Shown here piece by piece: positions 1-64,000 of a stretch of 64,000 nt of DNA. Position numbers and translations under genes: made by a program. Source of the DNA: Phytophthora colocasiae (Eukaryota; Oomycota; Peronosporomycetes; Peronosporales; Peronosporaceae); the NCBI GenBank assembly GCA_018806915.1, contig JAGKQI010000091.1:186001-250000 (forward strand), read 5' to 3'. Numbering within the stretch: position 1 is the stretch's first letter; each line of letters begins with the position of its first letter. Under the pieces are notes generated by a model that was not told the DNA's origin, searched no databases, and saw nothing but the letters and a program-made list of their open reading frames with translations.

Positions 1-59
1 TGAAGGCTCGGTTTACAAGCTTTCATTGGTACAGTAAAATTCCGCCAATCAGCGAACAC

Positions 60-590
60 GTGCATCGATCTCCATTCATAAAGCTACTGTACAAATATTT
101 CCTCTGTCGCATTTCACATTCCACCCGATGCCGCGTGGCCAAAGAAAGCAGCATTCCCAAGACCTCCGCGACCGCGTGCTGCAAATGGCAGATGGGGATT
201 GGCAGCCGACGAATTAGCAAGCATCTATGCATGAAAATCGCTCATGGTCTGGAGCTCGATCACAGCTGACGGCGTGGAGACTTTGCATTCTGCGACGAAT
301 CGGTTACAGGCGACTAATACGGACGTGTGCTGCGCAATGAAATCCCAATTACGATGTCCTTGTTGGGTCTCTGGAGATACGCTGTTCGTGCATGACAATG
401 CGCCGGCACACACGGCACAGCTCACGTCTGGATGCCTACGGGAGTTACGGCTAATTCAAATGATCTCAAGGTTAAGCTGCGCGCGATTTGGTTTAGTATA
501 GATGATGATGTGGTTAAACGTTGCGTCTTGTCAATGCCGGAGAGATTAAAAACAGTGATAGACAAGAAGGGAGGGCACACGAAGTACTAA
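60..590 (+). pseudogene. Tc1/mariner transposase, degenerate
   Basis: Remnant of a Tc1/mariner DDE transposase, the enzyme that cuts and pastes its own element at TA sites. From 244 the frame reads MVWSSITADG and later HDNAPAHTA, the block around the second catalytic Asp of Tc1 enzymes (Asp codon near 394). After a frameshift near 420 the tail reads SMPERLKTVIDKKGGHTKY and stops at 588-590, the usual Tc1 C-terminus. A weak helix-turn-helix-like stretch (VAKESSIPKTS) lies upstream around 140-180. At least one frameshift and a missing middle show it is dead. I did not find convincing terminal inverted repeats; the left end may lie outside the window. Confidence 0.75.
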
Positions 591-742
591 ACCGTGCGGA
601 ATAAATTCGTTGCTGTTGAAGTTGGGTACAAAGAGGGGGGGGGTGCTGACTTTTTGGACCCGCTGTATATCGAGTCATTTGATATCTGTCGTGTTCCAGC
701 GCTTGACTTCTAAACAATTAACGAGAGGAGGAAGGTGTAACG
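591..742. other. Spacer between Tc1 and Crypton remnants
   Basis: About 150 bases with a G-run near 637-646 and no reading frame I can assign. It probably holds the end of the Tc1 element and the start of the next one, but no boundary is visible. Confidence 0.4.
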
Positions 743-2501
743 ATGGCATTTATCGCGAGTGTGCTACTTGGAGATACTGATGGATCTGTTTTCATTAAGT
801 TGATGGACCGTTTTGCTGTATATCTGGCGTTTTTGGAAGGGAGAGACAGAAAATATCTGGCTAAAAACTCTATCATGTCATGTCAAGAACTGGCTGCTTG
901 ATTCTTACCCAAAGAACCGGCATGTGATCGAAAAGAAACTCTTAAAAATGGCTCAGACGTTAGAAAAGCACTGCATGAGAAGGCAAGATGGAGGGCCAGC
1001 TAAGAAAGCCCCAGCGTGTACGATAAAAGACTTGAAGATTCTCGTGGATGGAATTTACTACGATGCTTCCAGTGAAAAAGACTATCAGGATGCTGCATTG
1101 CTTACTTTGTATGGTTTGCATTCGGGAGAGCCTCAGACTTGGCGATTGTAACTAAAGCCAGCCTCTCAGTGACTGCAGACGGAGTTGTTTTCATACGTCT
1201 CATCCGGATAAAGACTGCAGAAGAGCAAGGGCTTTCCCTGTATCCAGATAAGGACTGTTTTATTACGTGCCCGTTGCACGATCTAGGAATTGCACTTGCA
1301 ATGCAAGACTCTCCCACTAGTCAACTACTTCAGCACCCCAAGACCAGCTTGGACAATGATGACGTGTCGTTTTCCCCCACGGAAATTCCCCTTGCTGAAG
1401 CGTTAATGAATTGCTCGGATATAATTCCACCCACCGGTGCCCCAGAGAAAAAAACACGGAAGCAGGATGAAAGCATGAAGATGCAAGGTTTCGTGAATAG
1501 AATTGTGAAATCAGCTTCTGATCGCAGGCGCTCGCTAAACCTACCGAAAACTTATCATCTCACTCGTTTCGGCGAGGTGGAGCGCAGCATGCTAATGGAG
1601 ATCCTTCTCTGTCAGCGCAGTGGATTTATGATCGAGGGTCCTGGAATATGACTGCTACAAACAAGGCATTTGCTTATGTATTCAATACGGCGACTGAAGA
1701 TAAAAAGGTTTCACGAGTTTTAAGCGGGTGGAAGTCAAACGAAAGCCGATTGTAGCAACATTTTCGGCTTTTGACAGTGCAACCCAGCACGAGATGCACA
1801 AGTTGTGCAATCTTTTATTCGCCGCAAGCCTCGAATCTACCGCGGTGGACATGAAACTGGATGTTAAAGTCGCCGAGGTACTTACGGCTACTATGATCCA
1901 GCATTTTCCCGAAGTTTTGGAGCGCTATCCAATGTGTTTGTATGTCAGTAGAATGCGGCAGTGTCTCGTTGCCCTTGGAATCACAAAGACGCAGTTATTG
2001 GCGTGGAGCTCGGAATTGCAGTGTCTCATTACTACAAAGGAGCTGGAATGTGTGCAGGAACTGAGCAGGAGACATTTACACGGGAGGAAAAGCTAATTAA
2101 TCACCAGAACTGTGTTATCAGTGAGCTTGTAGCGCTGAACCAAGAATTTATCTAAGCGCGTGGAGACTCTGGAGAAGCGCGTAGCTTCACAGGAAGCCGG
2201 AGATCCTTGTCGTATCTCTGATGTTGTACCATCAAGCGATCTTAACCATACAAAAGGTGAAAAACCATGCGGATCGAAGGCACATCCAAAGTCGCCTGCC
2301 GCAGTTTGGTACGAGTGGTATGCTAAGACACCTCGGATGTGGGATGAGTGTGCAAACCGGCAGCAGAAGTCAACATACAAGCAGATCACAAATTATCTGA
2401 AATTGTTTCTGGCAAAGTATTCGTGCTTGACCCGTCCTCAAGCTAAATTACTCAAGTCAAGTATTTCGCGTTGGGAAAGAAGCAGAAGCTGCTTTGATTG
2501 A
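743..2501 (+). pseudogene. Crypton-like tyrosine recombinase, frameshifted
   Basis: Relic of a Crypton-type tyrosine recombinase, which moves DNA through a circular intermediate and uses an R...HxxR...Y active site. Pieces lie in different + frames: an N-terminal part (743-1115), a core starting with GRASDLAIVTKASLSV (catalytic Arg codon 1127-1129), the box HSFRRGGAQHANG (His 1561-1563, Arg 1570-1572), then WIYDRGSWNMTATNKAFAYV with the likely nucleophile Tyr, and a C-terminal part ending WYEWYAKTPRMWDECANRQQ near 2390. Several frameshifts and stops break it, so it is not functional. The order of motifs fits the oomycete Crypton-like proteins I know. It stands 5' of a Ulp1-domain frame on the same strand, which may belong to the same element. 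Confidence 0.8.
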
Positions 2502-3036
2502 TTTCTTTCTTGTTCACAATATCAAGAGCAGGAACGGCTCGTCAGTTCTGGAAGCAACTTCACGAAGACTGCACAGAGAAGGGAACTCAACCATCTCATC
2601 GATGCGCATGCTTCCTGAGTCAAGATAGGAGCAGTGGAGGACCCAGCACCAGATAAATTTAAGGAATTCTTCACGCGTAGTTAGTCGTATTAATATACGC
2701 ACTATAGACACTGAGCAATGATCGTTTATCTATCTACGCGTATTCACCAGATCAAAGGTGTGTCATGGGGTTTACTCGCGCGAGTTATGTTGCATTTTGT
2801 GTCAGACTAGAGTTTACTCGCGCGAGCTATGTTGCATTTGTGTCAGACTAGAGTTTACTCGCGAGTTATGTTGCATATGTGTCAGACTAGAGTTTACTCG
2901 CGCGAGTTATGTTGCATTTGTGTCAGACTAGAGTTTACTCGCGCGATCTGATTCTATATCTGATAAGGGTCTGGCTCTCCGTCAATCTACTCTCTCCACT
3001 CATTTCTAGGAATCACCGTCGCAGGTAACGAGAGCA
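2502..3036. other. Non-coding spacer holding a tandem repeat
   Basis: No gene seen. The stretch holds the 41-bp tandem repeat described separately and ends just before the ATG at 3037. It could be the 5' region of the next frame. Confidence 0.5.
2770..2946. repeat. 41-bp tandem repeat, about 4.3 copies
   Basis: Four direct units start at 2770, 2812, 2853 and 2892, with a partial fifth from 2933. They are 42, 41, 39 and 41 bp long. Each begins GTTTACTCGCGCGAG and ends GTCAGACTAGA; the ACTCGCGCGAGT core is self-complementary. Units differ by only a few bases. Because the units abut without unique spacers this is an ordinary tandem array. It sits about 90 bases upstream of the ATG at 3037. Confidence 0.95.
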
Positions 3037-4908
3037 ATGGCAAAGCGGGTGTGTGTGCAGCGCTCAGAGTGTGAGAAGCTCGGCTTTCTACGTAGATGGA
3101 AGGAGCATCCTGAGTGGGAGATTGCAGAGGCGGCGCATGAGATGAAGGTGAAGGAATCGTCGCTTCGTGGTTGGAAGAAAAAATATTGGGACAAATTGGA
3201 TAAAATAAAAGGATCCGATCGCAAGAGGAAATCGGGTGCTGGCCCGAAGCGGAAAATGAAGCCGTATGAAGAGAGAGTGCTGGAGTACTTCGATCGTTTC
3301 AAGAAGACGCAACGTGCACGCCGGCTGATCTTCTGTTTTATTGCAGAAGTATTGATGAGTTTAACCGTGATATTCCCAATCCGTACACTCAGAAATCATG
3401 GGTTTCCAGATTTATTAAATACTATTCTGAAGGATCTGGTGGTGGTGCACCAAAGGGTCGGTCCGGTGAGCATCGTGATGGTGGCGATACAGGTGATGAA
3501 TCTATTTACTGTGATGCTAGTGGAAACGGTTGCGAGCGAAGTGGTAGTGATGGTGAAAGTCGTGATGATGGCAATGACAAAAGTGTTGGAATTTGTGCCG
3601 GTAGTGGAAATATCGATGATGGAAAGGCCAATAATGACATGGACAAAATTGTTCCTGGTGATGTTGAAAACAACTCAAAAGAGAGTGATGCACCACGAGG
3701 CGAAGGCACTCATTCTTCAAGTCCGGCTCCGAAGCGCGTTGCTAGCATGCATCCATCAAGTTGTGCTCGTGGCTCAAAGCGTTCTCGTATTCTTTCGCTA
3801 CGGCTGGTGCTAGATGCGATTAAAGCTGGTGGACCCTTTGTAGAATTTGCTTCGCGTCTCCGTCAGCTCAGTTTCAGACGCAGAAAACCCACCCACATTT
3901 CCGCAAAAACAATTAATGCCACCGCGAAGATGGTGTCTATCGATGAGATCAATGTCGTTCTGACACCACAAGTCATTCGAACGTGTAAGCAAAAGCTCGT
4001 TGCATACCAAACAAAATCGAAAAAAACACAAGCACGACACTCCTATTGCTCGTGACAAAATTGCAATCACAGTGGATGACGTTTCATACGATGTCACTTC
4101 ACTTGATACTATGACTAGTTGGCATGTGTTAATGGAACGCTACAAGATCGTTGATGAAGCTCTGAAGTGGGTAGCATCAGATGCTCACAAAGGTTTTGCT
4201 CCGGAAAACCCATTTGATGCTGATTCCATTTTGCCAGTTGAGGAGATGTCTATAGAGATCCTGCGGCTCCGTGTACTTCACGAGCAGTGGAGTTTTATTG
4301 ACTTTTGTGGAAAACGTTTGCTCGATGAAACCTGTCTGGATATAACGGTTGTCATGCTTATCAGGCACTACAAAAAACGAATCCATGCTGTTGCCGTACC
4401 TTCAAATGTAATCCGTATACCCGGTCTCGACGAAGACGTATTGGCATCGCAAGATGCATTTGACTATGCTCGAAGAGCTGTCACCCCGGTTGTTGTGTTA
4501 CTTGCTGTCAATTTTGGCGAAAATCACTGATGCGGAGTTATAATTGATTGTCGAGAAAGGGTCGTGATAGTGTTTGACCCGGTACAGAGTCACGATCGCA
4601 TTGACGAACTCAACCGTCTGGTGAAAAGCAAAATTGAGCCGCTTCTTCTTGCTAAGAAATATCGCTACAAGACTCACGCCGCGTTCACCCAATGCGACAG
4701 CTACAACTGCGGAGTTTCCCTTCTTGTTTTTTTGAAGCGTTCCTATCTGAAAAAGTCGTATGTATTGACAATGTCCGCGACGCCATGTAGTTCTTCCGCT
4801 ATAGATACCTTAGCAAGAATCTCAGAGCTGTTAAGGAATAAAGCACCGTCTATATTTTTGTTGAACTATTTTTGTCGGCAGCTGCTTGTCGGCGTGTCGG
4901 CACCGTGA
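3037..4908 (+). pseudogene. Ulp1-like (C48) cysteine peptidase with N-terminal DNA-binding-like region, broken
   Basis: An ATG at 3037 opens about 95 codons rich in Lys/Arg/Trp (RGWKKKYWDKLDK) that resemble a helix-turn-helix. The frame then shifts near 3330 to a low-complexity Gly/Asp/Ser stretch and a KRSR-rich segment, and shifts back near 4000. From about 4230 a C48 peptidase domain follows: LLDETCLDI, then the His of GENH (4525-4527), the Asp of VFDP (4576-4578) and CDSYNCGVSLLVF with the catalytic Cys (4708-4710). C48 enzymes remove SUMO-type modifiers. The triad is present, but the Trp expected after the His is a TGA stop (4528-4530). Two frame changes could be introns or frameshifts. 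It probably belongs to a mobile element, perhaps the Crypton upstream. Confidence 0.65.
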
Positions 4909-5518
4909 TGGTATGGAAGGCGTTTGAAGGCACAGAGGTTTACCCTGTCTTGTCGGAGTTTCGGGATATTGTGTTCAGATCAGATTTACCATCGGTTCCG
5001 CCAGCACGACAAGGAAACATGGGCGCGAGTATCGATGTCTCCGACTCAGCGCCCGTCCATCGGAAGCAGTTCCCCTTTTCGAGGGAACAGCGTGAGGCGA
5101 TTCTGCAGTGGACGCGAGAAATGCTGAAGGCCAAGTTAATCCGACCGTCGTCTTCACCATACTGCGCCCCAACCTTCTGTGTGCGGAAGGCCAGCGGCGA
5201 GTGGCGGATCGTGCACGATTATCGTGGGCTCAACGCAAAGGTGCGTGTGCCGGCCAACCCGATCCCCCGAAAGGAAGAAATTCTCCGTGCAATGTCCCGT
5301 GGGCGCAGGCTCTCCGCACTCGACTTACTTTGGGGATTTTTTCAGGTGAAGCTGCGAGAGGATTCCATCCCATACACAGCGTTCTCCACACCTGATGGGC
5401 TGTTCGAATACCTGGTCACGTCAATGGGGATTTCCAGCAGCCCATCCGGCTTGTGCTGTCCATCTTCAAGGACTTAAACACGTTCTGCCAGACACATTTT
5501 GACGACTTGTTCGTCTTC
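4872..5518 (+). pseudogene. Gyp-E: Ty3/Gypsy reverse transcriptase, left part (outermost host element)
   Basis: N-terminal half of a Gypsy reverse transcriptase, which copies element RNA into DNA. Visible blocks: PVLSEFRDIVF, APTFCVRKASGEWRIVHDYR, the first catalytic Asp in RLSALDLLWGFFQV, and after a frameshift near 5440 the YxDD-type box HFDDLFVF. The frame stops at 5518, where Cop-1 begins, and resumes at 63706: joining FDDLFVF to TPSDSVEEHV with one copy of the TCTTC duplication restores the frame. Gag, protease and the 5' LTR are missing; upstream it abuts the Ulp1-like frame. It is the oldest layer of the nest and runs opposite to most other elements here. Confidence 0.85.
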
Positions 5519-5737
5519 TTTAGTGAATCACTCTTGATCCGAAGACGACTTGCTCGTTACACGCAAAAAGGAAAAAAAAATTAAAACGCTTAGAGTCCTG
5601 GCACGAGCTCTCACTACTCCCAGATTTGTATCCCAGTATTCCGCTTGTCTCGCGCCTCCTCTCGCACACCGGTCTGATTTGCACTCCTGTTTTCAGCAAC
5701 GAGTTCAACCTGGAGTACATGGACCTGAATTCCAACA
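5519..5737 (-). repeat. Cop-1 3' LTR
   Basis: Direct repeat of 63481-63700. Read on the minus strand it starts TGTTGGAATTCAGG, a common Copia LTR start, and ends CACTAAA rather than the usual CA. It differs from its partner mainly around an A-rich run near 5570 and at a few single bases. Confidence 0.9.
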
Positions 5738-5748
5738 CGCCTCCCTCG
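5738..5748 (-). other. Cop-1 polypurine tract
   Basis: On the minus strand CGAGGGAGGCG directly precedes the 3' LTR start TGTTGG. This is the position and composition of the primer for plus-strand DNA synthesis, and it fixes the element's orientation. Confidence 0.75.
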
Positions 5749-5762
5749 AAGTACAGCTTTGA

Positions 5763-5950
5763 CTAGTCCGCTACTCCAGCGCCAACAAGTACAAGTAAGT
5801 CCTTGAGCTTCGACTTGTCTAGAGGCTTCGTAAACGTGTCTGCCGGATTAACCGTTCCTTTCACCTTGTAGATCTCCACTACACCTTTCACAACTTGCTC
5901 CCGCACATAGTGCCAACGCAACTCAATGTGCCGTGTGCGACGACTGGGAA
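5763..5950 (-). pseudogene. Cop-1 RNase H, C-terminal end
   Basis: Minus-strand frame FPSRRTRHIELRWHYVREQ, followed by NPADTFTKPL and a stop at 5763-5765. This is the standard C-terminus of Copia RNase H (the block before it would be DNQAAI). The matching upstream half lies inverted at 7216-7440, so this piece was cut off by a rearrangement. It lies just upstream of the polypurine tract and 3' LTR, as expected. Confidence 0.9.
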
Positions 5951-7215
5951 TGCCGGGTCAAGACCTTGATCCGGCGACCCACCAACATGGTGTAATACAG
6001 ATCCAGGATCCGTAGCAGGGATAACACTTCTTTCTCTGCAACGTTGTAGTTCAACTCGTTAGTTTTCAGGGTTCGACTGGCGAACGCGACCGGATGATAG
6101 ATCTGGTCATGTTCTTGCGTTAACGCAGCGGAGATCGCCCAGTCGCTGGCATACACGATCACCACAGGTAATTTCCTCGTATCGAAGTGGCGGAGGACTG
6201 GAGTCGATGCGATCTTAGCTTTCAAGGCTGTGAACGCCCCCGTGGCGACCTTAATTTTTCGCTCGATCTAGAGGAACATGTCGCCCCCAAGTCTGGATCC
6301 GGGGCACTACCGCCTCCTTCACCCGAAATGTCTCGCGGTCCATCTCGATCTGACTCTGGCTTAGTAGGATCATGGGAGATCGGGTTCGTTCTGTCCATGA
6401 TCTTCCGTAAATCCGGTCGCCTCCTCAGTTCTGCGAACTCCACTTCACGTAGTTCATACAGAACCGATGCGTAGATCGCGTAATCCTCGATGAACCGACT
6501 ATAGTAGTTCACGCTCCCTAAGAAGGACTGCATAGATCGGAGCGATCCCGGGAATGGTAGATCCGTCAGGGATTTCAGGTCCTTCGGGTTTGCCTCTAGT
6601 CCATCGATCGACACCTTGTGCCCGAGATATTCCACCTTATCCATGCCCCAGAAGCTCTTTGCCACACTGATCGAGAGATTTCACTTATCACAGGCCTCCA
6701 ATAGGTCTTCTACCCGATCGCACATTTGATCCCATGATCCAGCCGTGATCAAGATATCATCGATGTATGATCTCCGTCCTAGCACCGACGGGCGACCGGA
6801 ATCTTCCGGGATTCCTGATTCGAACACATCCGCAGAGCTTTCCGCATCTCCGGACCGGGAGATCTTCAAAAATCCATATAGGGCATTGTCTACGAGACGT
6901 TGATAGATCTGAGGGGCGTTCTTCAGCTCGAACGGCATGCGATTCCACTCGAAGAGGCTAAATGGAGTGATGAAAGCCGAGATCGCGCGAGCTCGGTCAG
7001 TCATAGACACAACCCAGAATCCACTGGTCATGTCCAGCGAGCAATACCATAGCACCTTGTCGAGATCTTCTAGCAGGTCATTGATCAAGGGCATCGGGTA
7101 GATCATCAGTCTCATGAGGCTGTTCACCACGATGCACAGCCGAATGTCTACGCCATTCTTCTTGATGATCACCACAATCGGAGATGCCCATGGCGAGGTC
7201 GATGGCCGAATGATC
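5951..7215 (-). pseudogene. Gyp-B3 reverse transcriptase and first RNase H, fragment
   Basis: Three minus-strand frames (about 7175-6681, 6665-6222, 6225-5951) give the same protein as B1/B2: VIIKKNGVDIRLCI, SLDMTSGFWVV with the first Asp, SYIDDILITAGSWDQ as the YxDD box, a tether, then VYASDWAISAALTQEHDQ of RNase H. It ends at RRIKVLTRHS (5951), where Cop-1 sequence begins, and starts abruptly at 7215 against an inverted Cop-1 piece. The breaks include a stop after LLEACDK and a frameshift near 6225. Confidence 0.9.
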
Positions 7216-8657
7216 TTGGCGGCACAACAGGATTCGTGTTTACGTTAGCTGGAGGTGAAATCTCGTGGATGTCACGTCGACAGTCTATCGTGGCGCTTTC
7301 TTCGGCGGAAGCAGAATATGTTGCATCGTGTGAAGCAACAATGGAAGCTGTAGCGGAAAGCAACATTTTGCAGGAAATATTGCCGCACCGCAGTGTCAAG
7401 CTGAGACTTGGAATTGACAACCAAGCAGCGATCATCACTATCCAAGGCGAATCCCCAGGAAATTTGCAAGCGACTTACCCGTTTCAGATTATAGCGATGG
7501 ATCATATACCGTCCTTGCCCAGATCCGATAAGGACAACACCGAGTTGCTGATCTGGGTCGATCTGTTCTCGGGATATGTGATTGCCAAGGCCAGTTCCTC
7601 TCGATCCGCCCAAACGATCGCGAAATCTTATGAGGAGTGCGTGTTCCGAAGGTTTGGTGCCAGCGAGATCATCCGACACGATCGGGAGCCGGGTTTCATG
7701 TCCGACTTCTTCCGATCCTTCAACAGTATATTGGGACAACGGCAGCGAGCAACGATGGCATATCGCCCTCAAGCCAATGGATCGGCTGAACGAATGGTAC
7801 AAACAGCAACGAGGGCGATCAAGATGTATGTCCAGGATCTCGATCAGAAGGACTGGGACGAGTACGCCGAACGGTTAACGTTCGCGATCAACACTGCCCA
7901 CGACCGGATCCGGGGAGATACCCCCCATTATCTGGTGCACGGGTGGGATCCGAGATCGACGCTGGAGGCGACGATCCCAGTCGGGTCTACCAGACATCAC
8001 GATTGTGATCCTCGTCGATGGCGATATAGGGTCCAAAGGTACTATCAGCAGTCACGGGAACAAGTCAATGTCCGGTTGCGGGAGGCGATCGCTGGCCGAG
8101 CTGATCGGCATAATGAGGGGATTGATCCTCACCGGATCGAAGCCGGATCCCGGGTTTGGCTGTACCTGGATCGGGTGAGAGAATGTTACGCGCGCAAGCT
8201 GGCACACCTATGGCATGGCCCGTTCCGAGTGGCGGAGAAGATTAATGAGTTCACGATCAAGCTGGAGATCGCGGGATCAGGATACCACATATTCCCGACA
8301 GTTCATGTCTCGAAGTTGAAACTAGTGCGGAATTTCCCTGACCGGCCCCGAGTCGAGCTGACGGTGGACGAGGCCGATCGCCTGGATTTCGACGAGACCC
8401 TGCTGCCTGAGGATAGTTGGACCCCGGATCTAGAGGCTGATGAGTACGAGGTCGAACGAATCTCCGATATGCGGAGTGGAAAAAGGACCCGTTATGGCAG
8501 AATCTACCGGGAATTTCTGGTGCATTGGGTCGGCTACGACGAACCGACTTGGGTCGATGAAGCTGATCTCAACTGTGGAGCTATACTAAGTGCGTTCCTG
8601 CGAGATCAGGTGAACCGGAACCGGTTTGGCGTGATGCAGTCGCACGAAGAGGTGTAA
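7216..8657 (+). pseudogene. Chimeric frame: Copia RNase H half fused to Gypsy integrase with chromodomain
   Basis: One open frame joins two unrelated elements. The first 75 codons (TTGFVFTLAGGEISW, ALSSAEAEYVA, LGIDNQAAIIT) are the middle of Cop-1 RNase H in reverse orientation. From about 7441 it becomes the B-type integrase core: MDHIPSLP, RHDREPGFMSDFF and RPQANGSAERMVQ carry the D,D,E residues. A C-terminal region and a chromodomain-like end (EYEVERISDM, REFLVHWVGYDEPTWVDE) follow, with the stop at 8655-8657. The integrase zinc finger is missing. There is no ATG at the left end. The fusion is best explained by an inversion of 5951-7440, so it is a by-product rather than a selected gene. 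Confidence 0.9.
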
Positions 8658-8755
8658 GTGGACGTCAGGTGAAGCAGCAGGGTTGCCTCACCGTGATCGA
8701 AGAAGCTGATGTGGAGTAAAATCCAGATCAGGCGAAAATTTTATATTTGTGTATA
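8658..8755. other. Gyp-B3 sequence downstream of pol
   Basis: Homologous to the end of the short region that separates pol from the antisense ORF in B1 (28860-28981, other strand). It contains TTTATATTTGTGTATA, into which the next element inserted. Confidence 0.7.
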
Positions 8756-9432
8756 CCGACTTCCTCTGTTTATAACGGTCACCCGTGTACATGGTACACC
8801 GTACCACCATGAACATGTATGTACAGATGGCTACAGAATTAAAGTTGAAAAAAAAACATAAAATTTAAAAAAAAACTGTTATGTATCCATATCGTCTCCG
8901 ATTCATACAGCACACACTGGCGCTCAAGGACTCATAGGAGGTCAATGCGATCGGCTGCTACCGTGTCGCTCTCAATAACCAACTCACCAAAGCATTTCTT
9001 GTACCCTTTCGCTATCACCTCGACCAAGAGACTGTCTTAAGCCTCTCGTATCCATCTTGCTTCCATCGAAAACGGAGAACCTGCCTGGGGGCATGAGCTC
9101 GCGTTGTTCGCTCAGATTCACAACCTGACACGCACGCAATCTGGAGAAGTCATCCCACAACAGCAGTTTTAGGTTCTTCATGTCTTCCCTACCGCATTTA
9201 TCATGGCAAGTTTGTCTCCTGTCGTGAATGACGCTCGTCTTTTGCCGCGCATTCGAGCTAAACCACTCTAAATTATCACTTGAAAAAAATGAGTGGTCAG
9301 TGTCAAAAACGCGTACCGTTGTGATTCGGTTTTGTACTACCGTTATAAGCAGAGGAAATTCACTATTCTCTTTCTTGATTGTGATTGGCTGACCGTTATA
9401 TGCAGGTGACCGGTATAAATAGAGGAAGTCGG
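8756..9432. mobile_element. 677-bp DNA transposon with 28-bp inverted repeats and TA duplication
   Basis: The ends are inverted: left CCGACTTCCTCTGTTTATAA followed by CGGTCACC (8756-8783), right the reverse complement of CCGACTTCCTCTATTTATAC plus CGGTCACC (9405-9432), two mismatches in 28. TA flanks both sides (8754-8755, 9433-9434). The matching uninterrupted site is present in B1 and reads GTGTATATGCATG, exactly what remains after removing the element and one TA. A second inverted pair, TTATAACGGTC and GACCGTTATA, lies just inside. The interior has an open minus frame (about 9405-8984) that I do not recognise, so the element looks non-autonomous. The TA site suggests Tc1/mariner-type mobilisation. 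Confidence 0.85.
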
Positions 9433-9624
9433 TATGCATGTGAGCAAGAAATTTGACGACTGGAGAAAGGCGATCTTGAATGTCGAGATGGAGATGAAGG
9501 AGGATCACGTCCTCAAACCGATGGAGCACGATGGAACGACTGTGGAAATGGAGATTACGAGAATCGCGAATGGAGATTACGAGAATTACGGATGGAAATG
9601 TGAAATATACAGAACGGCCCTAGC

Positions 9625-11866
9625 TTACGGGGAAGCGGCCCCGGCAGCAGGAGGATCGAACTTGCCAGGAAGGCGGGGAATCCTGGTAGCGGGGTGGTCG
9701 ACTGGGTTACTCCGGTACTGGTTACGCCACGGATCTGCCTCGTCACAATCTTCTAGAGCCTCGATCAGGTTCGCTGGCTCTGGGACATTCGCGTTAGGAT
9801 CCGCCTGGTTGGCGCGCCGAGAAACCACGCCGGGATACCAGCAAACAGCGTCCACCGCAGGAATGGGGAGGTGAAGGAAGAATGGATCCAATAGAATGTC
9901 GAGGTCAAACCACTGATTGCGCATCATGGCGGGGAAGGAGGCGAGAAATTGACGCCAAGCGGACCCAGCGCGACTCCGTCTGGCCTTGCGAGCGACGTAA
10001 TATCGCTGCAGTTCGAGATCCGCGGCTTGCATGGCAGAAGTGATCTCGAGGTTGTGCGTAGCCTCCCAAAACGCCTGACGATGCCGTTCTTCCAAGACAC
10101 GATAAGTGGCGGCTACGGCTGCGAGTGGTGTTCCCTCCCTCTCATGTAGGTCGGGGACGAACGTGAGGGGCCCCGGATCCAGGAAATCGTTCCACGGTTC
10201 CTGGGCCATCAGAACAAGCACGTTCACACCCGTGATCAACTCGTTGAGATATTCGGTGCCGGGGGTCGGTGCAAGCCCGGCCTGTATCCGAGAGGGGAAC
10301 AGCCAACCCGAGGGGATCAACAACCGTTTGGCCAAAGAGTTGGCGATCAGGCCCACGATCGAATACTGCCCGATCACCTGCGGATCTTACGGTTCGACGT
10401 CCGCGGCCGCGAAGGTACGCTGCCAATCGTAGCCTGGGATGAAAGAAGCGACCGAGAACAGAGGGGGTCGGAGCTCGAGGGGCGGAGAACCACCGAGAAA
10501 AGGTGACGGCGGTGACGGGGAACCCGGAGGTGATCCCGGAGACGGTGGGCTTGATCCATCTGGAGATGGGCTTGAGCCGCCCGGAGACCCCGATCCACGA
10601 GCGCCGGAAGATCTGCCTCTCGGAACCTGGCCGGATTCCCTTCGAGCCGACGAAATAGACCGTTGAAGAACCATGCGTAAGGCATCCTCATCCTCGGATT
10701 CCTCCGCTACACTGGGATGTTCCGACCCCCTCAGGACTTGTCCCATTGCTGCGGTCAGGGCTCCCGTCCTCTTCGGACGGCGATGAAAACGGGTGATCAG
10801 GATCGTAGTCGGAATCATCTTCCTCTTCGTCCCGAAGCTCGCCACCAGGTGCGTCCTCTTCTTCGCCCTGGAGATCGCCGCTGGGCGAGCCCGATCCTAG
10901 TTCATCAGCCGGTACCAAGGTCTGATCGGGGATCGACTCGTCGGTTCCCTTCCCTCCAGTCTGCCCGGAGGCTTGATCCGCCAACAGATCCAGAGGGCTC
11001 GCCGTTGGCCCTGCGGGAGCTAGGGCCGCGGGCGGGGCGGGTTCGGTGGATCCGGAGGCTCCGGCGACCGCAGCGCCGGGAACGCGGGGAACCGAGGAAC
11101 TCCGAGCTGGACGCTTGCGTGAAGAAGGAGGAACGGCGGGGGAAGCGGAGGCGCTTTGAGATCGTTTGGTGGCACGAGCCGCCCGTCGATCCGCGATCCA
11201 CGAGGACAACCGAGCAGAAGAATCGTCGGCGTGATGCAGCTGTTGCTCAGCTTCTGCATAATCGGCGTCCAGCTCCTGATGAGCCTGTCGGAGCTCAGCG
11301 TTCTGCTGTTGGAGTTGGTTGAGCTCCTGCGTAGCCGCGTCCCGGGCAGAACGGGCCACATCACGTTCCGCGAGGGCCGATAGGCGATCTTGGGAGGCTG
11401 CGTCCAGGTCGACCTGGATCCGATCCCGATCCACCGTGACTTGATCGAGATCTTGCACCACCTGATCCCGGTCAAGGCGGGCCTGATCCAGGTCCACTAT
11501 AGCCTGATCTCGCTCGGCAATCGCGACACGGTGCTTGACAGAGAGCTGGTCCCGGTCGTGCTGGATTATTTCCAGATTTCCCAAGGCGTCTGCCAGATCT
11601 TGTTTCAGACTGGAAATAGCGGCGGCGTCGGCAGCTGCGTCCGAGGGAGGAACGCGAGAATCCGACGCAGACACATCCTCCAGGGCGAGGTGTGCCCGGG
11701 CCAGCTCGGCCTGGTGACCCTCCGCCTCGCGTTCCAGGTACGCGACCTCGGCCCGAGCGGTGAGCAATTCCGCTTGGGTCCGAGTCAGCTCCAACCTCAA
11801 CCGAACTTCCTCTGCAGCGGACGTGGTCATGGCCGCTTGTAGACCTTGGGGGGAATCGTTTGACAT
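9625..11866 (-). pseudogene. Gyp-B3 antisense ORF, N-terminally truncated and frameshifted
   Basis: Counterpart of the 948-residue antisense ORF of B1, lying on the strand opposite to B3 integrase. It begins at NDSPQGLQAAM, missing about 210 N-terminal residues, continues through the heptad-rich coiled coil (RLRLELTRTQAELL), an NLS-like KRSQSAS...RKRPAR segment, acidic EEEDDSDYDP and Ser/Pro-rich low complexity. After a frameshift around 10690-10850 and a stop near 10388 it ends with the conserved C-terminal domain (VIGQYSIVGLIANSL to GAASP). The protein has diverged but kept its domain layout, which suggests it was once under selection. Confidence 0.85.
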
Positions 11867-12870
11867 GATGTTAATTCCGATTTTCGAGCGACAGGTGGAT
11901 ATTACGTTACGATGTGATTGGTTATATTATGGGTTATAAGCGAAAGGGACTTTGGGACGCGGCCGCACCCGTGCGACATCTGTGGAAGAATGTGGATAAA
12001 CCTTCGCCTGACTGTAAAGGGGCCCAAAGGACCAGAAGTGTACTTCAGAGTTTGCACAACTCTGAAGGTCGACTACACTCTGTCTGGTCACCGGACTTTC
12101 CCCGACGATGAGTGCCTAAGTTCTGGCGGAAAGTCTCTCAGAAGAACGTATCTCTGAGAGACCTCATCCCGTTACCGTCCAGCGCGACGATGGATGGTTC
12201 AAGGATTCACAATATATACCCGCAGAGACCAAGTATCGCGCGCCGGACGCCGCGCACCCGCGCAACCCTCAAGATCTTCATGTACGTTGAAGCATTAGTG
12301 CTCCGTACTCTGATTTCGCACTCAAGACTCTGGTGTCTCTAACTCTGAGTGACCAAGACTCTGAAAAGCAAGTGATATCAGACTCTGAAAACCAGGATAC
12401 CAGACTCTGAAACCACCGAAGATCCAAGACCATACTGAAACCAAGTGAACCCAAGTTCAAGTCACGCATTCAAGTGATGACTGACCTGCACATCCCCCGT
12501 AATGACGTCTCTACCTGTCAACCCATCGAGATCGGCTGCACAAATTGCATACTGAAGCCAAGTCAAGATACCTGATGCATACGAGAACCAAGTGTACCTG
12601 AGATATGAAGACTGACTGCTCAAAGGACGCAAAAGACGACAAGAAGAAGAGAGTTACCAGAGATATATGATAGTTATGAGGAAGATAAACGATAAACAGA
12701 GTTCAATTTGCTTGCTACTGCACAAGTCCGCTTGAGAGGTATTCAAGCCACTACGTCATCACGTACGTCGTGTGATCTCCACCAAATTCAATCCCCTTAG
12801 GTGGAGATCAGGTAACGTAGAGACCTGAAAGGACCCGCCTATTCCATATCCTAGTTGGGTCGTTATCGGC
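11867..12870. other. Unassigned 1-kb block inside Gyp-B3
   Basis: It replaces the N-terminal part of the antisense ORF and the first quarter of the LTR. There is no convincing gene. Between 12310 and 12470 the words GACTCTGA, CAAGTGA and ACCAAG recur irregularly. An 11-bp inverted repeat, TGATCTCCACC / GGTGGAGATCA, with a 16-base loop lies at 12774-12811. It may be a solo LTR or fragment of another element, but I cannot name it. Confidence 0.5.
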
Positions 12871-13945
12871 GATGGCGGGGTCCCAAGTGAGCACGATCAG
12901 CTCACCCTGGCGCTCTGAAGCCTTTTAACAGCATGATCCTGATTCCTCGGGCGGCGACGAAGCGGGATCACGCAGTGATCCTCTCCCGTTTAAGTACGAG
13001 ATCAGCTCCGGACCAAGTTCAGCCCCAGGCACGACGCAGACCCTTCTGGTGGCCTGATCCGGATTCTCCGAACGACTACCAAGCGGGATCAGGCAACGAT
13101 CACCTCCCCGACTAAGTGCGGGATCAAGTCCCGATTAAGTGCGAGATCAAGTCCCGACTAAGTGCGTCCCGATTAAGTGCGAGATCAAGTCCTGATTAAG
13201 TACGAAATCGACTCACGATCAGGGTTAGGGGAACCAAGCTAGGGATCAGCTATGTAGCCAGTGTCATGTGATTGTAGGATAGTAAATCAGGATGGGATTA
13301 GTAGACATAGGAATAACCATAAACAGAATCGAATTTGCCGTGAACCACTCAAGTGTCTTCGCTACGCCTGGAACCGGGAACTACATTAGCCCTACAAGCG
13401 TCAAGAAGGTAAGGATACGTGACCTAGTATAGCGGTTAAGTCTGGATAATATATTGGCCAGCTTTGCCCTATCTAGTGAACTATCCTTAAGTGCATACAT
13501 CGGATCGGAAGGAATTGGTTGTTTAGCCTAAAGATCCCGTCGAATCTCACCCCCTCAAGACCCCCGCTAAAGGAAGCGGCAAGCAACGGAAAGGAAGGGA
13601 CCAGATCCCGAACATTGGACTATTGGAAGACCTGGATCAAGTACCAGGCACCCGGATCAAGGCTCGAGAACTCGCCTACGACCCGGATCAACCCCTCTGA
13701 GGTAGAGTGAAGTATTCCCACGCTATCTCACACCCCTGCGTCACTCAAGACATTCTTCTCGTCCCAAGACATCTTCAGAAGTCACCTGGAAGAGCGTAAC
13801 CCGCCTACCGACGGGTACACAAGGTGAACACTACACGCAGCAAGATCACGGATCATCGGGGGACCCCCTCCGTTAGTCGGTTTCTGGGCGCAAGTGGCGA
13901 TCGAGACCTGCCTTAACGAGATTCTGGCAGATCCGCTCCACCACA
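12871..13945 (+). repeat. Gyp-B3 3' LTR, left-truncated
   Basis: Reverse-complement match to the B LTR (24353-25676): shared blocks include GGGGTCCCAAGTGAGCACGA at the left and CTCCACCACA at the right end (13936-13945). About 250 bp of the LTR start are missing. It contains short GATCAAGTCCCGATTAAGTG repeats (13110-13200), the diverged form of the sub-repeats in the B LTR. The right edge abuts Cop-1 at codons for DPESRKS, in the middle of RNase H. Confidence 0.9.
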
Positions 13946-16885
13946 CTCTTACGTGACTCTGGATCATTTGCCCAGTCACTATCACAGTAACCTTCCAGCA
14001 CAACCTCCTGCGGTGCTTTCGTATTCCGGTTGTAAGTTATGCCATACTCAATTGTACCTGCCAGATACCGTAGCACACGTTTCAAAGTGCCCACATGCTT
14101 GGCCGACGGCTTGGCTACAAATCTGCTGAGTTGCCCAACAACGAATGCCAGATCAGGACGAGTTCCAGTAGCTAGGTACAGGAGCATTCCAATTGCCTTT
14201 CGATAAGGAAAGCTGGTATCCGACTCTTCAAGTGGTGCCAGTCTTGCATTGGTCTCCATGGGGTTCCCCACTGCATGAGCATGCTCGTATCCGAAAGTCT
14301 CCAGAATCTCACGAGCATACTTGCTCTGACTCACAGTGATGCACTCGCTTGACTGCATGACCTCAATTCCCAGGTACTGCGTCAGTAACCCCTGGTCCTT
14401 GATACCGTAGGCCTTATCAATATCTTCAAACAAGTTGCACTTGCTTGCCTCACTGTTTGGTCGCCACGAGAATGTCATCTCCGTAAATGAGCACCATCAT
14501 GATCACGTCTCCATCAAAGCGATAGTATAGACAAGGCTCAGTCAGTGAGCGTTGATAGCCGCGCTCGACAGCCACCGATTTAACTCGGTATTCCACTCTC
14601 TTCCTGACTGCCTCAGCCCGTACAAAGCTTTCATCACGACGTACATGTATCCGTCAATTTCACACGGGTAGCCATCAATGGACCGTAAGTACTGCCTGAT
14701 ACCTAGCAATGCGTTCAAATATGCCGTATTCACATCACCACCAGGTTCAAAACGGCTGCAAGCGCTATCAGCATTCGCAAAGATGACAAACGGGCCACCG
14801 GTGCAAAAGTCAAAACAAAGTCGATTCCAGGTCTCTGGTGATTTCCCAGAGCAACCACACGTGTCTTAAACCGGATGACGTATCCCTGGTGATCTGACTT
14901 CAACGCATAAACCCTATCGGCTTAGCATCAGCAGGTACTTGGTCACGTGGGATTTCCTCAATGACCCCTTTCTCCCTCAGTGCCGCCATTTCCAGCAGCT
15001 CTGCTTCTTTCCAGTAGTTTGCAAACCTCGAGCGCATCGCCTCCCTATGGTTCCGGGGCATCTTGATACTGTTCGCACGTATCGGTTGTCCACGCTCATC
15101 CAGTATGCGAGATGTGGCTTGCATCACGTTCACCACGAAATCATCCAAATATACTTAGGCCTACGACGCTCACTTGCTTCGCGAAGTCCCGTCCGAGTTC
15201 GTTTTGCATCTGGTTTGGCTGCATCATGCTCCACCCTTTCCGCTTCTGAAGAAGTCTCACTGCGGTAAGTGCGTTTTCCAGTCTGTCTCGGTGGCATTAG
15301 TGTGCTAGCGTCAACTACTTCCGGCTGCACGCTTTCCCCATTCACCGATTCAGTACTGCTGTTTGCTGGTTCGAATGCACTCGCCACTGTGACTTGATCA
15401 TCATCGATTCCTTCCATGGCATATTCTTCACCATCGGATCTATCACTTGCAGCAGTCGATGAGCACTCAGCATCTTCCAGCTCACTTGGTGCCTCAATTG
15501 GTTCAGTAGGCACAGGCAAGTTCACCTCCACTGGATCTGCACTAGCTTCTTCAGCTGTACAGCCATCCACATTAGTTTCAGCAACGCCACTAGCTACGTC
15601 ACTAGTTTCCACCACATCACTAGCTTCACGTTCTGTGAATTTGTCACCTTGCTAGGTTCCGTGTTGACATCAAATTCCTGGGTCGGCGGTTGCTGTGCAA
15701 AGCGTACGTGACGATGTAGTTCTCGGTCAGTATCGTCCTCTACGTATTCTGCTCCATCCACGAACTCACTTCGTCGCCCCCCTCGAGCTCCATAGAGTGT
15801 TCACTCATGGGCTCGCCAAAAGTTTCGGTAGGTTCGACGCTGCTTAAATGATCGCTGACATTCACAGTTTCATTCTCAGCAAGCAAGATAGCTTGCTCGA
15901 AGTGTAATGACTTTAGGTCACTGTCCTCCACATCCACGTCGTGGCGATCACGATACACAGTGTCTTCAGATACTCTCAAATCTGCCGCGAACTTGACCGT
16001 TCGTTCATCAGGAAAGTATACCTTGCATCCCACGACGTCCTCCGCGTAGCCGACAACAAATCCCAGCTTAGCATTGTCGTGATGCTTACGTTTCCCCTGC
16101 GTTACCGGTATGTGCACGTATGCCAGCGCACCAAACTTGCGTGGTGAAGATCCGGCTTCATCCCGAACATCAACTCGTAAGGTATGCCATTAGCTCCCTT
16201 GTTCAAGACCCGGTTCTTAATGTACGCTGCGTTCCGCAATGCTTCAGGCCACAAGTTCCTCGGAAAACCAGCTTGCACCATCATGGCTTTCATCATACCG
16301 ACGAGAGATTGGTGCGTCCGCTCACACAGGTTCAGCTGCGATCTCTTTAGTCCGACCTTCACATGCTCAATCCCATGAGCAGCGTACCAGCTATCGATCT
16401 CCGCATTCATGAATTCACCACCTTTATCTGTCAGCAACTTCTTGACCTTGAATGAACTCTGCTGACCTCCACCACGATCTCTTCCTGCTTGCCTTTCCGC
16501 CCAGATAATATATTCTTCGATATGTTTGTTCACCACTTGCTAGTCAGCATCTTAATCGTGACAAAGCGCGAGTATCCATCAAGAATCACCAGCACTGCTT
16601 CGTATCGGGTACCATTTCCCTTGCTTGGGATCAACAGATCAGCGTACACCACTTGATTCGGCTCTTTGAGTTTCCGATCAAGCTTCTTCCGAAGAGGTTT
16701 CTTCTTCTGCTTCGCATATGACAGGCATCACACGTGTTCAGTTGTCGTCGCGTCAGCATCATGCCACGCACGAGACCCTTGTCGACCATAGTCTTCAAGT
16801 ACTGTGGGCACGTGTGCGCCAAGCGCTCATGCCATAGCGTCAGTGATCCAACGCCTTCAGCTATCGTGAAATTGCATCTTGCTCT
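13946..16885 (-). pseudogene. Cop-1 pol: integrase, reverse transcriptase, RNase H start
   Basis: Reads right to left from the GAG-pre-integrase block (RARCNFTIAEGVGSLTLWHE at 16885; CDACHMRSRR), then integrase (LDGYSRFVTIKML, LLTDKGGEFMNAE with the second Asp, ERTHQSLVGMMKAM with the Glu), a variable Glu/Ser-rich linker (16100-15150), and reverse transcriptase: MRSRFANYWKEAELLEM, VNTAYLNALL, YGLRQSGREWN and YGDDILVA as the YxDD box near 14470-14500. RNase H starts with GYCDSDWANDPESRKS (13946). Frameshifts at about 16630, 16540, 16110, 15700, 14880 and 14540 break it. Upstream it continues into gag-protease at 62035 once D1 is removed; downstream into 7216-7440 (inverted) and 5950. Confidence 0.9.
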
Positions 16886-16954
16886 ATGTGACACACCAAA
16901 TGTATCCACTTCGGAAGAGTGACTAAAGTCACTCTTCAATGTAACCCCGTTACA
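16886..16954 (-). repeat. Gyp-D1 3' LTR, 69-bp remnant
   Basis: Matches the outer 68 bp of the right LTR (to 62030), including the hairpin AAGAGTGACT-AA-AGTCACTCTT and the terminal TGTAACCCCGTTACA. The other 245 bp of the LTR are missing, yet the CTCT duplication directly abuts the remnant. Confidence 0.9.
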
Positions 16955-16968
16955 TCCTCCCCCACTTA
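16955..16968 (-). other. Gyp-D1 polypurine tract
   Basis: On the minus strand AAGTGGGGGAGGA runs directly into the LTR start TGTAACGGGG. D2 and D3 have a similar G-rich tract at the same place, which sets the orientation of all three. Confidence 0.75.
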
Positions 16969-17136
16969 GATTCGACTCTCGTCCAATCAGAGAAGAGAGA
17001 AAATCCCTTTCACATTTCTCTCTTCAATGTCGAAATCGATCGACCTGCCGCCAGCTCTTATCGCTGCGGCTTCTGCTCTCACAGAGCGCAGGGCGCACTG
17101 CCAACGCGTACCAGGCTTCCTTGGAAGTCCAGCAAC

Positions 17137-19167
17137 ATGTCTGCAAAGGGTGCAAACCCAGATGCGCAAGCGTCTTCACGGAAGAAGGCTGCAAAGCCAA
17201 CTTCCAAGCCAGCCAAGCCTCGCGGCAAGGCTTCGGCACTTCATGAGGCCACCGATGTGACCTCCAGGGCTCTTAGCTCGCCCAGCAGCACTGCTGCGAC
17301 GGCTAGCCCTAGCCAAAGGCGCAGTAGGTCTCCGTCCCTACCGCCTGATACTCGACCGAATCCTCGGTTCGAGTATAGGGACCATAGTCCCGGTTCCTGG
17401 AGTCCTTCCGAACAGGAAGCGACTCTTGTCAGCTACTGGGGCGACGAGAGCGTCAACGGCGACGCCGTGGGCAAGCCTGCGGCGGGTGCTCCGACCACGG
17501 AGGAGCACCATGGAGACGAGGACACCGCGTCCAAGTCTCCCGACAATACCAGCGGCCGTGGTGGCGACACTACGCCACCACCTGTCAGAAATCTGACACT
17601 TTCGGAAGGGCGTAAACGCACCCGGGCCATTCTGGCAGAGGAGAAGGTGCCCAGCACCAACTCCAAGAAGCGTCATGCTTCACAGTCTCCTTGTCAAGAC
17701 ATGACAAGGAGAAGGGAGATCGAAGTGATCTTCGACCCCGACGACGTCGACGATGACGACGCCGATGAGGAGGAGGGGCTCATCCGCGAGCCCCAAGAGA
17801 TCACTAACGATCTCGATGAGCAGCAAGAGCTCTTTCAGGCTGCTCAACAGCCAATGCGCACCGCACCAACGGTCGCACGTGAGTCTCATCAACACGATGA
17901 GGACTCTGCCCACCAGCGGGGATACTACCCGCCCGATCAAGGCTCGGGAGCTGCTGCGTATCTCGATCAGCTCCAGGACCCACGTCCTCTCATAGGGGGC
18001 CATACCTCCAAAGGCGCCTATGAGCGGGCCTTGGTTCAGAAAGAACCTCTCTTTCAAGGCAACCTCTCTGTTGCCAGGTGCGTGCTTCTAGCACAGCACC
18101 GAATTCCTCTCAAGGAATTCACCTCGCTTCGCAAGTAGCCTGAGACTAAGGGTGGTCTCAAGCCCACATGGGATTACCCATGGGTTCTCCCAGAGAACAC
18201 CGCGTCGTGGGTCGACGCTGAGGACCTCTTCTGGCAATGGGTCCGGTTGACAGTCAAGTCAACCCAGGAGTACAACAAACTCCATGACGTAGATCACCTG
18301 GAGGACATCCTCCGCCTCCGGGACCTTCGTGTCCAGTTTGCCCACCTCGTAGGCAAACGTCAGCTCCATCATCAGATAGAGCGACTGAGAACTGAGTCTC
18401 AGTCCAGCGCTCACAATGAGCACGGGTATGGAACACATACACCTGTGTTCCAACCCCGTTCAGCGGCTAAGAAGCCGCGGACTACTTACGAGGCTGCCGT
18501 CGTGCCTCTTCCCAGCACGCGACAGCCTTCGGGCAGTCAACCTGGAGCCGCTCAATCGGCTCCCAGGTACTCTGTGACGCAGGGTACCCGCGCCACTTCA
18601 CTCGAAGCTGGCGCTTCCCACCGCGACGCCGCTCCTGGAGAACCCGCTCCACATGGTAGTGGCGTTCTCCGTTGCGGTCAAGCAAAGCCGGAGGAGGCCT
18701 CGCTCGACTGCTCTTTCGAGCCGTCCCCGACGTTGGGGACTTAGAGGTCTTCGACTGGGCCTCTTGACCAACTTGTTGCTGAGCAACAGGAGGAGATCCG
18801 TCTCCTCCGAGCGCGTGTCCTTGCGCTTGAGGGTGCTCTTGGTCTTGAGCATGGCGGCCAAGCTGCCCCTGCAGCCGACCTGCCTGGTGTCTTGCGCCAG
18901 TTGGAAGACCTGCGTCTCGTGATGCAGGATCTTCATGGTCGTGTAGACCGTAGTGCCTCTTCGCGGGCACTTGACTCCCTTCGTCAAGAGGTCTACGACC
19001 TTCAGGTGACGATGTCTCGCCGGGAGTCGCAACCGTACGCGTACTCCCCGTCGTCGCGCGACTCGCGCCTAGGGGCCTACTCGCTTGGCCCCTCGGTGTA
19101 TCCACACTGCTCGTACCTTCCACCGGGGTACGGCTTCGCCCCTGGGAGTCACCAAACTCCCTATTAA
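17137..19167 (+). pseudogene. Gyp-D1 antisense ORF (acidic, NLS-like, coiled coil), one stop and one frameshift
   Basis: The ATG at 17137 opens 333 codons opposite to the element's pol: Lys/Ser/Pro-rich start, a long Ser/Thr/Pro/Glu region, KKRHASQ, an acidic run (DPDDVDDDDADEEEG) and a mixed segment. An in-frame TAG at 18136-18138 interrupts it, but the frame continues open to 18744 with a Trp-rich block (PTWDYPWVLPENTASW) and RSAAKKPRTTYEAA. After a shift near 18744 a heptad pattern follows (QEEIRLLRARVLALEGAL, LRQLEDLRLVMQDLHGRV), then a Tyr/Ser/Pro tail to the stop at 19165-19167. The last 690 bases overlap the chromodomain and linker of pol on the minus strand. A further ATG at 17027 lies in another frame. 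The function is unknown. Confidence 0.65.
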
Positions 19168-19660
19168 CTGGGGCGCTCTGCGCCTGACGCTTAACCTCGC
19201 GTCGAGGAGGTTCACTCTCCTCCTCGCGGCCGCCTTCAACCTCTTGAGGGGCCGCATGACCCTGAGGGTCATGGTACCGCTTCAGACGACCCACAGAAAG
19301 CGTCGGGTGGGTCGTCATCGACTTAGGCAAGTCGATCGTGTAGGCAGCGCCGTGCCTACCAAGGACCTTGAAGGGTCCAATGAAGCGATGCTTCAACTTG
19401 TTGCTCACCGTGGAGCTAACAGTGTTAAGAGGTAGGTTCTTAGTGTCGAGTAGCACTAAGTCACCCACATTAAATACACTTAAGTTTCCTCTCCCATGTT
19501 GGTCTGAGTACTCCTTTTGCTTGTCCTGTGCGAGTGCCATTGCATCTCGCACCCGGCTGATCACATTTAGCCTGTTACCGACAAATATCGACAACTTCTT
19601 CCGCAACGCGGCTGGTTCCACACTGAAACCTGGGAGGAAAGCTCTTTCCGAGCCTCTCCC
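18482..19660 (-). pseudogene. Gyp-D1 integrase C-terminal region and chromodomain
   Basis: Continues the integrase after a frameshift around 19575-19660. Blocks: NVGDLVLLDTKNLP and FIGPFKVLGRHGAAYTIDLP (the GPF/Y module), HPTLSVGRLKRYHDP, a long polar linker, then a chromodomain (HYHVERVLQERR, LRVKWRGYPASQSTWEP) near 18700-18530 and a stop at 18482. Chromodomains of this type steer integration to marked chromatin. The linker shares its DNA with the antisense ORF. Confidence 0.85.
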
Positions 19661-21170
19661 CACTTACTCTCGAAGCCGCGGTGCCCCCACCCAGTGTGAG
19701 CGGCACCAGGGGGTTCCGAAGCCCGTTTAAGTAGAACGGCGTGAACCCCTTTGACGCGTGTACCGCGTTGTTGAGTGCAAACTCAACCATAGGCAGCTGC
19801 GCTGACCAAGAGCGCGGCGCCTCAGCGCAAACACTGCGCAGCACGTCCTCAACCACTCGGTTGACGCGCTCAGTCTGACCATCGGTCTGCGGATGGTCCG
19901 CCGTTGACATAGTCAACCGTGTTCCAAGCAACTGGAACAGCGTTTTCCAAAACGCAGCGGTAAACCGCGGGTCGCGGTCAGAGACAACAGTCTCAGGCAA
20001 CCCGTGATAGCGGAAGACGCTATCAAGGAACAACTTCGCAGTTTGTTCCCCGGTAATGGTCTCAGAGACCGGAGCAAGATGCACCATCTTGCTCAACCGG
20101 CATACAAACACTACAATGCCGGTGTTCTTCTGGTAATCGGCCGGAAGGCCGAAGCCAAAGTCGAGACTCATCGACTTCCAGCAGTCCAGTGGGACTGGCA
20201 GGCTCTGCAGCGGAGCCGACGCGTGCCCCGCCGGCTTCACGCGCTGACATGTTTCACATGTCTTGATGTACTTGGCCACCCACTTGTACATGGGCCCACC
20301 AAACATCAGAGAGACCCCATGATAGGTCTTCTCTCGGCCCAAGTGGCCACTCGAAGGCACATCGTGTGCCTCGTGAATATCATACTTCAGATCCTCGTCG
20401 TTCGGAACAACGACTCGCGGAGGATCCCCGGGCTCCACCCGATACTGGAGCAGGTCATCGGCCCACTCATAGCGGTGGCGCCGTACCCGCTGTCGAGGCG
20501 TAAGCCATTCGACCTTGGCATCCGTGCCAGCGGACAAATACCGCACAATAGGGGCGAGGGTGTCATCGTCCCGATACGCCAAGCGTATTCGATCGTAAAG
20601 ATCCGTCGTGGCCCGACTAATATGAGCGAACTCATAGTCGGGCCTGCGCGACAAAGCGTCGGCAAGCGTGTTGAGCTTGCCAGGCTTGTATTCAACGCGG
20701 AAGTTATACTCCGCGAAGAATGACAGCCAACGCGCCATCCGCTGCGATAAATGCGGCGTATGGATGGCTGTCCGCAAGGACGCGTGGTCCGTATAGACCA
20801 CAAAAGGCCTTGAGCCCAGAAGATGCACCCTGAACTTGACAAGGGCGTACTTCATCGACAAGAGTTCCTTGTCGTGAACGGGATAATTCCGTTCGGTAGC
20901 CTTCAGCTGCCTGGACTGGAACGAGATCACCCTATCTCGTCCCTCATCGTCCTGCAATAGCGCACAGCCAATTGCATAGTCGGAAGCGTCACAGATGACG
21001 CTAAACGACTTGGTATCGTCCGGCAATGCCAGGACGGGCGCACATTGCAAGCTCGCCTTGATGCTGTCAGCATCCTGGTGCTGGCGCTCCCAGCACCACT
21101 CGGCCTCCTTCTTCAGAAGGTCCGACAAAGGCTTTGCGAGTCCCGCATAGCCAGCACTGTACTTGTGCAA
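19575..21170 (-). CDS. Gyp-D1 RNase H and integrase core
   Basis: Open frame of about 530 codons. RNase H: FSVICDASDYAIGCALLQDD, ERNYPVHDKELLSMKYALVK, FVVYTDHASLRTA, and FRVEYKPGKLNTLADALSRR. Integrase: zinc finger HDVPSSGHLGREKTY...CETCQRVK, then the core with LDFGFGLP (first Asp), TVVSDRDPRFTAAFW (second Asp) and STADHPQTDGQTERVNRVVE (Glu). It is one piece of a gag-pol polyprotein and has no start of its own; it follows the reverse transcriptase after a frameshift near 21120 and runs into the C-terminal piece after another near 19600. Confidence 0.85.
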   Translation of the reverse strand: MHKYSAGYAGLAKPLSDLLKKEAEWCWERQHQDADSIKASLQCAPVLALPDDTKSFSVICDASDYAIGCALLQDDEGRDRVISFQSRQLKATERNYPVHDKELLSMKYALVKFRVHLLGSRPFVVYTDHASLRTAIHTPHLSQRMARWLSFFAEYNFRVEYKPGKLNTLADALSRRPDYEFAHISRATTDLYDRIRLAYRDDDTLAPIVRYLSAGTDAKVEWLTPRQRVRRHRYEWADDLLQYRVEPGDPPRVVVPNDEDLKYDIHEAHDVPSSGHLGREKTYHGVSLMFGGPMYKWVAKYIKTCETCQRVKPAGHASAPLQSLPVPLDCWKSMSLDFGFGLPADYQKNTGIVVFVCRLSKMVHLAPVSETITGEQTAKLFLDSVFRYHGLPETVVSDRDPRFTAAFWKTLFQLLGTRLTMSTADHPQTDGQTERVNRVVEDVLRSVCAEAPRSWSAQLPMVEFALNNAVHASKGFTPFYLNGLRNPLVPLTLGGGTAASRVSGERLGKSFPPRFQCGTSRVAEEVVDICR

Positions 21171-22157
21171 GTGGTTGGCTAAGCTTCAACCCTTCCTCAG
21201 GTCCTTCTGTGACCGAGGAACAGGCCATGCCGCAATGGTTTTGACCTTGTCGGGATCCGCTCCGGACCCCGACGCTGCTGACGAAGCAGCCGAGGACCTT
21301 AATCTCCTCAGCTGCGAAGACGCACTTGTCGATGTTGGCATAGAGCTTGTTAGCTCTCATGACCTCAAACACTCGACGGAGGTGCTCCCGATGCACCTCT
21401 ATAGCCGTCTTGCCTCCCTCGGCACGGCTATGGACGAATATATCGTCAAAGTACGTCTGCGTGAACGCACGCAAAGGTCTAAACAACTGTGTGACCAAGC
21501 GATTGAAGGTCGCTGGTGCGTTGGATAGACCTTGTGGCATTACCAGCCACTCCCAGAGCATACCGCTCGGCGTGCTCACGGCCGTGAGCGGGATATCACA
21601 CTCCCGCATTAGGATCTGTAGTATCCATCCACCAGATCCAGTGCGCTGTACAGCGTGCAGCCCGCCATGTTGTTCAACAACACATCCTTGCAAGGGATCG
21701 GCGTCTGTGCTGGCACAGTCGCGCTGTTCAGCTTATTGTAAGCATGAACCAGACGCCACTTCCCGTTCGGCTTGCGAACGCAGAAGGTTGGCGTCGAGTG
21801 CGGGGACTTCGATTCCCGCACCATTCCCGCTTTCGCCTTCGCGGCGAAGAACGCGTCAATGACGTCGCTCTGCTCTCGAGGCAGGGGCCATTGACGCGTG
21901 ACACAATACTTTGTGCCTGGCACGAGATCAATCTCGTGCCTGATCCCTCGATCTGGTGGGAGCTTTGAGGGTGGGTCCTTGGACACCACGTCCTCAAACT
22001 CCTTCACTAAAGGATACAGCGGATCCTTTGGATTCTTCAGAATCTCGGAGTCCGTGCGCGACGCACGTTGCTTCCGGAACTCCTCCAGGACGTCTTCGCC
22101 CATCAAAGAGGAGGAGTTCAACTCCTCTGGAGTGGGCTCCGGCCTAAGGAGAACCAT
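21067..22157 (-). pseudogene. Gyp-D1 reverse transcriptase, frameshifted
   Basis: Two overlapping minus frames. The first (22157-21609) has the pre-RT segment PLYPLVKEFEDVVSKDPP, then CVTRQWPLPREQSDVIDAFF, STPTFCVRKPNGKWRLVHAY and YSALDLVDGYYRS with the first Asp. After a shift near 21620 come SGMLWEWLVMPQGLSNAPAT and FTQTYFDDIFVHSRAEGG (YxDD type), then ANIDKCVFAAEEIKVLGC. A second shift follows near 21190. A stop separates it from the upstream protease-linker frame at about 22158. Confidence 0.9.
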
Positions 22158-23372
22158 CTACGATATCTCCCCGGCCTTCAACTCGACCAGGAAGTCCTCC
22201 ATCGCGACTTCCTCGAGGTTCAATAGCTCTGATACCTCAGGCAGGGGTGCCAACTCGATGGCCCCCGCCTTCACGCGATGCCCGGTCACGCTGTCGAAGA
22301 TGTGATAGCACTCTTCGACCGGCTGTGACCTAGGAGCCTTGAGCTCCTCTCCCAAGTCCTCGTGGACTTCTTCGGGATGGTATTCCACCAACCCCGGCTT
22401 ACGACCATGGCGTGGGGTTAACTTACTCACGCCCAGTGGTGCCGGCTCCATGCGGAACTGCGTTACCCGCATTGGAAACACCCTTGGTGTCTTCCTGATC
22501 AGTTATGGTCTGAGCGACCTTGCGTGGAACTACTTCTCTCACGCCTGGTGATGCCATTCCTTCGGCATCACGAGCCCTCGTGGCTCCATGCGGAACTGCG
22601 TTACCCGCATCAGTTATGGTCTGAGCGACCTGGCGTTGAACTACTTCTCGTACTCCCGGCGATGCCACTACTTCGGCATCGCGAGCCATCTTGGCTTCCT
22701 GCGGAACTCTTTCATCCGCTTGTGGACCTAAGTTACCCACCTGGTTAGTGCTCTCGGGCACTACCACAGTCGCAGCCTGCGACTTCGTGCGTGGGGTCCT
22801 GCTGTTGTTGCAGACCCACACGTAGGGCAAGGGCCTCCGCCCGTTGCCCCGGCCACCCATGGCCCACGATCACTTCTCGTGTGGGGCGATGTAGCACCGA
22901 CTACACCAGCCCCCAAATACTCCTCGGACGCTGCCGCGTCCTGGCGGTTCCAGCGAACGCCCTTAGTCCTGACAGAGGTGGGACCATGACTCACCAAAGC
23001 TCTGTCAGAGACTGCAGGCCGGCTAGCCCCAATGGCTTTGCCGCGCCAATCGATCCAGGGCTCGTGCTTCTCAAGCCACGGCATCCCTAGGATCAAGTCG
23101 TACTTGTCCATCTCGAGGACAATAAACGACTCCACGCTGTCGAAGTCCTCAAACGTCACAGCCAGGTCCACCTGGACCTTTGGTACTTCCACCACCGTAC
23201 CATCGGCTAGTCGTACGGCGACTAGCCCACTTCCCTCGCTCTCACGTAGATCGTCCTCAAACTTGCCGCGGTTCCTCGCGACAGTTTGTCGGCGAGCAAA
23301 GTTCTTGCTCGCCCCAGAGTCTATCAAGACTCTAAAGGGGTTGTTAAACCCCCGTACACTCGCGTGTACCAC
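22158..23372 (-). pseudogene. Gyp-D1 aspartic protease and linker to RT
   Basis: Retropepsin-like domain with active site FRVLIDSGASKNFARR (Asp near 23320), flap region VAVRLADGTVVEVPKV and DLILGMPWLEKHEPWIDWRG, all typical of Gypsy protease. After about 22760 the frame changes into a repetitive linker (two similar units around 22500-22700) and ends ELLNLEEVAMEDFLVELKAG before a stop. The protease would process the polyprotein in the particle. Confidence 0.85.
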
Positions 23373-23500
23373 CAGCAGCCCACCGCTGCCCTTCTCCGCT
23401 TTGAGAGTCCCAAGACTCTCTGGGGCTAAGTCTCCACTGCGTGTGCCTCCCGCACCACCCGCATGGGGACTTAGTGTTTCCCCAGTAGGGCGCCCCGCCC

Positions 23501-24352
23501 CTACTGGTCCCCGGAGTTCCCCTGACTCTTGGGCGCCGGCTTCTTCCAGCGGCCCTTAGAGCCTTGAGGCTTGGAAGACCTCTTCCATTGCCCCCCAGAG
23601 GGGCAGACACGTGCGAAGTGTCCGAAACGCCCGCACTCAAAACAGCAGATGCGTTTCTGCTCGGCGAGCCCCAAGTCCATAGGGGCTGGTCCCGAGCCTG
23701 CTCCATTCCCAGGAGCACTGGCCGACGCCGTCGTCGGCTGTGGCCTTGCCACGCAGAGGCAGGAGTCTGAGCCTGTGTATGGCTGTACTCCTCCTGGAGC
23801 GCGACTTGAATCGCCTCCTCCATCGTGTTGACCTGCACGCGGAACAGTTGCGTGCGGGCCGGGCTTACTCTTAAGCCGTCCATGAACACAGTTACTTAGA
23901 TGTGTTCAGGTAGGGGGTTTCCTACCAGAGATGCCGCGAGAACGCGCATCTCTTGGATGTACTCGTGCAGGTCACGTTTCCCTTGCTTGCAGGCTAGGAA
24001 GCGTGACCGCTGGCGATACTCATAGTTTGCCGGGAGGAATGCGGCCCGAAGCTGTTCGCACAGCTGGGCCCAGGATGTAAAACATCCAGGCGACGTCGCT
24101 TCGCGCGTGTACGCCCATGTCTTCGCTCGACCCCCGAGGTTAGACAGCGCGAAAGCGACCCGAAGTCGCTCCACCGAGATGAGAGCCGCCTCCATGGCGA
24201 GCTCAACTTCTCGGATCCAGAAGTGAAGGTTTTCACCTTCTTTCCCTTCATAGGGAAGAACCTTGAGTCTTAAAGGCTTGGGTTGAACCGGCCTCGTTTC
24301 AACCACAGGAGCCTCAAAGGTTCCTCGAACGTGCTCAATGAGCCCACGTTCG
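23501..24352 (-). pseudogene. Gyp-D1 gag, main part
   Basis: Capsid-type gag: RLKVLPYEGKEGENLHFWIR, VAFALSNLGGRAKTWAY, ANYEYRQRSRFLACKQGKRD. A stop at 23896 and frame changes follow; MEEAIQVALQEEY lies in the next frame. The nucleocapsid knuckle CFECGRFGHFARVC (CCHC) lies near 23610-23655, followed by a basic tail. At 24352 the frame is cut by Gyp-B and continues at 61537: MYE joins RGLIEHVRG with one TTCG kept. Confidence 0.85.
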
Positions 24353-25676
24353 TGTGGTGGAGCGGATCTGCCAAAATCTCGTTAAGGCAGGTCTCGATCG
24401 CCACTTGCGCCCAGACACCGACTAACGGAGGGGGTCCCCCGATGATCCGTGATCTTGCTGCGTGTAGTGTTCACCTTGTGTACCCGTCGGTAGGCGGGTT
24501 ACGCTCTTCCAGGTGACTTCTGAAGATGTCTTGGGACGAGAAGAATGTCTTGAGTGACGCAGGGGTGTGAGATAGCGTGGGAATACTTCACTATACCTCA
24601 GAGGGGTTGATCCGGGTCGTAGGCGAGTTCTCGAGCCTTGATCCGGGTGCCTGGTACTTGATCCAGGTCTTCCAATAGTCCAATGTTCGGGATCTGGTCC
24701 CTTCCTTTCCGTTGCTTGCCGCTTCCTTTAGCGGGGGTCTTGAGGGGGTGAGATTCGACGGGATCTTTAGGCTAAACAACCAATTCCTTCCGATCCGATG
24801 TTTGCACTTAAGGATAGTTCACTAGATAGGGCAAAGCTGGCCAATATATTATCCAGACTTAACCGCTATACTAGGTCACGTATCCTTACCTTCTTGACGC
24901 TTGTAGGGCTAATGTAGTTCCCGGTTCCAGGCGTAGCGAAGACACTTGAGTGGTTCACGGCAAATTCGATTCTGTTTATGGTTATTCCTATGCCTACTAA
25001 TCCCATCCTGATTTGCTATCCTACGATCACATGACACTGGCTACATAGCTGATCTCTAGCTTGGTTCCCCTAACCCTGACCCCGCCATGGGGGTCTTGAG
25101 CCGATTCCGTACTTAACCGAAGCTTGATCTCGTACTTAACCGAAGCTTGATCTCGTACTTAATAGGGACTTGATCTCGCACTTGATCGGGACTTGATCGC
25201 TGTCTGATCCCGCTTGGTAGTCGTCCGGGGAATCCGGATCAGGCCACCAGAAGAGTCTGCGTCGCGCCTGGGGCTGAACTTGGTCCGGAGCAAATCTCGT
25301 ACTTAAACGGGAGAGGATCACTGCGTGATCCCACTTCGTCGCCGCCCGGGGAAGCAGGATCAAGCTGTTAGAAGACTTCGGGGCGCCGGGGTGAGCCGAT
25401 CGTGCTCACTTGGGACCCCATCATCGCTGATCGCGCGAGAACATCCTCGATCTCTCCATTCTTCCTCCGGTAGGACTCGGATCACCCACGAACACTGCTC
25501 CACTTGCTCCTCCGCCGGTGTCTCTGTTGCCTGTTCCCCGGCGGGACCCATCGTATCTTCGTCTGATTCGACTCAGATCTGGGGATCACAGGTCCCCCCT
25601 GTCGCTCGTTTCGACTCTATTCGGGTTCGTGGCTGATATCGCCTCTCCGGGAAAAATTCTCGTTCGCTTCACCACA
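24353..25676 (-). repeat. Gyp-B 3' LTR
   Basis: Starts (minus) TGTGGTGAAGCGAACG and ends CGCTCCACCACA; the two ends form an inverted repeat of about 12 bp with one mismatch. It is dense in GATC. The partner is 60213-61536. Differences seen include CTGCCAAAAT versus CTGTCAGAAT near the left end and one changed sub-repeat unit near 25165. Confidence 0.95.
25098..25200. repeat. Sub-repeats within the Gyp-B LTR
   Basis: Short direct repeats of about 23 bp built on CGTACTTAACCGAAGCTTGATCT, four to five degenerate units. The same block occurs at 60958-61060 and, more diverged, in B3 at 13110-13200. A position inside the LTR makes an enhancer-like role possible, but nothing in the sequence proves it. 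Confidence 0.7.
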
Positions 25677-25689
25677 TCCGCCCCCAGCA
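25677..25689 (-). other. Gyp-B polypurine tract
   Basis: On the minus strand GTGCTGGGGGCGGA precedes the LTR start TGTGGTG. The antisense ORF begins about 90 bases further in. Confidence 0.7.
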
Positions 25690-25779
25690 CGTAAGTTGGG
25701 CTGCCGCAGCTCACTTCGGGCTTATTTCCACATTCATCACCTGGGACACAAGTCGTTCAAGCACCACCACTCCTTCACG

Positions 25780-28626
25780 ATGTCCGATTCGCCTCCCTCG
25801 CCCCCTTTGACGCCGAGAACGCCTTCGAGCGAACACTCGATCCGATCCGCTCGATCCACCACCTCACGTTTCTCCACCCCTGGGGTAAACCCTGAGCTGG
25901 TCACTTTGCAAGCGAGACTGGCCCATAGCCAACGGATGCGCGAAACCTTGAGTCGCGATCGGGACCACCTGGACGACACCGTTCGCCGGTTGCGATCCGA
26001 CATGGAGGATATGGAGCGCTTCCGGGACGACCAGGCGGAGGAGATCTTGCGGCTGAACGCCGAAATCGCTCGTCTGCGGTCGGGAACCGGAGATGTTATC
26101 GGTGGGGACGCGATCGCCGCCTTGCTGGATCAGCGGGCTCAGCACGACGCCGAACGGCGGGAGTCTGAGCAGCGAATGGCCCGGATCCAGGCGCGGCTAG
26201 ACTCTGCGCTCGAGGATCTCGACTTCCGGTTGGCCGAACTTCGCGTAGCAGGGGAGACAGAGATCGAACTCCGGGATGAGCTTCAGGATCGCGAACGGGA
26301 GCTCGCCGCCGTGCGCCATGACTTGACTCTCACTCAGCGTAGCCTTGACCGCTGGCAGAGGAACGATTCCTTCCAAGGCCTACCAGCGGCCATGGCCACG
26401 TCCGCTGATCTGGCTCGTCCTTCAGCAGAGGAAGCTCGGTTGAGGTTGGAGTTGACGCGGACTCAAACAGAATTGCTCACCGCTCGAGCCGAGGTTGCGT
26501 ACCTGGAACGCGAGGCAGAAGGCTACCAGGCAGAGCTGGCCCGGGCACACCTCGCCCTGGAGGATGTGTCTGCACCGGATTCTCACGCTCCTCCCTCGGG
26601 CGCAACTGCCGACGCCGCCGCCATCTCCAATCTGGAGCAAGATCTGGCGGACGCTTTGGGAAATCTGGAAATAATTCAGCACGACCGAGACCAGCTCTCC
26701 GTCCAGCATCGTGCCGCGATGGTCGAGCGGGATCAGGCCGTCGCAGACCTGGACCAGGCCCGCCTCGACCGGGATCAGGCGATGCAAGATCTCAATCGAG
26801 TCACGGTGGATCGTGATCGAATCCAGGTCGACCTGGACGACGCCACCCAAGACCGTTTATCGGTCCTCGCCGACCTTGACGTGGCCCGTTCCGCCCGGGA
26901 TGCGGCGACACAGGAACTCGACCAACTCCAGCGACAGAACGCATCGGCCCTCGCTGACCTCGACCAACTCCAGCGACAGAACGCAGAGCTTCGACAGGCT
27001 CATCAAGAGCTGGACGCTGATTATGCCGAAGCCGAACAACAGCTGCATCACGCCGAGGATTCCTCTGCTCGGTTGTCCTCGTGGATCGCGGATCGACGGG
27101 CAGCTCGTGCCACCAAAAGATCTCGAAGCGCCTCCGCCTCCCCGGCCGTTCCTCCTTCCTCACGCAAGCGTCCAGCTCGGAGCTCCTCAGCCCCCCGTGA
27201 TCTAAAACCTGCGGCTACCGAAGCTCCCGGATCAACCCAGCCTGTCACACCGACGGTGGTTCCGACCTCGGCAGGATCAGCGGCGAGCCCGCTGGATCTG
27301 TTGGCGGATCAAGCTTCTGGGCAGGCCGGAGGGGAGGAAACCGACACTCCAGCCCCTGATCCGACCCCGGCATCGACGGATCAGCCCGGATCGCTCCCCG
27401 ACGATGGTGATTCGCAGGACGAGGAAGAGGAAGACTCCGACTACGATCCCCAGCACCCATTCTCATCGCCGTCCGAAGAGGACGAGAGTCCAGAACCCTG
27501 CAATGGAACTAGTTCTGAGGCTGAATCGGAACGTTTCAACGAGGCGGAGGACGCCGAGGAGGACGATGTTCTACGCATGAGCCGCCAACGATCTATCTCG
27601 ACGCACCGGCGCGAGTCCGGTCAGGTTCCGAGAGGCGGATCTTCCGGTGCTCGTGGATCGGGGTCTCCGGACGGCTCAAGCTCATCTCCGGATGGATCAG
27701 GCCCGCCGTCTCCGGGATCACCTCCGGGTTCCCCGTCACCGCCGCCACCTCCTCTCGGCGGTTCTCCGCCCCTCGGGCTCCGACCACCTCTGTTCCCGGT
27801 CGCCTCTTTCATTCCAGGGTACGATCGGCAGCGTACCTTCGCGGCCGCGGACATCGAACCGTGGGATCCGCAGGTGATCGGGCAGTATTCGATCGTGGGT
27901 CTGATTGCCAATTCTTTGGGCAAACGGTTGTTGATCCCTTCGGGTTGGCTGTTCCCTTCTCGGATACAGGCCGGGCCTGCACCGACCCCCGGCACCGAAT
28001 ACCTCAACGGGTTGATCACGGGTGTGAACGTGCTTGATCTGTTGGCTCTGGAGCCGTGGAACGACTTCGCGAACCCGGGTCCCCTCACGTTCGACCTCGA
28101 TTTGCATGAGAGGGAGGGAACACCCCTCGCGGCCGTGGCTGCCACCTATCGCGTCCTGGAGGAACGGCACCGCCAGGCGTTTTGGGAATCCACCCATAAC
28201 CTCGAGATTACCTCTGCCATGCAAGATGCGGATCTCGAACTGCAGCGGTATTACGTCGCTCGCAAGGCCAGGCGGAGTCGGGCTGGGTCTGCTTGGCGCC
28301 AGTTCCTCGCCTCCTTCCCCGCCATGATGCGCGACCAGTGGTTCGATCTCGACATCCTGTTGGATCCGTTCTTCCTTCACCTCCCCATTCCGGCAGTGGA
28401 TGCGGTTCGTTGGTATCCCGGCGTGGCCTCTCGGCGTGCCAACCGGGCGGATCCCAACGCGAACGTCCCAGAGCCGGCGAACCTGATCGAGGCTCTGGAG
28501 GAGTGTGATGAGGCGGATCCGTGGCGTAACCAGTATCGGCAAGACCCGGTCGACCATCCCGCTACCAGGATCCCCCGCCTTATCGGCAAGTTCAATCCTC
28601 CTCCTGCTGGGGCCGCTTCTCCGTAA
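25780..28626 (+). CDS. Gyp-B1 antisense ORF, 948 residues, coiled-coil protein of unknown function
   Basis: Uninterrupted ORF from the ATG at 25780 (MSDSPPSPPLTPRTPSSEHS) to TAA at 28624-28626, on the strand opposite to pol. Layout by residue: 1-45 Ser/Pro/Thr-rich; about 50-430 almost continuous heptad-like coiled coil rich in Leu, Asp, Arg and Gln (LRLELTRTQTELLTARAEVA; a duplicated LDQLQRQNA unit near 390-415); about 440-475 basic, NLS-like (RRAARATKRSRSAS, SRKRPARSSS); 540-575 acidic (QDEEEEDSDYDP); 610-670 Gly/Ser/Pro low complexity; 673-948 a compact, Trp-containing C-terminal domain (VIGQYSIVGLIANSLGKRLL, ARKARRSRAGSAWRQFLASF). I do not recognise the C-terminal domain. The LTR just upstream is the obvious source of an antisense promoter. 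Copies occur in B2 and B3. It could be gag-like, or help assembly or nuclear entry. Confidence 0.85.
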   Translation: MSDSPPSPPLTPRTPSSEHSIRSARSTTSRFSTPGVNPELVTLQARLAHSQRMRETLSRDRDHLDDTVRRLRSDMEDMERFRDDQAEEILRLNAEIARLRSGTGDVIGGDAIAALLDQRAQHDAERRESEQRMARIQARLDSALEDLDFRLAELRVAGETEIELRDELQDRERELAAVRHDLTLTQRSLDRWQRNDSFQGLPAAMATSADLARPSAEEARLRLELTRTQTELLTARAEVAYLEREAEGYQAELARAHLALEDVSAPDSHAPPSGATADAAAISNLEQDLADALGNLEIIQHDRDQLSVQHRAAMVERDQAVADLDQARLDRDQAMQDLNRVTVDRDRIQVDLDDATQDRLSVLADLDVARSARDAATQELDQLQRQNASALADLDQLQRQNAELRQAHQELDADYAEAEQQLHHAEDSSARLSSWIADRRAARATKRSRSASASPAVPPSSRKRPARSSSAPRDLKPAATEAPGSTQPVTPTVVPTSAGSAASPLDLLADQASGQAGGEETDTPAPDPTPASTDQPGSLPDDGDSQDEEEEDSDYDPQHPFSSPSEEDESPEPCNGTSSEAESERFNEAEDAEEDDVLRMSRQRSISTHRRESGQVPRGGSSGARGSGSPDGSSSSPDGSGPPSPGSPPGSPSPPPPPLGGSPPLGLRPPLFPVASFIPGYDRQRTFAAADIEPWDPQVIGQYSIVGLIANSLGKRLLIPSGWLFPSRIQAGPAPTPGTEYLNGLITGVNVLDLLALEPWNDFANPGPLTFDLDLHEREGTPLAAVAATYRVLEERHRQAFWESTHNLEITSAMQDADLELQRYYVARKARRSRAGSAWRQFLASFPAMMRDQWFDLDILLDPFFLHLPIPAVDAVRWYPGVASRRANRADPNANVPEPANLIEALEECDEADPWRNQYRQDPVDHPATRIPRLIGKFNPPPAGAASP

Positions 28627-28981
28627 GTCGTGCTAACTTCGATCACCTGCAGCAAGGCTCGGGGCTTCTCCCCGAGTTCGGATTCGGAACCCCATCCAGG
28701 GCCGTTCTGCATTCTTCCATCTCCATTCGTAACTCTCATAATCTCCACTCGTGATTCTCGTAATCTCCATTCCCACAGCCATTCCCATCGTACTCCATCA
28801 TTTTGAGAACGTGATCCCCTTTCATCTCCATCTCGACATTCCGGATCACCATCTTCCAACGTCAAATTTCCTGCTCACATGCATATACACAAATATAAAA
28901 CTCTCGCTCTGATCTGGATTCTCCTCCACATCAGCTTCCTCGATCACGGCGAGGCAACCCTGTTACCTCGCCTGACTTCCC
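28627..28981. other. Convergent region between antisense ORF and pol of B1
   Basis: 355 bases between two stops facing each other. It contains repeated words CTCATAATCTCCA / CTCGTAATCTCCATTC (28730-28780). The 3' ends of both transcripts must lie here or beyond. The same region in B3 received the 677-bp TIR element. Confidence 0.7.
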
Positions 28982-30724
28982 TTACACTTCTTCGTGCGAC
29001 TGCATCACGCCGAACCGGTTCCGGTTAGCATGGTCACGTAGGAACGCGCTCAATATGGCTCCACAGTTAAGATCAGCTTCGTCGACCCAAGTTGGCTCAT
29101 CATAACCGACCCAGTGCACCAGGAATTCACGATAGATCCGGCCGTAGCGAGTTCGTTTCCCACTTCGCATGTCCGAGATCCGTTCGACCTCGTACTCATC
29201 GGCATCCAGATCCGGGACCCAACTGTCCTCCGGAAGGAGGATCTCATCGAAATCGAGCCGATCTGCTTCATCTACCGTCAACTCGATCCGTGGTCGATCC
29301 GGAAAATTCCGTACCAGCTTTAGCTTAGAAACATGGACCACTGGGAAGATATGGTAATCAGATCCCGCGATCTCCAGCTTGATCGTGAATTCATTGAGCT
29401 TCTCTGCAACACGGAACGGGCCGTGCCAAAGATGAGCGAGTTTACGCGCATACCCTTCCTTCACACGATCTAGATATAGCCAAACTCGTGATCCAGCTTC
29501 GATCTGATGCGGATCGACATCCTCATTGTGCCGATCGGCTCGGTCGGTAATCGCCTCTCGCAGCCTAGCGTTGACCTGTTCTCTCGACTGCTGGTAGTAT
29601 CTCTGAACGCGATATCTCCACCGTCTTGGATCACGGTCGTGGCGCCTGGTCGACCCGATCGGGATCGTCGCTTCCAACGTCGATCTCGGATCCCATCCGT
29701 GTACCAAATAGTGAGGGGTATCTCCCCGAACCCGATCGTGAGCCGTGTTAATAGCGAACGTCAACCTCTCCGCGTATTCATCCCAGTCCTTTTGATCGAG
29801 GTCTTGAACATACATCTTGATCGCCCTAGTCGCCGTTTGCACCATCCGTTCCGCAGTCCCATTGGCCTGTGGTCGGTAGGCCATCGTTGCCCGTTGTCGC
29901 TGCCCCAGGATCTTATTGAACGATCTGAAGAAGTCGGACATGAAACCCGGTTCTCGATCGTGCCTGATCATCTCGCTGGCTCCAAATCTGCGGAACACGC
30001 ATTCTTCATAAGATTCCGCGACGGTCTGGGCCGATCGGGAGGAACTGGCCTTTGCGATCACATATCCCGTGAACAGATCGACCCAGATCAGCAGTTCGGT
30101 GTTGCCTTTGTTGGATCTGGGCAGAGAGGGTATGTGATCCATCGCTATGATCTGGAATGGGTATGTCGCTTGCAGATTCCCAGGCGACTCGCCCCGGATC
30201 GTGGGTCTCCCCTTTCCGGTCTCACAGTCTACACACTCGCCTACGTATCGCTGCACGCTCCGATATAACCCCCTCCAGTGGAAATGATCTCGGATCCGCT
30301 GATAAGTGCGTCCGATCCCCTGATGTCCCCCTTCCAGAGTCGTATGGTAGTGGTGGAGGACATCCTGCTGTAGCGTTTCTGGGACCACAAGCCTCATCAG
30401 GCGATCGCGATCACCACTTGATCTCGGCCCTGGTGGGCAGTAAAATAGCAGATCTTGTTCGTCTACCTCGTACTCGGAGGCGATCTTGGCGTAGGATCCA
30501 GATTCGGCTCGAGTAAGATCCGCGATCTGCCCAGCCAGGTACTTCTTTAGTCCTGCGATCCAGACCTCCTCGTCCTGGGCTCGCCTGATCCGATCAACCC
30601 GCATCTCCCGGATCAGTTCCTCTCGCAGGACAGCGGCACCAGGTCGCGCTCGGGCTGCACGCGTGGCTACGGCCGACACTTGCACAGTTCGATCTTCAAA
30701 TCGAGGGATCAACACCTCATTAAG
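28982..30724 (-). CDS. Gyp-B1 integrase with chromodomain
   Basis: Integrase part of the polyprotein, about 580 codons. Zinc finger HHYHTTLEGGHQGIGRTYQR...CVDCETGKG, catalytic core with IIAMDHIPSLP (Asp), IRHDREPGFMSDFF (Asp) and YRPQANGTAERMVQ (Glu), C-terminal GPF module HLWHGPFRVAEKLNEF, and a chromodomain-like end (DEYEVERISD, FLVHWVGYDEPTWVDE) near 29170-29040. It is in frame with the upstream RT-RNase H ORF but separated by one TGA (30725-30727) where B2 has CGA. With that stop read through or reverted it would be a normal fused pol. Confidence 0.9.
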   Translation of the reverse strand, partial: LNEVLIPRFEDRTVQVSAVATRAARARPGAAVLREELIREMRVDRIRRAQDEEVWIAGLKKYLAGQIADLTRAESGSYAKIASEYEVDEQDLLFYCPPGPRSSGDRDRLMRLVVPETLQQDVLHHYHTTLEGGHQGIGRTYQRIRDHFHWRGLYRSVQRYVGECVDCETGKGRPTIRGESPGNLQATYPFQIIAMDHIPSLPRSNKGNTELLIWVDLFTGYVIAKASSSRSAQTVAESYEECVFRRFGASEMIRHDREPGFMSDFFRSFNKILGQRQRATMAYRPQANGTAERMVQTATRAIKMYVQDLDQKDWDEYAERLTFAINTAHDRVRGDTPHYLVHGWDPRSTLEATIPIGSTRRHDRDPRRWRYRVQRYYQQSREQVNARLREAITDRADRHNEDVDPHQIEAGSRVWLYLDRVKEGYARKLAHLWHGPFRVAEKLNEFTIKLEIAGSDYHIFPVVHVSKLKLVRNFPDRPRIELTVDEADRLDFDEILLPEDSWVPDLDADEYEVERISDMRSGKRTRYGRIYREFLVHWVGYDEPTWVDEADLNCGAILSAFLRDHANRNRFGVMQSHEEV

Positions 30725-33700
30725 TCAATTCAGGGTGATCAGATCGCATCGATCTGCCTCATCGTGGACTTCGATCTCGCTTCCTCGTTGCAGCGCGGCG
30801 CTCGCCAAGCTATCTGCACTCCCATTCCAGTCTATCTTCACATGGACAAGCTCGTGATCTCCCCAATTCCGCAAATGATCCAGCACTTTCTGTTTCAGTA
30901 ACGTCAATCCTGGCGCCTTACAGTCGATCTCGCCCCGGACTTGTCGGATCACCAGGTTCGAATCGCCACAAACGACCAAACGGCGGCGTTCTAACTGTGC
31001 GATCATGCCAAGACCTAGCAAGAGTCCACGGTATTCCGCTTCGTTGACAGTAAGGTTTTCCGCATAATCCGATCTAGCCTTGATCACTTTCCACTCCGGC
31101 AAACTCCACACGATCGCGCTGAAAGCGCCTCCTCCTCGTTTCACGCGTGCCGAACCGTCGAAACTTATGACCCACAACTCCTCATCTGGGTCTACGGTGG
31201 GGATCGGCATCTGGATCCGACGTTTTGGCTCCTTTCGTGGCACGATCGCGATCAGGGCTTCGTCGATCTCCGATCTAGGCGTTATATTAGCAGCGATCGC
31301 CCCCAGTATCTCATCCTCTCCCTTCGTACATTTCGTGATCTCGAGTGTCCATGGAGACAGAAGAGCAGACCATTGTCCCAGACGTCCTTGGAGGCCGGCA
31401 GACTTGAACAGCCAGGCAAGCGTGGAGTGTCGGGTTAGGACCTTGATCCGACGTCCCACCAACAGGGTGTAGTGTAGATCCAAGATCCGAAGTAGAGCCA
31501 ACACCTCCTTTTCGGCAACATTATAGTTCAGCTCGTTCGTCTTCAAGGGTCGGCTGGCAAACGCGACCGGGTGGTAGATCTGGTCGTGTTCCTGCATTAG
31601 TGCAGCGGAAATCGCCCAGTCACTAGCATACACGATCACCACGGGTAACTTCGTCATGTCGAAGTGACGAAGGATCGGGGTGGACGCGATCTTGGTTTTC
31701 AAGGCTGTAAACGCCCTGTGTGCCCTACCCCACCTCTCGTCGCCAGTCTTTAGGCCCAGGTTGGCTCCGATCTCGCTTGAACAGGGTGAAGACATCGCCC
31801 CGAAGTCAGGATCCGGTGTACTATCGCTTCTTTGAGTCGGGATATCTAGTGATCTATCCCGATCCGACTTAAGCGCGACGGGATCTTGGGTGATCGGGTC
31901 CATTCTATCCATGATCTTTCGTAGGTCTGGTCGCTTCTTCAGTTCCGCGAACTCCACTTCACGTAGTTCATACAGGACCGATGCATAGATCGCGTAATCT
32001 TCGATGAACCGACTATAGTAGTTCAAACTTCCTAGGAACGATTGCATAGATCGGAGTGATCCAGGGAATGGTAGATCCGTCAGAGATTTCAAGTCCTTCG
32101 GGTTTGCCTCCAATCCATCGATCGACACTTTGTGTCCGAGATGTTCTACCTTATTCATGCCCCAGAAGCTCTTTGCCACACTGATCGAGAGATTCCATTT
32201 ATCACAGGCCTCCAATAGGTTTTCCACCCGATCGCACATTTGATCCCATGATCCAGCCGTGATCAAGATATCGTCGATGTATGATCTCCGTCCTAGAACC
32301 GACGGGCGACCTGGATCTTCCGGGATCCCTGATTCAAACACATCTGCGGAGTCTTCCGTATTCCCTGACTGGGAGATCTTCAAAAATCCATATAGAGCGT
32401 TGTCCACCAGACGTTGATAGATCTGAGGGGCGTTCTTCAGCCCGAACGGCATACGATTCCACTCGAAAAGGCCAAATGGAGTGATGAAAGCTGAGATCGC
32501 GCGAGCTCGATCGGTCATTGATACGACCCAGAATCCACTCGCCATGTCTAATGAACAATACCACAGAACCTTGTCAAGATCTTCTAACAGGTCATTGATC
32601 AGAGGCATCGGGTAGATCATCAGCCTTGTGAGACCGTTCACCAGCCGATAATCGATGCACAGTCGGATGTCTACACCGTTCTTCTTGATGATCACCACGA
32701 TCGGAGATGCCCATGGCGAGGTCGATGGCCGAATGATATTGGCAGCTAGGAGTCCTTTGATGAGATCCGATACTTTCTCGCGGAACTGTGGCGCCACCTT
32801 TCGGACTCGTTGTGCAATCGGCTTTGCATCCCCCACGTCGATATCACAAATGACGCCCTTAGCCGCCGGAGGAAGTGCGTTTCCTTTCCCGATCAGGAGA
32901 TGTCGCTTCTTCCAAATAATCTGCCGAAGTTTCTCGATCTCCTCCGGGGTAGCCGATCCCGGATTTCCTACTTGTAGATCTTCAATCCTGACCTCTTCAG
33001 TAGTGGAGATCTGGATCTCTGGTACTACTGCGAGATTATCGGCTAGATCTTCGGCCGAAAAATCGCCACTTTCGTGTAAATGGGTCTGATCGGCGTTCTC
33101 GATCCCTTCAAAAGATGTCGGATCCGGTTCATCCGTTGATTGATCACGAAGTCTATCGTCCTTGGCCGTCAGGATCGGGGCGTCCTCAACCGTGGGGCCG
33201 GCGTCAGCGTCGGATACATGTTTGATCTCGATTTGAAAATCTGGTTTTTCTGTTTTTACCTCGATCTCTTCTTCGCATGTCCGATCTGTTCGATCTGGGG
33301 CCTGGTCTGGCAAGCTCTCATTCGTCTCAGTCTCACGATCTGTTCGATCTGGGGCCTGATCTGGCAAGCTCTCATTCGTCTCAGTCTCACCGCCCCTAGC
33401 TTCGCCACTCGGGGTCTTGTCGGAACTGATCGTAATCGTTGGGGTGTCCATGGGATCCTGTTTGGGTTCGAGGAAAGTGACCTTGACTTCGGCTGCGTCG
33501 GTTGAAGGTGATCGAGATTCCAATGTCGATATCGGTGCAGGATCAAGATCGGTCTTGGCCGTCCTACCTCGACGGAGTATAGATCGCGGCGTAGCGTAGG
33601 TCGGCCGTTCGACCGACGGCAAGGGGATCTCCACGGATTCTTGAGGTTCCGGTCTTGCGTCCACAGTCGCTTCTAGAGCTAGATTCTGCCATTCCATGTA

Positions 33701-33742
33701 GCGCCGGGATCCGACCGACTTGATCAAGTACCATTCCGACAT
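30725..33742 (-). CDS. Gyp-B1 reverse transcriptase with two RNase H domains
   Basis: 1005-codon ORF with its own ATG (MSEWYLIKSVGSRRYMEWQ). The first 280 residues are a polar linker that includes two near-identical units (ETETNESLPDQAPDRTDR). Reverse transcriptase: SPIVVIIKKNGVDIRLCIDY, SLDMASGFWVVSM, PFGLKNAPQIYQRL and RRSYIDDILITAGS (YxDD box near 32270). First RNase H: LPVVIVYASDWAISAAL to LVGRRIKVLTRHST. A second, archaeal-type RNase H lies at about 31180-30780: LWVISFDGSARVKRGGGAF, NEAEYRGLLLGLGM, VVCGDSNLVIRQV and DWNGSADSLASAAL hold the Asp/Glu/Asp/Asp set. The first RNase H may then be a connection domain. I recall dual RNase H Gypsy elements from plants (Tat) and oomycetes. Confidence 0.9.
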   Translation of the reverse strand: MSEWYLIKSVGSRRYMEWQNLALEATVDARPEPQESVEIPLPSVERPTYATPRSILRRGRTAKTDLDPAPISTLESRSPSTDAAEVKVTFLEPKQDPMDTPTITISSDKTPSGEARGGETETNESLPDQAPDRTDRETETNESLPDQAPDRTDRTCEEEIEVKTEKPDFQIEIKHVSDADAGPTVEDAPILTAKDDRLRDQSTDEPDPTSFEGIENADQTHLHESGDFSAEDLADNLAVVPEIQISTTEEVRIEDLQVGNPGSATPEEIEKLRQIIWKKRHLLIGKGNALPPAAKGVICDIDVGDAKPIAQRVRKVAPQFREKVSDLIKGLLAANIIRPSTSPWASPIVVIIKKNGVDIRLCIDYRLVNGLTRLMIYPMPLINDLLEDLDKVLWYCSLDMASGFWVVSMTDRARAISAFITPFGLFEWNRMPFGLKNAPQIYQRLVDNALYGFLKISQSGNTEDSADVFESGIPEDPGRPSVLGRRSYIDDILITAGSWDQMCDRVENLLEACDKWNLSISVAKSFWGMNKVEHLGHKVSIDGLEANPKDLKSLTDLPFPGSLRSMQSFLGSLNYYSRFIEDYAIYASVLYELREVEFAELKKRPDLRKIMDRMDPITQDPVALKSDRDRSLDIPTQRSDSTPDPDFGAMSSPCSSEIGANLGLKTGDERWGRAHRAFTALKTKIASTPILRHFDMTKLPVVIVYASDWAISAALMQEHDQIYHPVAFASRPLKTNELNYNVAEKEVLALLRILDLHYTLLVGRRIKVLTRHSTLAWLFKSAGLQGRLGQWSALLSPWTLEITKCTKGEDEILGAIAANITPRSEIDEALIAIVPRKEPKRRIQMPIPTVDPDEELWVISFDGSARVKRGGGAFSAIVWSLPEWKVIKARSDYAENLTVNEAEYRGLLLGLGMIAQLERRRLVVCGDSNLVIRQVRGEIDCKAPGLTLLKQKVLDHLRNWGDHELVHVKIDWNGSADSLASAALQRGSEIEVHDEADRCDLITLN

Positions 33743-34605
33743 GTAATCTGTGATCCAATCGTAAAATCTTCTCGCTCAAATTCGTGATCACTAAGTACCG
33801 AGTTCGACCGGGTCCATCTACCACAGTAGGTACCCATCGGTCGCCTCTGGTCACCCACAATTTCTCCGTAGCCGATAATTTCACTCTCGACGCGGTCTCT
33901 TCGGATGCCCCAACTGGGATATGTAGATCTTCCTCCAATTTTACCGATCTTACCTTCTCCCCGTATAATCTCTTGCGACCACTAAGTGGGATCCCCACTT
34001 CATTAGGTAAGCACATCGATCCCTTCGCTAGGTCCATCCGGACCCCAGCCGGAATCATGAAATCCATACCCAGGATCGCATCTTGTCCGGATAGATCCCC
34101 GATCCAGATGTCGAAAAAGTAGACCAAGTATCCCGCGAGCGTGATCTTGACCCTCGTCCTTCCCTCGGTGGTGTACACATTATCACCGATCCCAACACAT
34201 TCCTGTCTCTGACTAGTGTCAAAGTGGCACCCAACCTTACGAGCAAAGGCGGTATCCAAGATGGATACCTCGGCGCCAGTGTCCAGGAGCAAGATCGCTC
34301 TTTCATGATTGATCTTGCCTGAGATCTTGGCTTGGCGGAACCATTTTCCGGGTGCGTGGTATTTCCAATACCCCCTGGATTCTCCTTCCTTGAGATCCAA
34401 AGCCACTTCCGCACCAGATCGCGAGAACTCATCGACACGGGGAAGACTCGCGATCTTAGCAGTATACGAATGCAACTTACATGTATTACCGCGCAGATCC
34501 GAATTCTCCCTATCTTGATCTCTCGATTTCTTGTTCACATATGCATAGATGCAATACTCAGAACGCTCGGCTCGTACCGGTTTCCAAACCGGCGAGCGTC
34601 CTAGT
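33564..34605 (-). CDS. Gyp-B1 aspartic protease
   Basis: Retropepsin-like frame with AILLLDTGAEVSILDTAFAR (Asp near 34285), VYTTEGRTRVKITLAGYLV as flap side, and SGQDAILGMDFMIPAGV. It overlaps the RT ORF by 179 bases (33564-33742) in another frame; the same overlap and the same MSEWY start exist in B2. Moving from protease to RT would need a +1 shift or reinitiation at the RT ATG. Upstream it overlaps the end of gag. Confidence 0.8.
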
Positions 34606-34825
34606 TTAACATCTTTTCCACCTTCTCGGGAACAATCCGGCATGTCGGGTCGGATCGTACCACTTGCGGATCTGGTTGTAGAATTCCTCCATGGGGCATT
34701 CTCCAGCTTCATGGATCTCCCCACAACCACGGCATGTGTACAGACAGCGATCCATTGGGTGGCCCCTCTTTCCGCACTTATCACAGGTTAGACGTCTCCA
34801 GCAATCCAGATCCGTGTGCTTCCGC
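34606..34825 (-). pseudogene. Gyp-B1 gag, 3' end only
   Basis: The last part of gag: RKHTDLDCWRRLTCDKCGKR, CLYTCRGCGEIHEAGEC and FYNQIRKWYDP. These are the zinc knuckles; the capsid part is missing. The frame is shifted near the end by loss of one G relative to B2 (TTCTCGGGAAC versus TTCTCGGGGAAC). At 34821-34825 it meets the antisense ORF of B2. Confidence 0.85.
34821..34825. other. B1/B2 junction with TCCGC microhomology
   Basis: Intact gag (50600) reads GTGCTTCCGCGATCC and the intact antisense ORF (27130) reads CGCCTCCGCCTCCCC. The junction reads GTGCTTCCGCCTCCCC, sharing TCCGC. It removes the gag 5' part, one whole LTR and the first 450 codons of the antisense ORF. Confidence 0.85.
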
Positions 34826-35093
34826 CTCCCCGGCCGTTCCTCCTTTCTCACGCAAGCGTCCAGCTCGGAGCTCCTCAGCCCCCCGTGATCTAAAACCTGC
34901 GGCTGCCGAAGCTCCCGGATCAACCCAGCCTGTCACACCGACGGTGGTTCCGACCTCGGCAGGATCAGCGGCGAGCCCGCTGGATCTGTTGGCGGATCAA
35001 GCTTCTGGGCAGGCCGGAGGGGAGGAAACCGACGCTCCAGCCCCTAATCCGACCCCGGCATCGACGGATCAGCCCGGATCGCTCCCCGACGAT
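34821..35093 (+). pseudogene. Gyp-B2 antisense ORF, middle piece left of D2
   Basis: Continues the B antisense ORF from the NLS-like segment (SRKRPARSSSAPRDLKPAAA) to PGSLPDD, almost identical to B1. Gyp-D2 interrupts it at 35093; the right part resumes at 43403. The N-terminal coiled coil was lost at the junction. Confidence 0.9.
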
Positions 35094-35553
35094 TGTAATG
35101 GGTCTACCTAGACCTATTAGGTGGCGTACACGTGCGCTTACGTGTATGAGGAAGCGTGCAATTAGAATAGACTTAATTTAAGTATACTTATTTAAATAAG
35201 TATAATTAAATCAAATATAACTAAATTAAACTGCAAAATACCGTAAAATGAGAACTGTTATTGAATTTGGCATAAGCCAATTATGGACCTCCTAAAACTG
35301 TTTGTTATCTATTTCTAAAGGGTCTGCCAACGTGTGGTTGGCAGAAACTCTGCTCAGTGATTGGTAGAAATCCGTTACTTTCTACCAATAATATGCACAA
35401 ATGCACACGAACCACCCAATAATGTGGTTCGCCCATGTATCCTTTGGTGTGTACAGCACACCAAGGTCTGAGGCCCATTTCCAACCTCTAACAGTTATCC
35501 TAACTGTTAGAGTTACAAGTGGTACTACCACTTGTACGTGTAACCCCGTTACA
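35094..35553 (-). repeat. Gyp-D2 3' LTR
   Basis: 460 bp, same as 42943-43402. On the + strand it starts TGTAATGGG and ends CCCCGTTACA. It holds several perfect hairpins: an 11-bp stem at 35360-35389, a 12-bp stem at 35486-35512 and a 9-bp stem at 35514-35536, plus the terminal TGTAAC-CCC-GTTACA. Confidence 0.95.
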
Positions 35554-35654
35554 CCATCCCCCCGTTAAGATTCGACGTATCGGTCTCGATACGTCAATCA
35601 ACAGAACTTGACAAGACCGTCAAGTTCCCGAGAGAAATCCGAGTTCATTTCGCA

Positions 35655-37202
35655 ATGGACTCGCCAACGCCCACGTCTCCGTCCGCTTCTGCGGACGCGC
35701 AAGCCTCACCTGCTGCCTCTGCAGCAGGAACAACGACCTCAGCAGTGCCCACTAGCACTGCTGCTTTCAGTGGTCCGACAGAGAAGCTCTCTGTCACCAA
35801 GTACCATGCTCTCCATAAGGAGAAGCATGAGAAGAAGAAGAAGTCTTCTTCTCTAGCAGAGATTAAAAATCCTGCCGTCCCTCTCAAAGAACTCTTTGGA
35901 GAGGACTACGAAGACATCCTCGACTACGACGAGGATGTTGAGGAGGGGGAGGTTGATGTCAAGGCTCCCGCTCCCGTGTCTTCGTCCGAAGACACGTCAG
36001 ACCCACCCGTGGGATCTCGACGACCTCGTGTTGAGGTCTCGGACGCTTCAAGCTCGAAGCGTCCGCGCAGTGATGATGAAGCGTCCCCCATGTCGAGGGC
36101 GCTCACTGCACCGCGCACTGATCCGCCAGTGCGCACACCATGGATGCCTACTGAGGCAGAAATCCATGACCGGTTCGGTGCTAGTTCACCACCGAACCCG
36201 ATACTGTTGTACTCATGCAACAGTATCAACGACGACGACGTCGCCGCTAAGGTTGTCTTTGAGTCCGAGACTCAAAGACGCGACTACTATATCGGGCTCT
36301 TCCACGAGCTCCGATACTATGCAGCGAAGACGACTTCGCGCAAGAGCAAAGTGCCAGAGTGGCAGGCACTTTGTCAGTCGTGGAACGCCTTTGTTGAAAA
36401 CTTCAACAAAGACCCGAAGGCATATCGCGAGCGCGTTGCTGCGGCTCGCGATCGCTACTACACTTACACTACACGTGGTAAGTGTGAACGCCTCCATGAT
36501 CAGTCCATGGAAGCGGGGATCCCATGTGCCGTTCCCTTTGGCACACCCTGTCCGTGTTGCCCACCCTTGGCAACACGCCTCACCGAAAGTAATCTCCTGG
36601 GGTACACGGTCGTCCGTGTACCCGATCACATCAAGGAACTCCGTGGTCGTATTGTGCAACGCGAAGCTCCGAGTGCTGTGGCTGACCGCAGCACTCCTCG
36701 TGCAGGGTTTAACCCTGCAAGTTATGGTGGGCTTCGTACGCCCTCGCCATTTCCGGAACGTCCTCCATCAGGACGTTCCGCGGCTCCCATGTATCTCGAT
36801 GGGGAGGAAATCCTCTCCAACGAATACGAAAACGAACCCCTTGAGAGTTCGTTCTCTTATGAGCCACGATCCGCTCCACAATCCAGCGGCTCGCTCCACG
36901 CGCGTCGCGCAACGGCGGCGGAGGGGGTGGTAACACTCCCTCCGCATGGTCAACGCTATGACCATGACGATCGTGCCCTGCACGATCGAGTTGCTGCGCT
37001 AGAGCAGACACAGAGCGCTGAGATAGCTGCTCTGAAGCAGGAGGTTCGTGTCCTCCGTGCTGAGGTCTGCGAGGCAGCTCAGACTGCCTCGAACCTCTCG
37101 TCCGGTCTTGGGACGAGAGTGAACCGGTTGATCGACCGTGTCGACGGTCTCGAGAAGGCCTTCCAGGCCTCTCGCACTCCTCAGTCGGACTACCAACCCT
37201 AG
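35655..37202 (+). CDS. Gyp-D2 antisense ORF, 515 residues, intact
   Basis: Uninterrupted from the ATG at 35655, 101 bases inside the 3' LTR, to TAG at 37200-37202, opposite to pol. Layout: 1-45 Ser/Pro/Ala/Thr-rich; 55-66 basic (KEKHEKKKKSSS); 85-100 acidic (DILDYDEDVEEGEVDV); around 115-145 SRRPRVEV and SSSKRPRSDDE, NLS-like; 180-320 a mixed, probably folded part with many aromatic residues (RRDYYIGLFHELRYYA) and a Cys cluster (GTPCPCCPPLATR); 430-500 coiled coil (RVAALEQTQSAEIAALKQEV). No known family comes to mind. Its last 494 bases overlap the integrase-chromodomain end of pol. Nearly every part of its DNA lies in short perfect hairpins. Confidence 0.8.
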   Translation: MDSPTPTSPSASADAQASPAASAAGTTTSAVPTSTAAFSGPTEKLSVTKYHALHKEKHEKKKKSSSLAEIKNPAVPLKELFGEDYEDILDYDEDVEEGEVDVKAPAPVSSSEDTSDPPVGSRRPRVEVSDASSSKRPRSDDEASPMSRALTAPRTDPPVRTPWMPTEAEIHDRFGASSPPNPILLYSCNSINDDDVAAKVVFESETQRRDYYIGLFHELRYYAAKTTSRKSKVPEWQALCQSWNAFVENFNKDPKAYRERVAAARDRYYTYTTRGKCERLHDQSMEAGIPCAVPFGTPCPCCPPLATRLTESNLLGYTVVRVPDHIKELRGRIVQREAPSAVADRSTPRAGFNPASYGGLRTPSPFPERPPSGRSAAPMYLDGEEILSNEYENEPLESSFSYEPRSAPQSSGSLHARRATAAEGVVTLPPHGQRYDHDDRALHDRVAALEQTQSAEIAALKQEVRVLRAEVCEAAQTASNLSSGLGTRVNRLIDRVDGLEKAFQASRTPQSDYQP

Positions 37203-37668
37203 GTAGTCCGTGCTGCACGTACGGCTTCAACCGCCCGACGTAGAAGGTCGGGTGGAGCCTCATGCTGGACGGTATGTCCAGCCGGTACGCGTTACCATGC
37301 CGTTCAAGTACTTTGAACGGCCCAGTAAATCTTGGAGCAAGCTTGCTTGCTCCAAAGTCGAACACTGCATGTTTAGGCAGGTTTTGTGTAGCTAACAAAA
37401 CTAATGAACCCACTTTGAATTCATTTATGTTGCCCCTACCAACATTATCAGCGTTCAGCTTCTGTCGATCGACAGAAGCTGCGATAGCATCCTGGACAAA
37501 CCGTATGACGGCTTGTCTTCGCTGGACAAAGTCTAGCGCACCCGAGCTGAATCCTTTCAGCTTGTCGCCCTTGTCAGCAGCAGGCCCTGCCTGCTCGCTA
37601 TCATCTCTCATGTCTGTGCCCGGCACAGACATCAGCGCGCTCGTTCCTGCTCGAACGAGACGTCGCAC
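36709..37668 (-). CDS. Gyp-D2 integrase C-terminus and chromodomain
   Basis: Open minus frame: FKVGSLVLLATQNLP, APRFTGPFKVLERHGNAYRL (GPF module), LHPTFYVGRLKPYVQHG, a basic and Gln-rich linker, then a chromodomain (SRWIVERIVAHKRT, FRIRWRGFPPHRDTWEP) and a stop at 36709. The linker and chromodomain are encoded on the strand opposite to the coiled coil of the antisense ORF, so about 165 codons are used on both strands. Confidence 0.85.
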   Translation of the reverse strand: MRRLVRAGTSALMSVPGTDMRDDSEQAGPAADKGDKLKGFSSGALDFVQRRQAVIRFVQDAIAASVDRQKLNADNVGRGNINEFKVGSLVLLATQNLPKHAVFDFGASKLAPRFTGPFKVLERHGNAYRLDIPSSMRLHPTFYVGRLKPYVQHGLPRVGSPTEECERPGRPSRDRRHGRSTGSLSSQDRTRGSRQSELPRRPQHGGHEPPASEQLSQRSVSALAQQLDRAGHDRHGHSVDHAEGVLPPPPPPLRDARGASRWIVERIVAHKRTNSQGVRFRIRWRGFPPHRDTWEPRNVLMEDVPEMARAYEAHHNLQG

Positions 37669-39312
37669 GCGTCACCGCAACTGATAGTGTGCTGCTATCG
37701 GTTGTATTCTGCGGTTGTTCGGACGCAACCGTAGATCCTCCCCACTTAAGGAGGAAGCTACCCTGCCGAGCATGCTCGGCAATCGTGGAATGCCTCATGG
37801 CGTTCACGTAGAACGGTGTATGCCCTGTCGAGGCATGCACCGAGTTGTTGATGGCAAACTCTGCCATCGGCAAGCACCTCGCTCAATGCGGGAACGAGTG
37901 AGCGTAGCTCTTCAACGTGTCACCCAGTACACGGTTGACACGTTCAGTCTGTCCGTCCGTCTGCGGATGATCCGCAGTCGACATTGATAACTGTGAACCA
38001 AGAAGTGTAAACACTTCTTGCCAGAACCGCGCTGTGAAGCGTGGATCACGGTCCGACACAATGTCGAGCGGCATGCCATGGTGTTTGAACACCATGTCAA
38101 CAAACAGTCGCGCAGTCTGCGCGGCTGTAACAGTAGCCAGGACGGCAGCAAGATGAACCATCTTGCTGAATCCAGTCCACAAAGACCACGATGCCCGTCA
38201 CTCCGCTTGCTGTCAGGCGGAAGGCCGAAGACAAAGTCCATGGACATGGACTGCCAACACTCCGACGGAGTCGGTAGTGATTGGAAGAGGAGCCTGCGAG
38301 AACTGCGCAGGCTTCACGCGTTGACAAACCTCGCAAGCACGTACGTACTTGCGCACCCACTGTACTGGTGGTGCCAGTAGAAGTCACGCGTGAGAAGAGT
38401 GTATGTCTTCTCACGACCCGGATGCCCTGCCGTGGGGGCATCGTGATACTCGAACATGATCCTCAACCGGAGGTCGCGATCATTCGGAACGACAATGCGA
38501 TCCGCATTGTCGTCGACTACACTGTACAACAGTAGGCCTTCGTGTACACGATAGCGGTGTACACGAGCTCGAAGATGAGGGGTTAGCTTCCGACGTGCCA
38601 CGTCGGAAGGTGCTGCGAGGAACTCCAGCAGCCCCTTCGCGTCTGCATCCCTTGCATACGCGTTCTTCACGTCGTCAATCAACGTTGACGACGGCACGCA
38701 TTTGTCCTCACGACGCCAACTGCGTTGGCGTCGACCAAATCTCCGCATAGTCAGGTCGACGCGATAACGCGTCGGCCACTACGTTGAGTCTTCCGGGTTT
38801 GTACTCCACCCGGAAGTTGTACTCCGCGAAGAAGGACAACCATCTCGCCATACGTTGCGAGATGTGCGGCGACAATCGCCGTACGCAATGATGCGTGGTC
38901 TGTATAGACCACGAACGGTCTACTCCCAAGTAGATACACTCGGAACTTTGCGAGTGCATACTTCATGGCAAGGAGGCTCCTTGTCATGTACGGGATAGTT
39001 ACGCTCAGCTGGCTTCAGCTGACGCGATTGATAGTAGACTACACGATCACGCCCTTCGTGATCGTGTTGCATCAATGCACATCCGATTGCAAAGTCGGAT
39101 GCATCGCAATAACTACGTGGAATGGACGATCTTGGTCCGCCACGGCCAAGATCGGCGCTTCCAGTCAAGCCCTGCTTGACTGCACCGAATGCATCCTCGC
39201 ACTCGGTCGTCCAAATCCACTCAGCTTCTTTCTTAAGAAGCTGTGACAACAGGCGAATCTTGCCCGCATAGTTGTCCACGTACTTGCACACAAGTACGTG
39301 GCAGAAGCCCAA
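37669..39312 (-). pseudogene. Gyp-D2 RNase H and integrase core, frameshifted
   Basis: Pieces in several frames. RNase H: RVVYYQSRQLKPAERNYPVH, RPFVVYTDHASLRTA, RVEYKPGRLNVVADALSRR. Integrase: HDAPTAGHPGREKTY, SMDFVFGLPPDS, GMPLDIVSDRDPRFTARFW, STADHPQTDGQTERVNRVLG, EFAINNSVHASTGHTPFYV. Frame changes occur near 38960, 38740, 38350, 38190 and 37880. D,D,E residues are present but the chain is broken. Confidence 0.85.
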
Positions 39313-39321
39313 GGAACTGCC

Positions 39322-40162
39322 TCAGATTCCTTTACATTTGGATGGCGTGGGCCATTCATTGATCACTCTGACCTTCTCTGGGTCAGGGCGCACGCCGTCT
39401 TTCCCCACGAGACACCCCAGCACGGGTATCTCGCTCGCCCCGAAGATACACTTCTTCAGGTTCGCATAGAGCTTATGTTTCCTCATAAGCTCCTGGCAGC
39501 TCCCGGAGATGCACCTTGTGCATATCAATGTCCGTCTTCCCGTTCACAGCCCGGCTGTGGACGAACACGTCGTCGAAGTAGCTCGGTGCGAAGTCGCGCA
39601 CCGAGCGCAATAGATGTGTCACGCATCTATTGAACGTCGCAGGGGCGTTCTTAAGCCCCTGTGGCATGACAAGCCACTCCCAAAGCATACCGCTTGGGTG
39701 ATTACCGCAGTGAGAGGATGTCCCTCTCACGCATGAGGATCTGATAGAATCCATCACGCAGATCTAGAGCACTGGAGATAATGCTCAAGGCCATCGAATC
39801 GATGATAACATCTTTTCGCGGTATCGGCGTCTGCGCCAGTATCGTCGCATCGTTCAACTTGTTGTACGCATGAGACGATGCGCCAGCCGCCCTGTGGTTT
39901 CTTCCACACAGAACGTTGGAGCACTGTGCGGGGACTTTGACTCCCGCACTTGACCTGCAAGACGACGACTTTCAAAGAAGTCGTCGATCGCTTGCACTTG
40001 TTCACGCGGCAGTGGCCACTGCCGTGTAACACAGTACTTCGTGCCCGGCACGAGATCAATCTCGTGCTGTACGCCCTTATCCTTCGGAAGCTCCGAAGGA
40101 ATCTCGTCCGGGAGTACATCCTTGTACTCCCGCAGAATCTCGTAATAGGGACTCGACTTCAA
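39322..40162 (-). pseudogene. Gyp-D2 reverse transcriptase, frameshifted
   Basis: From right to left: EILREYKDVLPDEIPSELPK, YCVTRQWPLPREQVQAIDDF, APTFCVEETTGR (shifted), then SGMLWEWLVMPQGLKNAPAT, FAPSYFDDVFVHSRAVNG (YxDD type) and ANLKKCIFGASEIPVLGC. Shifts lie near 39880, 39700 and 39490. The stretch carrying the first catalytic Asp (about 39750-39790) is only readable in a shifted frame. Confidence 0.85.
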
Positions 40163-40225
40163 CGAGTCCCAACTCTGCTCCTCGAAGCGTTGCTTTTTGG
40201 TCTTCGCACTGAGGGGTCATCGCCC

Positions 40226-41950
40226 TCAGTGATGCCATCGACGACGAGCTGCTTCAGCTCTTCGGCTTCGCGATCGACTCTCTCGATATCCGAGAGAATG
40301 CAAATTTGTTCGATGCGTCCATCGTACAAGTCTCGCGCGAAGCGCTTCCAACTCATCGTTGGAAGTGCGGTCAACGCCGACGCACTCGTCGGCGGATTCT
40401 CCAACCGCATCCTCTGGTACTGCAGTACGTGTCAAGACGTTCAACGTCTCGACACTCGGTGTCTGCACTGCAGACACACCCGTCTCAGTCCCGGACTGAG
40501 ACTCGCGCAGCTCCCTGAGCTTGCGCCGCGAAGGTCTACCATGGAGCCCGGCTCCAGGTGCTCCACGTCCAAGGCATCGCACCTTGGACGGGACGTTATC
40601 GCAATCGTCAGCGGATTCCTTCCGCTGACTCGCACTATCAAGCCCGGCTTGAGTGCCGCTCATCGCGTGCAGCGCTGCTGCACGTGAGCACGCAGGTTGT
40701 TCGGGTGCTGGGCGTTTGCAACCGCCAGCACCTCCTGCCGCGCAGTCGGTTCCCTGAACCGCTGCGCCTTCATCCGCTCCTACGGATGAAGCAACCGCAT
40801 CGTCGACTCCCGGAGTCGACGTGCTCTCGCTAGCTTCCTGCGCTAGCGAGTGTTCGCTTGTACACATATCGTCAGCTCCCAGAGCTGACGCACGTTCGCT
40901 AGTTCCCGGAACTAGCAGCGAACGTTCGCCTGTACACGCATCATCAGCTCCCGGAGCTGATGCACGATCGCTAGTTCCCAGAACTAGCAGCGACGCGCCA
41001 GTGGCGTCAGCTCCCAGAGCTGACGCACGCCTTTCGGTTCCCCGAATATTATTTGCTTTGTCAACTCCCAGAGTTGACGCGACGTCGTCGGCGCGACCCT
41101 TGGAGGCTTGAACTACCTCCAAGGATACCGGTAATACCGGTATTTTACCTTCTCTCAGGTGAATCGCATTCACCTGACCATCACTCATGTGACAAACATC
41201 ATTCAGATGTTTACGCGTCAGGTGATTCACATTCACCTGACCATCACTCATGTGACCGCGACCCTTCGGCTCAGATTTCTGAGTCGACACACATTTTCTC
41301 ACAACGACTCCCGGAGTCGTTGATGGTCGCCGGCGGCGATCGGAGGCAGCGGCGGCCGCTGCTGCCTCAACTGGGGATCCACATGCACCGGCCGGTGCAT
41401 GTGCAGCACTGACAGGGCCATCGCTCTCTGTCGCACATGTGTTGTTGAAGCGTACGAGCGTACGCTTCTCCCAGTTGATCACCGGGTCATGCCGTGCAAG
41501 CCACGGCATGCCTAATACCAAGTCGAACTTATCGTCTAGATCCAAGACGATAAGATCTTCTACAAACATCCTTCGTTTGTAAGAGAAGCGCACACGGACT
41601 ACGCGCTTCTCAGTCCTCACGGTGGCACCTGTTGCCAATCGCACTTCCTTCACGCTGCGAGGCGTGTCGGCTTCTTCGAAGTCAAACCTTCGAAGACTTC
41701 CCTGTCGAACAAAGTTGTTCGACGCGCCCGAGTCCACTAGGGCACGAAGAGAGTTCGCTCTCTTCGACATCACGTTCAGGATGACAAGGTTTGGCTTGTC
41801 ATCTTGCAGCTTACAGCGAGAAACCTTCTCGCTGGGGGCAGCAGTCCTCATCGTCGCGTGTCCAAGCTCGACACGCGAGACTGCATCACCAGTAGGACGC
41901 CCCGCGCCTACTGGTCCTTGGCGTTTTTTGAACGCCCGCCCGCTGTGCAC
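40226..41950 (-). CDS. Gyp-D2 aspartic protease with long repetitive linker
   Basis: Open frame of about 574 codons. Protease at its N-terminal side: NSLRALVDSGASNNFVRQGS (Asp near 41735), VRLATGATVRTEKRVVRVRF and FDLVLGMPWLARHDPVINWE. The rest is a low-complexity linker with repeated units such as ASALGADD, ASAPGADD, TSTPGVDD and two HMSDGQVN units, before the RT. The repeated units correspond to hairpins in the DNA. The 5' end overlaps gag near 41908-41950. Confidence 0.8.
   Translation of the reverse strand: MHSGRAFKKRQGPVGAGRPTGDAVSRVELGHATMRTAAPSEKVSRCKLQDDKPNLVILNVMSKRANSLRALVDSGASNNFVRQGSLRRFDFEEADTPRSVKEVRLATGATVRTEKRVVRVRFSYKRRMFVEDLIVLDLDDKFDLVLGMPWLARHDPVINWEKRTLVRFNNTCATESDGPVSAAHAPAGACGSPVEAAAAAAASDRRRRPSTTPGVVVRKCVSTQKSEPKGRGHMSDGQVNVNHLTRKHLNDVCHMSDGQVNAIHLREGKIPVLPVSLEVVQASKGRADDVASTLGVDKANNIRGTERRASALGADATGASLLVLGTSDRASAPGADDACTGERSLLVPGTSERASALGADDMCTSEHSLAQEASESTSTPGVDDAVASSVGADEGAAVQGTDCAAGGAGGCKRPAPEQPACSRAAALHAMSGTQAGLDSASQRKESADDCDNVPSKVRCLGRGAPGAGLHGRPSRRKLRELRESQSGTETGVSAVQTPSVETLNVLTRTAVPEDAVGESADECVGVDRTSNDELEALRARLVRWTHRTNLHSLGYRESRSRSRRAEAARRRWHH
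40801..41322. repeat. Series of homologous hairpins with covarying stems
   Basis: Six hairpins share the plan stem-CTC-CCR-GAG-stem: 40801-40821, 40870-40890, 40942-40962, 41004-41026, 41060-41078 and 41302-41322. Left arms are CGTCGACTC, CGTCAGCTC, CATCAGCTC, GCGTCAGCTC, GTCAACTC and CAACGACTC; every right arm is the exact complement. Other hairpins lie between them (40826-40850, 40898-40916, 40970-40988). They encode the repeated units in the protease linker. Confidence 0.9.
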
Positions 41951-42690
41951 TCGCGTGCATAGTGACCGATGTTACTACACTTGTAACATCGAACCTTGCC
42001 ATATCTACGCTGCTGTTGACCAGCAGTCGTAGCACTCGAGAGGTCCATAGGTTCCGGACCTCCCGTCTTCACAACAGGACGCGCCGGCTTCGGCGCGTTC
42101 GCATGGAGTTTATCTTGACGCCGACTAAACTCCTCTTGCATTGCAAGGCTGATCGCCTCCTCGAGAGTATTCGGATACTCTCGGAAGAGATATGTTTTGA
42201 CGGGACCATCTCTTAGTCCCTTCATGAACGTGACGACCTTGGTCGCCTCGTCGATCGGGTTGGCCACTATGTTCGATACCAAGTATCGAGCACGCTGGGC
42301 AAAGGTGTGAACATCATCCTTGCCCTGTTGCAGATCGAGAAACTCTGCTCTCGATCTGAACTCGTTCTTCGGAGGCTCAAACGCAAGCTTGAGTTCCTCC
42401 TTGAACACCTCGTACGTGCTGAAGCACGTAGGATCCGAGAGTCGGCGCCCATAGGCCCAACTCCTCGCACGTCCGCCAAGACATGACATGGCGAACGCGA
42501 CCTTCGACATCGGATCGACGATACGTCGAGCCGCAACGGCTGTGTCGAGTTCGACAAGCCACCGAAGGAGGGTCTCGTCACTCCTTCCGCGTGTAGGTAC
42601 TCACGTGGAGTTTCAACGACTCCACGCGTGGCTTAGGAAGCCACCGAGGCAGCAACATCTCGTTGCTCCTTAACAATGTACCCCAGAGCA
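41908..42690 (-). pseudogene. Gyp-D2 gag
   Basis: Capsid-type gag: TLLRWLVELDTAVAARRIVD, MSKVAFAMSCLGGRARSWAY, PPKNEFRSRAEFLDLQQGKD, TFMKGLRDGPVKTYLFREYP, then the knuckle CYKCSNIGHYAREC (CCHC) near 41990-41950 and a basic tail. A frame change lies near 42580; the first Met candidate (MLLPRWLPKPRVESLKLHV) lies near 42665, close to the primer site. An open frame from about 42510 to 41908 is intact. Confidence 0.8.
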
Positions 42691-42923
42691 ACACCGTGTT
42701 GCTCTGTCGGCGATAGCGTACGAAGCATCGTAGCTACCGCTGCCTCTCCAATGACTCATGAGAGTCTTTGGAGAGCCTCCCACTCTGGATCAGACAGGTG
42801 GGCGCAGTCCGTGCGCGTCACGGACATTTGAGGGGTCCCAGCGGATCCCTCATCCATTGGGGAGTTCTCTACCCCGCGTTCGTATGACTCCATACGAACG
42901 AACAGCAGTCGGTCGTGGGACGG
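42691..42923 (-). other. Gyp-D2 leader between primer site and gag
   Basis: About 230 bases with no reading frame I can assign, rich in short palindromes (TCGTATGACTCCATACGA near 42880-42900). Confidence 0.5.
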
Positions 42924-42940
42924 ACTACAAAGTGCTACCA
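42924..42940 (-). other. Gyp-D2 primer-binding site
   Basis: Reads TGGTAGCACTTTGTAGT on the minus strand, two bases inside the 5' LTR. D1 (61699-61714) and D3 (58935-58951) have TGGTAGCACTTGTAG at the same place, so the three families use the same primer, presumably the 3' end of one tRNA that I cannot name. Confidence 0.75.
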
Positions 42941-42942
42941 GG

Positions 42943-43402
42943 TGTAATGGGTCTACCTAGACCTATTAGGTGGCGTACACGTGCGCTTACGTGTATGAGG
43001 AAGCGTGCAATTAGAATAGACTTAATTTAAGTATACTTATTTAAATAAGTATAATTAAATCAAATATAACTAAATTAAACTGCAAAATACCGTAAAATGA
43101 GAACTGTTATTGAATTTGGCATAAGCCAATTATGGACCTCCTAAAACTGTTTGTTATCTATTTCTAAAGGGTCTGCCAACGTGTGGTTGGCAGAAACTCT
43201 GCTCAGTGATTGGTAGAAATCCGTTACTTTCTACCAATAATATGCACAAATGCACACGAACCACCCAATAATGTGGTTCGCCCATGTATCCTTTGGTGTG
43301 TACAGCACACCAAGGTCTGAGGCCCATTTCCAACCTCTAACAGTTATCCTAACTGTTAGAGTTACAAGTGGTACTACCACTTGTACGTGTAACCCCGTTA
43401 CA
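42943..43402 (-). repeat. Gyp-D2 5' LTR
   Basis: Identical, as far as I can read, to the left copy at 35094-35553. It is followed by the ACGAT duplication and the right part of the B2 antisense ORF. Confidence 0.95.
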
Positions 43403-44289
43403 ACGATGGTGATTCGCAGGACGAGGAAGAGGAAGACTCCGACTACGATCCCCAGCACCCATTTTTATCGCCGTCCGAAGAGGACGAGAGTCCAGAACCC
43501 AGCAATGGAACTAGTTCTGAGGCTGAATCGGAACGTTTCAACGAGGCGGAGGACTCCGAGGAGGACGATGTTCTACGCATGAGCCGCCAACGATCTATCT
43601 CGACGCACCGGCGCGAGTCCGGTCAGGTTCCGAGAGGCGGATCTTCCGGTGCTCGTGGATCGGGGTCTCCGGACGGCTCAAGCTCATCTCCGGATGGATC
43701 AGGCCCGCCGTCTCCGGGATCACCTCCGGGTTCCCCGTCACCGCCGCCACCTCCTCTTGGGACCCCCGGCACCGAATACCTCAACGGGTTGATCACGGGT
43801 GTGAACGTGCTTGATCTGTTGGCTCTGGAGCCGTGGAACGACTTCGCGAACCCGGGTCCCCTCACGTTCGACCTCGATTTGCATGAGAGGGAGGGAACAC
43901 CCCTCGCGGCCGTGGCTGCCACCTATCGCGTCCTGGAGGAACGGCACCGCCAGGCGTTTTGGGAATCCACCCATAACCTCGAGATTACCTCTGCCATGCA
44001 AGATGCGGATCTCGAACTGCAGCGGTATTACGTCGCTCGCAAGGCCAGGCGGAGTCGGGCTGGGTCTGCTTGGCGCCAGTTCCTCGCCTCCTTCCCCGCC
44101 ATGATGCGCGACCAGTGGTTCGATCTCGACATCCTGTTGGATCCGTTCTTCCTTCACCTCCCCATTCCGGCAGTGGATGCGGTTCGTTGGTATCCCGGCG
44201 TGGCCTCTCGGCGTGCCAACCGGGCGGATCCCAACGCGAACGTCCCAGAGCCGGCGAACCTGATCGAGGCTCTGGAGGAGTGTGATTAG
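43403..44289 (+). pseudogene. Gyp-B2 antisense ORF, C-terminal piece right of D2
   Basis: Resumes the B antisense ORF after D2 (GDSQDEEEEDSDYDPQHPF). Compared with B1 it lacks about 222 bases in frame near 43758 (PPPPPLG joins TPGTEYLNG), removing the start of the C-terminal domain. It ends early at TAG (44287-44289) where B1 has GAG, leaving about 40 codons beyond the stop. Otherwise almost identical to B1. Confidence 0.9.
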
Positions 44290-44758
44290 GCGGATCCGTG
44301 GCGTAACCAGTATCGGCAAGACCCGGTCGACCATCCCGCTACCAGGATCCCCCGCCTTATCGGCAAGTTCAATCCTCCTCCCGCTGGGGCCGCTTCTCCG
44401 TAAGTCGTGCGAACTTCGATCACCTGCAGCAAGGCTCGGGGCTTCTCCCCGAGTTCGGATTCGGAACCCCATCCAGGGCCGTTCTGCATTCTTCCATCTC
44501 CATTCGTAACTCTCATAATCTCCACTCGTGATTCTCGTAATCTCCATTCCCACAGCCATTCCCATCGTACTCCATCATTTTGAGAACGTGATCCCCTTTC
44601 ATCTCCATCTCAACATTCCGGATCACCATCTTCCAACGTCAAATTTCCTGCTCACATGCATATACACAAATATAAAACTCTCGCTCTGATCTGGATTCTC
44701 CTCCACATCAGCTTCCTCGATCACGGCGAGGCAACCCTGTTACCTCGCCTGACTTCCC
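44290..44758. other. B2 remnant of antisense ORF end and convergent region
   Basis: Homologous to 28505-28981 of B1: the last codons of the antisense ORF behind the stop, then the region with CTCATAATCTCCA repeats. No gene of its own. Confidence 0.8.
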
Positions 44759-46168
44759 TTATACCTTTTCGTGCGACTGCATCACGCCGAACCGGTTCCG
44801 GTTAGCATGGTCACGTAGGAACGCGCTCAATATGGCTCCACAGTTAAGATCAGCTTCGTCGACCCAAGTTGGCTCATCATAACCGACCCAGTGCACCAGA
44901 AATTCACGATAGATCCGGCCGTAGCGAGTTCGTTTCCCACTTCGCATGTCCGAGATCCGTTCGACCTCGTACTCATCGGCATCCAGATCCGGGACCCAAC
45001 TGTCCTCCGGAAGGAGGATCTCATTGAAATCGAGCCGATCTGCTTCATCTACCGTCAACTCGATCCGTGGTCGATCCGGAAAATTCCGTACCAGCTTTAG
45101 CTTAGAAACATGGACCACTGGGAAGATATGGTAATCAGATCCCGCGATCTCCAGCTTGATCGTGAATTCATTGAGCTTCTCTGCAACACGGAACGGGCCG
45201 TGCCAAAGATGAGCGAGTTTACGCGCATACCCTTCCTTCACACGATCTAGATATAGCCAAACTCGTGATCCAGCTTCGATCTGATGCGGATCGACATCCT
45301 CATTGTGCCGATCGGCTCGGTCGGTAATCGCCTCTCGCAGCTCTAGCGTTGACCTGTTCTCTCGACTGCTGGTAGTATCTCTGAACGCGATATCTCCACC
45401 GTCTTGGATCACGGTCGTGGCGCCTGGTCGACCTGATCGATCGTCGCTTCCAACGTCGATCTCGGATCCCATCCGTGTACGCAAATAGTGAGGGTATCTC
45501 CCGAACCTGATCGTGAGCCGTGTTAATAGCGAACGTCAACCTCTTCCGCGTATTCATCCCAGTCCTTTTGATCGAGGTCTTGAACATACATCTTGAGTCG
45601 CCCTAGTCGCCGTTTGCACCCATCCGTTCCGGCAGTCCCATTGGCCTGTGGTCGGTAGGCCATCGTTGCCCGTTGTCGCTGCCCCAGGATCTTATTGAAC
45701 GATCTGAAGAAGTCGGACATGAAACCCGGTTCTCGATCGTGCCTGATCATCTCTGCTGGCTCCAAATCTGCGGAACACGCATTCTTCATAAGATTCCGCG
45801 ACGGTCTGGGCCGATCGGGAGAAACTGGCCTTTGCGATCACATATCCCGTGAACAGATCGACCCAGATCAACAGTTCGGTGTTGCCTTTGTTGGATCTGG
45901 GCAGAGAGGGTATGTGATCCATCGCTATGATCTGGAATGGGTATGTCGCTTGCAGATTCCCCAGGCGACTCGCCCCGGATCGTGGGTCTCCCTTTCCGGT
46001 CTCACAGTCTACACACTCGCCTACGTATCGCTGCACGCTCCGATATAACCCTCCAGTGGAAATGATCTCGGATCCGCTGATAAGTGCGTCCGATCCCCTG
46101 ATGTCCCCCTTCCAGAGTCGTATGGTAGTGGTGGAGGACATCCTGCTGTAGCGTTTCTGGGACCACAA
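44759..46168 (-). pseudogene. Gyp-B2 integrase, many small frameshifts
   Basis: Same protein as B1 integrase but split over at least four frames between 46060 and 45340. The C-terminal 200 codons with the GPF module and chromodomain (44759-45340) are clean. Differences from B1 are mostly single-base gains and losses, several in homopolymers (GAGGGGTATCTCCCCG in B1, GAGGGTATCTCCCG in B2). Confidence 0.9.
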
Positions 46169-47858
46169 GCCTCATCAGGCGATCGCGATCACCACTTGAT
46201 CTCGGTCCTGGTGGGCAGTAAAATAGCAGATCTTGTTCGTCTACCTCGTACTCGGAGGCGATCTTGGCGTCGGATCCAGATTCGGCTCGAGTAAGATCCG
46301 CGATCTGCCCAGCCAGGTACTTCTTTAGTCCTGCGATCCAGACCTCCTCGTCCTGGGCTCGCCTGATCCGATCAACCCGCATCTCCCGGATCAGTTCCTC
46401 TCGCAGGACAGCGGCACCAGGTCGCGCTCGGGCTGCACGCGTGGCTACGGCCGACACTTGCACAGTTCGATCTTCAACTCGAGGGATCAACACCTCATTA
46501 AGTCGATTCAGGGTGATCAGATCGCATCGATCTGCCTCATCGTGGACCTCGATCCCGCTTCCTCGTTGCAGCGCGGCGCTCGCCAAGCTATCTGCACTCC
46601 CATTCCAGCCTCTCTTCGCATGGAAAAGCTCGTGATCTCCCCAATTCCGCAAATGATCCAGCACTTTCTGTTTCAGTAACGTCAATCCTGGCGCCTTACA
46701 GTCGATCTCGCCCCGGACTTGTCGGATCACCAGGTTCGAATCGCCACAAACGACCAAACGGCGGCGTTCTAACTGTGCGATCATGCCAAGACCTAGCAAG
46801 AGTCCACGGTATTCCGCTTCGTTGACAGTAAGGTTTTCCGCATAATCCGATCTAGCCTTGATCACTTTCCACTCCGGCAAACTCCACACGATCGCGCTGA
46901 AAGCGCCTCCTCCTCGTTTCACGCGTGCCGAACCGTCGAAACTTATGACCCACAACTCCTCATCTGGGTCTACGGTGGGGATCGGCATCTGGATCCGACG
47001 TTTTGGCTCCTTTCGTGGCGCGATCGCGATCAGGGCTTCGTCGATCTCCGATCTAGGCGTTATATTAGCAGCGATCGCCCCCAGTATCTCATCCTCTCCC
47101 TTCGTACACTTCGTGATCTCGAGTGTCCATGGAGACAGAAGAGCAGACCATTGTCCCAGACGTCCTTGGAGGCCGGCAGACTTGAACAGCCAGGCAAGCG
47201 TGGAGTGTCGGGTTAGGACCTTGATCCGACGTCCCACCAACAGGGTGTAGTGTAGATCCAAGATCCGAAGTAGAGCCAACACCTCCTTTTCGGCAACATT
47301 ATAGTTCAGCTCGTTCGTCTTCAAGGGTCGGCTGGCAAACGCGACCGGGTGGTAGATCTGGTCGTGTTCCTGCATTAGTGCGGCGGAAATCGCCCAGTCA
47401 CTAGCATACACGATCACCACGGGTAACTTCGTCATGTCGAAGTGACGAAGGATCGGGGTGGACGCGATCTTGGTTTTCAAGGCTGTAAACGCCCTGTGTG
47501 CCCTACCCCACCTCTCGTCGCCAGTCTTTAGGCCCAGGTTGGCTCCGATCTCGCTTGAACAGGGTGAAGACATCGCCCCGAAGTCAGGATCCGGTGTACT
47601 ATCGCTTCTTGAGTCAGGGATATCTAGTGATCTATCCCGACTCGACTTAAGCGCGACGGGATCTTGAGTGATCGGGTCCATTCTATCCATGATCTTTCGT
47701 AGGCCTGGTCGCTTCTTCAGTTCCGCGAACTCCACTTCACGTAGTTCATACAGGACCGATGCATAGATCGCGTAATCTTCGATGAACCGACTATAGTAGT
47801 TCAAACTTCCTAGGAACGATTGCATAGATCGGAGTGATCCAGGGAACGGTAGATCCAT
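46002..47858 (-). CDS. Gyp-B2 RNase H, archaeal-type RNase H and integrase start
   Basis: 618-codon open frame from the RT tether (SLRSMQSFLGSLNYYSRFIE) through the first RNase H (VVIVYASDWAISAALMQEH), the archaeal-type RNase H (ELWVISFDGSARVKRGG, VNEAEYRGLLLGLGM, CGDSNLVIRQVRGE) and into the integrase zinc finger. Here LITLNRLNEVLIP is uninterrupted, which shows that RT, both RNase H domains and integrase form one frame in this family and that the TGA in B1 is a mutation. A 2-base loss near 47858 separates it from RT. Confidence 0.9.
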   Translation of the reverse strand: MDLPFPGSLRSMQSFLGSLNYYSRFIEDYAIYASVLYELREVEFAELKKRPGLRKIMDRMDPITQDPVALKSSRDRSLDIPDSRSDSTPDPDFGAMSSPCSSEIGANLGLKTGDERWGRAHRAFTALKTKIASTPILRHFDMTKLPVVIVYASDWAISAALMQEHDQIYHPVAFASRPLKTNELNYNVAEKEVLALLRILDLHYTLLVGRRIKVLTRHSTLAWLFKSAGLQGRLGQWSALLSPWTLEITKCTKGEDEILGAIAANITPRSEIDEALIAIAPRKEPKRRIQMPIPTVDPDEELWVISFDGSARVKRGGGAFSAIVWSLPEWKVIKARSDYAENLTVNEAEYRGLLLGLGMIAQLERRRLVVCGDSNLVIRQVRGEIDCKAPGLTLLKQKVLDHLRNWGDHELFHAKRGWNGSADSLASAALQRGSGIEVHDEADRCDLITLNRLNEVLIPRVEDRTVQVSAVATRAARARPGAAVLREELIREMRVDRIRRAQDEEVWIAGLKKYLAGQIADLTRAESGSDAKIASEYEVDEQDLLFYCPPGPRSSGDRDRLMRLVVPETLQQDVLHHYHTTLEGGHQGIGRTYQRIRDHFHWRVISERAAIRRRVCRL

Positions 47859-48756
47859 AGAGATTTCAAGTCCTTCGGGTTTGCCTCCAATCCATCGATC
47901 GACACTTTGTGTCCGAGATATTCTACCTTATCCATGCCCCAGAAGCTCTTTGCCACACTGATCGAGAGATTCCATTTATCACAGGCCTCCAATAGGTTTT
48001 CCACCCGATCACACATTTGATCCCATGATCCAGCCGTGATCAAGATATCGTCGATGTATGATCTCCGTCCTAGAACCGACGGGCGACCTGGATCTTCCGG
48101 GATCCCTGATTCAAACACATCTGCGGAGTCTTCCGTATTCCCTGACTGGGAGATCTTCAAAAATCCATATAGAGCGTTGTCCACCAGACGTTGATAGATC
48201 TGAGGGGCGTTCTTCAGCCCGAACGGCATACGATTCCACTCGAAAAGGCCAAATGGAGTGATGAAAGCTGAGATCGCGCGAGCTCGATCGGTCATTGATA
48301 CGACCCAGAATCCACTCGCCATGTCTAATGAACAATACCACAGAACCTTGTCAAGATCTTCTAACAGGTCATTGATCAGAGGCATCGGGTAGATCATCAG
48401 CCTTGTGAGACCGTTCACCAGCCGATAATCGATGCACAGTCGGATGTCTACACCGTTCTTCTTGATGATCACCACGGATCGGAGATGCCCATGGCGAGGT
48501 CGATGGCCGAATGATATTGGCAGCTAGGAGTCCTTTGATGAGATCCGATACTTTCTCGCGGAACTGTGGCGCCACCTTTCGACTCGTTGTGCAATCGGCT
48601 TTGCATCCCCACGTCGATATCACAAATGACGCCCTTAGCCGCCGGAGGAAGTGCGTTTCCTTCCCGATCAGGAGATGTCGCTTCTTCCAAATAATCTGCC
48701 GAAGTTTCTCGATCTCCTCCGGGGTAGCTGATCCCGGATTTCCTACTTGTAGATCT
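47859..48756 (-). pseudogene. Gyp-B2 reverse transcriptase
   Basis: RT body intact from 48475 to 47859 (VVIIKKNGVDIRLCIDYRLV, LDMASGFWVVSM, GLKNAPQIYQRL, RRSYIDDILITAGS). Its N-terminal part (48756-48476) is broken by single-base indels near 48476, 48582 and 48610, where B1 reads cleanly (AQRVRKVAPQFREKVSDLIK). Confidence 0.9.
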
Positions 48757-49523
48757 TCAATCCTGACCTTCTTCAGTAGTGGAGATCTGGATCTCTGGTA
48801 CTACTGCGAGATTATCGGCTAGATCTTCGGCCGAAAAATCGCCACTTTCGTGTAAATGGGTCTGATCGGCGTTCTCGGATCCGCTTCCAAAAGATGTCGG
48901 ATCCGGTTCATCCGTTGATTGATCACGAAGTCTATCGTCCTTGGCCGTCAGGATCGGGGCGTCCTCAACCGTGGGGCCGGCGTCAGCGTCGGATACATGT
49001 TTGATCTCGATTTGAAAAATCTGGTTTTCTGTTTTTACCTCGATCTCTTCTTCGCATGTCCGATCTGTTCGATCTGGGGCCTGGTCTGGCAAGCTCTCAT
49101 TCGTCTCAGTCTCACGATCTGTCTGATCTGGGGCCTGATCTGGCAAGCTCTCATTCGTCTCCAGTCTCACCTCGCCCCTAGCTTCGCCACTGGGGTCTTG
49201 TCGGAACTGATCGTAATCGTTGGGGTGTCCATGGGATCCTGTTTGGGTTCGAGGAAAGTGACCTTGACTTCGGCTGCGTCGGTTGAAGGTGATCGAGATT
49301 CCAATGTCGATATCGGTGCAGGATCAAGATCGGTCTTGGCCGTCCTACCTCGACGGAGTATAGATCGCGGCGTAGCGTAGGTCGGCCGTTCGACCGACGG
49401 CAAGGGGATCTCCACGGATTCTTGAGGTTCCGGTCTTGCGTCCACAGTCGCTTCTAGAGCTAGATTCTGCCATTCCATGTAGCGCCGGGATCCGACCGAC
49501 TTGATCAAGTACCATTCCGACAT
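48757..49523 (-). pseudogene. Gyp-B2 linker in front of RT
   Basis: Counterpart of the first 280 residues of the B1 RT ORF, starting MSEWYLIKSVGS at 49523. It is split by indels near 49165-49190 and 48880. It contains the duplicated ETNESLPDQAPD units. The region overlaps the protease frame by 179 bases, as in B1. Confidence 0.85.
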
Positions 49524-50381
49524 GTAATCTGTGATCCAATCGTAAGATTTTCTCGCTCAAATTCGTGATCACTAAGTACCGAGTTCGGCCGGGTCCATTT
49601 ACCACGGTGGGTACCCATTGGTCGCCTCTGGTCACCCACAATTTCTCCGTAGCCGATAATTTCACTCTCGACGCGGTCTCTTCGGATGCCCCAACTGGGA
49701 TATGTAGATCTTCCTCCAATTTTACCGATCTTACCTTCTCCCCGTATAATCTCTTGCGACCACTAAGTGGGATCCCCACTTCATTAGGTAAGCACATCGA
49801 TCCCTTCGCTAGGTCCATCCGGACCCCAGCCGGAATCATGAAATCCATACCCAGGATCGCATCTTGTCCGGATAGATCCCCGATCCAGATGTCGAAAAAG
49901 TAGACCAAGTATCCCGCGAGCGTGATCTTGACCCTCGTCCTTCCCTCGGTGGTGTACACATTATCACCGATCCCAACACATTCCTGTCTCTGACTAGTGT
50001 CAAAGTGGCACCCAACCTTACGAGCAAAGGCGGTATCCAAGATGGATACCTCGGCGCCAGTGTCCAGGAGCAAGATCGCTCTTTCATGATTGATCTTGCC
50101 TGAGATCTTGGCTTGGCGGAACCATTTTCCGGGTGCGTGGTATTTCCAATACCCCCTGGACTCTCCTTCCTTGAGATCCAGAGCCACTTCCGCACCAGAT
50201 CGAGAGAACTCATCGATCCGGGGAAGACTCGCGATCTTAGCAGTATACGAATGCAACTTACATGTATTACCGCGCAGATCCGAATTCTCCCTATCTTGAT
50301 CTCTCGATTTCTTGTTCACATATGCATAGATGCAATACTCAGAACGCTCGGCTCGTACCGGTTTCTAAACCGGCGAGCGTC
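49345..50381 (-). pseudogene. Gyp-B2 aspartic protease
   Basis: Same domain as in B1: ERAILLLDTGAEVSILDTAF (Asp near 50065), GQDAILGMDFMIPAGVRMD. The frame is open from about 50365 to 49345. Upstream a TAG replaces the Trp codon of VWKPVRAER in B1. The domain itself looks intact. Confidence 0.85.
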
Positions 50382-51874
50382 CTAGTTTAACATCTTTTCC
50401 ACCTTCTCGGGGAACAATCCGGCATGTCGGGTCGGATCGTACCACTTGCGGATCTGGTTGTAGAATTCCTCCATGGGGCATTCTCCAGCTTCATGGATCT
50501 CCCCACAACCACGGCATGTGTACAGACAGCGATCCGTTGGGTGGCCCCTCTTTCCGCACTTATCACAGGTTAGACGTCTCCAGCAATCCAGATCCGTGTG
50601 CTTCCGCGATCCGCAGTGCGAACAGCGACCTCGATCGCGATCTGATCCCCCACGATCCGTGATCCGGCCTTGATCTTGCGCATTCGTGTGTGATCGCGAC
50701 TGATCCTGTTGGTGGGGAGCGCCCCCAGTGCCGATCGGCTTGTCTTCTGACGCGGCAAGATATATCCTCCGGAGATCGCCTTCAGAATCGGATCCGTCCG
50801 ATCCGGATATTTCTTCCGATTCCGAGCTCGGATCTTGGGTTTGGATCGCCCGTACCACCGCTCGGGTGGGTGCTGCCGGGGCGCTGGCCGGTGCCTTTTG
50901 TCGGTACTTCGATCCGAACGCAGACTTACGCTGTCTGCTTTTCGCCCGTTCCCGGGCACGAAGTACCTCCTCCAGTTCATCGACGTCACTTAGCCGGAGT
51001 AGGGTCAGCCGATCAGCTAACTCCGGATCTCCCAATGTCTCGATGTAGTGGTCTACATGTTCCCGGCGGGCCTTAGGGCTCCCATCCTTGATCTTCAGCC
51101 TAGCCCGTAAAGCCGCCACGTTGAGCCGGTAGAGATAATCGAGAGGAGTCTCTTCTGATCGCTTGCGAGCATGATAGTATTGCCACGCGACCGACATACC
51201 TAACCCACAATACTGGGTCTGGAAACTGTCCAGCAGATCCGCCCACTTGGTTTTCGTCGTTCGGCTGAGCTGCCTATACCAGTTCTTTGCCGGTCCCACC
51301 ATCAGATCTGCAAACGTGAGGCATTTTTCTTCTTCCGTAGCCTGATCACGTTGGAACGCTGACTTGACCTTACCGATCCAGGCCCGAGCGCGATCTTCGT
51401 CCAGATCTTTACCCGCAAAATCTTTTAGATCCGAGATTGCTGAGATTCGGACCCGCTGGATCATCGACGATCCTCCTTGACCGATCGTCGCGGATGCGAT
51501 CGCTGCTCGGCTCGACATCTGTCCACCAGAACTCGGTATGCCCAGATCGTCCGGATCGTATTCCCATGCATCAGGATCTGAGGCGGTAACGGACTCCATG
51601 TCAACATCCAACTCCCCCTTGATCGGTGACCGGGGTGTCGCGAGACTCCGTTCTTTTAAGAAACGATCCATCGCCATCTGGAAGTAGTCGTCCAACTTGT
51701 TGCTCGATCCAGTGGAATTAGTCGTCGGCGCGGTCTGGTCCGTCCGGATCCGGCGATTTTCTTGCTGATCAGGCGTCTTGACCTCCAGTTTCGCAGCCAC
51801 CGATCGCGTATCCTGTTTCTTCATACGCGATTTCAGGAACTTGGCGCCGGAGGGCCCTAACGACATGCGTTGCA
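50382..51874 (-). CDS. Gyp-B2 gag, main part
   Basis: About 497 codons downstream of the D3 insertion: basic start (MSLGPSGAKFLKSRMKKQD), a Ser/Thr/Asp-rich region, then the capsid module (ISDLKDFAGKDLDEDRARAW, TFADLMVGPAKNWYRQLSRT, WADLLDSFQTQYCGLGMSV, ETPLDYLYRLNVAALRARLK), an acidic segment and three zinc knuckles: CSHCGSRKHTDLDC, CDKCGKRGHPTDRC and CRGCGEIHEAGEC. It ends at 50382. Upstream it joins 59380-59931 once D3 is removed (SPRRLQ joins RMSLGPSG). The B1 copy lost all but the knuckles. Confidence 0.9.
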
Positions 51875-52295
51875 TGCAGCGGGGCTGCGTAGGTGTGCAC
51901 GGCACAGAGGAAGTTTAGTTGACTCGTAGAGTCCTGCTTGCAAGGCACTAGCCTTCGGTTCTATACAAGAACCAAGTAGTCCACTAAATACGGGACTCAC
52001 AGAGTCAGTGTCCCTATAACAAAGGACTAACACTAACTATGTAAAATGCAAACTGATTTTTATTGACTTTATTGCCCTAATCCTAAATGTAACGGATTTA
52101 GTATCTAACATACTAAATCCTAATCAAAATGCAACGTGAGGCTCTGAGGCCATCTACGTATCTACTCGTGTGTGCCACACCATTATGTACCCACATAAAT
52201 GTATCATGAGTGTCACACACTATTATGTACCCACATAAATGTATCCACGTGTGTCACACACCAACGAGAAACATTCGTGTAACATCCCCGTTACA
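51875..52295 (-). repeat. Gyp-D3 3' LTR
   Basis: On + it starts TGCAGCGGGGCTGCG (a small hairpin) and ends TGTAACATCCCCGTTACA (another). An 11-bp hairpin lies at 52094-52120 (arms GGATTTAGTAT and ATACTAAATCC). Confidence 0.95.
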
Positions 52296-53206
52296 CTCTC
52301 CCCCACCAAGATTCCGGATACCGTATCCGGAAAGTGTAAACACACGACGCGATTATCGGCCGATGGCCACGGCACCTTGCCTTGCGCGGACGGCGCTGTC
52401 TCTCGTGCGTGTTACACGCCTCCGTACGCGATGCCACTTGGTACACACTTGGGTCCAATGCTTACCAAGCATAGGAGCCTACTGGCTCGAGTCAAGGGGC
52501 TCTACGGGCATGGAAAGAAGGCCACAGGTGGCGTATCTATGATACTACTGGATCAGTGATCCACAGGGCAAGCCTTCCAAGCTACCAACGGTTCCACGAA
52601 CCACACAGCAGTGGGGCCCACTCTGCTTCACAGTTAATGTGACCCTCGGATGAGCACTGTGTGCAGGGCTTGATGCCCAAGTTGTCCTTGAAGCAGGCGC
52701 AAGCGCCACTATGTGTCACAGACACTGTGTCTTGTGAATACACGTGCTCAGCACAGTCGTAGACACGACAACGAGCACCAGACAGCTAAGCAGTCGCTCA
52801 GGAGGAGCTTACCTACCTCCTACTGCTATGCAGCATGCGGGGTCCAATGCATTGGCATCCCTGGCACCCACAGTGCCTCATGACATAGTCATACCCATTG
52901 AACGCTTCTAGCGTCAGGTGATCGGATAGAATCCGTTTCCATCACCACTTGTCGCTTAGACCGAACGTCATTAAGACGGTTGTTCATCACGAACCATCTT
53001 CGCTTCATGATCGCGAAGCTCCGGGCCATAGGCCAGTGTTGTTAAAGGGTCATAGACCCTTGAAACACGCGCGCGAGGCGCATGTAGCTCTACTGCACTT
53101 GCAGCTTTGAGCATTCGATGCCATGTCGACGGCACCGACGTGCTCGCTGCAAGTATTGCAGCTACGGGTCAGAGCCTGAGCTCAGCACCGACCCTGGACC
53201 CCCACC
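52296..53206. other. Gyp-D3 region between 3' LTR and pol, no gene
   Basis: 900 bases at the position of the antisense ORF in D1 and D2. It starts with the polypurine tract (minus GTGGGGGAG). I find no long frame on either strand. It is nevertheless rich in short hairpins (CCGGATACCGTATCCGG, GGGTCATAGACCC, CGGATAGAATCCG). It may hold a decayed antisense ORF. Confidence 0.6.
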
Positions 53207-54098
53207 TTAGTGGGAGGTGCTTGGCACCCGGCGACTCCGTCGCACCCCCATCGGGCGGTCTGACACCGGGTGTGCCCGATCATACGCGTCAACGACGTCG
53301 GGGCAATCCTGCCGTAGTGGCACCTCAAACTCCCACGAGTTCTGTGAGTGAGGGTAACCTCGCCACTTCACCAGATACTGGTTGTGACCTCGGCGACGAC
53401 GCCGCGCCATCAGGCGATCCACGTGATAGTGAAGCTCACCTTGCTCATCGAGCAGAGCAGGAGGAGGACGAGCGGTCGATGGGTTCTCGCGCTGCGAGTG
53501 TAGACGCGCTGCATTGCTTGCAGACCCGCGTGGGCTCGGTGAAGGAGCACGACCACCACGTCGGTCATCCGACTCCATCGCTTAGCGACTGGTCTCGAGG
53601 AGACCTAGAGTCGCGGGGACCGGTCTGAGTCGCCTCTGGTGCTGCATCAGCGGGTCTATGACCTCGGAGCATCACGTTGCTCCGGATCGACAAGACCTGC
53701 TGGTTCGGATGCAACCACCTGTGGCTCTGCCACCTGCTACCGTGCAGCCTTCGTCCGACCCGGCGCCAGCGCCTCAGAACTCACAAGAGCAGGGGTCCCG
53801 ATATGGCTTAAGCAAGCCCACGTAGAACACAGGATGTGTTCGCTTACGCTTTGGCAAGTCAAGCGTGTATTCCAGGCCCTTCTTGGCCTCGACCGTGATC
53901 TGTCCAATGAAGCGCGGCAGAAACTTCGTCTTTAATAAGGCCGACACTGAGTGTGTAGGCAGGTTCTTAGCGTTTAATAAAACGTGGTCACCGACCTTGA
54001 ACTCCTATATGTTGCTTCTGCCTTTGGCATCAGCTTGTTCCTTTGAACATCTTGGCTTTCAGCCATTGTGTCACGCACACGGCGTAAGACGCTAAGTC
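53207..54098 (-). pseudogene. Gyp-D3 integrase C-terminus and chromodomain
   Basis: From right: KFLPRFIGQITVEAKKGLEY and HPVFYVGLLKPY (GPF-like module, about 53940-53815), a Ser/Arg-rich linker, then a chromodomain (HYHVDRLMARRR, YLVKWRGYPHSQNSWEFEVP) near 53460-53300 and a stop at 53207. Frames change near 53580. Confidence 0.8.
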
Positions 54099-55497
54099 TC
54101 ATCGAGAGGAAGTCATCGACTTGCTTGCGAACAGCAAGGGGCTGACATCAGCGAAGCTCGGAGTCGAGCGACGGCATAGCCTCTCCCCACCAAGCCCAAG
54201 GCTACCGCGTGGCGGAGTGAGCGGGACGCGCGGATGCGCAAGGCCGTTCACGTAGAACGGGGTGAAGCCTGTCGAGGCATGCACCGCGTTGTTCATTGAG
54301 AACTCAACGAGAGGGAGCATGGCGCTCCAACGCTTCAGCGTTTCAGCGCATACGCTGCGGAGGATGTCCTCCAGGACGCGGTTCACGCGTTCAGTCTGAC
54401 CGTCGGTCTGCGGATGATCCGCCGTGGGACATGTCCAGTCGAGTGCCAAGCACTTTGAAGACGGACGTCCAGAAGTGACCCGTGAAACGGGGTCTCGATC
54501 CGAGACAATGGTCTCTGGGCAGCCCATGCTGACGGAAGACCCGATCGATAAAGATCGTCGCTGTACCAGCGCCATCGACGGTGTCCGGCACAGCCGCCAG
54601 GTGAGCCATCTTGCTCAGACGGTCAACGAAGACCACAACGCCCGTGTTGCCTGCCGTATCCTTCGGCAGGCCAAACACGAAGTCCATACTCATGGACTGC
54701 CAACACCCAGAGGGTACAGGCAAGCTCGCCAGCAAGGCGCTGCCGCATGCGGCGAGGGTTTAACCCGCTGACACGTCTCGCACGTGTGCACATATGTGCT
54801 GACCCACTTGTACATCTTCGGCCACCCAGTACATGGAGCTCACCGAGCCGTAGGTCTTCTCGCGACCGAGGTGGCCGCTTGTGGGCGTGTCGTGGGCCTC
54901 ATAGAGGATACGATACTTCAGGTCCTCATCGTGAGGAACCACCACACGTGGTGGGTCATCCTGACCCGTGCTGTAGTACAGCAGACCGCCTCCCAGGCTA
55001 TAGCGTTGGAGTCTCGCCTTCAGGCGTCGTGACAGAGTCACCTTTGAGTCCTTAAACTCATCGCTCCCCAGAGCTTGAAGCAGCGCGACACAAGAGTCGT
55101 CCTGAGCGTACGCTGCTCGAACCATGTCCGTCACGGACGACGTCACCGAGGTGACATGAGATAACTCATAGTCCGGGCGACGTGATAACGCGTCAGCGAG
55201 GACGTTCTGCCTTCCAGGCTTGTACTTCACCTCGAAGATATACTCCGCAAAGAAGGAGAGCCATCGGGCCATCCTCTGCGAGAGGTGAGGCGACTGCGTC
55301 GCTGTGCGTAGTGACGCATGATCCGTGTAGATCACAAACGGCTTGGAGCCGAGCAGGTGAACCCTGAATTTGACGAGAGCGTACTTCATCGCAAGTAGCT
55401 CCTTGTCATGAACTGGATAGTTCTTCTCAGCAGCCTTGAGCTGCCGAGACTCAAACGCAATGACGCGTTCGCGCCCGTCGGCGTCCGCTTGTAGCAA
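54099..55497 (-). pseudogene. Gyp-D3 RNase H and integrase core
   Basis: RNase H and zinc finger are open from 55497 to 54760: ERVIAFESRQLKAAEKNYPV, KPFVIYTDHASLRTA, KPGRQNVLADALSRRPDYEL and HDTPTSGHLGREKTY. The core follows in other frames: SMDFVFGLPKDT, RLSKMAHLAAVPDT, VSDRDP, TADHPQTDGQTERVNRVLE, NNAVHASTGFTPFYV. Shifts lie near 54760, 54530 and 54450. Confidence 0.85.
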
Positions 55498-56442
55498 AGC
55501 ACTGCCGATGGCAAAGTCCGAGGCGTCACAGACGACGATGAACGGACGATCGGGTCTGGCAACGCCAGTATCGGTGCCTGAAGCAGGCTATCCTTGATAC
55601 GAGTGAACGCACTCTCGTGCTCAGCACGCCATACCCATTCGGCATCCTTCTTAAGGAGATCCGACAGTGGCCGAGCCAACTCAGCGTAGTTCTCGCTGTA
55701 CTTGTGCAAGTAGTTGGCCAAGCCCAGCCACTTACGCAAGTCCTTCTGGTTCAAGGGAACCGGCCAGTCCACAATGGCCTTGACTTTTGCTGGATCAGCA
55801 CGAAGGCCATGCTTCCCAATGAAGCACCCTAGGAAAGGGATTTCTTCCGCGCCAAAGACGCACTTGTCCGCGTTGGCGTACAACCTTGTTGGTGCGCATG
55901 CACTCGAGCACTGCTCTCACGTGTTCCACGTGTACCTCGACATCAGTCTTCCCGTGCTCCAGCACGACTGTGGACGAACACATCGTCAAAGTACGTCTGT
56001 GCGAATGCCTGTAGGGGCCTGAACAACTGCGTCACTAGACGATTGAACGTTGCAGGCGCATTCGACAGCCCTTGGGGCATGACGAGCCACTCCCAGAGCA
56101 TACCGCTCGGGGTGCTCACCGCTGTAAGCGGAATATCACTGGCTCGCATGAGCAGCTGATAGCAGCCATCGACTAAGTCGAGGCGCACTGTACATGGTGC
56201 AATCCACCATGTTGTTCTGGAAGAACATCCTTCCTAGGAATCGGCGTCTGCGCCGGAATCGTGGCAGCGTTGAGCTTGTTAAAGCGTGAACGATACGCCA
56301 CTTGCCATTCGGCTTTCTGACACAGAACGTTGGCGCGGAGTGCGGAGACTTGCTCGCGCACGAGACCCGCCGCGTGCTTAGCACGGAAGAAGGCGTCAAT
56401 GACGTCGCATTGTTCTTTAGGAAGAGGCCACTGCCGGGTCAC
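55386..56442 (-). pseudogene. Gyp-D3 reverse transcriptase
   Basis: Pieces from right: TRQWPLPKEQCDVIDAFF, SAPTFCVRKPNGKWRIVHA, SAPRLSRWLLSAAHA (the Asp block, shifted), SGMLWEWLVMPQGLSNAPAT, FAQTYFDDVFVHSRA (YxDD type), NADKCVFGAEEIPFLGCFIG and LRKWLGLANYLHKYSENYA. Several single-base shifts (about 56280, 56190, 55980, 55890, 55550). Confidence 0.85.
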
Positions 56443-56492
56443 GCAGTATTTAGTTCCGGGAATCTAAGTCGATCTCGTGACGAACGCCTCGG

Positions 56493-57364
56493 TCAGGAGG
56501 CAGGCCACTCGGTGGTTCCTTTGAGACAACGTCTCCATATTCCCTTCAGCAAGGAGTAGAAGGGATCCGAGGGATTCTTGAGGATCTCCGATCCACTCCT
56601 GGCGCTCAGCGCCTTCTTGACCTCGGCCAAGACGGACTCGTCAACGAGGGACGATGAGTTTAACTCCTCTTCAGGTCGAACGATGACCACCTCGGCGAGT
56701 TCGCCAGCCTTCAAGGCATCGCCAAAGTCGGCGAACGACATCTCTTCTAGCTCAAGGAGCTTGTCAACACTCGGCAGTCCGTCCAGCAGGACGCTGCCTT
56801 CGGCACTGCCGTCCACTCCATCAACCAGAGTGTATAGCTGCCCACAGCCCTCCCGTGCGTTGACACTTGACGTCACGGACGACTCAGACGCAGAGCGTCT
56901 CGCCCATAGGGCCTTACGACGTCGTCGCCTGGCCGACGACCGTCCACTCGACGGAGTACGTACCGCTGCACAGGTAATGGCCTTGCCCGGCCCAGTGTCA
57001 GAGACACTCAGCGATCCACTCGGTCGGCGACCGATGCCGCTCAGCGGAGTACGTGCCGCTGCACAATCAATGACCGTAACAGGTCCAGTGTCAGAGACAC
57101 TCAGCGATCGACTTGGTCCACGACCAGTATCACTCGACGGAGTACGTGCCGCCCCACAGTTCACGGCCTGGTAAGGCCCGATGCCATCGGCATCCAGTGA
57201 CGGTCCATGACCGGCGTCACTCGGCGGAGTACGTGCCGCCCCACAGGGGTTACGTGAGCTTTGCCCACACGTTGACTCACTGTCAACCAGCGCTACGCGC
57301 TCAACAGGACTGCGGTCCTCGCACTCGGTGCTGTCCACCAACTCGGACACACCGACTTCCAGCA
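56493..57364 (-). CDS. Gyp-D3 linker between protease and RT
   Basis: Open frame with repeated Ala/Arg/Thr/Pro units (CGAARTPPSDAGHGPS, CGAARTPSSDTGRGPS, CAAARTPLSGIGRRPS, CAAVRTPSSGRSS), followed by the same kind of segment as in D1 in front of RT (LLELEEMSFADFGDALKAGE, VRPEEELNSSSLVDESVLAE, SEILKNPSDPFYSLLKGI). Part of the polyprotein; no catalytic motif. Confidence 0.75.
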
Positions 57365-57772
57365 TCATAGCCGACTCGGCTCGATGCTCGCGCCAATAGC
57401 GCTTCTGCTTCCTAGCAGAGGTGGGTTCATGACTCGCCAAAGCTCCACTGGGAGAAGTGCGTAGCACTCTAAGGTCTTCGACCTCCAATCAATCCATGGC
57501 TCGTGGCGCTCCAGCCACGCCATGCCAAGGATGAGGTCGTACCTCGAATCCAGGTCCAGGACCAAGCAGCGCTCCACGCTATCGAAGTCCAAGAACTTCA
57601 GCCGCAGGTCCATGGGGACCTTGGCCACCGTGACACGGACGCCCGTCGCTAGACGGACTGTGACTGTGTCACCTCTTCGCGCTCGAAGCGCCTCAGCATA
57701 TTGCTGACTACCTTCAACGGTGGAGCGTCTGACGTAGTTGCCAGACGCCCCGAATCGATCAACACGATCCAC
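57365..57772 (-). pseudogene. Gyp-D3 aspartic protease, frameshift in active site
   Basis: VRLATGVRVTVAKVPMDLRL and RYDLILGMAWLERHEPWIDW identify a Gypsy protease. The active-site block reads FGASGNYVRR in one frame and VLIDSG in another; loss of one base inside the DSGAS codons splits it. Confidence 0.8.
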
Positions 57773-57929
57773 GGCTTCTCAAAGCCCTTCACGTCCACCT
57801 GGACGACCCAGCAAGCCCCTGCTTGCTCACACGTTCCGTGTTCAAGAGCACGGAGCTCTTCGGGGCTGAGCCCCAGTGCCTCTCACGCACTGCAGAACTC
57901 AGTTTCTTCCCCAGTAGACCGCCCCGCGT

Positions 57930-58895
57930 CTACTGGGAGCCGGCATTTCCTGGGCAGAGCCCAAAGCGGGACCCGCGACAGGGTTGCGGCCATTTTGGCC
58001 GGCGCGCTCTTTGCGCAGAGGGCAGTTGGGCCTCAGGTGAGGACTGCCGCATGTATAGCAACCGGCGGGTGCTCATACGCTGCACCGCAGCTCGTAGCTC
58101 AGCTACCTCATCTTCAGCATAGCTGAGGTCCATGGGCTCAGGTCCACTGGACCCTGTGCTGCTAGCACCGACCCTCGACAACTTAAAGTTGTGTTCGGCA
58201 TTCAATGCCACGCTGACAGCATCTTCGAAGCTGTGGGGTTCTGACGGAATGTCTCCGTCCTGGCCACGCCAGCTCGTAAGCCTTCCATGAAGACGGTCAC
58301 GGCGACCACCTCAGGTAGAGGGTCGGCAGCCATGCACAGCAATGAGCGTGCGCAGCTCTTGGACATAGTCCACCAGATCCTTCTTGCCCTGGCGACAAGC
58401 AAGGAAGCGTGACCGCACGCGATACGCCTGGTTAGGCGGAGCAAACACTTGCGTGAGCTTGGCCTTTAGCTCGCCCCATGTGGGGAAGGCCGCTTCCACC
58501 GACGTCCCAGACGTCAAGGCCCATTCTCGTGCTCGTCCTTCGAGCTTAGAGATGGCAAACGCAACGCGTTGCCCTCCAACTGGAGCATGGCGGCCCCCAT
58601 GGCCATTTCGACCTCTCGGGTCCACAAAGGAGGTTCTCTCCTCATTCCCGAGGAAGGTCTTCACGCTGAGCGTGACGGGCTTAGCTCTCGGAGCAGGGGT
58701 AACCCCTGTTACATTCCGCTGAATGTGCTCGACGAGAGCGTTTTCGTACGAGGCAAATGCCTCGAGGCGCGCGTTGACGGCCTCCGGCCCTTGGGACGCA
58801 AGGTGCGCCGTACCTTCCGGGCCCAGCAAGGACGTAAGCTTGTTAAGCGTGTCCCGCTGACTCGGAGTCAAGTGAGCGTATGCTTCTGGCTCCAT
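57930..58895 (-). pseudogene. Gyp-D3 gag
   Basis: Starts at the ATG at 58895 (MEPEAYAHLTPSQRDTLNKL), 40 bases inside the primer site. Capsid part: VNARLEAFASYENALVEHIQ, VAFAISKLEGRAREWALTSG, PPNQAYRVRSRFLACRQGKK. After frame changes near 58570, 58320 and 58230 come PEPMDLSYAEDEV and the knuckle CYTCGSPHLRPNC (CCHC) near 58055-58015. Confidence 0.85.
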
Positions 58896-58934
58896 TCTCA
58901 CAGAGAAACAGTCTTCAACTCCGGGAGTTGGATT

Positions 58935-58951
58935 GACTACAAGTGCTACCA
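58935..58951 (-). other. Gyp-D3 primer-binding site
   Basis: TGGTAGCACTTGTAGTC on the minus strand, two bases inside the 5' LTR; the same primer as D1 and D2. Confidence 0.75.
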
Positions 58952-58953
58952 GA

Positions 58954-59379
58954 TGCAGCGGGGCTGCGTAGGTGTGCACGGCACAGAGGAAGTTTAGTTG
59001 ACTCCGTAGAGTCCTGCTTGCAAGGAGGCACCTAGCCTTCGGTTCTATACAAGAACCAAGTAGTCCACTAAATACGGGACTCACAGAGTCAGTGTCCCTA
59101 TAACAAAGGACTAACACTAACTATGTAAAATGCAAACTGATTTTTATTGACTTTATTGCCCTAATCCTAAATGTAACGGATTTAGTATCTAACATACTAA
59201 ATCCTAATCAAAATGCAACGTGAGGCTCTGAGGCCATCTACGTATCTACTCGTGTGTGCCACACCATTATGTACCCACATAAATGTATCATGAGTGTCAC
59301 ACACTATTATGTACCCACATAAATGTATCCACGTGTGTCACACACCAACGAGAAACATTCGTGTAACATCCCCGTTACA
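58954..59379 (-). repeat. Gyp-D3 5' LTR
   Basis: 426 bp; differs from the left copy by an extra C (GACTCCGTAGAGTCC) and an extra four bases (GGAGGCACCTAGCC). Confidence 0.95.
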
Positions 59380-59931
59380 TTGCAGCCTTCTCGGGCTATC
59401 GGAGTCTGGTTCCGAGGTCGCTGACGCGTAGCATGACGATCCAGTCTGATAGCCTGGATCGGGCGTCAGTGGGCGCTCGCCGACCAAGATCTTGAGGGAA
59501 TCGAATAGATCATGGGTCGCAGATTGAATCGCTTGCAGTTCCAAGTCAAATAGAGAGTTTGGGTCGAACTCTCCAGCCACCAAACCAGCTTCTTGGAGCA
59601 GATCGAGTAGGATCTTTACCGCGTTCAGGCGGTCAGAGCTAGTCCGGGGCTTCGACACTGGGCCGGTGAGGTTACCGATCTGGCGGACTTGTATGATCGT
59701 AAGAACGGGATCGTTAAGCAAGGTCTCGCTTAGCCTCTTCCTGTGATAGGCCTGCTCGATTGCGTCCTTGGTGATCGTCGATCCTGGGTTGATCACATCT
59801 TCTGGTTCTGAGTCTGGAGCTTTCAATTTCGTCCGGGTGCTCTTGATCTTCTTTTTCTTGGTCGATCTTGAGGCAACAGTGGACTTGGTGGGCAGATTAG
59901 GTTTCAGCTTTGCTGATTCCTTGTCGCTCAT
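59380..59931 (-). CDS. Gyp-B2 gag, N-terminal part
   Basis: From the ATG at 59931 (MSDKESAKLKPNLPTKSTVA): basic, Ser/Lys-rich start (RSTKKKKIKSTRTKLK), then an amphipathic region (SETLLNDPVLTIIQVRQIGN, LNAVKILLDLLQEAGLVAGE) and DSDSPRRLQ, where D3 cuts in. The protein resumes at 51869. I chose MSDKE because the frame upstream has no other ATG. A separate 75-codon frame (60212-59985) starts at an ATG that overlaps the primer site; I doubt it is a gene. Confidence 0.8.
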
Positions 59932-60192
59932 GTGCGGATCCCGATTCTCATCGCGGTGGCCCTCGAAGGGGCCTTGGGAGGAATTCAAAGCTTTTCTTCC
60001 AGATCCGGATTGCGATCCAGGTCTGCCTCGTGTCTTTCAGTAGAGATCCTCCCAGAACTCTGCTGATCCGTGGATCTTTCTGTTTTCATCGGTGCCTCCG
60101 TCGATCCAACATTCGTAGGCACTTCTTCCCCTTGTTCTTCTTTTATCTTGACGTCTTTTTGGGACTCACGGTGATATCCGAAGTCACCAGAA

Positions 60193-60211
60193 GATCCGGG
60201 CACGCGCACCA
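60193..60211 (-). other. Gyp-B primer-binding site
   Basis: TGGTGCGCGTGCCCGGATC on the minus strand, one base inside the 5' LTR. It begins with TGG, complementary to the CCA end of a tRNA, and the complement looks like a tRNA acceptor stem and T arm; I cannot name the tRNA. Confidence 0.75.
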
Positions 60212-60212
60212 T

Positions 60213-61536
60213 TGTGGTGGAGCGGATCTGTCAGAATCTCGTTAAGGCAGGTCTCGATCGCCACTTGCGCCCAGACACCGACTAACGGAGGGGGTCCCCC
60301 GATGATCCGTGATCTTGCTGCGTGTAGTGTTCACCTTGTGTACCCGTCGGTAGGCGGGTTACGCTCTTCCAGGTGACTTCTGAAGATGTCTTGGGACGAG
60401 AAGAATGTCTTGAGTGACGCAGGGGTGTGAGATAGCGTGGGAATACTTCACTCTACCTCAGAGGGGTTGATCCGGGTCGTAGGCGAGTTCTCGAGCCTTG
60501 ATCCGGGTGCCTGGTACTTGATCCAGGTCTTCCAATAGTCCAATGTTCGGGATCTGGTCCCTTCCTTTCCGTTGCTTGCCGCTTCCTTTAGCGGGGGTCT
60601 TGAGGGGGTGAGATTCGACGGGATCTTTAGGCTAAACAACCAATTCCTTCCGATCCGATGTATGCACTTAAGGATAGTTCACTAGATAGGGCAAAGCTGG
60701 CCAATATATTATCCAGACTTAACCGCTATACTAGGTCACGTATCCTTACCTTCTTGACGCTTGTAGGGCTAATGTAGTTCCCGGTTCCAGGCGTAGCGAA
60801 GACACTTGAGTGGTTCAGGGCAAATTCGATTCTGTTTATGGTTATTCCTATGCCTACTAATCCCATCCTGATTTGCTATCCTACGATCACATGACACTGG
60901 CTACATAGCTGATCTCTAGCTTGGTTCCCCTAACCCTGACCCCGCCATGGGGGTCTTGAGCCGATTCCGTACTTAACCGAAGCTTGATCTCGTACTTAAC
61001 CGAAGCTTGATCTCGTACTTAATCGAAGCTTGATCTCGCACTTGATCGGGACTTGATCGCTGTCTGATCCCGCTTGGTAGTCGTCCGGGGAATCCGGATC
61101 AGGCCACCAGAAGAGTCTGCGTCGCGCCTGGGGCTGAACTTGGTCCGGAGCAAATCTCGTACTTAAACGGGAGAGGATCACTGCGTGATCCCACTTCGTC
61201 GCCGCCCGGGGAAGCAGGATCAAGCTGTTAGAAGACTTCGGGGCGCCGGGGTGAGCCGATCGTGCTCACTTGGGACCCCATCATCGCTGATCGCGCGAGA
61301 ATATCCTCGATCTCTCCATTCTTCCTCCGGTAGGACTCGGATCACCCACGAACACTGCTCCACTTGCTCCTCCGCCGGTGTCTCTGTTGCCTGTTCCCCG
61401 GCGGGACCCATCGTATCTTCGTCTGATTCGACTCAGATCTGGGGATCACAGGTCCCCCCTGTCGCTCGCTCTGACTCTATTCGGGTTCGTGGCTGATATC
61501 GCCTCTCCGGGAAAAATTCTCGTTCGCTTCACCACA
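60213..61536 (-). repeat. Gyp-B 5' LTR
   Basis: Partner of 24353-25676, same length. The sub-repeats lie at 60958-61060. It ends next to TTCG and the gag of D1. Confidence 0.95.
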
Positions 61537-61690
61537 TTCGTACATGTCGAACGTCGCCGCCGCCAAGCTTCGGAAGGCATCCATCCCAAAGATTCCCGCC
61601 ATCTTCCGGACCGACTCAAACTGAGAGTCGGTCAAGTGAGGAAACTCACTTTGGCCAACTACTTCTGGCCACAGAGGATTCAGGTAATCA
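61537..61690 (-). pseudogene. Gyp-D1 gag, N-terminal part
   Basis: Minus frame NPLWPEVVGQSEFPHLTDSQ, then MAGIFGMDAFRSLAAATFDM and YE at the B insertion, joining RGLIEHVRG at 24348. The layout matches the start of D3 gag. No ATG lies before NPLW in this frame (a stop precedes it), so the start codon may be lost or lie at MAG. Confidence 0.8.
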
Positions 61691-61698
61691 ATCTACCC

Positions 61699-61714
61699 GC
61701 TACAAGTGCTACCA
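61699..61714 (-). other. Gyp-D1 primer-binding site
   Basis: TGGTAGCACTTGTAGC on the minus strand, two bases inside the 5' LTR; shared with D2 and D3. Confidence 0.75.
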
Positions 61715-61716
61715 AG

Positions 61717-62030
61717 TGTGACGCGGGTCACACAGCACTTCACACAGAGGAAGGCTTGGAGTATACAAACTCCTAGTGAACGGCAGTTCACTCGGTCCCC
61801 AAAGACTTGGGGAGACTAACTAAAGATTAGGTAGATTTAAGACTGAATATATTATAGATACTTGTTAGCTTGGCCTGCAATACAAACTAAAAGATATCTA
61901 TAGTGTAACCTATATGGAAGGTGAGGTGGCTGTGGAGCCATCTGCCACGTGTCACCATTATGTGTGACACACCAAATGTATCCACTTCGGAAGAGTGACT
62001 AAAGTCACTCTTCAATGTAACCCCGTTACA
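61717..62030 (-). repeat. Gyp-D1 5' LTR
   Basis: 314 bp; on + it starts TGTGACGCGGGTCACA (hairpin) and ends TGTAACCCCGTTACA (hairpin), with GTGAAC-GGCA-GTTCAC and AAGAGTGACT-AA-AGTCACTCTT inside. Only 69 bp of its partner survive at 16886. Confidence 0.9.
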
Positions 62031-62034
62031 CTCT

Positions 62035-63425
62035 AGCTGGTGGTCTTTCAATCGGACTGTCCGAAAGATCCGATGCGTAGAATCCCCACGTTGCATCTTG
62101 CGGTGTAGCAATTGCTATCGTTTTACCTTCTTCCATGATAAAGAAGTTCAGTGTTTCACGCTCATAGTCAAAGTCCAGACCTTGTTCAGCAGCTAAGCCA
62201 GGCGATAACAAACTACAGTCTGCTCCTGGAACGTAGAACACATCATTGAGACGCAATACCGTCTGTACACCATTGACCAGTGTTGACAACACTACAGTGC
62301 CGACGCCCGTTACTTGAGCTCGAAGCGCATCTGTAAGTCCACGAATACCCCGTGCATGATCAATGTCTTCACTGAAGTTGCAAAGTAGGAACGTCTCCCA
62401 GTCACGTGAACATTCGATGCAGTATCGAAAAACCACCATCCTCCATCAGCAGTGTCGTCCTCGCCCTCATGTACACTGGTATCTCGACCACCGTGTGCAT
62501 CCACCCCCACACGAATATTCTCTTCATGCTCAGGCTCTGGACTGGAACCACCACCGACAAGAATCGTCACATGCGAACGCGCCTTACGTTTCTCTTCAGC
62601 GTCATCAGCCTCTGCTTTCTTCTTATCCTTCTCGGCTTTCACAGGACAGTTCGGCTTGATATGCTCCGTACTCCCGCAAACAAAACACTTTCTAGCCTTC
62701 TTAGACGCTTTCGTGTCTTCTTGCTTGTCCTGACCTTCATTCTTGCCCTTGTCACCTCCCTTGCCTCCGTTCTTGTTACCCCCGCGATAACCTCCACTAT
62801 TCCTGCTGTGAAACTCCATTTGACGAGCAGCAGTGGCGCGAATCATTTCACGGACTTTTCTGGGTGTGAACTCATCTGGCGTAGCAGAGTAACGCACAGA
62901 TGCCTTTAGGCTTTCGAACTCTGCCTGGTTGGGAAGACTCTCCAACAGCATCTCCACCATGTCAATGTCACTGACGGTGTACTGCAAAGTCGCCAACTCC
63001 GTTCGAATATTGAACATCTTGCACAAATGCAGATTCGCATCACTCCCTGGGGATAACTTCATAGCCCAAAGTTGATTCACCAGGCGACGAATACTGTGGA
63101 CCTTTACCGTCTTGTTTGTCTTATTCTCGAACAAGTCAATCAAAGCTGCCCACATTCCCGATCCTGTCTTCTTGTCCCGAATCTGCTGCAAGATGTCCGG
63201 CAGTACCGACGTACCCACCATGCGCCGGATTTGATTCTGCTGGTCATCGAACTGCTCCTTGCCATCATATGTACCCAAGTCTTCACGCTTGATCGTGCCG
63301 TCCGCAATCGGCATCAGCTTCTTCTCTGTCAGAACCGCCTCCATGGCCCACTTGTACGTCTGCCAGTCCTTCCCGTCCCAGTTCTTGGGAACGCCCTCGT
63401 TGTTGTACTTGAGCGGCTCCGCCAT
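62035..63425 (-). pseudogene. Cop-1 gag and protease
   Basis: Starts at the ATG at 63425 (MAEPLKYNNEGVPKNWDGKD). UBN2-type Copia gag: WQTYKWAMEAVLTEKK, MWAALIDLFENKTNKTVKV, RRLVNQLWAMKLSPGSDANL, MVEMLLESLPNQAEFESLKA, then a Gly/Lys-rich stretch and the knuckle CFVCGSTEHIKPNC. Protease active site WWFFDTASNVHVTG (Asp near 62430). A frameshift near 62380 follows; the rest (LTDALRAQVTGVGTVVLSTL, LNDVFYVPGADCSLLSPGLA) ends at SPIERPPAR, where D1 is inserted. Confidence 0.9.
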
Positions 63426-63467
63426 CTTGAATCGTTCCGAGTGCACTGCAGAAGTAGTCCGTGAGTT

Positions 63468-63480
63468 GGGCTCATAACCC
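63468..63480 (-). other. Cop-1 primer-binding site (half tRNA-iMet)
   Basis: On + GGGCTCATAACCC, which is the anticodon stem-loop of initiator tRNA-Met as I know it (CAU anticodon in the loop); the minus strand is its complement, directly after the 5' LTR. Priming from an internal tRNA-iMet fragment is typical of Copia. Confidence 0.85.
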
Positions 63481-63700
63481 TTTAGTGAATCACTCTTGAT
63501 CCGAAGACGACTTGCTCGTTACACGCAAAAAGGAAAAACTAAATTAAAACGCTTTGGGTCCTGGCACGAGCTCTCACTACTCCCAGATTTGTATCCCAGT
63601 ATTCCGCTTGTCTCGCGCCTCCTCTCGCACACCGGTCTGATTTGCACTCCTGTTCTCAGCAACGAGTTCAACCTGGAGTACATGGACCTGAATTCCAACA
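63481..63700 (-). repeat. Cop-1 5' LTR
   Basis: Partner of 5519-5737. It is followed by TCTTC (63701-63705) and the second part of Gyp-E reverse transcriptase. Confidence 0.9.
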
Positions 63701-63705
63701 TCTTC

Positions 63706-64000
63706 ACCCCGTCGGACTCGGTCGAGGAGCACGTGGCCGCGCTCAAGAAGGTACTTACACGCTGCGCGGAGCAGCAGTTGTACGTCAAGATTGAGAAATG
63801 CGTGTTTTGCGCCCGCGAAATTCCGTGCTTGGGTGATATTGTTGGGATGGAGGGCGTGAAGATCGATCCAGCAAAGGCTGTAGTCATCCGGGACTGGCCA
63901 CTGCCCCAGACGAAGCGCGAGTTGCAGTCGTTTATCGGTACATGCGTGTACGTTAGCCGATTCTGTGATGGCTTCGCTGAGCACGTCGCGGTGTTGACCG
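63706..64000 (+). pseudogene. Gyp-E reverse transcriptase, right part (runs off the window)
   Basis: Continues the RT cut at 5518: TPSDSVEEHVAALKKVLTRC, YVKIEKCVFCAREIPCLGDI, IDPAKAVVIRDWPLPQTKRE, LQSFIGTCVYVSRFCDGFAE. This is the thumb and tether after the YxDD box; RNase H should follow outside the window. The frame is open to the end. Confidence 0.9.

Follow-up and report, generated by a model that had tools for sequence, protein, structure and literature searches.

The Ty3/Gypsy LTR retrotransposon D2 is tiled along its whole length with short perfect hairpins. Variants inherited among its copies avoid the stems of these hairpins and single-copy variants do so much less, which is a new observation. 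Two related elements, D1 and D3, in the same window (the whole stretch of 64,000 nucleotides that was analysed) show a similar tiling with shorter stems. Based on sequence comparisons, we tentatively suggest that in all three elements the whole sequence, on both strands, might have been moulded into consecutive short perfect hairpins that would be maintained by selection, most likely in the role of a shield against silencing.

Structure of the D2 element

D2 (35094..43402, minus strand) is a full-length element with a chromodomain and with pol on the minus strand, as identified from its LTRs, target-site duplication and Pfam matches (Retrotrans_gag, RVP_2, SH3_Tf2-1 and Chromo). The 460-bp 5' LTR (42943..43402, minus strand) is 100% identical to the 460-bp 3' LTR (35094..35553, minus strand) and contains hairpins at matching places. 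The TG...CA LTR ends and the target-site duplication that characterize Ty3/Gypsy elements are both present, the latter being ACGAT at 35089..35093 on one flank and at 43403..43407 on the opposite one. The element is inserted within a copy related to element B (see below) and has been recently active.

The internal region includes a gag ORF of 200 aa with a CCHC zinc knuckle (41908..42510, minus strand; PF03732 and PF00098), an ORF that encodes the aspartyl protease domain and an unconserved linker and carries approximately 20 stems of at least 8 bp per kb (40226..41950, minus strand; PF08284), the RT, RNase H and integrase core (37672..40225, minus strand), with a frame that is broken in the window copy and open in other copies, and the integrase C-terminus (SH3_Tf2-1) with the chromodomain (36709..37668, minus strand; PF24626 and PF00385). 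An antisense ORF of 515 codons (35655..37202, plus strand) overlaps the end of pol. The domain order PR-RT-RNase H-IN followed by SH3/chromodomain is found when one D2-family copy is considered along with D2 and D1: in this copy, Pfam gives RVP_2 (domain end only), RVT_1, RT_RNaseH, H2C2, rve and SH3_Tf2-1, and the order SH3 then Chromo is found in D2 and D1.

Hairpin content of D2

The main scan, for non-overlapping perfect stems of at least 8 bp with a loop of 3-12, detects 160 hairpins in the whole window, 114 of them in D2. In the 35183-43400 interval these 114 stems amount to 13.9 per kb, whereas 20 dinucleotide shuffles give 1.4 stems on average and never more than 5. The 515-codon ORF alone has 24 such stems, against a mean of 0.77 and a maximum of 4 in 100 synonymous-codon shuffles. 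The initial annotation, in which both kinds of control were proposed, drew attention to 11 stems in the interval 35976..36780 and estimated the chance rate at 0.1-0.2 per kb. All 11 are perfect inverted repeats, of 8-11 bp, exactly where they had been placed; an independent scan finds 15 non-overlapping stems of at least 8 bp (loop 3-12) in the interval, and the estimated rate is correct, with shuffles giving 0.16 per kb. The hairpin observation is real, and bigger than first noted.

The tiling is present in every full 500-base window of the elements, including the 3' LTR of D2, and in coding and non-coding parts alike, and is thus a property of the whole element, as had been proposed. It had likewise been proposed that the pattern does not stem from codon use, and codon usage as the cause is indeed ruled out by the synonymous shuffles of the D2 ORF and of family copies (see below), which are far below the observed counts. 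The D2 stem lengths have a separate mode at 9 bp, with none above 12; the mean spacing of the hairpins is 36 nt and their coverage is 55%. Only 5% of the 21-nt windows in D2 touch no stem of at least 4 bp, compared to 39-41% in two controls. The stem starts with C in 53% of the D2 hairpins, and NGG is found in 19 of the 53 D2 triloops, besides which no shared loop motif was seen. Base preferences in loops and at boundaries differ from family to family: the D1 stems start with G in 47% of the cases, whereas in D3 the loop is preceded by C in 43% and by A in 5%. An Rfam search of D2 gave nothing at the gathering cut-offs.

Related elements and background sequence

D1, D2 and D3 are related Ty3/Gypsy elements, with the chromodomain found in D1 and D2. 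D1 (16887..24352, minus strand; boundaries approximate, from self-BLAST) is incomplete in the window; its stems are mostly of 5-7 bp, and 28 stems are of at least 8 bp. D3 (51874..59379, minus strand), with LTRs at 51874-52295 and 58953-59379 that are 98.8% identical, has stems mostly of 5-6 bp at a hairpin density similar to that of D2. D3 is represented by the one copy in the window and by small pieces in other loci, and the '67%' relatives of D1 are the large D3 family.

A scan for shorter stems (at least 5 bp, loops of 1-10) gives 27.5 stems per kb in D2, 24.9 in D1 and 30.1 in D3, i.e. one stem per 33-40 nt, compared to 8.5 in element B and 7.8 in positions 1-12000 of the window. Element B, for which a comparison had been proposed, is present in two copies with 98.8% identity (27984-34825 and 43761-50607) and shows no hairpin enrichment; both B and positions 1-12000 are near chance. 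The commonest length among stems of at least 5 bp is 5 in D3, 5-6 in D1 and 9 in D2. A D1 stem previously noted at 20072-20094 has 10 bp and a loop of 3, as described; another, at 20225-20241, is no hairpin as written and falls within a hairpin at 20220-20243 that has a stem of 6 bp and a loop of 12 nt. The claim that D3 has shorter stems in its non-coding part too holds, as the segment 52296-53206 has 19 stems of at least 5 bp in 911 bases, 7 of them of at least 6 bp, against approximately 7.8 per kb in shuffled D3.

Outside the three elements, the first 16 kb of the window do not depart from the chance level, with 2 stems of at least 8 bp versus 2.0 in shuffles. The respective numbers are 3 and 1.6 for 25000-35000, 4 and 1.2 for 43500-51900, and 2 and 0.8 for 59500-64000; 27 non-D flank segments elsewhere in the genome (35,129 bases) have 0.28 stems per kb. 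All of these are close to chance.

The stems end abruptly, with complementarity of 0.24-0.39 one step past the first mismatch and 0.10-0.37 farther. Longer stems are AT-richer in D2 (rho -0.25 between stem length and GC, p=0.003) and in D3 (rho -0.18, p=0.013), which would be expected if the stability of the hairpins matters; in D1, length and GC are unrelated (rho -0.08). A regular hairpin pitch is not supported by the coefficients of variation of the gaps, which are 0.77 in D2, 0.88 in another D2 copy, 1.20 in D1 and 1.12 in D3, with 0.99 for random placement. Given their density, the hairpins of D1 and D3 are placed approximately at random and those of D2 only slightly more evenly, so nothing points to selection against long open gaps in themselves.

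Hairpins in other copies of the elements

Family members were sampled across the genome (92.5 Mb, 105 contigs). Forty scored places, including the one in the window, match the D2 RT piece at 96-100%, with at least 1,000 first-look candidates, and the matches listed in the D2 protein search include 74 at 90-100%, many of them in open frames of more than 1,000 codons. The trait is common to other family copies: in nine further D2-family RT loci, the density of stems of at least 8 bp is 11.9-13.3 per kb over the locus and 10.2-12.4 within the match, and 30 D1-family loci sampled genome-wide have 2.4-5.3, a load that is similar from one D1 copy to the next. Among the 12 aligned D2 rows, which represent 11 copies, 56 of the 59 stem loci (at least 7 bp) are present in 9 or more. 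The D2-family locus L068, with 1,458 open codons and Pfam matches from the protease end to integrase, contains 58 stems of at least 8 bp, compared to a mean of 1.4 and a maximum of 3 in 30 synonymous shuffles, and one D1-family locus contains 17 stems versus 1.2 in synonymous shuffles (maximum 4). The sharing of D2 stems by D1 does not exceed the expectation from sequence identity, as calculated by hand. No relatives elsewhere were found in two viral_contigs scans.

Relation of the stems to reading frames

The third-with-third codon register is found in 24 of 76 D2 stems and 21 of 64 D1 stems, compared to 8-14% expected from synonymous choice alone; this is about one third, the share to be expected if the stems were indifferent to the frame. 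Within the conserved RT-IN part of D2, the fraction is 6 of 36, between both expectations. The stems of D2 and D1 are largely blind to the frame, and not fully so in the conserved RT-IN part. Avoidance of conserved protein by the hairpins was considered and rejected, as the fraction covered by stems is 0.35 for the unconserved part of D2 and 0.28 for the conserved part, and there is no correlation between coverage and conservation inside the conserved part. Insertion of ready-made hairpins is disfavoured by the 40 stems located entirely within aligned pol codons that have no gaps.

In 5 of 10 rows, the antisense ORF of D2 has no interruption within the part that was aligned. The variants that are shared among copies (defined below) number 6, 8 and 19 in its first, second and third codon positions and the singletons 41, 28 and 42, so the shared variants prefer third positions, and the ORF is apparently under protein constraint. 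This preference suggests that antisense transcription might occur, at least at the 3' end. In the D1 antisense ORF, there is no third-position preference beyond pol (4, 4 and 5). Like its D2 counterpart, a long D1 antisense ORF overlaps the end of pol (L035:3362-4540, minus strand), and the two share a weak similarity over 28 residues (E=0.03). Pfam shows no family above the cut-off for the antisense ORFs of D2 and D1. A single-sequence AlphaFold model of the D2 ORF has low confidence (pLDDT 48), with a predicted C-terminal helix at 434-506.

Variation among copies

The internal D2 set consists of the 12 aligned rows minus L071, which duplicates L063, and the window copy, which has odd indels; 10 rows are left. 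The 5' D2 set was built from 18 sequences, namely the window, L071, L072 and 15 of 30 LTR loci; L018 was dropped before alignment (17), and subsequently L001, L014 and L071 were removed as duplicates and L008 for foreign sequence, with 13 left. The 3' D2 set was built from 14 sequences (11 of the 30 LTR loci among them), from which L019 and L071 were dropped before alignment (12) and L002 and L013 then removed as duplicates (10). Loci L011, L021, L022 and L023 are in neither of these two sets; the 460-bp LTR is in both, and the window copy was kept in both. The D1 set comprises 27 of 30 loci, L051, L059 and L060 having been dropped. A shared variant is one present in at least two copies; by our reading, shared variants are mostly inherited from a transposing ancestor. 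The p values below are per single test, and variants within one copy are linked.

When stems are called on the reference, the pooled D2 sets have shared variants at 10 of 2153 stem sites versus 102 of 5005 other sites (p=1e-7), whereas the singletons are much less depleted, with 86 in stems (0.040) versus 271 outside (0.054; p=0.011); the contrast in shared versus single variants between stem and other sites has p=4e-4. A conservative definition, under which a stem in any copy counts and which should bias in the opposite direction to the reference-called one, gives 25 of 2401 versus 136 of 4828 for shared variants (p=4e-7) and no difference for singletons (p=0.29). Stem-breaking changes are thus approximately three- to four-fold under-represented among the inherited D2 variants. 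By set, the shared variants are found at 0 of 937 stem versus 27 of 2338 other sites in the internal set and at 3 of 572 versus 53 of 1369 in the 5' set. In the 3' set, which holds the antisense ORF, the depletion is not significant (7 of 644 versus 22 of 1298, p=0.33). In D1, shared variants are at 22 of 1097 stem versus 136 of 3311 other sites (p=0.001; singletons, p=0.27), or 56 of 1510 versus 159 of 2974 with any-copy stems (p=0.015). At third codon positions of D2 pol, there are 0 shared variants among 315 in stems versus 17 among 760 outside (p=0.005).

In a circular-shift null, in which the stem mask was slid around the alignment, the observed depletion was matched by 0 of 3,275 shifts for the internal D2 set, 0 of 1,920 for the 5' set, 12% of 1,920 for the 3' set and 0.5% of 4,502 for D1. 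Relative to this null, approximately 24 stem variants are missing in D2 and 17 in D1 (null rate multiplied by stem sites, by hand). Loops carry more shared variants than stems in all four sets, and more singletons in three of the four. Because shared variants avoid the stems and single-copy variants do so much less, the stems appear to be kept during propagation, and purifying selection very probably maintains the hairpins while the element propagates. The depletion of singletons in stems of the 3' set (0.039 versus 0.069, p=0.008) argues against a simple form of this reading. Perfecting of integrated copies by host DNA repair is disfavoured, given that, with the exception of the 3' part, singletons are as frequent or nearly as frequent in stems as outside them.

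Compensated pairs with at least two carriers are absent among the 10 shared D2 stem variants, two of which are compensated in one carrier each; approximately 2 such pairs are found among the 22 in D1. In the 5' set, compensated pairs were each seen in one row, with one exception position, and are gone without L008. Relative to D1, neither arm of the stems is consistently more diverged (17 versus 12, with 11 ties), and stems show no enrichment for D2-specific substitutions (0.309 versus 0.282, p=0.29). With compensated pairs, arm asymmetry and excess change in stems weak or absent, purifying selection fits better than template switching. The singletons include 40 C>T and 34 G>A changes, with no G-to-A excess.

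Strand symmetry and folding

Both strands of D2 fold equally strongly, with folding z of -8.15 for the sense and -8.64 for the antisense strand over 13 sampled 300-base windows, all of which are below -4.3 (sense) and -4.5 (antisense) relative to shuffles. The sense and antisense values are -6.3 and -6.3 for D1, -2.6 and -3.1 for D3, -0.5 and -0.8 for B, and -0.1 and 0.1 for positions 1-12000 of the window. Stem variants that yield G.U and A.C pairs are similarly frequent (12 versus 15 among shared and 79 versus 74 among single variants). Among 20 one-mismatch D2 stems, 4 have G.U and 10 have A.C. For extended D2 stems, one count gives G.U in 24 of 1,114 and A.C in 49 of 1,258, with the opposite tilt in D1 and D3, and another gives 42 A.C versus 19 G.U, with the reverse in D1 and D3. 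Folding of the sense RNA alone is disfavoured by this lack of G.U preference. Together with the equal folding, it makes the selected object look symmetrical, that is, DNA or both RNA strands. Considering also the AT-richer longer stems of D2 and D3, we infer that selection might act on the physical hairpin in both strands.

Possible origin and role of the hairpins

A role of the hairpins in shielding the elements from silencing is suggested here as a tentative possibility. Locally folded sense and antisense transcripts would be slow to anneal to each other and would leave small-RNA complexes few unpaired segments of 21-25 nt, and none of the stems comes near the size that Dicer requires. Avoidance of double-stranded RNA when both strands are transcribed, one of the causes considered in the initial annotation, would agree with the strand symmetry and with the apparent constraint on the D2 antisense ORF. 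PMC3522703 reports that small RNAs of both orientations match Gypsy elements in Phytophthora infestans. Several observations speak against the overall account: the shared variants of the 3' part of D2 are not significantly depleted in stems, D1 stem length is unrelated to GC, hairpin placement is nearly random, D1 has no more of the D2 stems than identity predicts, D2-specific substitutions show no stem enrichment, and the D1 antisense ORF lacks a third-position preference beyond pol. More doubtful is the far-reaching version, a strand-symmetric armour in which all stretches, in both orientations, would be selected to self-fold so that transcripts escape silencing duplexes. Over much of gag-pol, this selection would take precedence over the choice of amino acids and codons, and the stems would have 5, 6 or 9 bp depending on the family.

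Several other explanations have to be weighed against the silencing shield. One possible function is compaction of the genomic RNA during packaging, with every stem-loop serving as a local binding unit for Gag/nucleocapsid, as has been proposed for the RNA of satellite tobacco mosaic virus (STMV). The modal 9-bp stem, 36-nt mean spacing and 55% coverage of D2 resemble the STMV RNA as described in PMC3551766, and the maintenance of stems during propagation is compatible with such a role. However, folded RNA should accept G.U pairs, which are not preferred, the antisense strand folds equally strongly, D1 and D3 have other stem lengths, the spacing is near random for its density, and no common loop motif was seen besides the NGG triloops of D2, so we consider packaging somewhat unlikely; selection for folded genomic RNA alone, which had been proposed initially, does not fit the lack of G.U preference either. 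Single-stranded cDNA could be the target instead, if folded minus-strand DNA were protected or better handled during reverse transcription. Perfect Watson-Crick pairs without a G.U preference suit DNA, and the stems appear to be maintained during propagation, but hairpins are expected to slow plus-strand synthesis and there is no G-to-A excess among the singletons pointing to a deaminase; this we regard as quite improbable.

The hairpins might also require no function, if the reverse transcriptase switches template within a strand and converts near-palindromes into perfect ones that accumulate to saturation. Such a mutational ratchet is consistent with the presence of the hairpins in D1-D3 and not in other stretches examined, and with the family-specific stem lengths. 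The part of the initial template-switching proposal that stands is the weak dependence on frame and the strand symmetry; the near absence of compensated changes and of any lineage-specific excess of change in stems speaks against it. Self-templated correction should leave approximately half of the corrected mutations as compensated pairs, far from what is seen in D2 and D1, and the inconsistent arm divergence from D1 and the AT-richer longer stems in D2 and D3 also render the ratchet unlikely. An assembly or polishing artefact, or a multitude of small hairpin insertions, would be in keeping with the odd indels of the window D2 copy but is barely credible, given the identical stems on other contigs and in both LTRs, the 40 stems wholly within gap-free aligned pol codons, and the 1,458-codon frame with Pfam domains that carries 58 stems.

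On the reading of selected hairpins, a whole-element constraint on nucleic-acid folding, symmetrical between strands, would operate in a young retrotransposon over an open polyprotein frame. If the shield interpretation is true, this would be a sequence-encoded counter-defence for which no suppressor protein is needed; if the cause is mutational instead, the hairpins would reveal a palindrome-writing reverse transcriptase. Either way, codon- and homology-based analyses of such elements would be biased by a rarely considered constraint.

Comparison with known systems

The nearest known kinds are GORS and the stem-loop train of STMV, from which D2 and its relatives differ in strand symmetry, lack of G.U preference, retrotransposon setting and family-specific stem length. 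GORS-like genome-wide structure has been proposed to shield RNA from host recognition, as stated in PMC9784701. The likeness is that the folding energy of D2 is well below that of shuffles along the element, in 13 of 13 sampled windows. In contrast, D2 is an LTR retrotransposon with discrete perfect short hairpins that are equal between strands, and the tolerance of G.U pairs in sense RNA is not seen, G.U being no commoner than A.C.

The STMV genome is 1058 nt long. The crystal described in PMC3551766 reveals 30 helices, each of 9 bp, whereas 41% of the RNA is not visible. Similarly to D2, these are short local 9-bp helices, approximately one per 35 nt for the genome length given above, with about half of the molecule paired. 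Unlike STMV, D2 encodes gag and pol over 8.3 kb, the related families have 5- or 6-bp stems, and the pattern is strand-symmetric; furthermore, the regular stem-loop pitch is not observed in D2, D1 or D3.

Quasipalindrome correction by template switching produces perfect inverted repeats on either strand, blind to the frame. Blindness to frame and strand is also found here, except in part in the conserved RT-IN region (6 of 36 stems), but compensated changes, arm asymmetry and an excess of change in stems are weak or absent in D1 and D2. With Ty3/Gypsy chromodomain elements, those of oomycetes among them, D2 shares the PR-RT-RNase H-IN-SH3-chromodomain order, LTRs and a 5-bp target duplication; the word 'hairpin' does not occur in the main text of PMC5348765, which describes oomycete elements with a chromodomain. 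A literature search, which covered few subscription papers or bioRxiv preprints, found no description of hairpin-tiled retrotransposons.

Additional features of D2 copies

Over the 3.3 kb of its aligned part (37213-40530), the window D2 copy differs from all others by 33 substitutions and 37 indel columns that are private to it, exceeding the private changes of all other aligned copies except one with a 47-column deletion. Despite the identical LTRs, these odd changes may reflect a local assembly error or an odd history. The D2 LTR contains an imperfect palindrome of approximately 42 bp, 90% self-complementary, at 35173-35214 and 43022-43063, and the protease-RT linker contains degenerate tandem repeats that are approximately 75% alike (40799-41256). 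Finally, the L030 locus (G000:C58:1565733-1567842) contains four tandem D2 LTRs with a spacing of approximately 550 bp.
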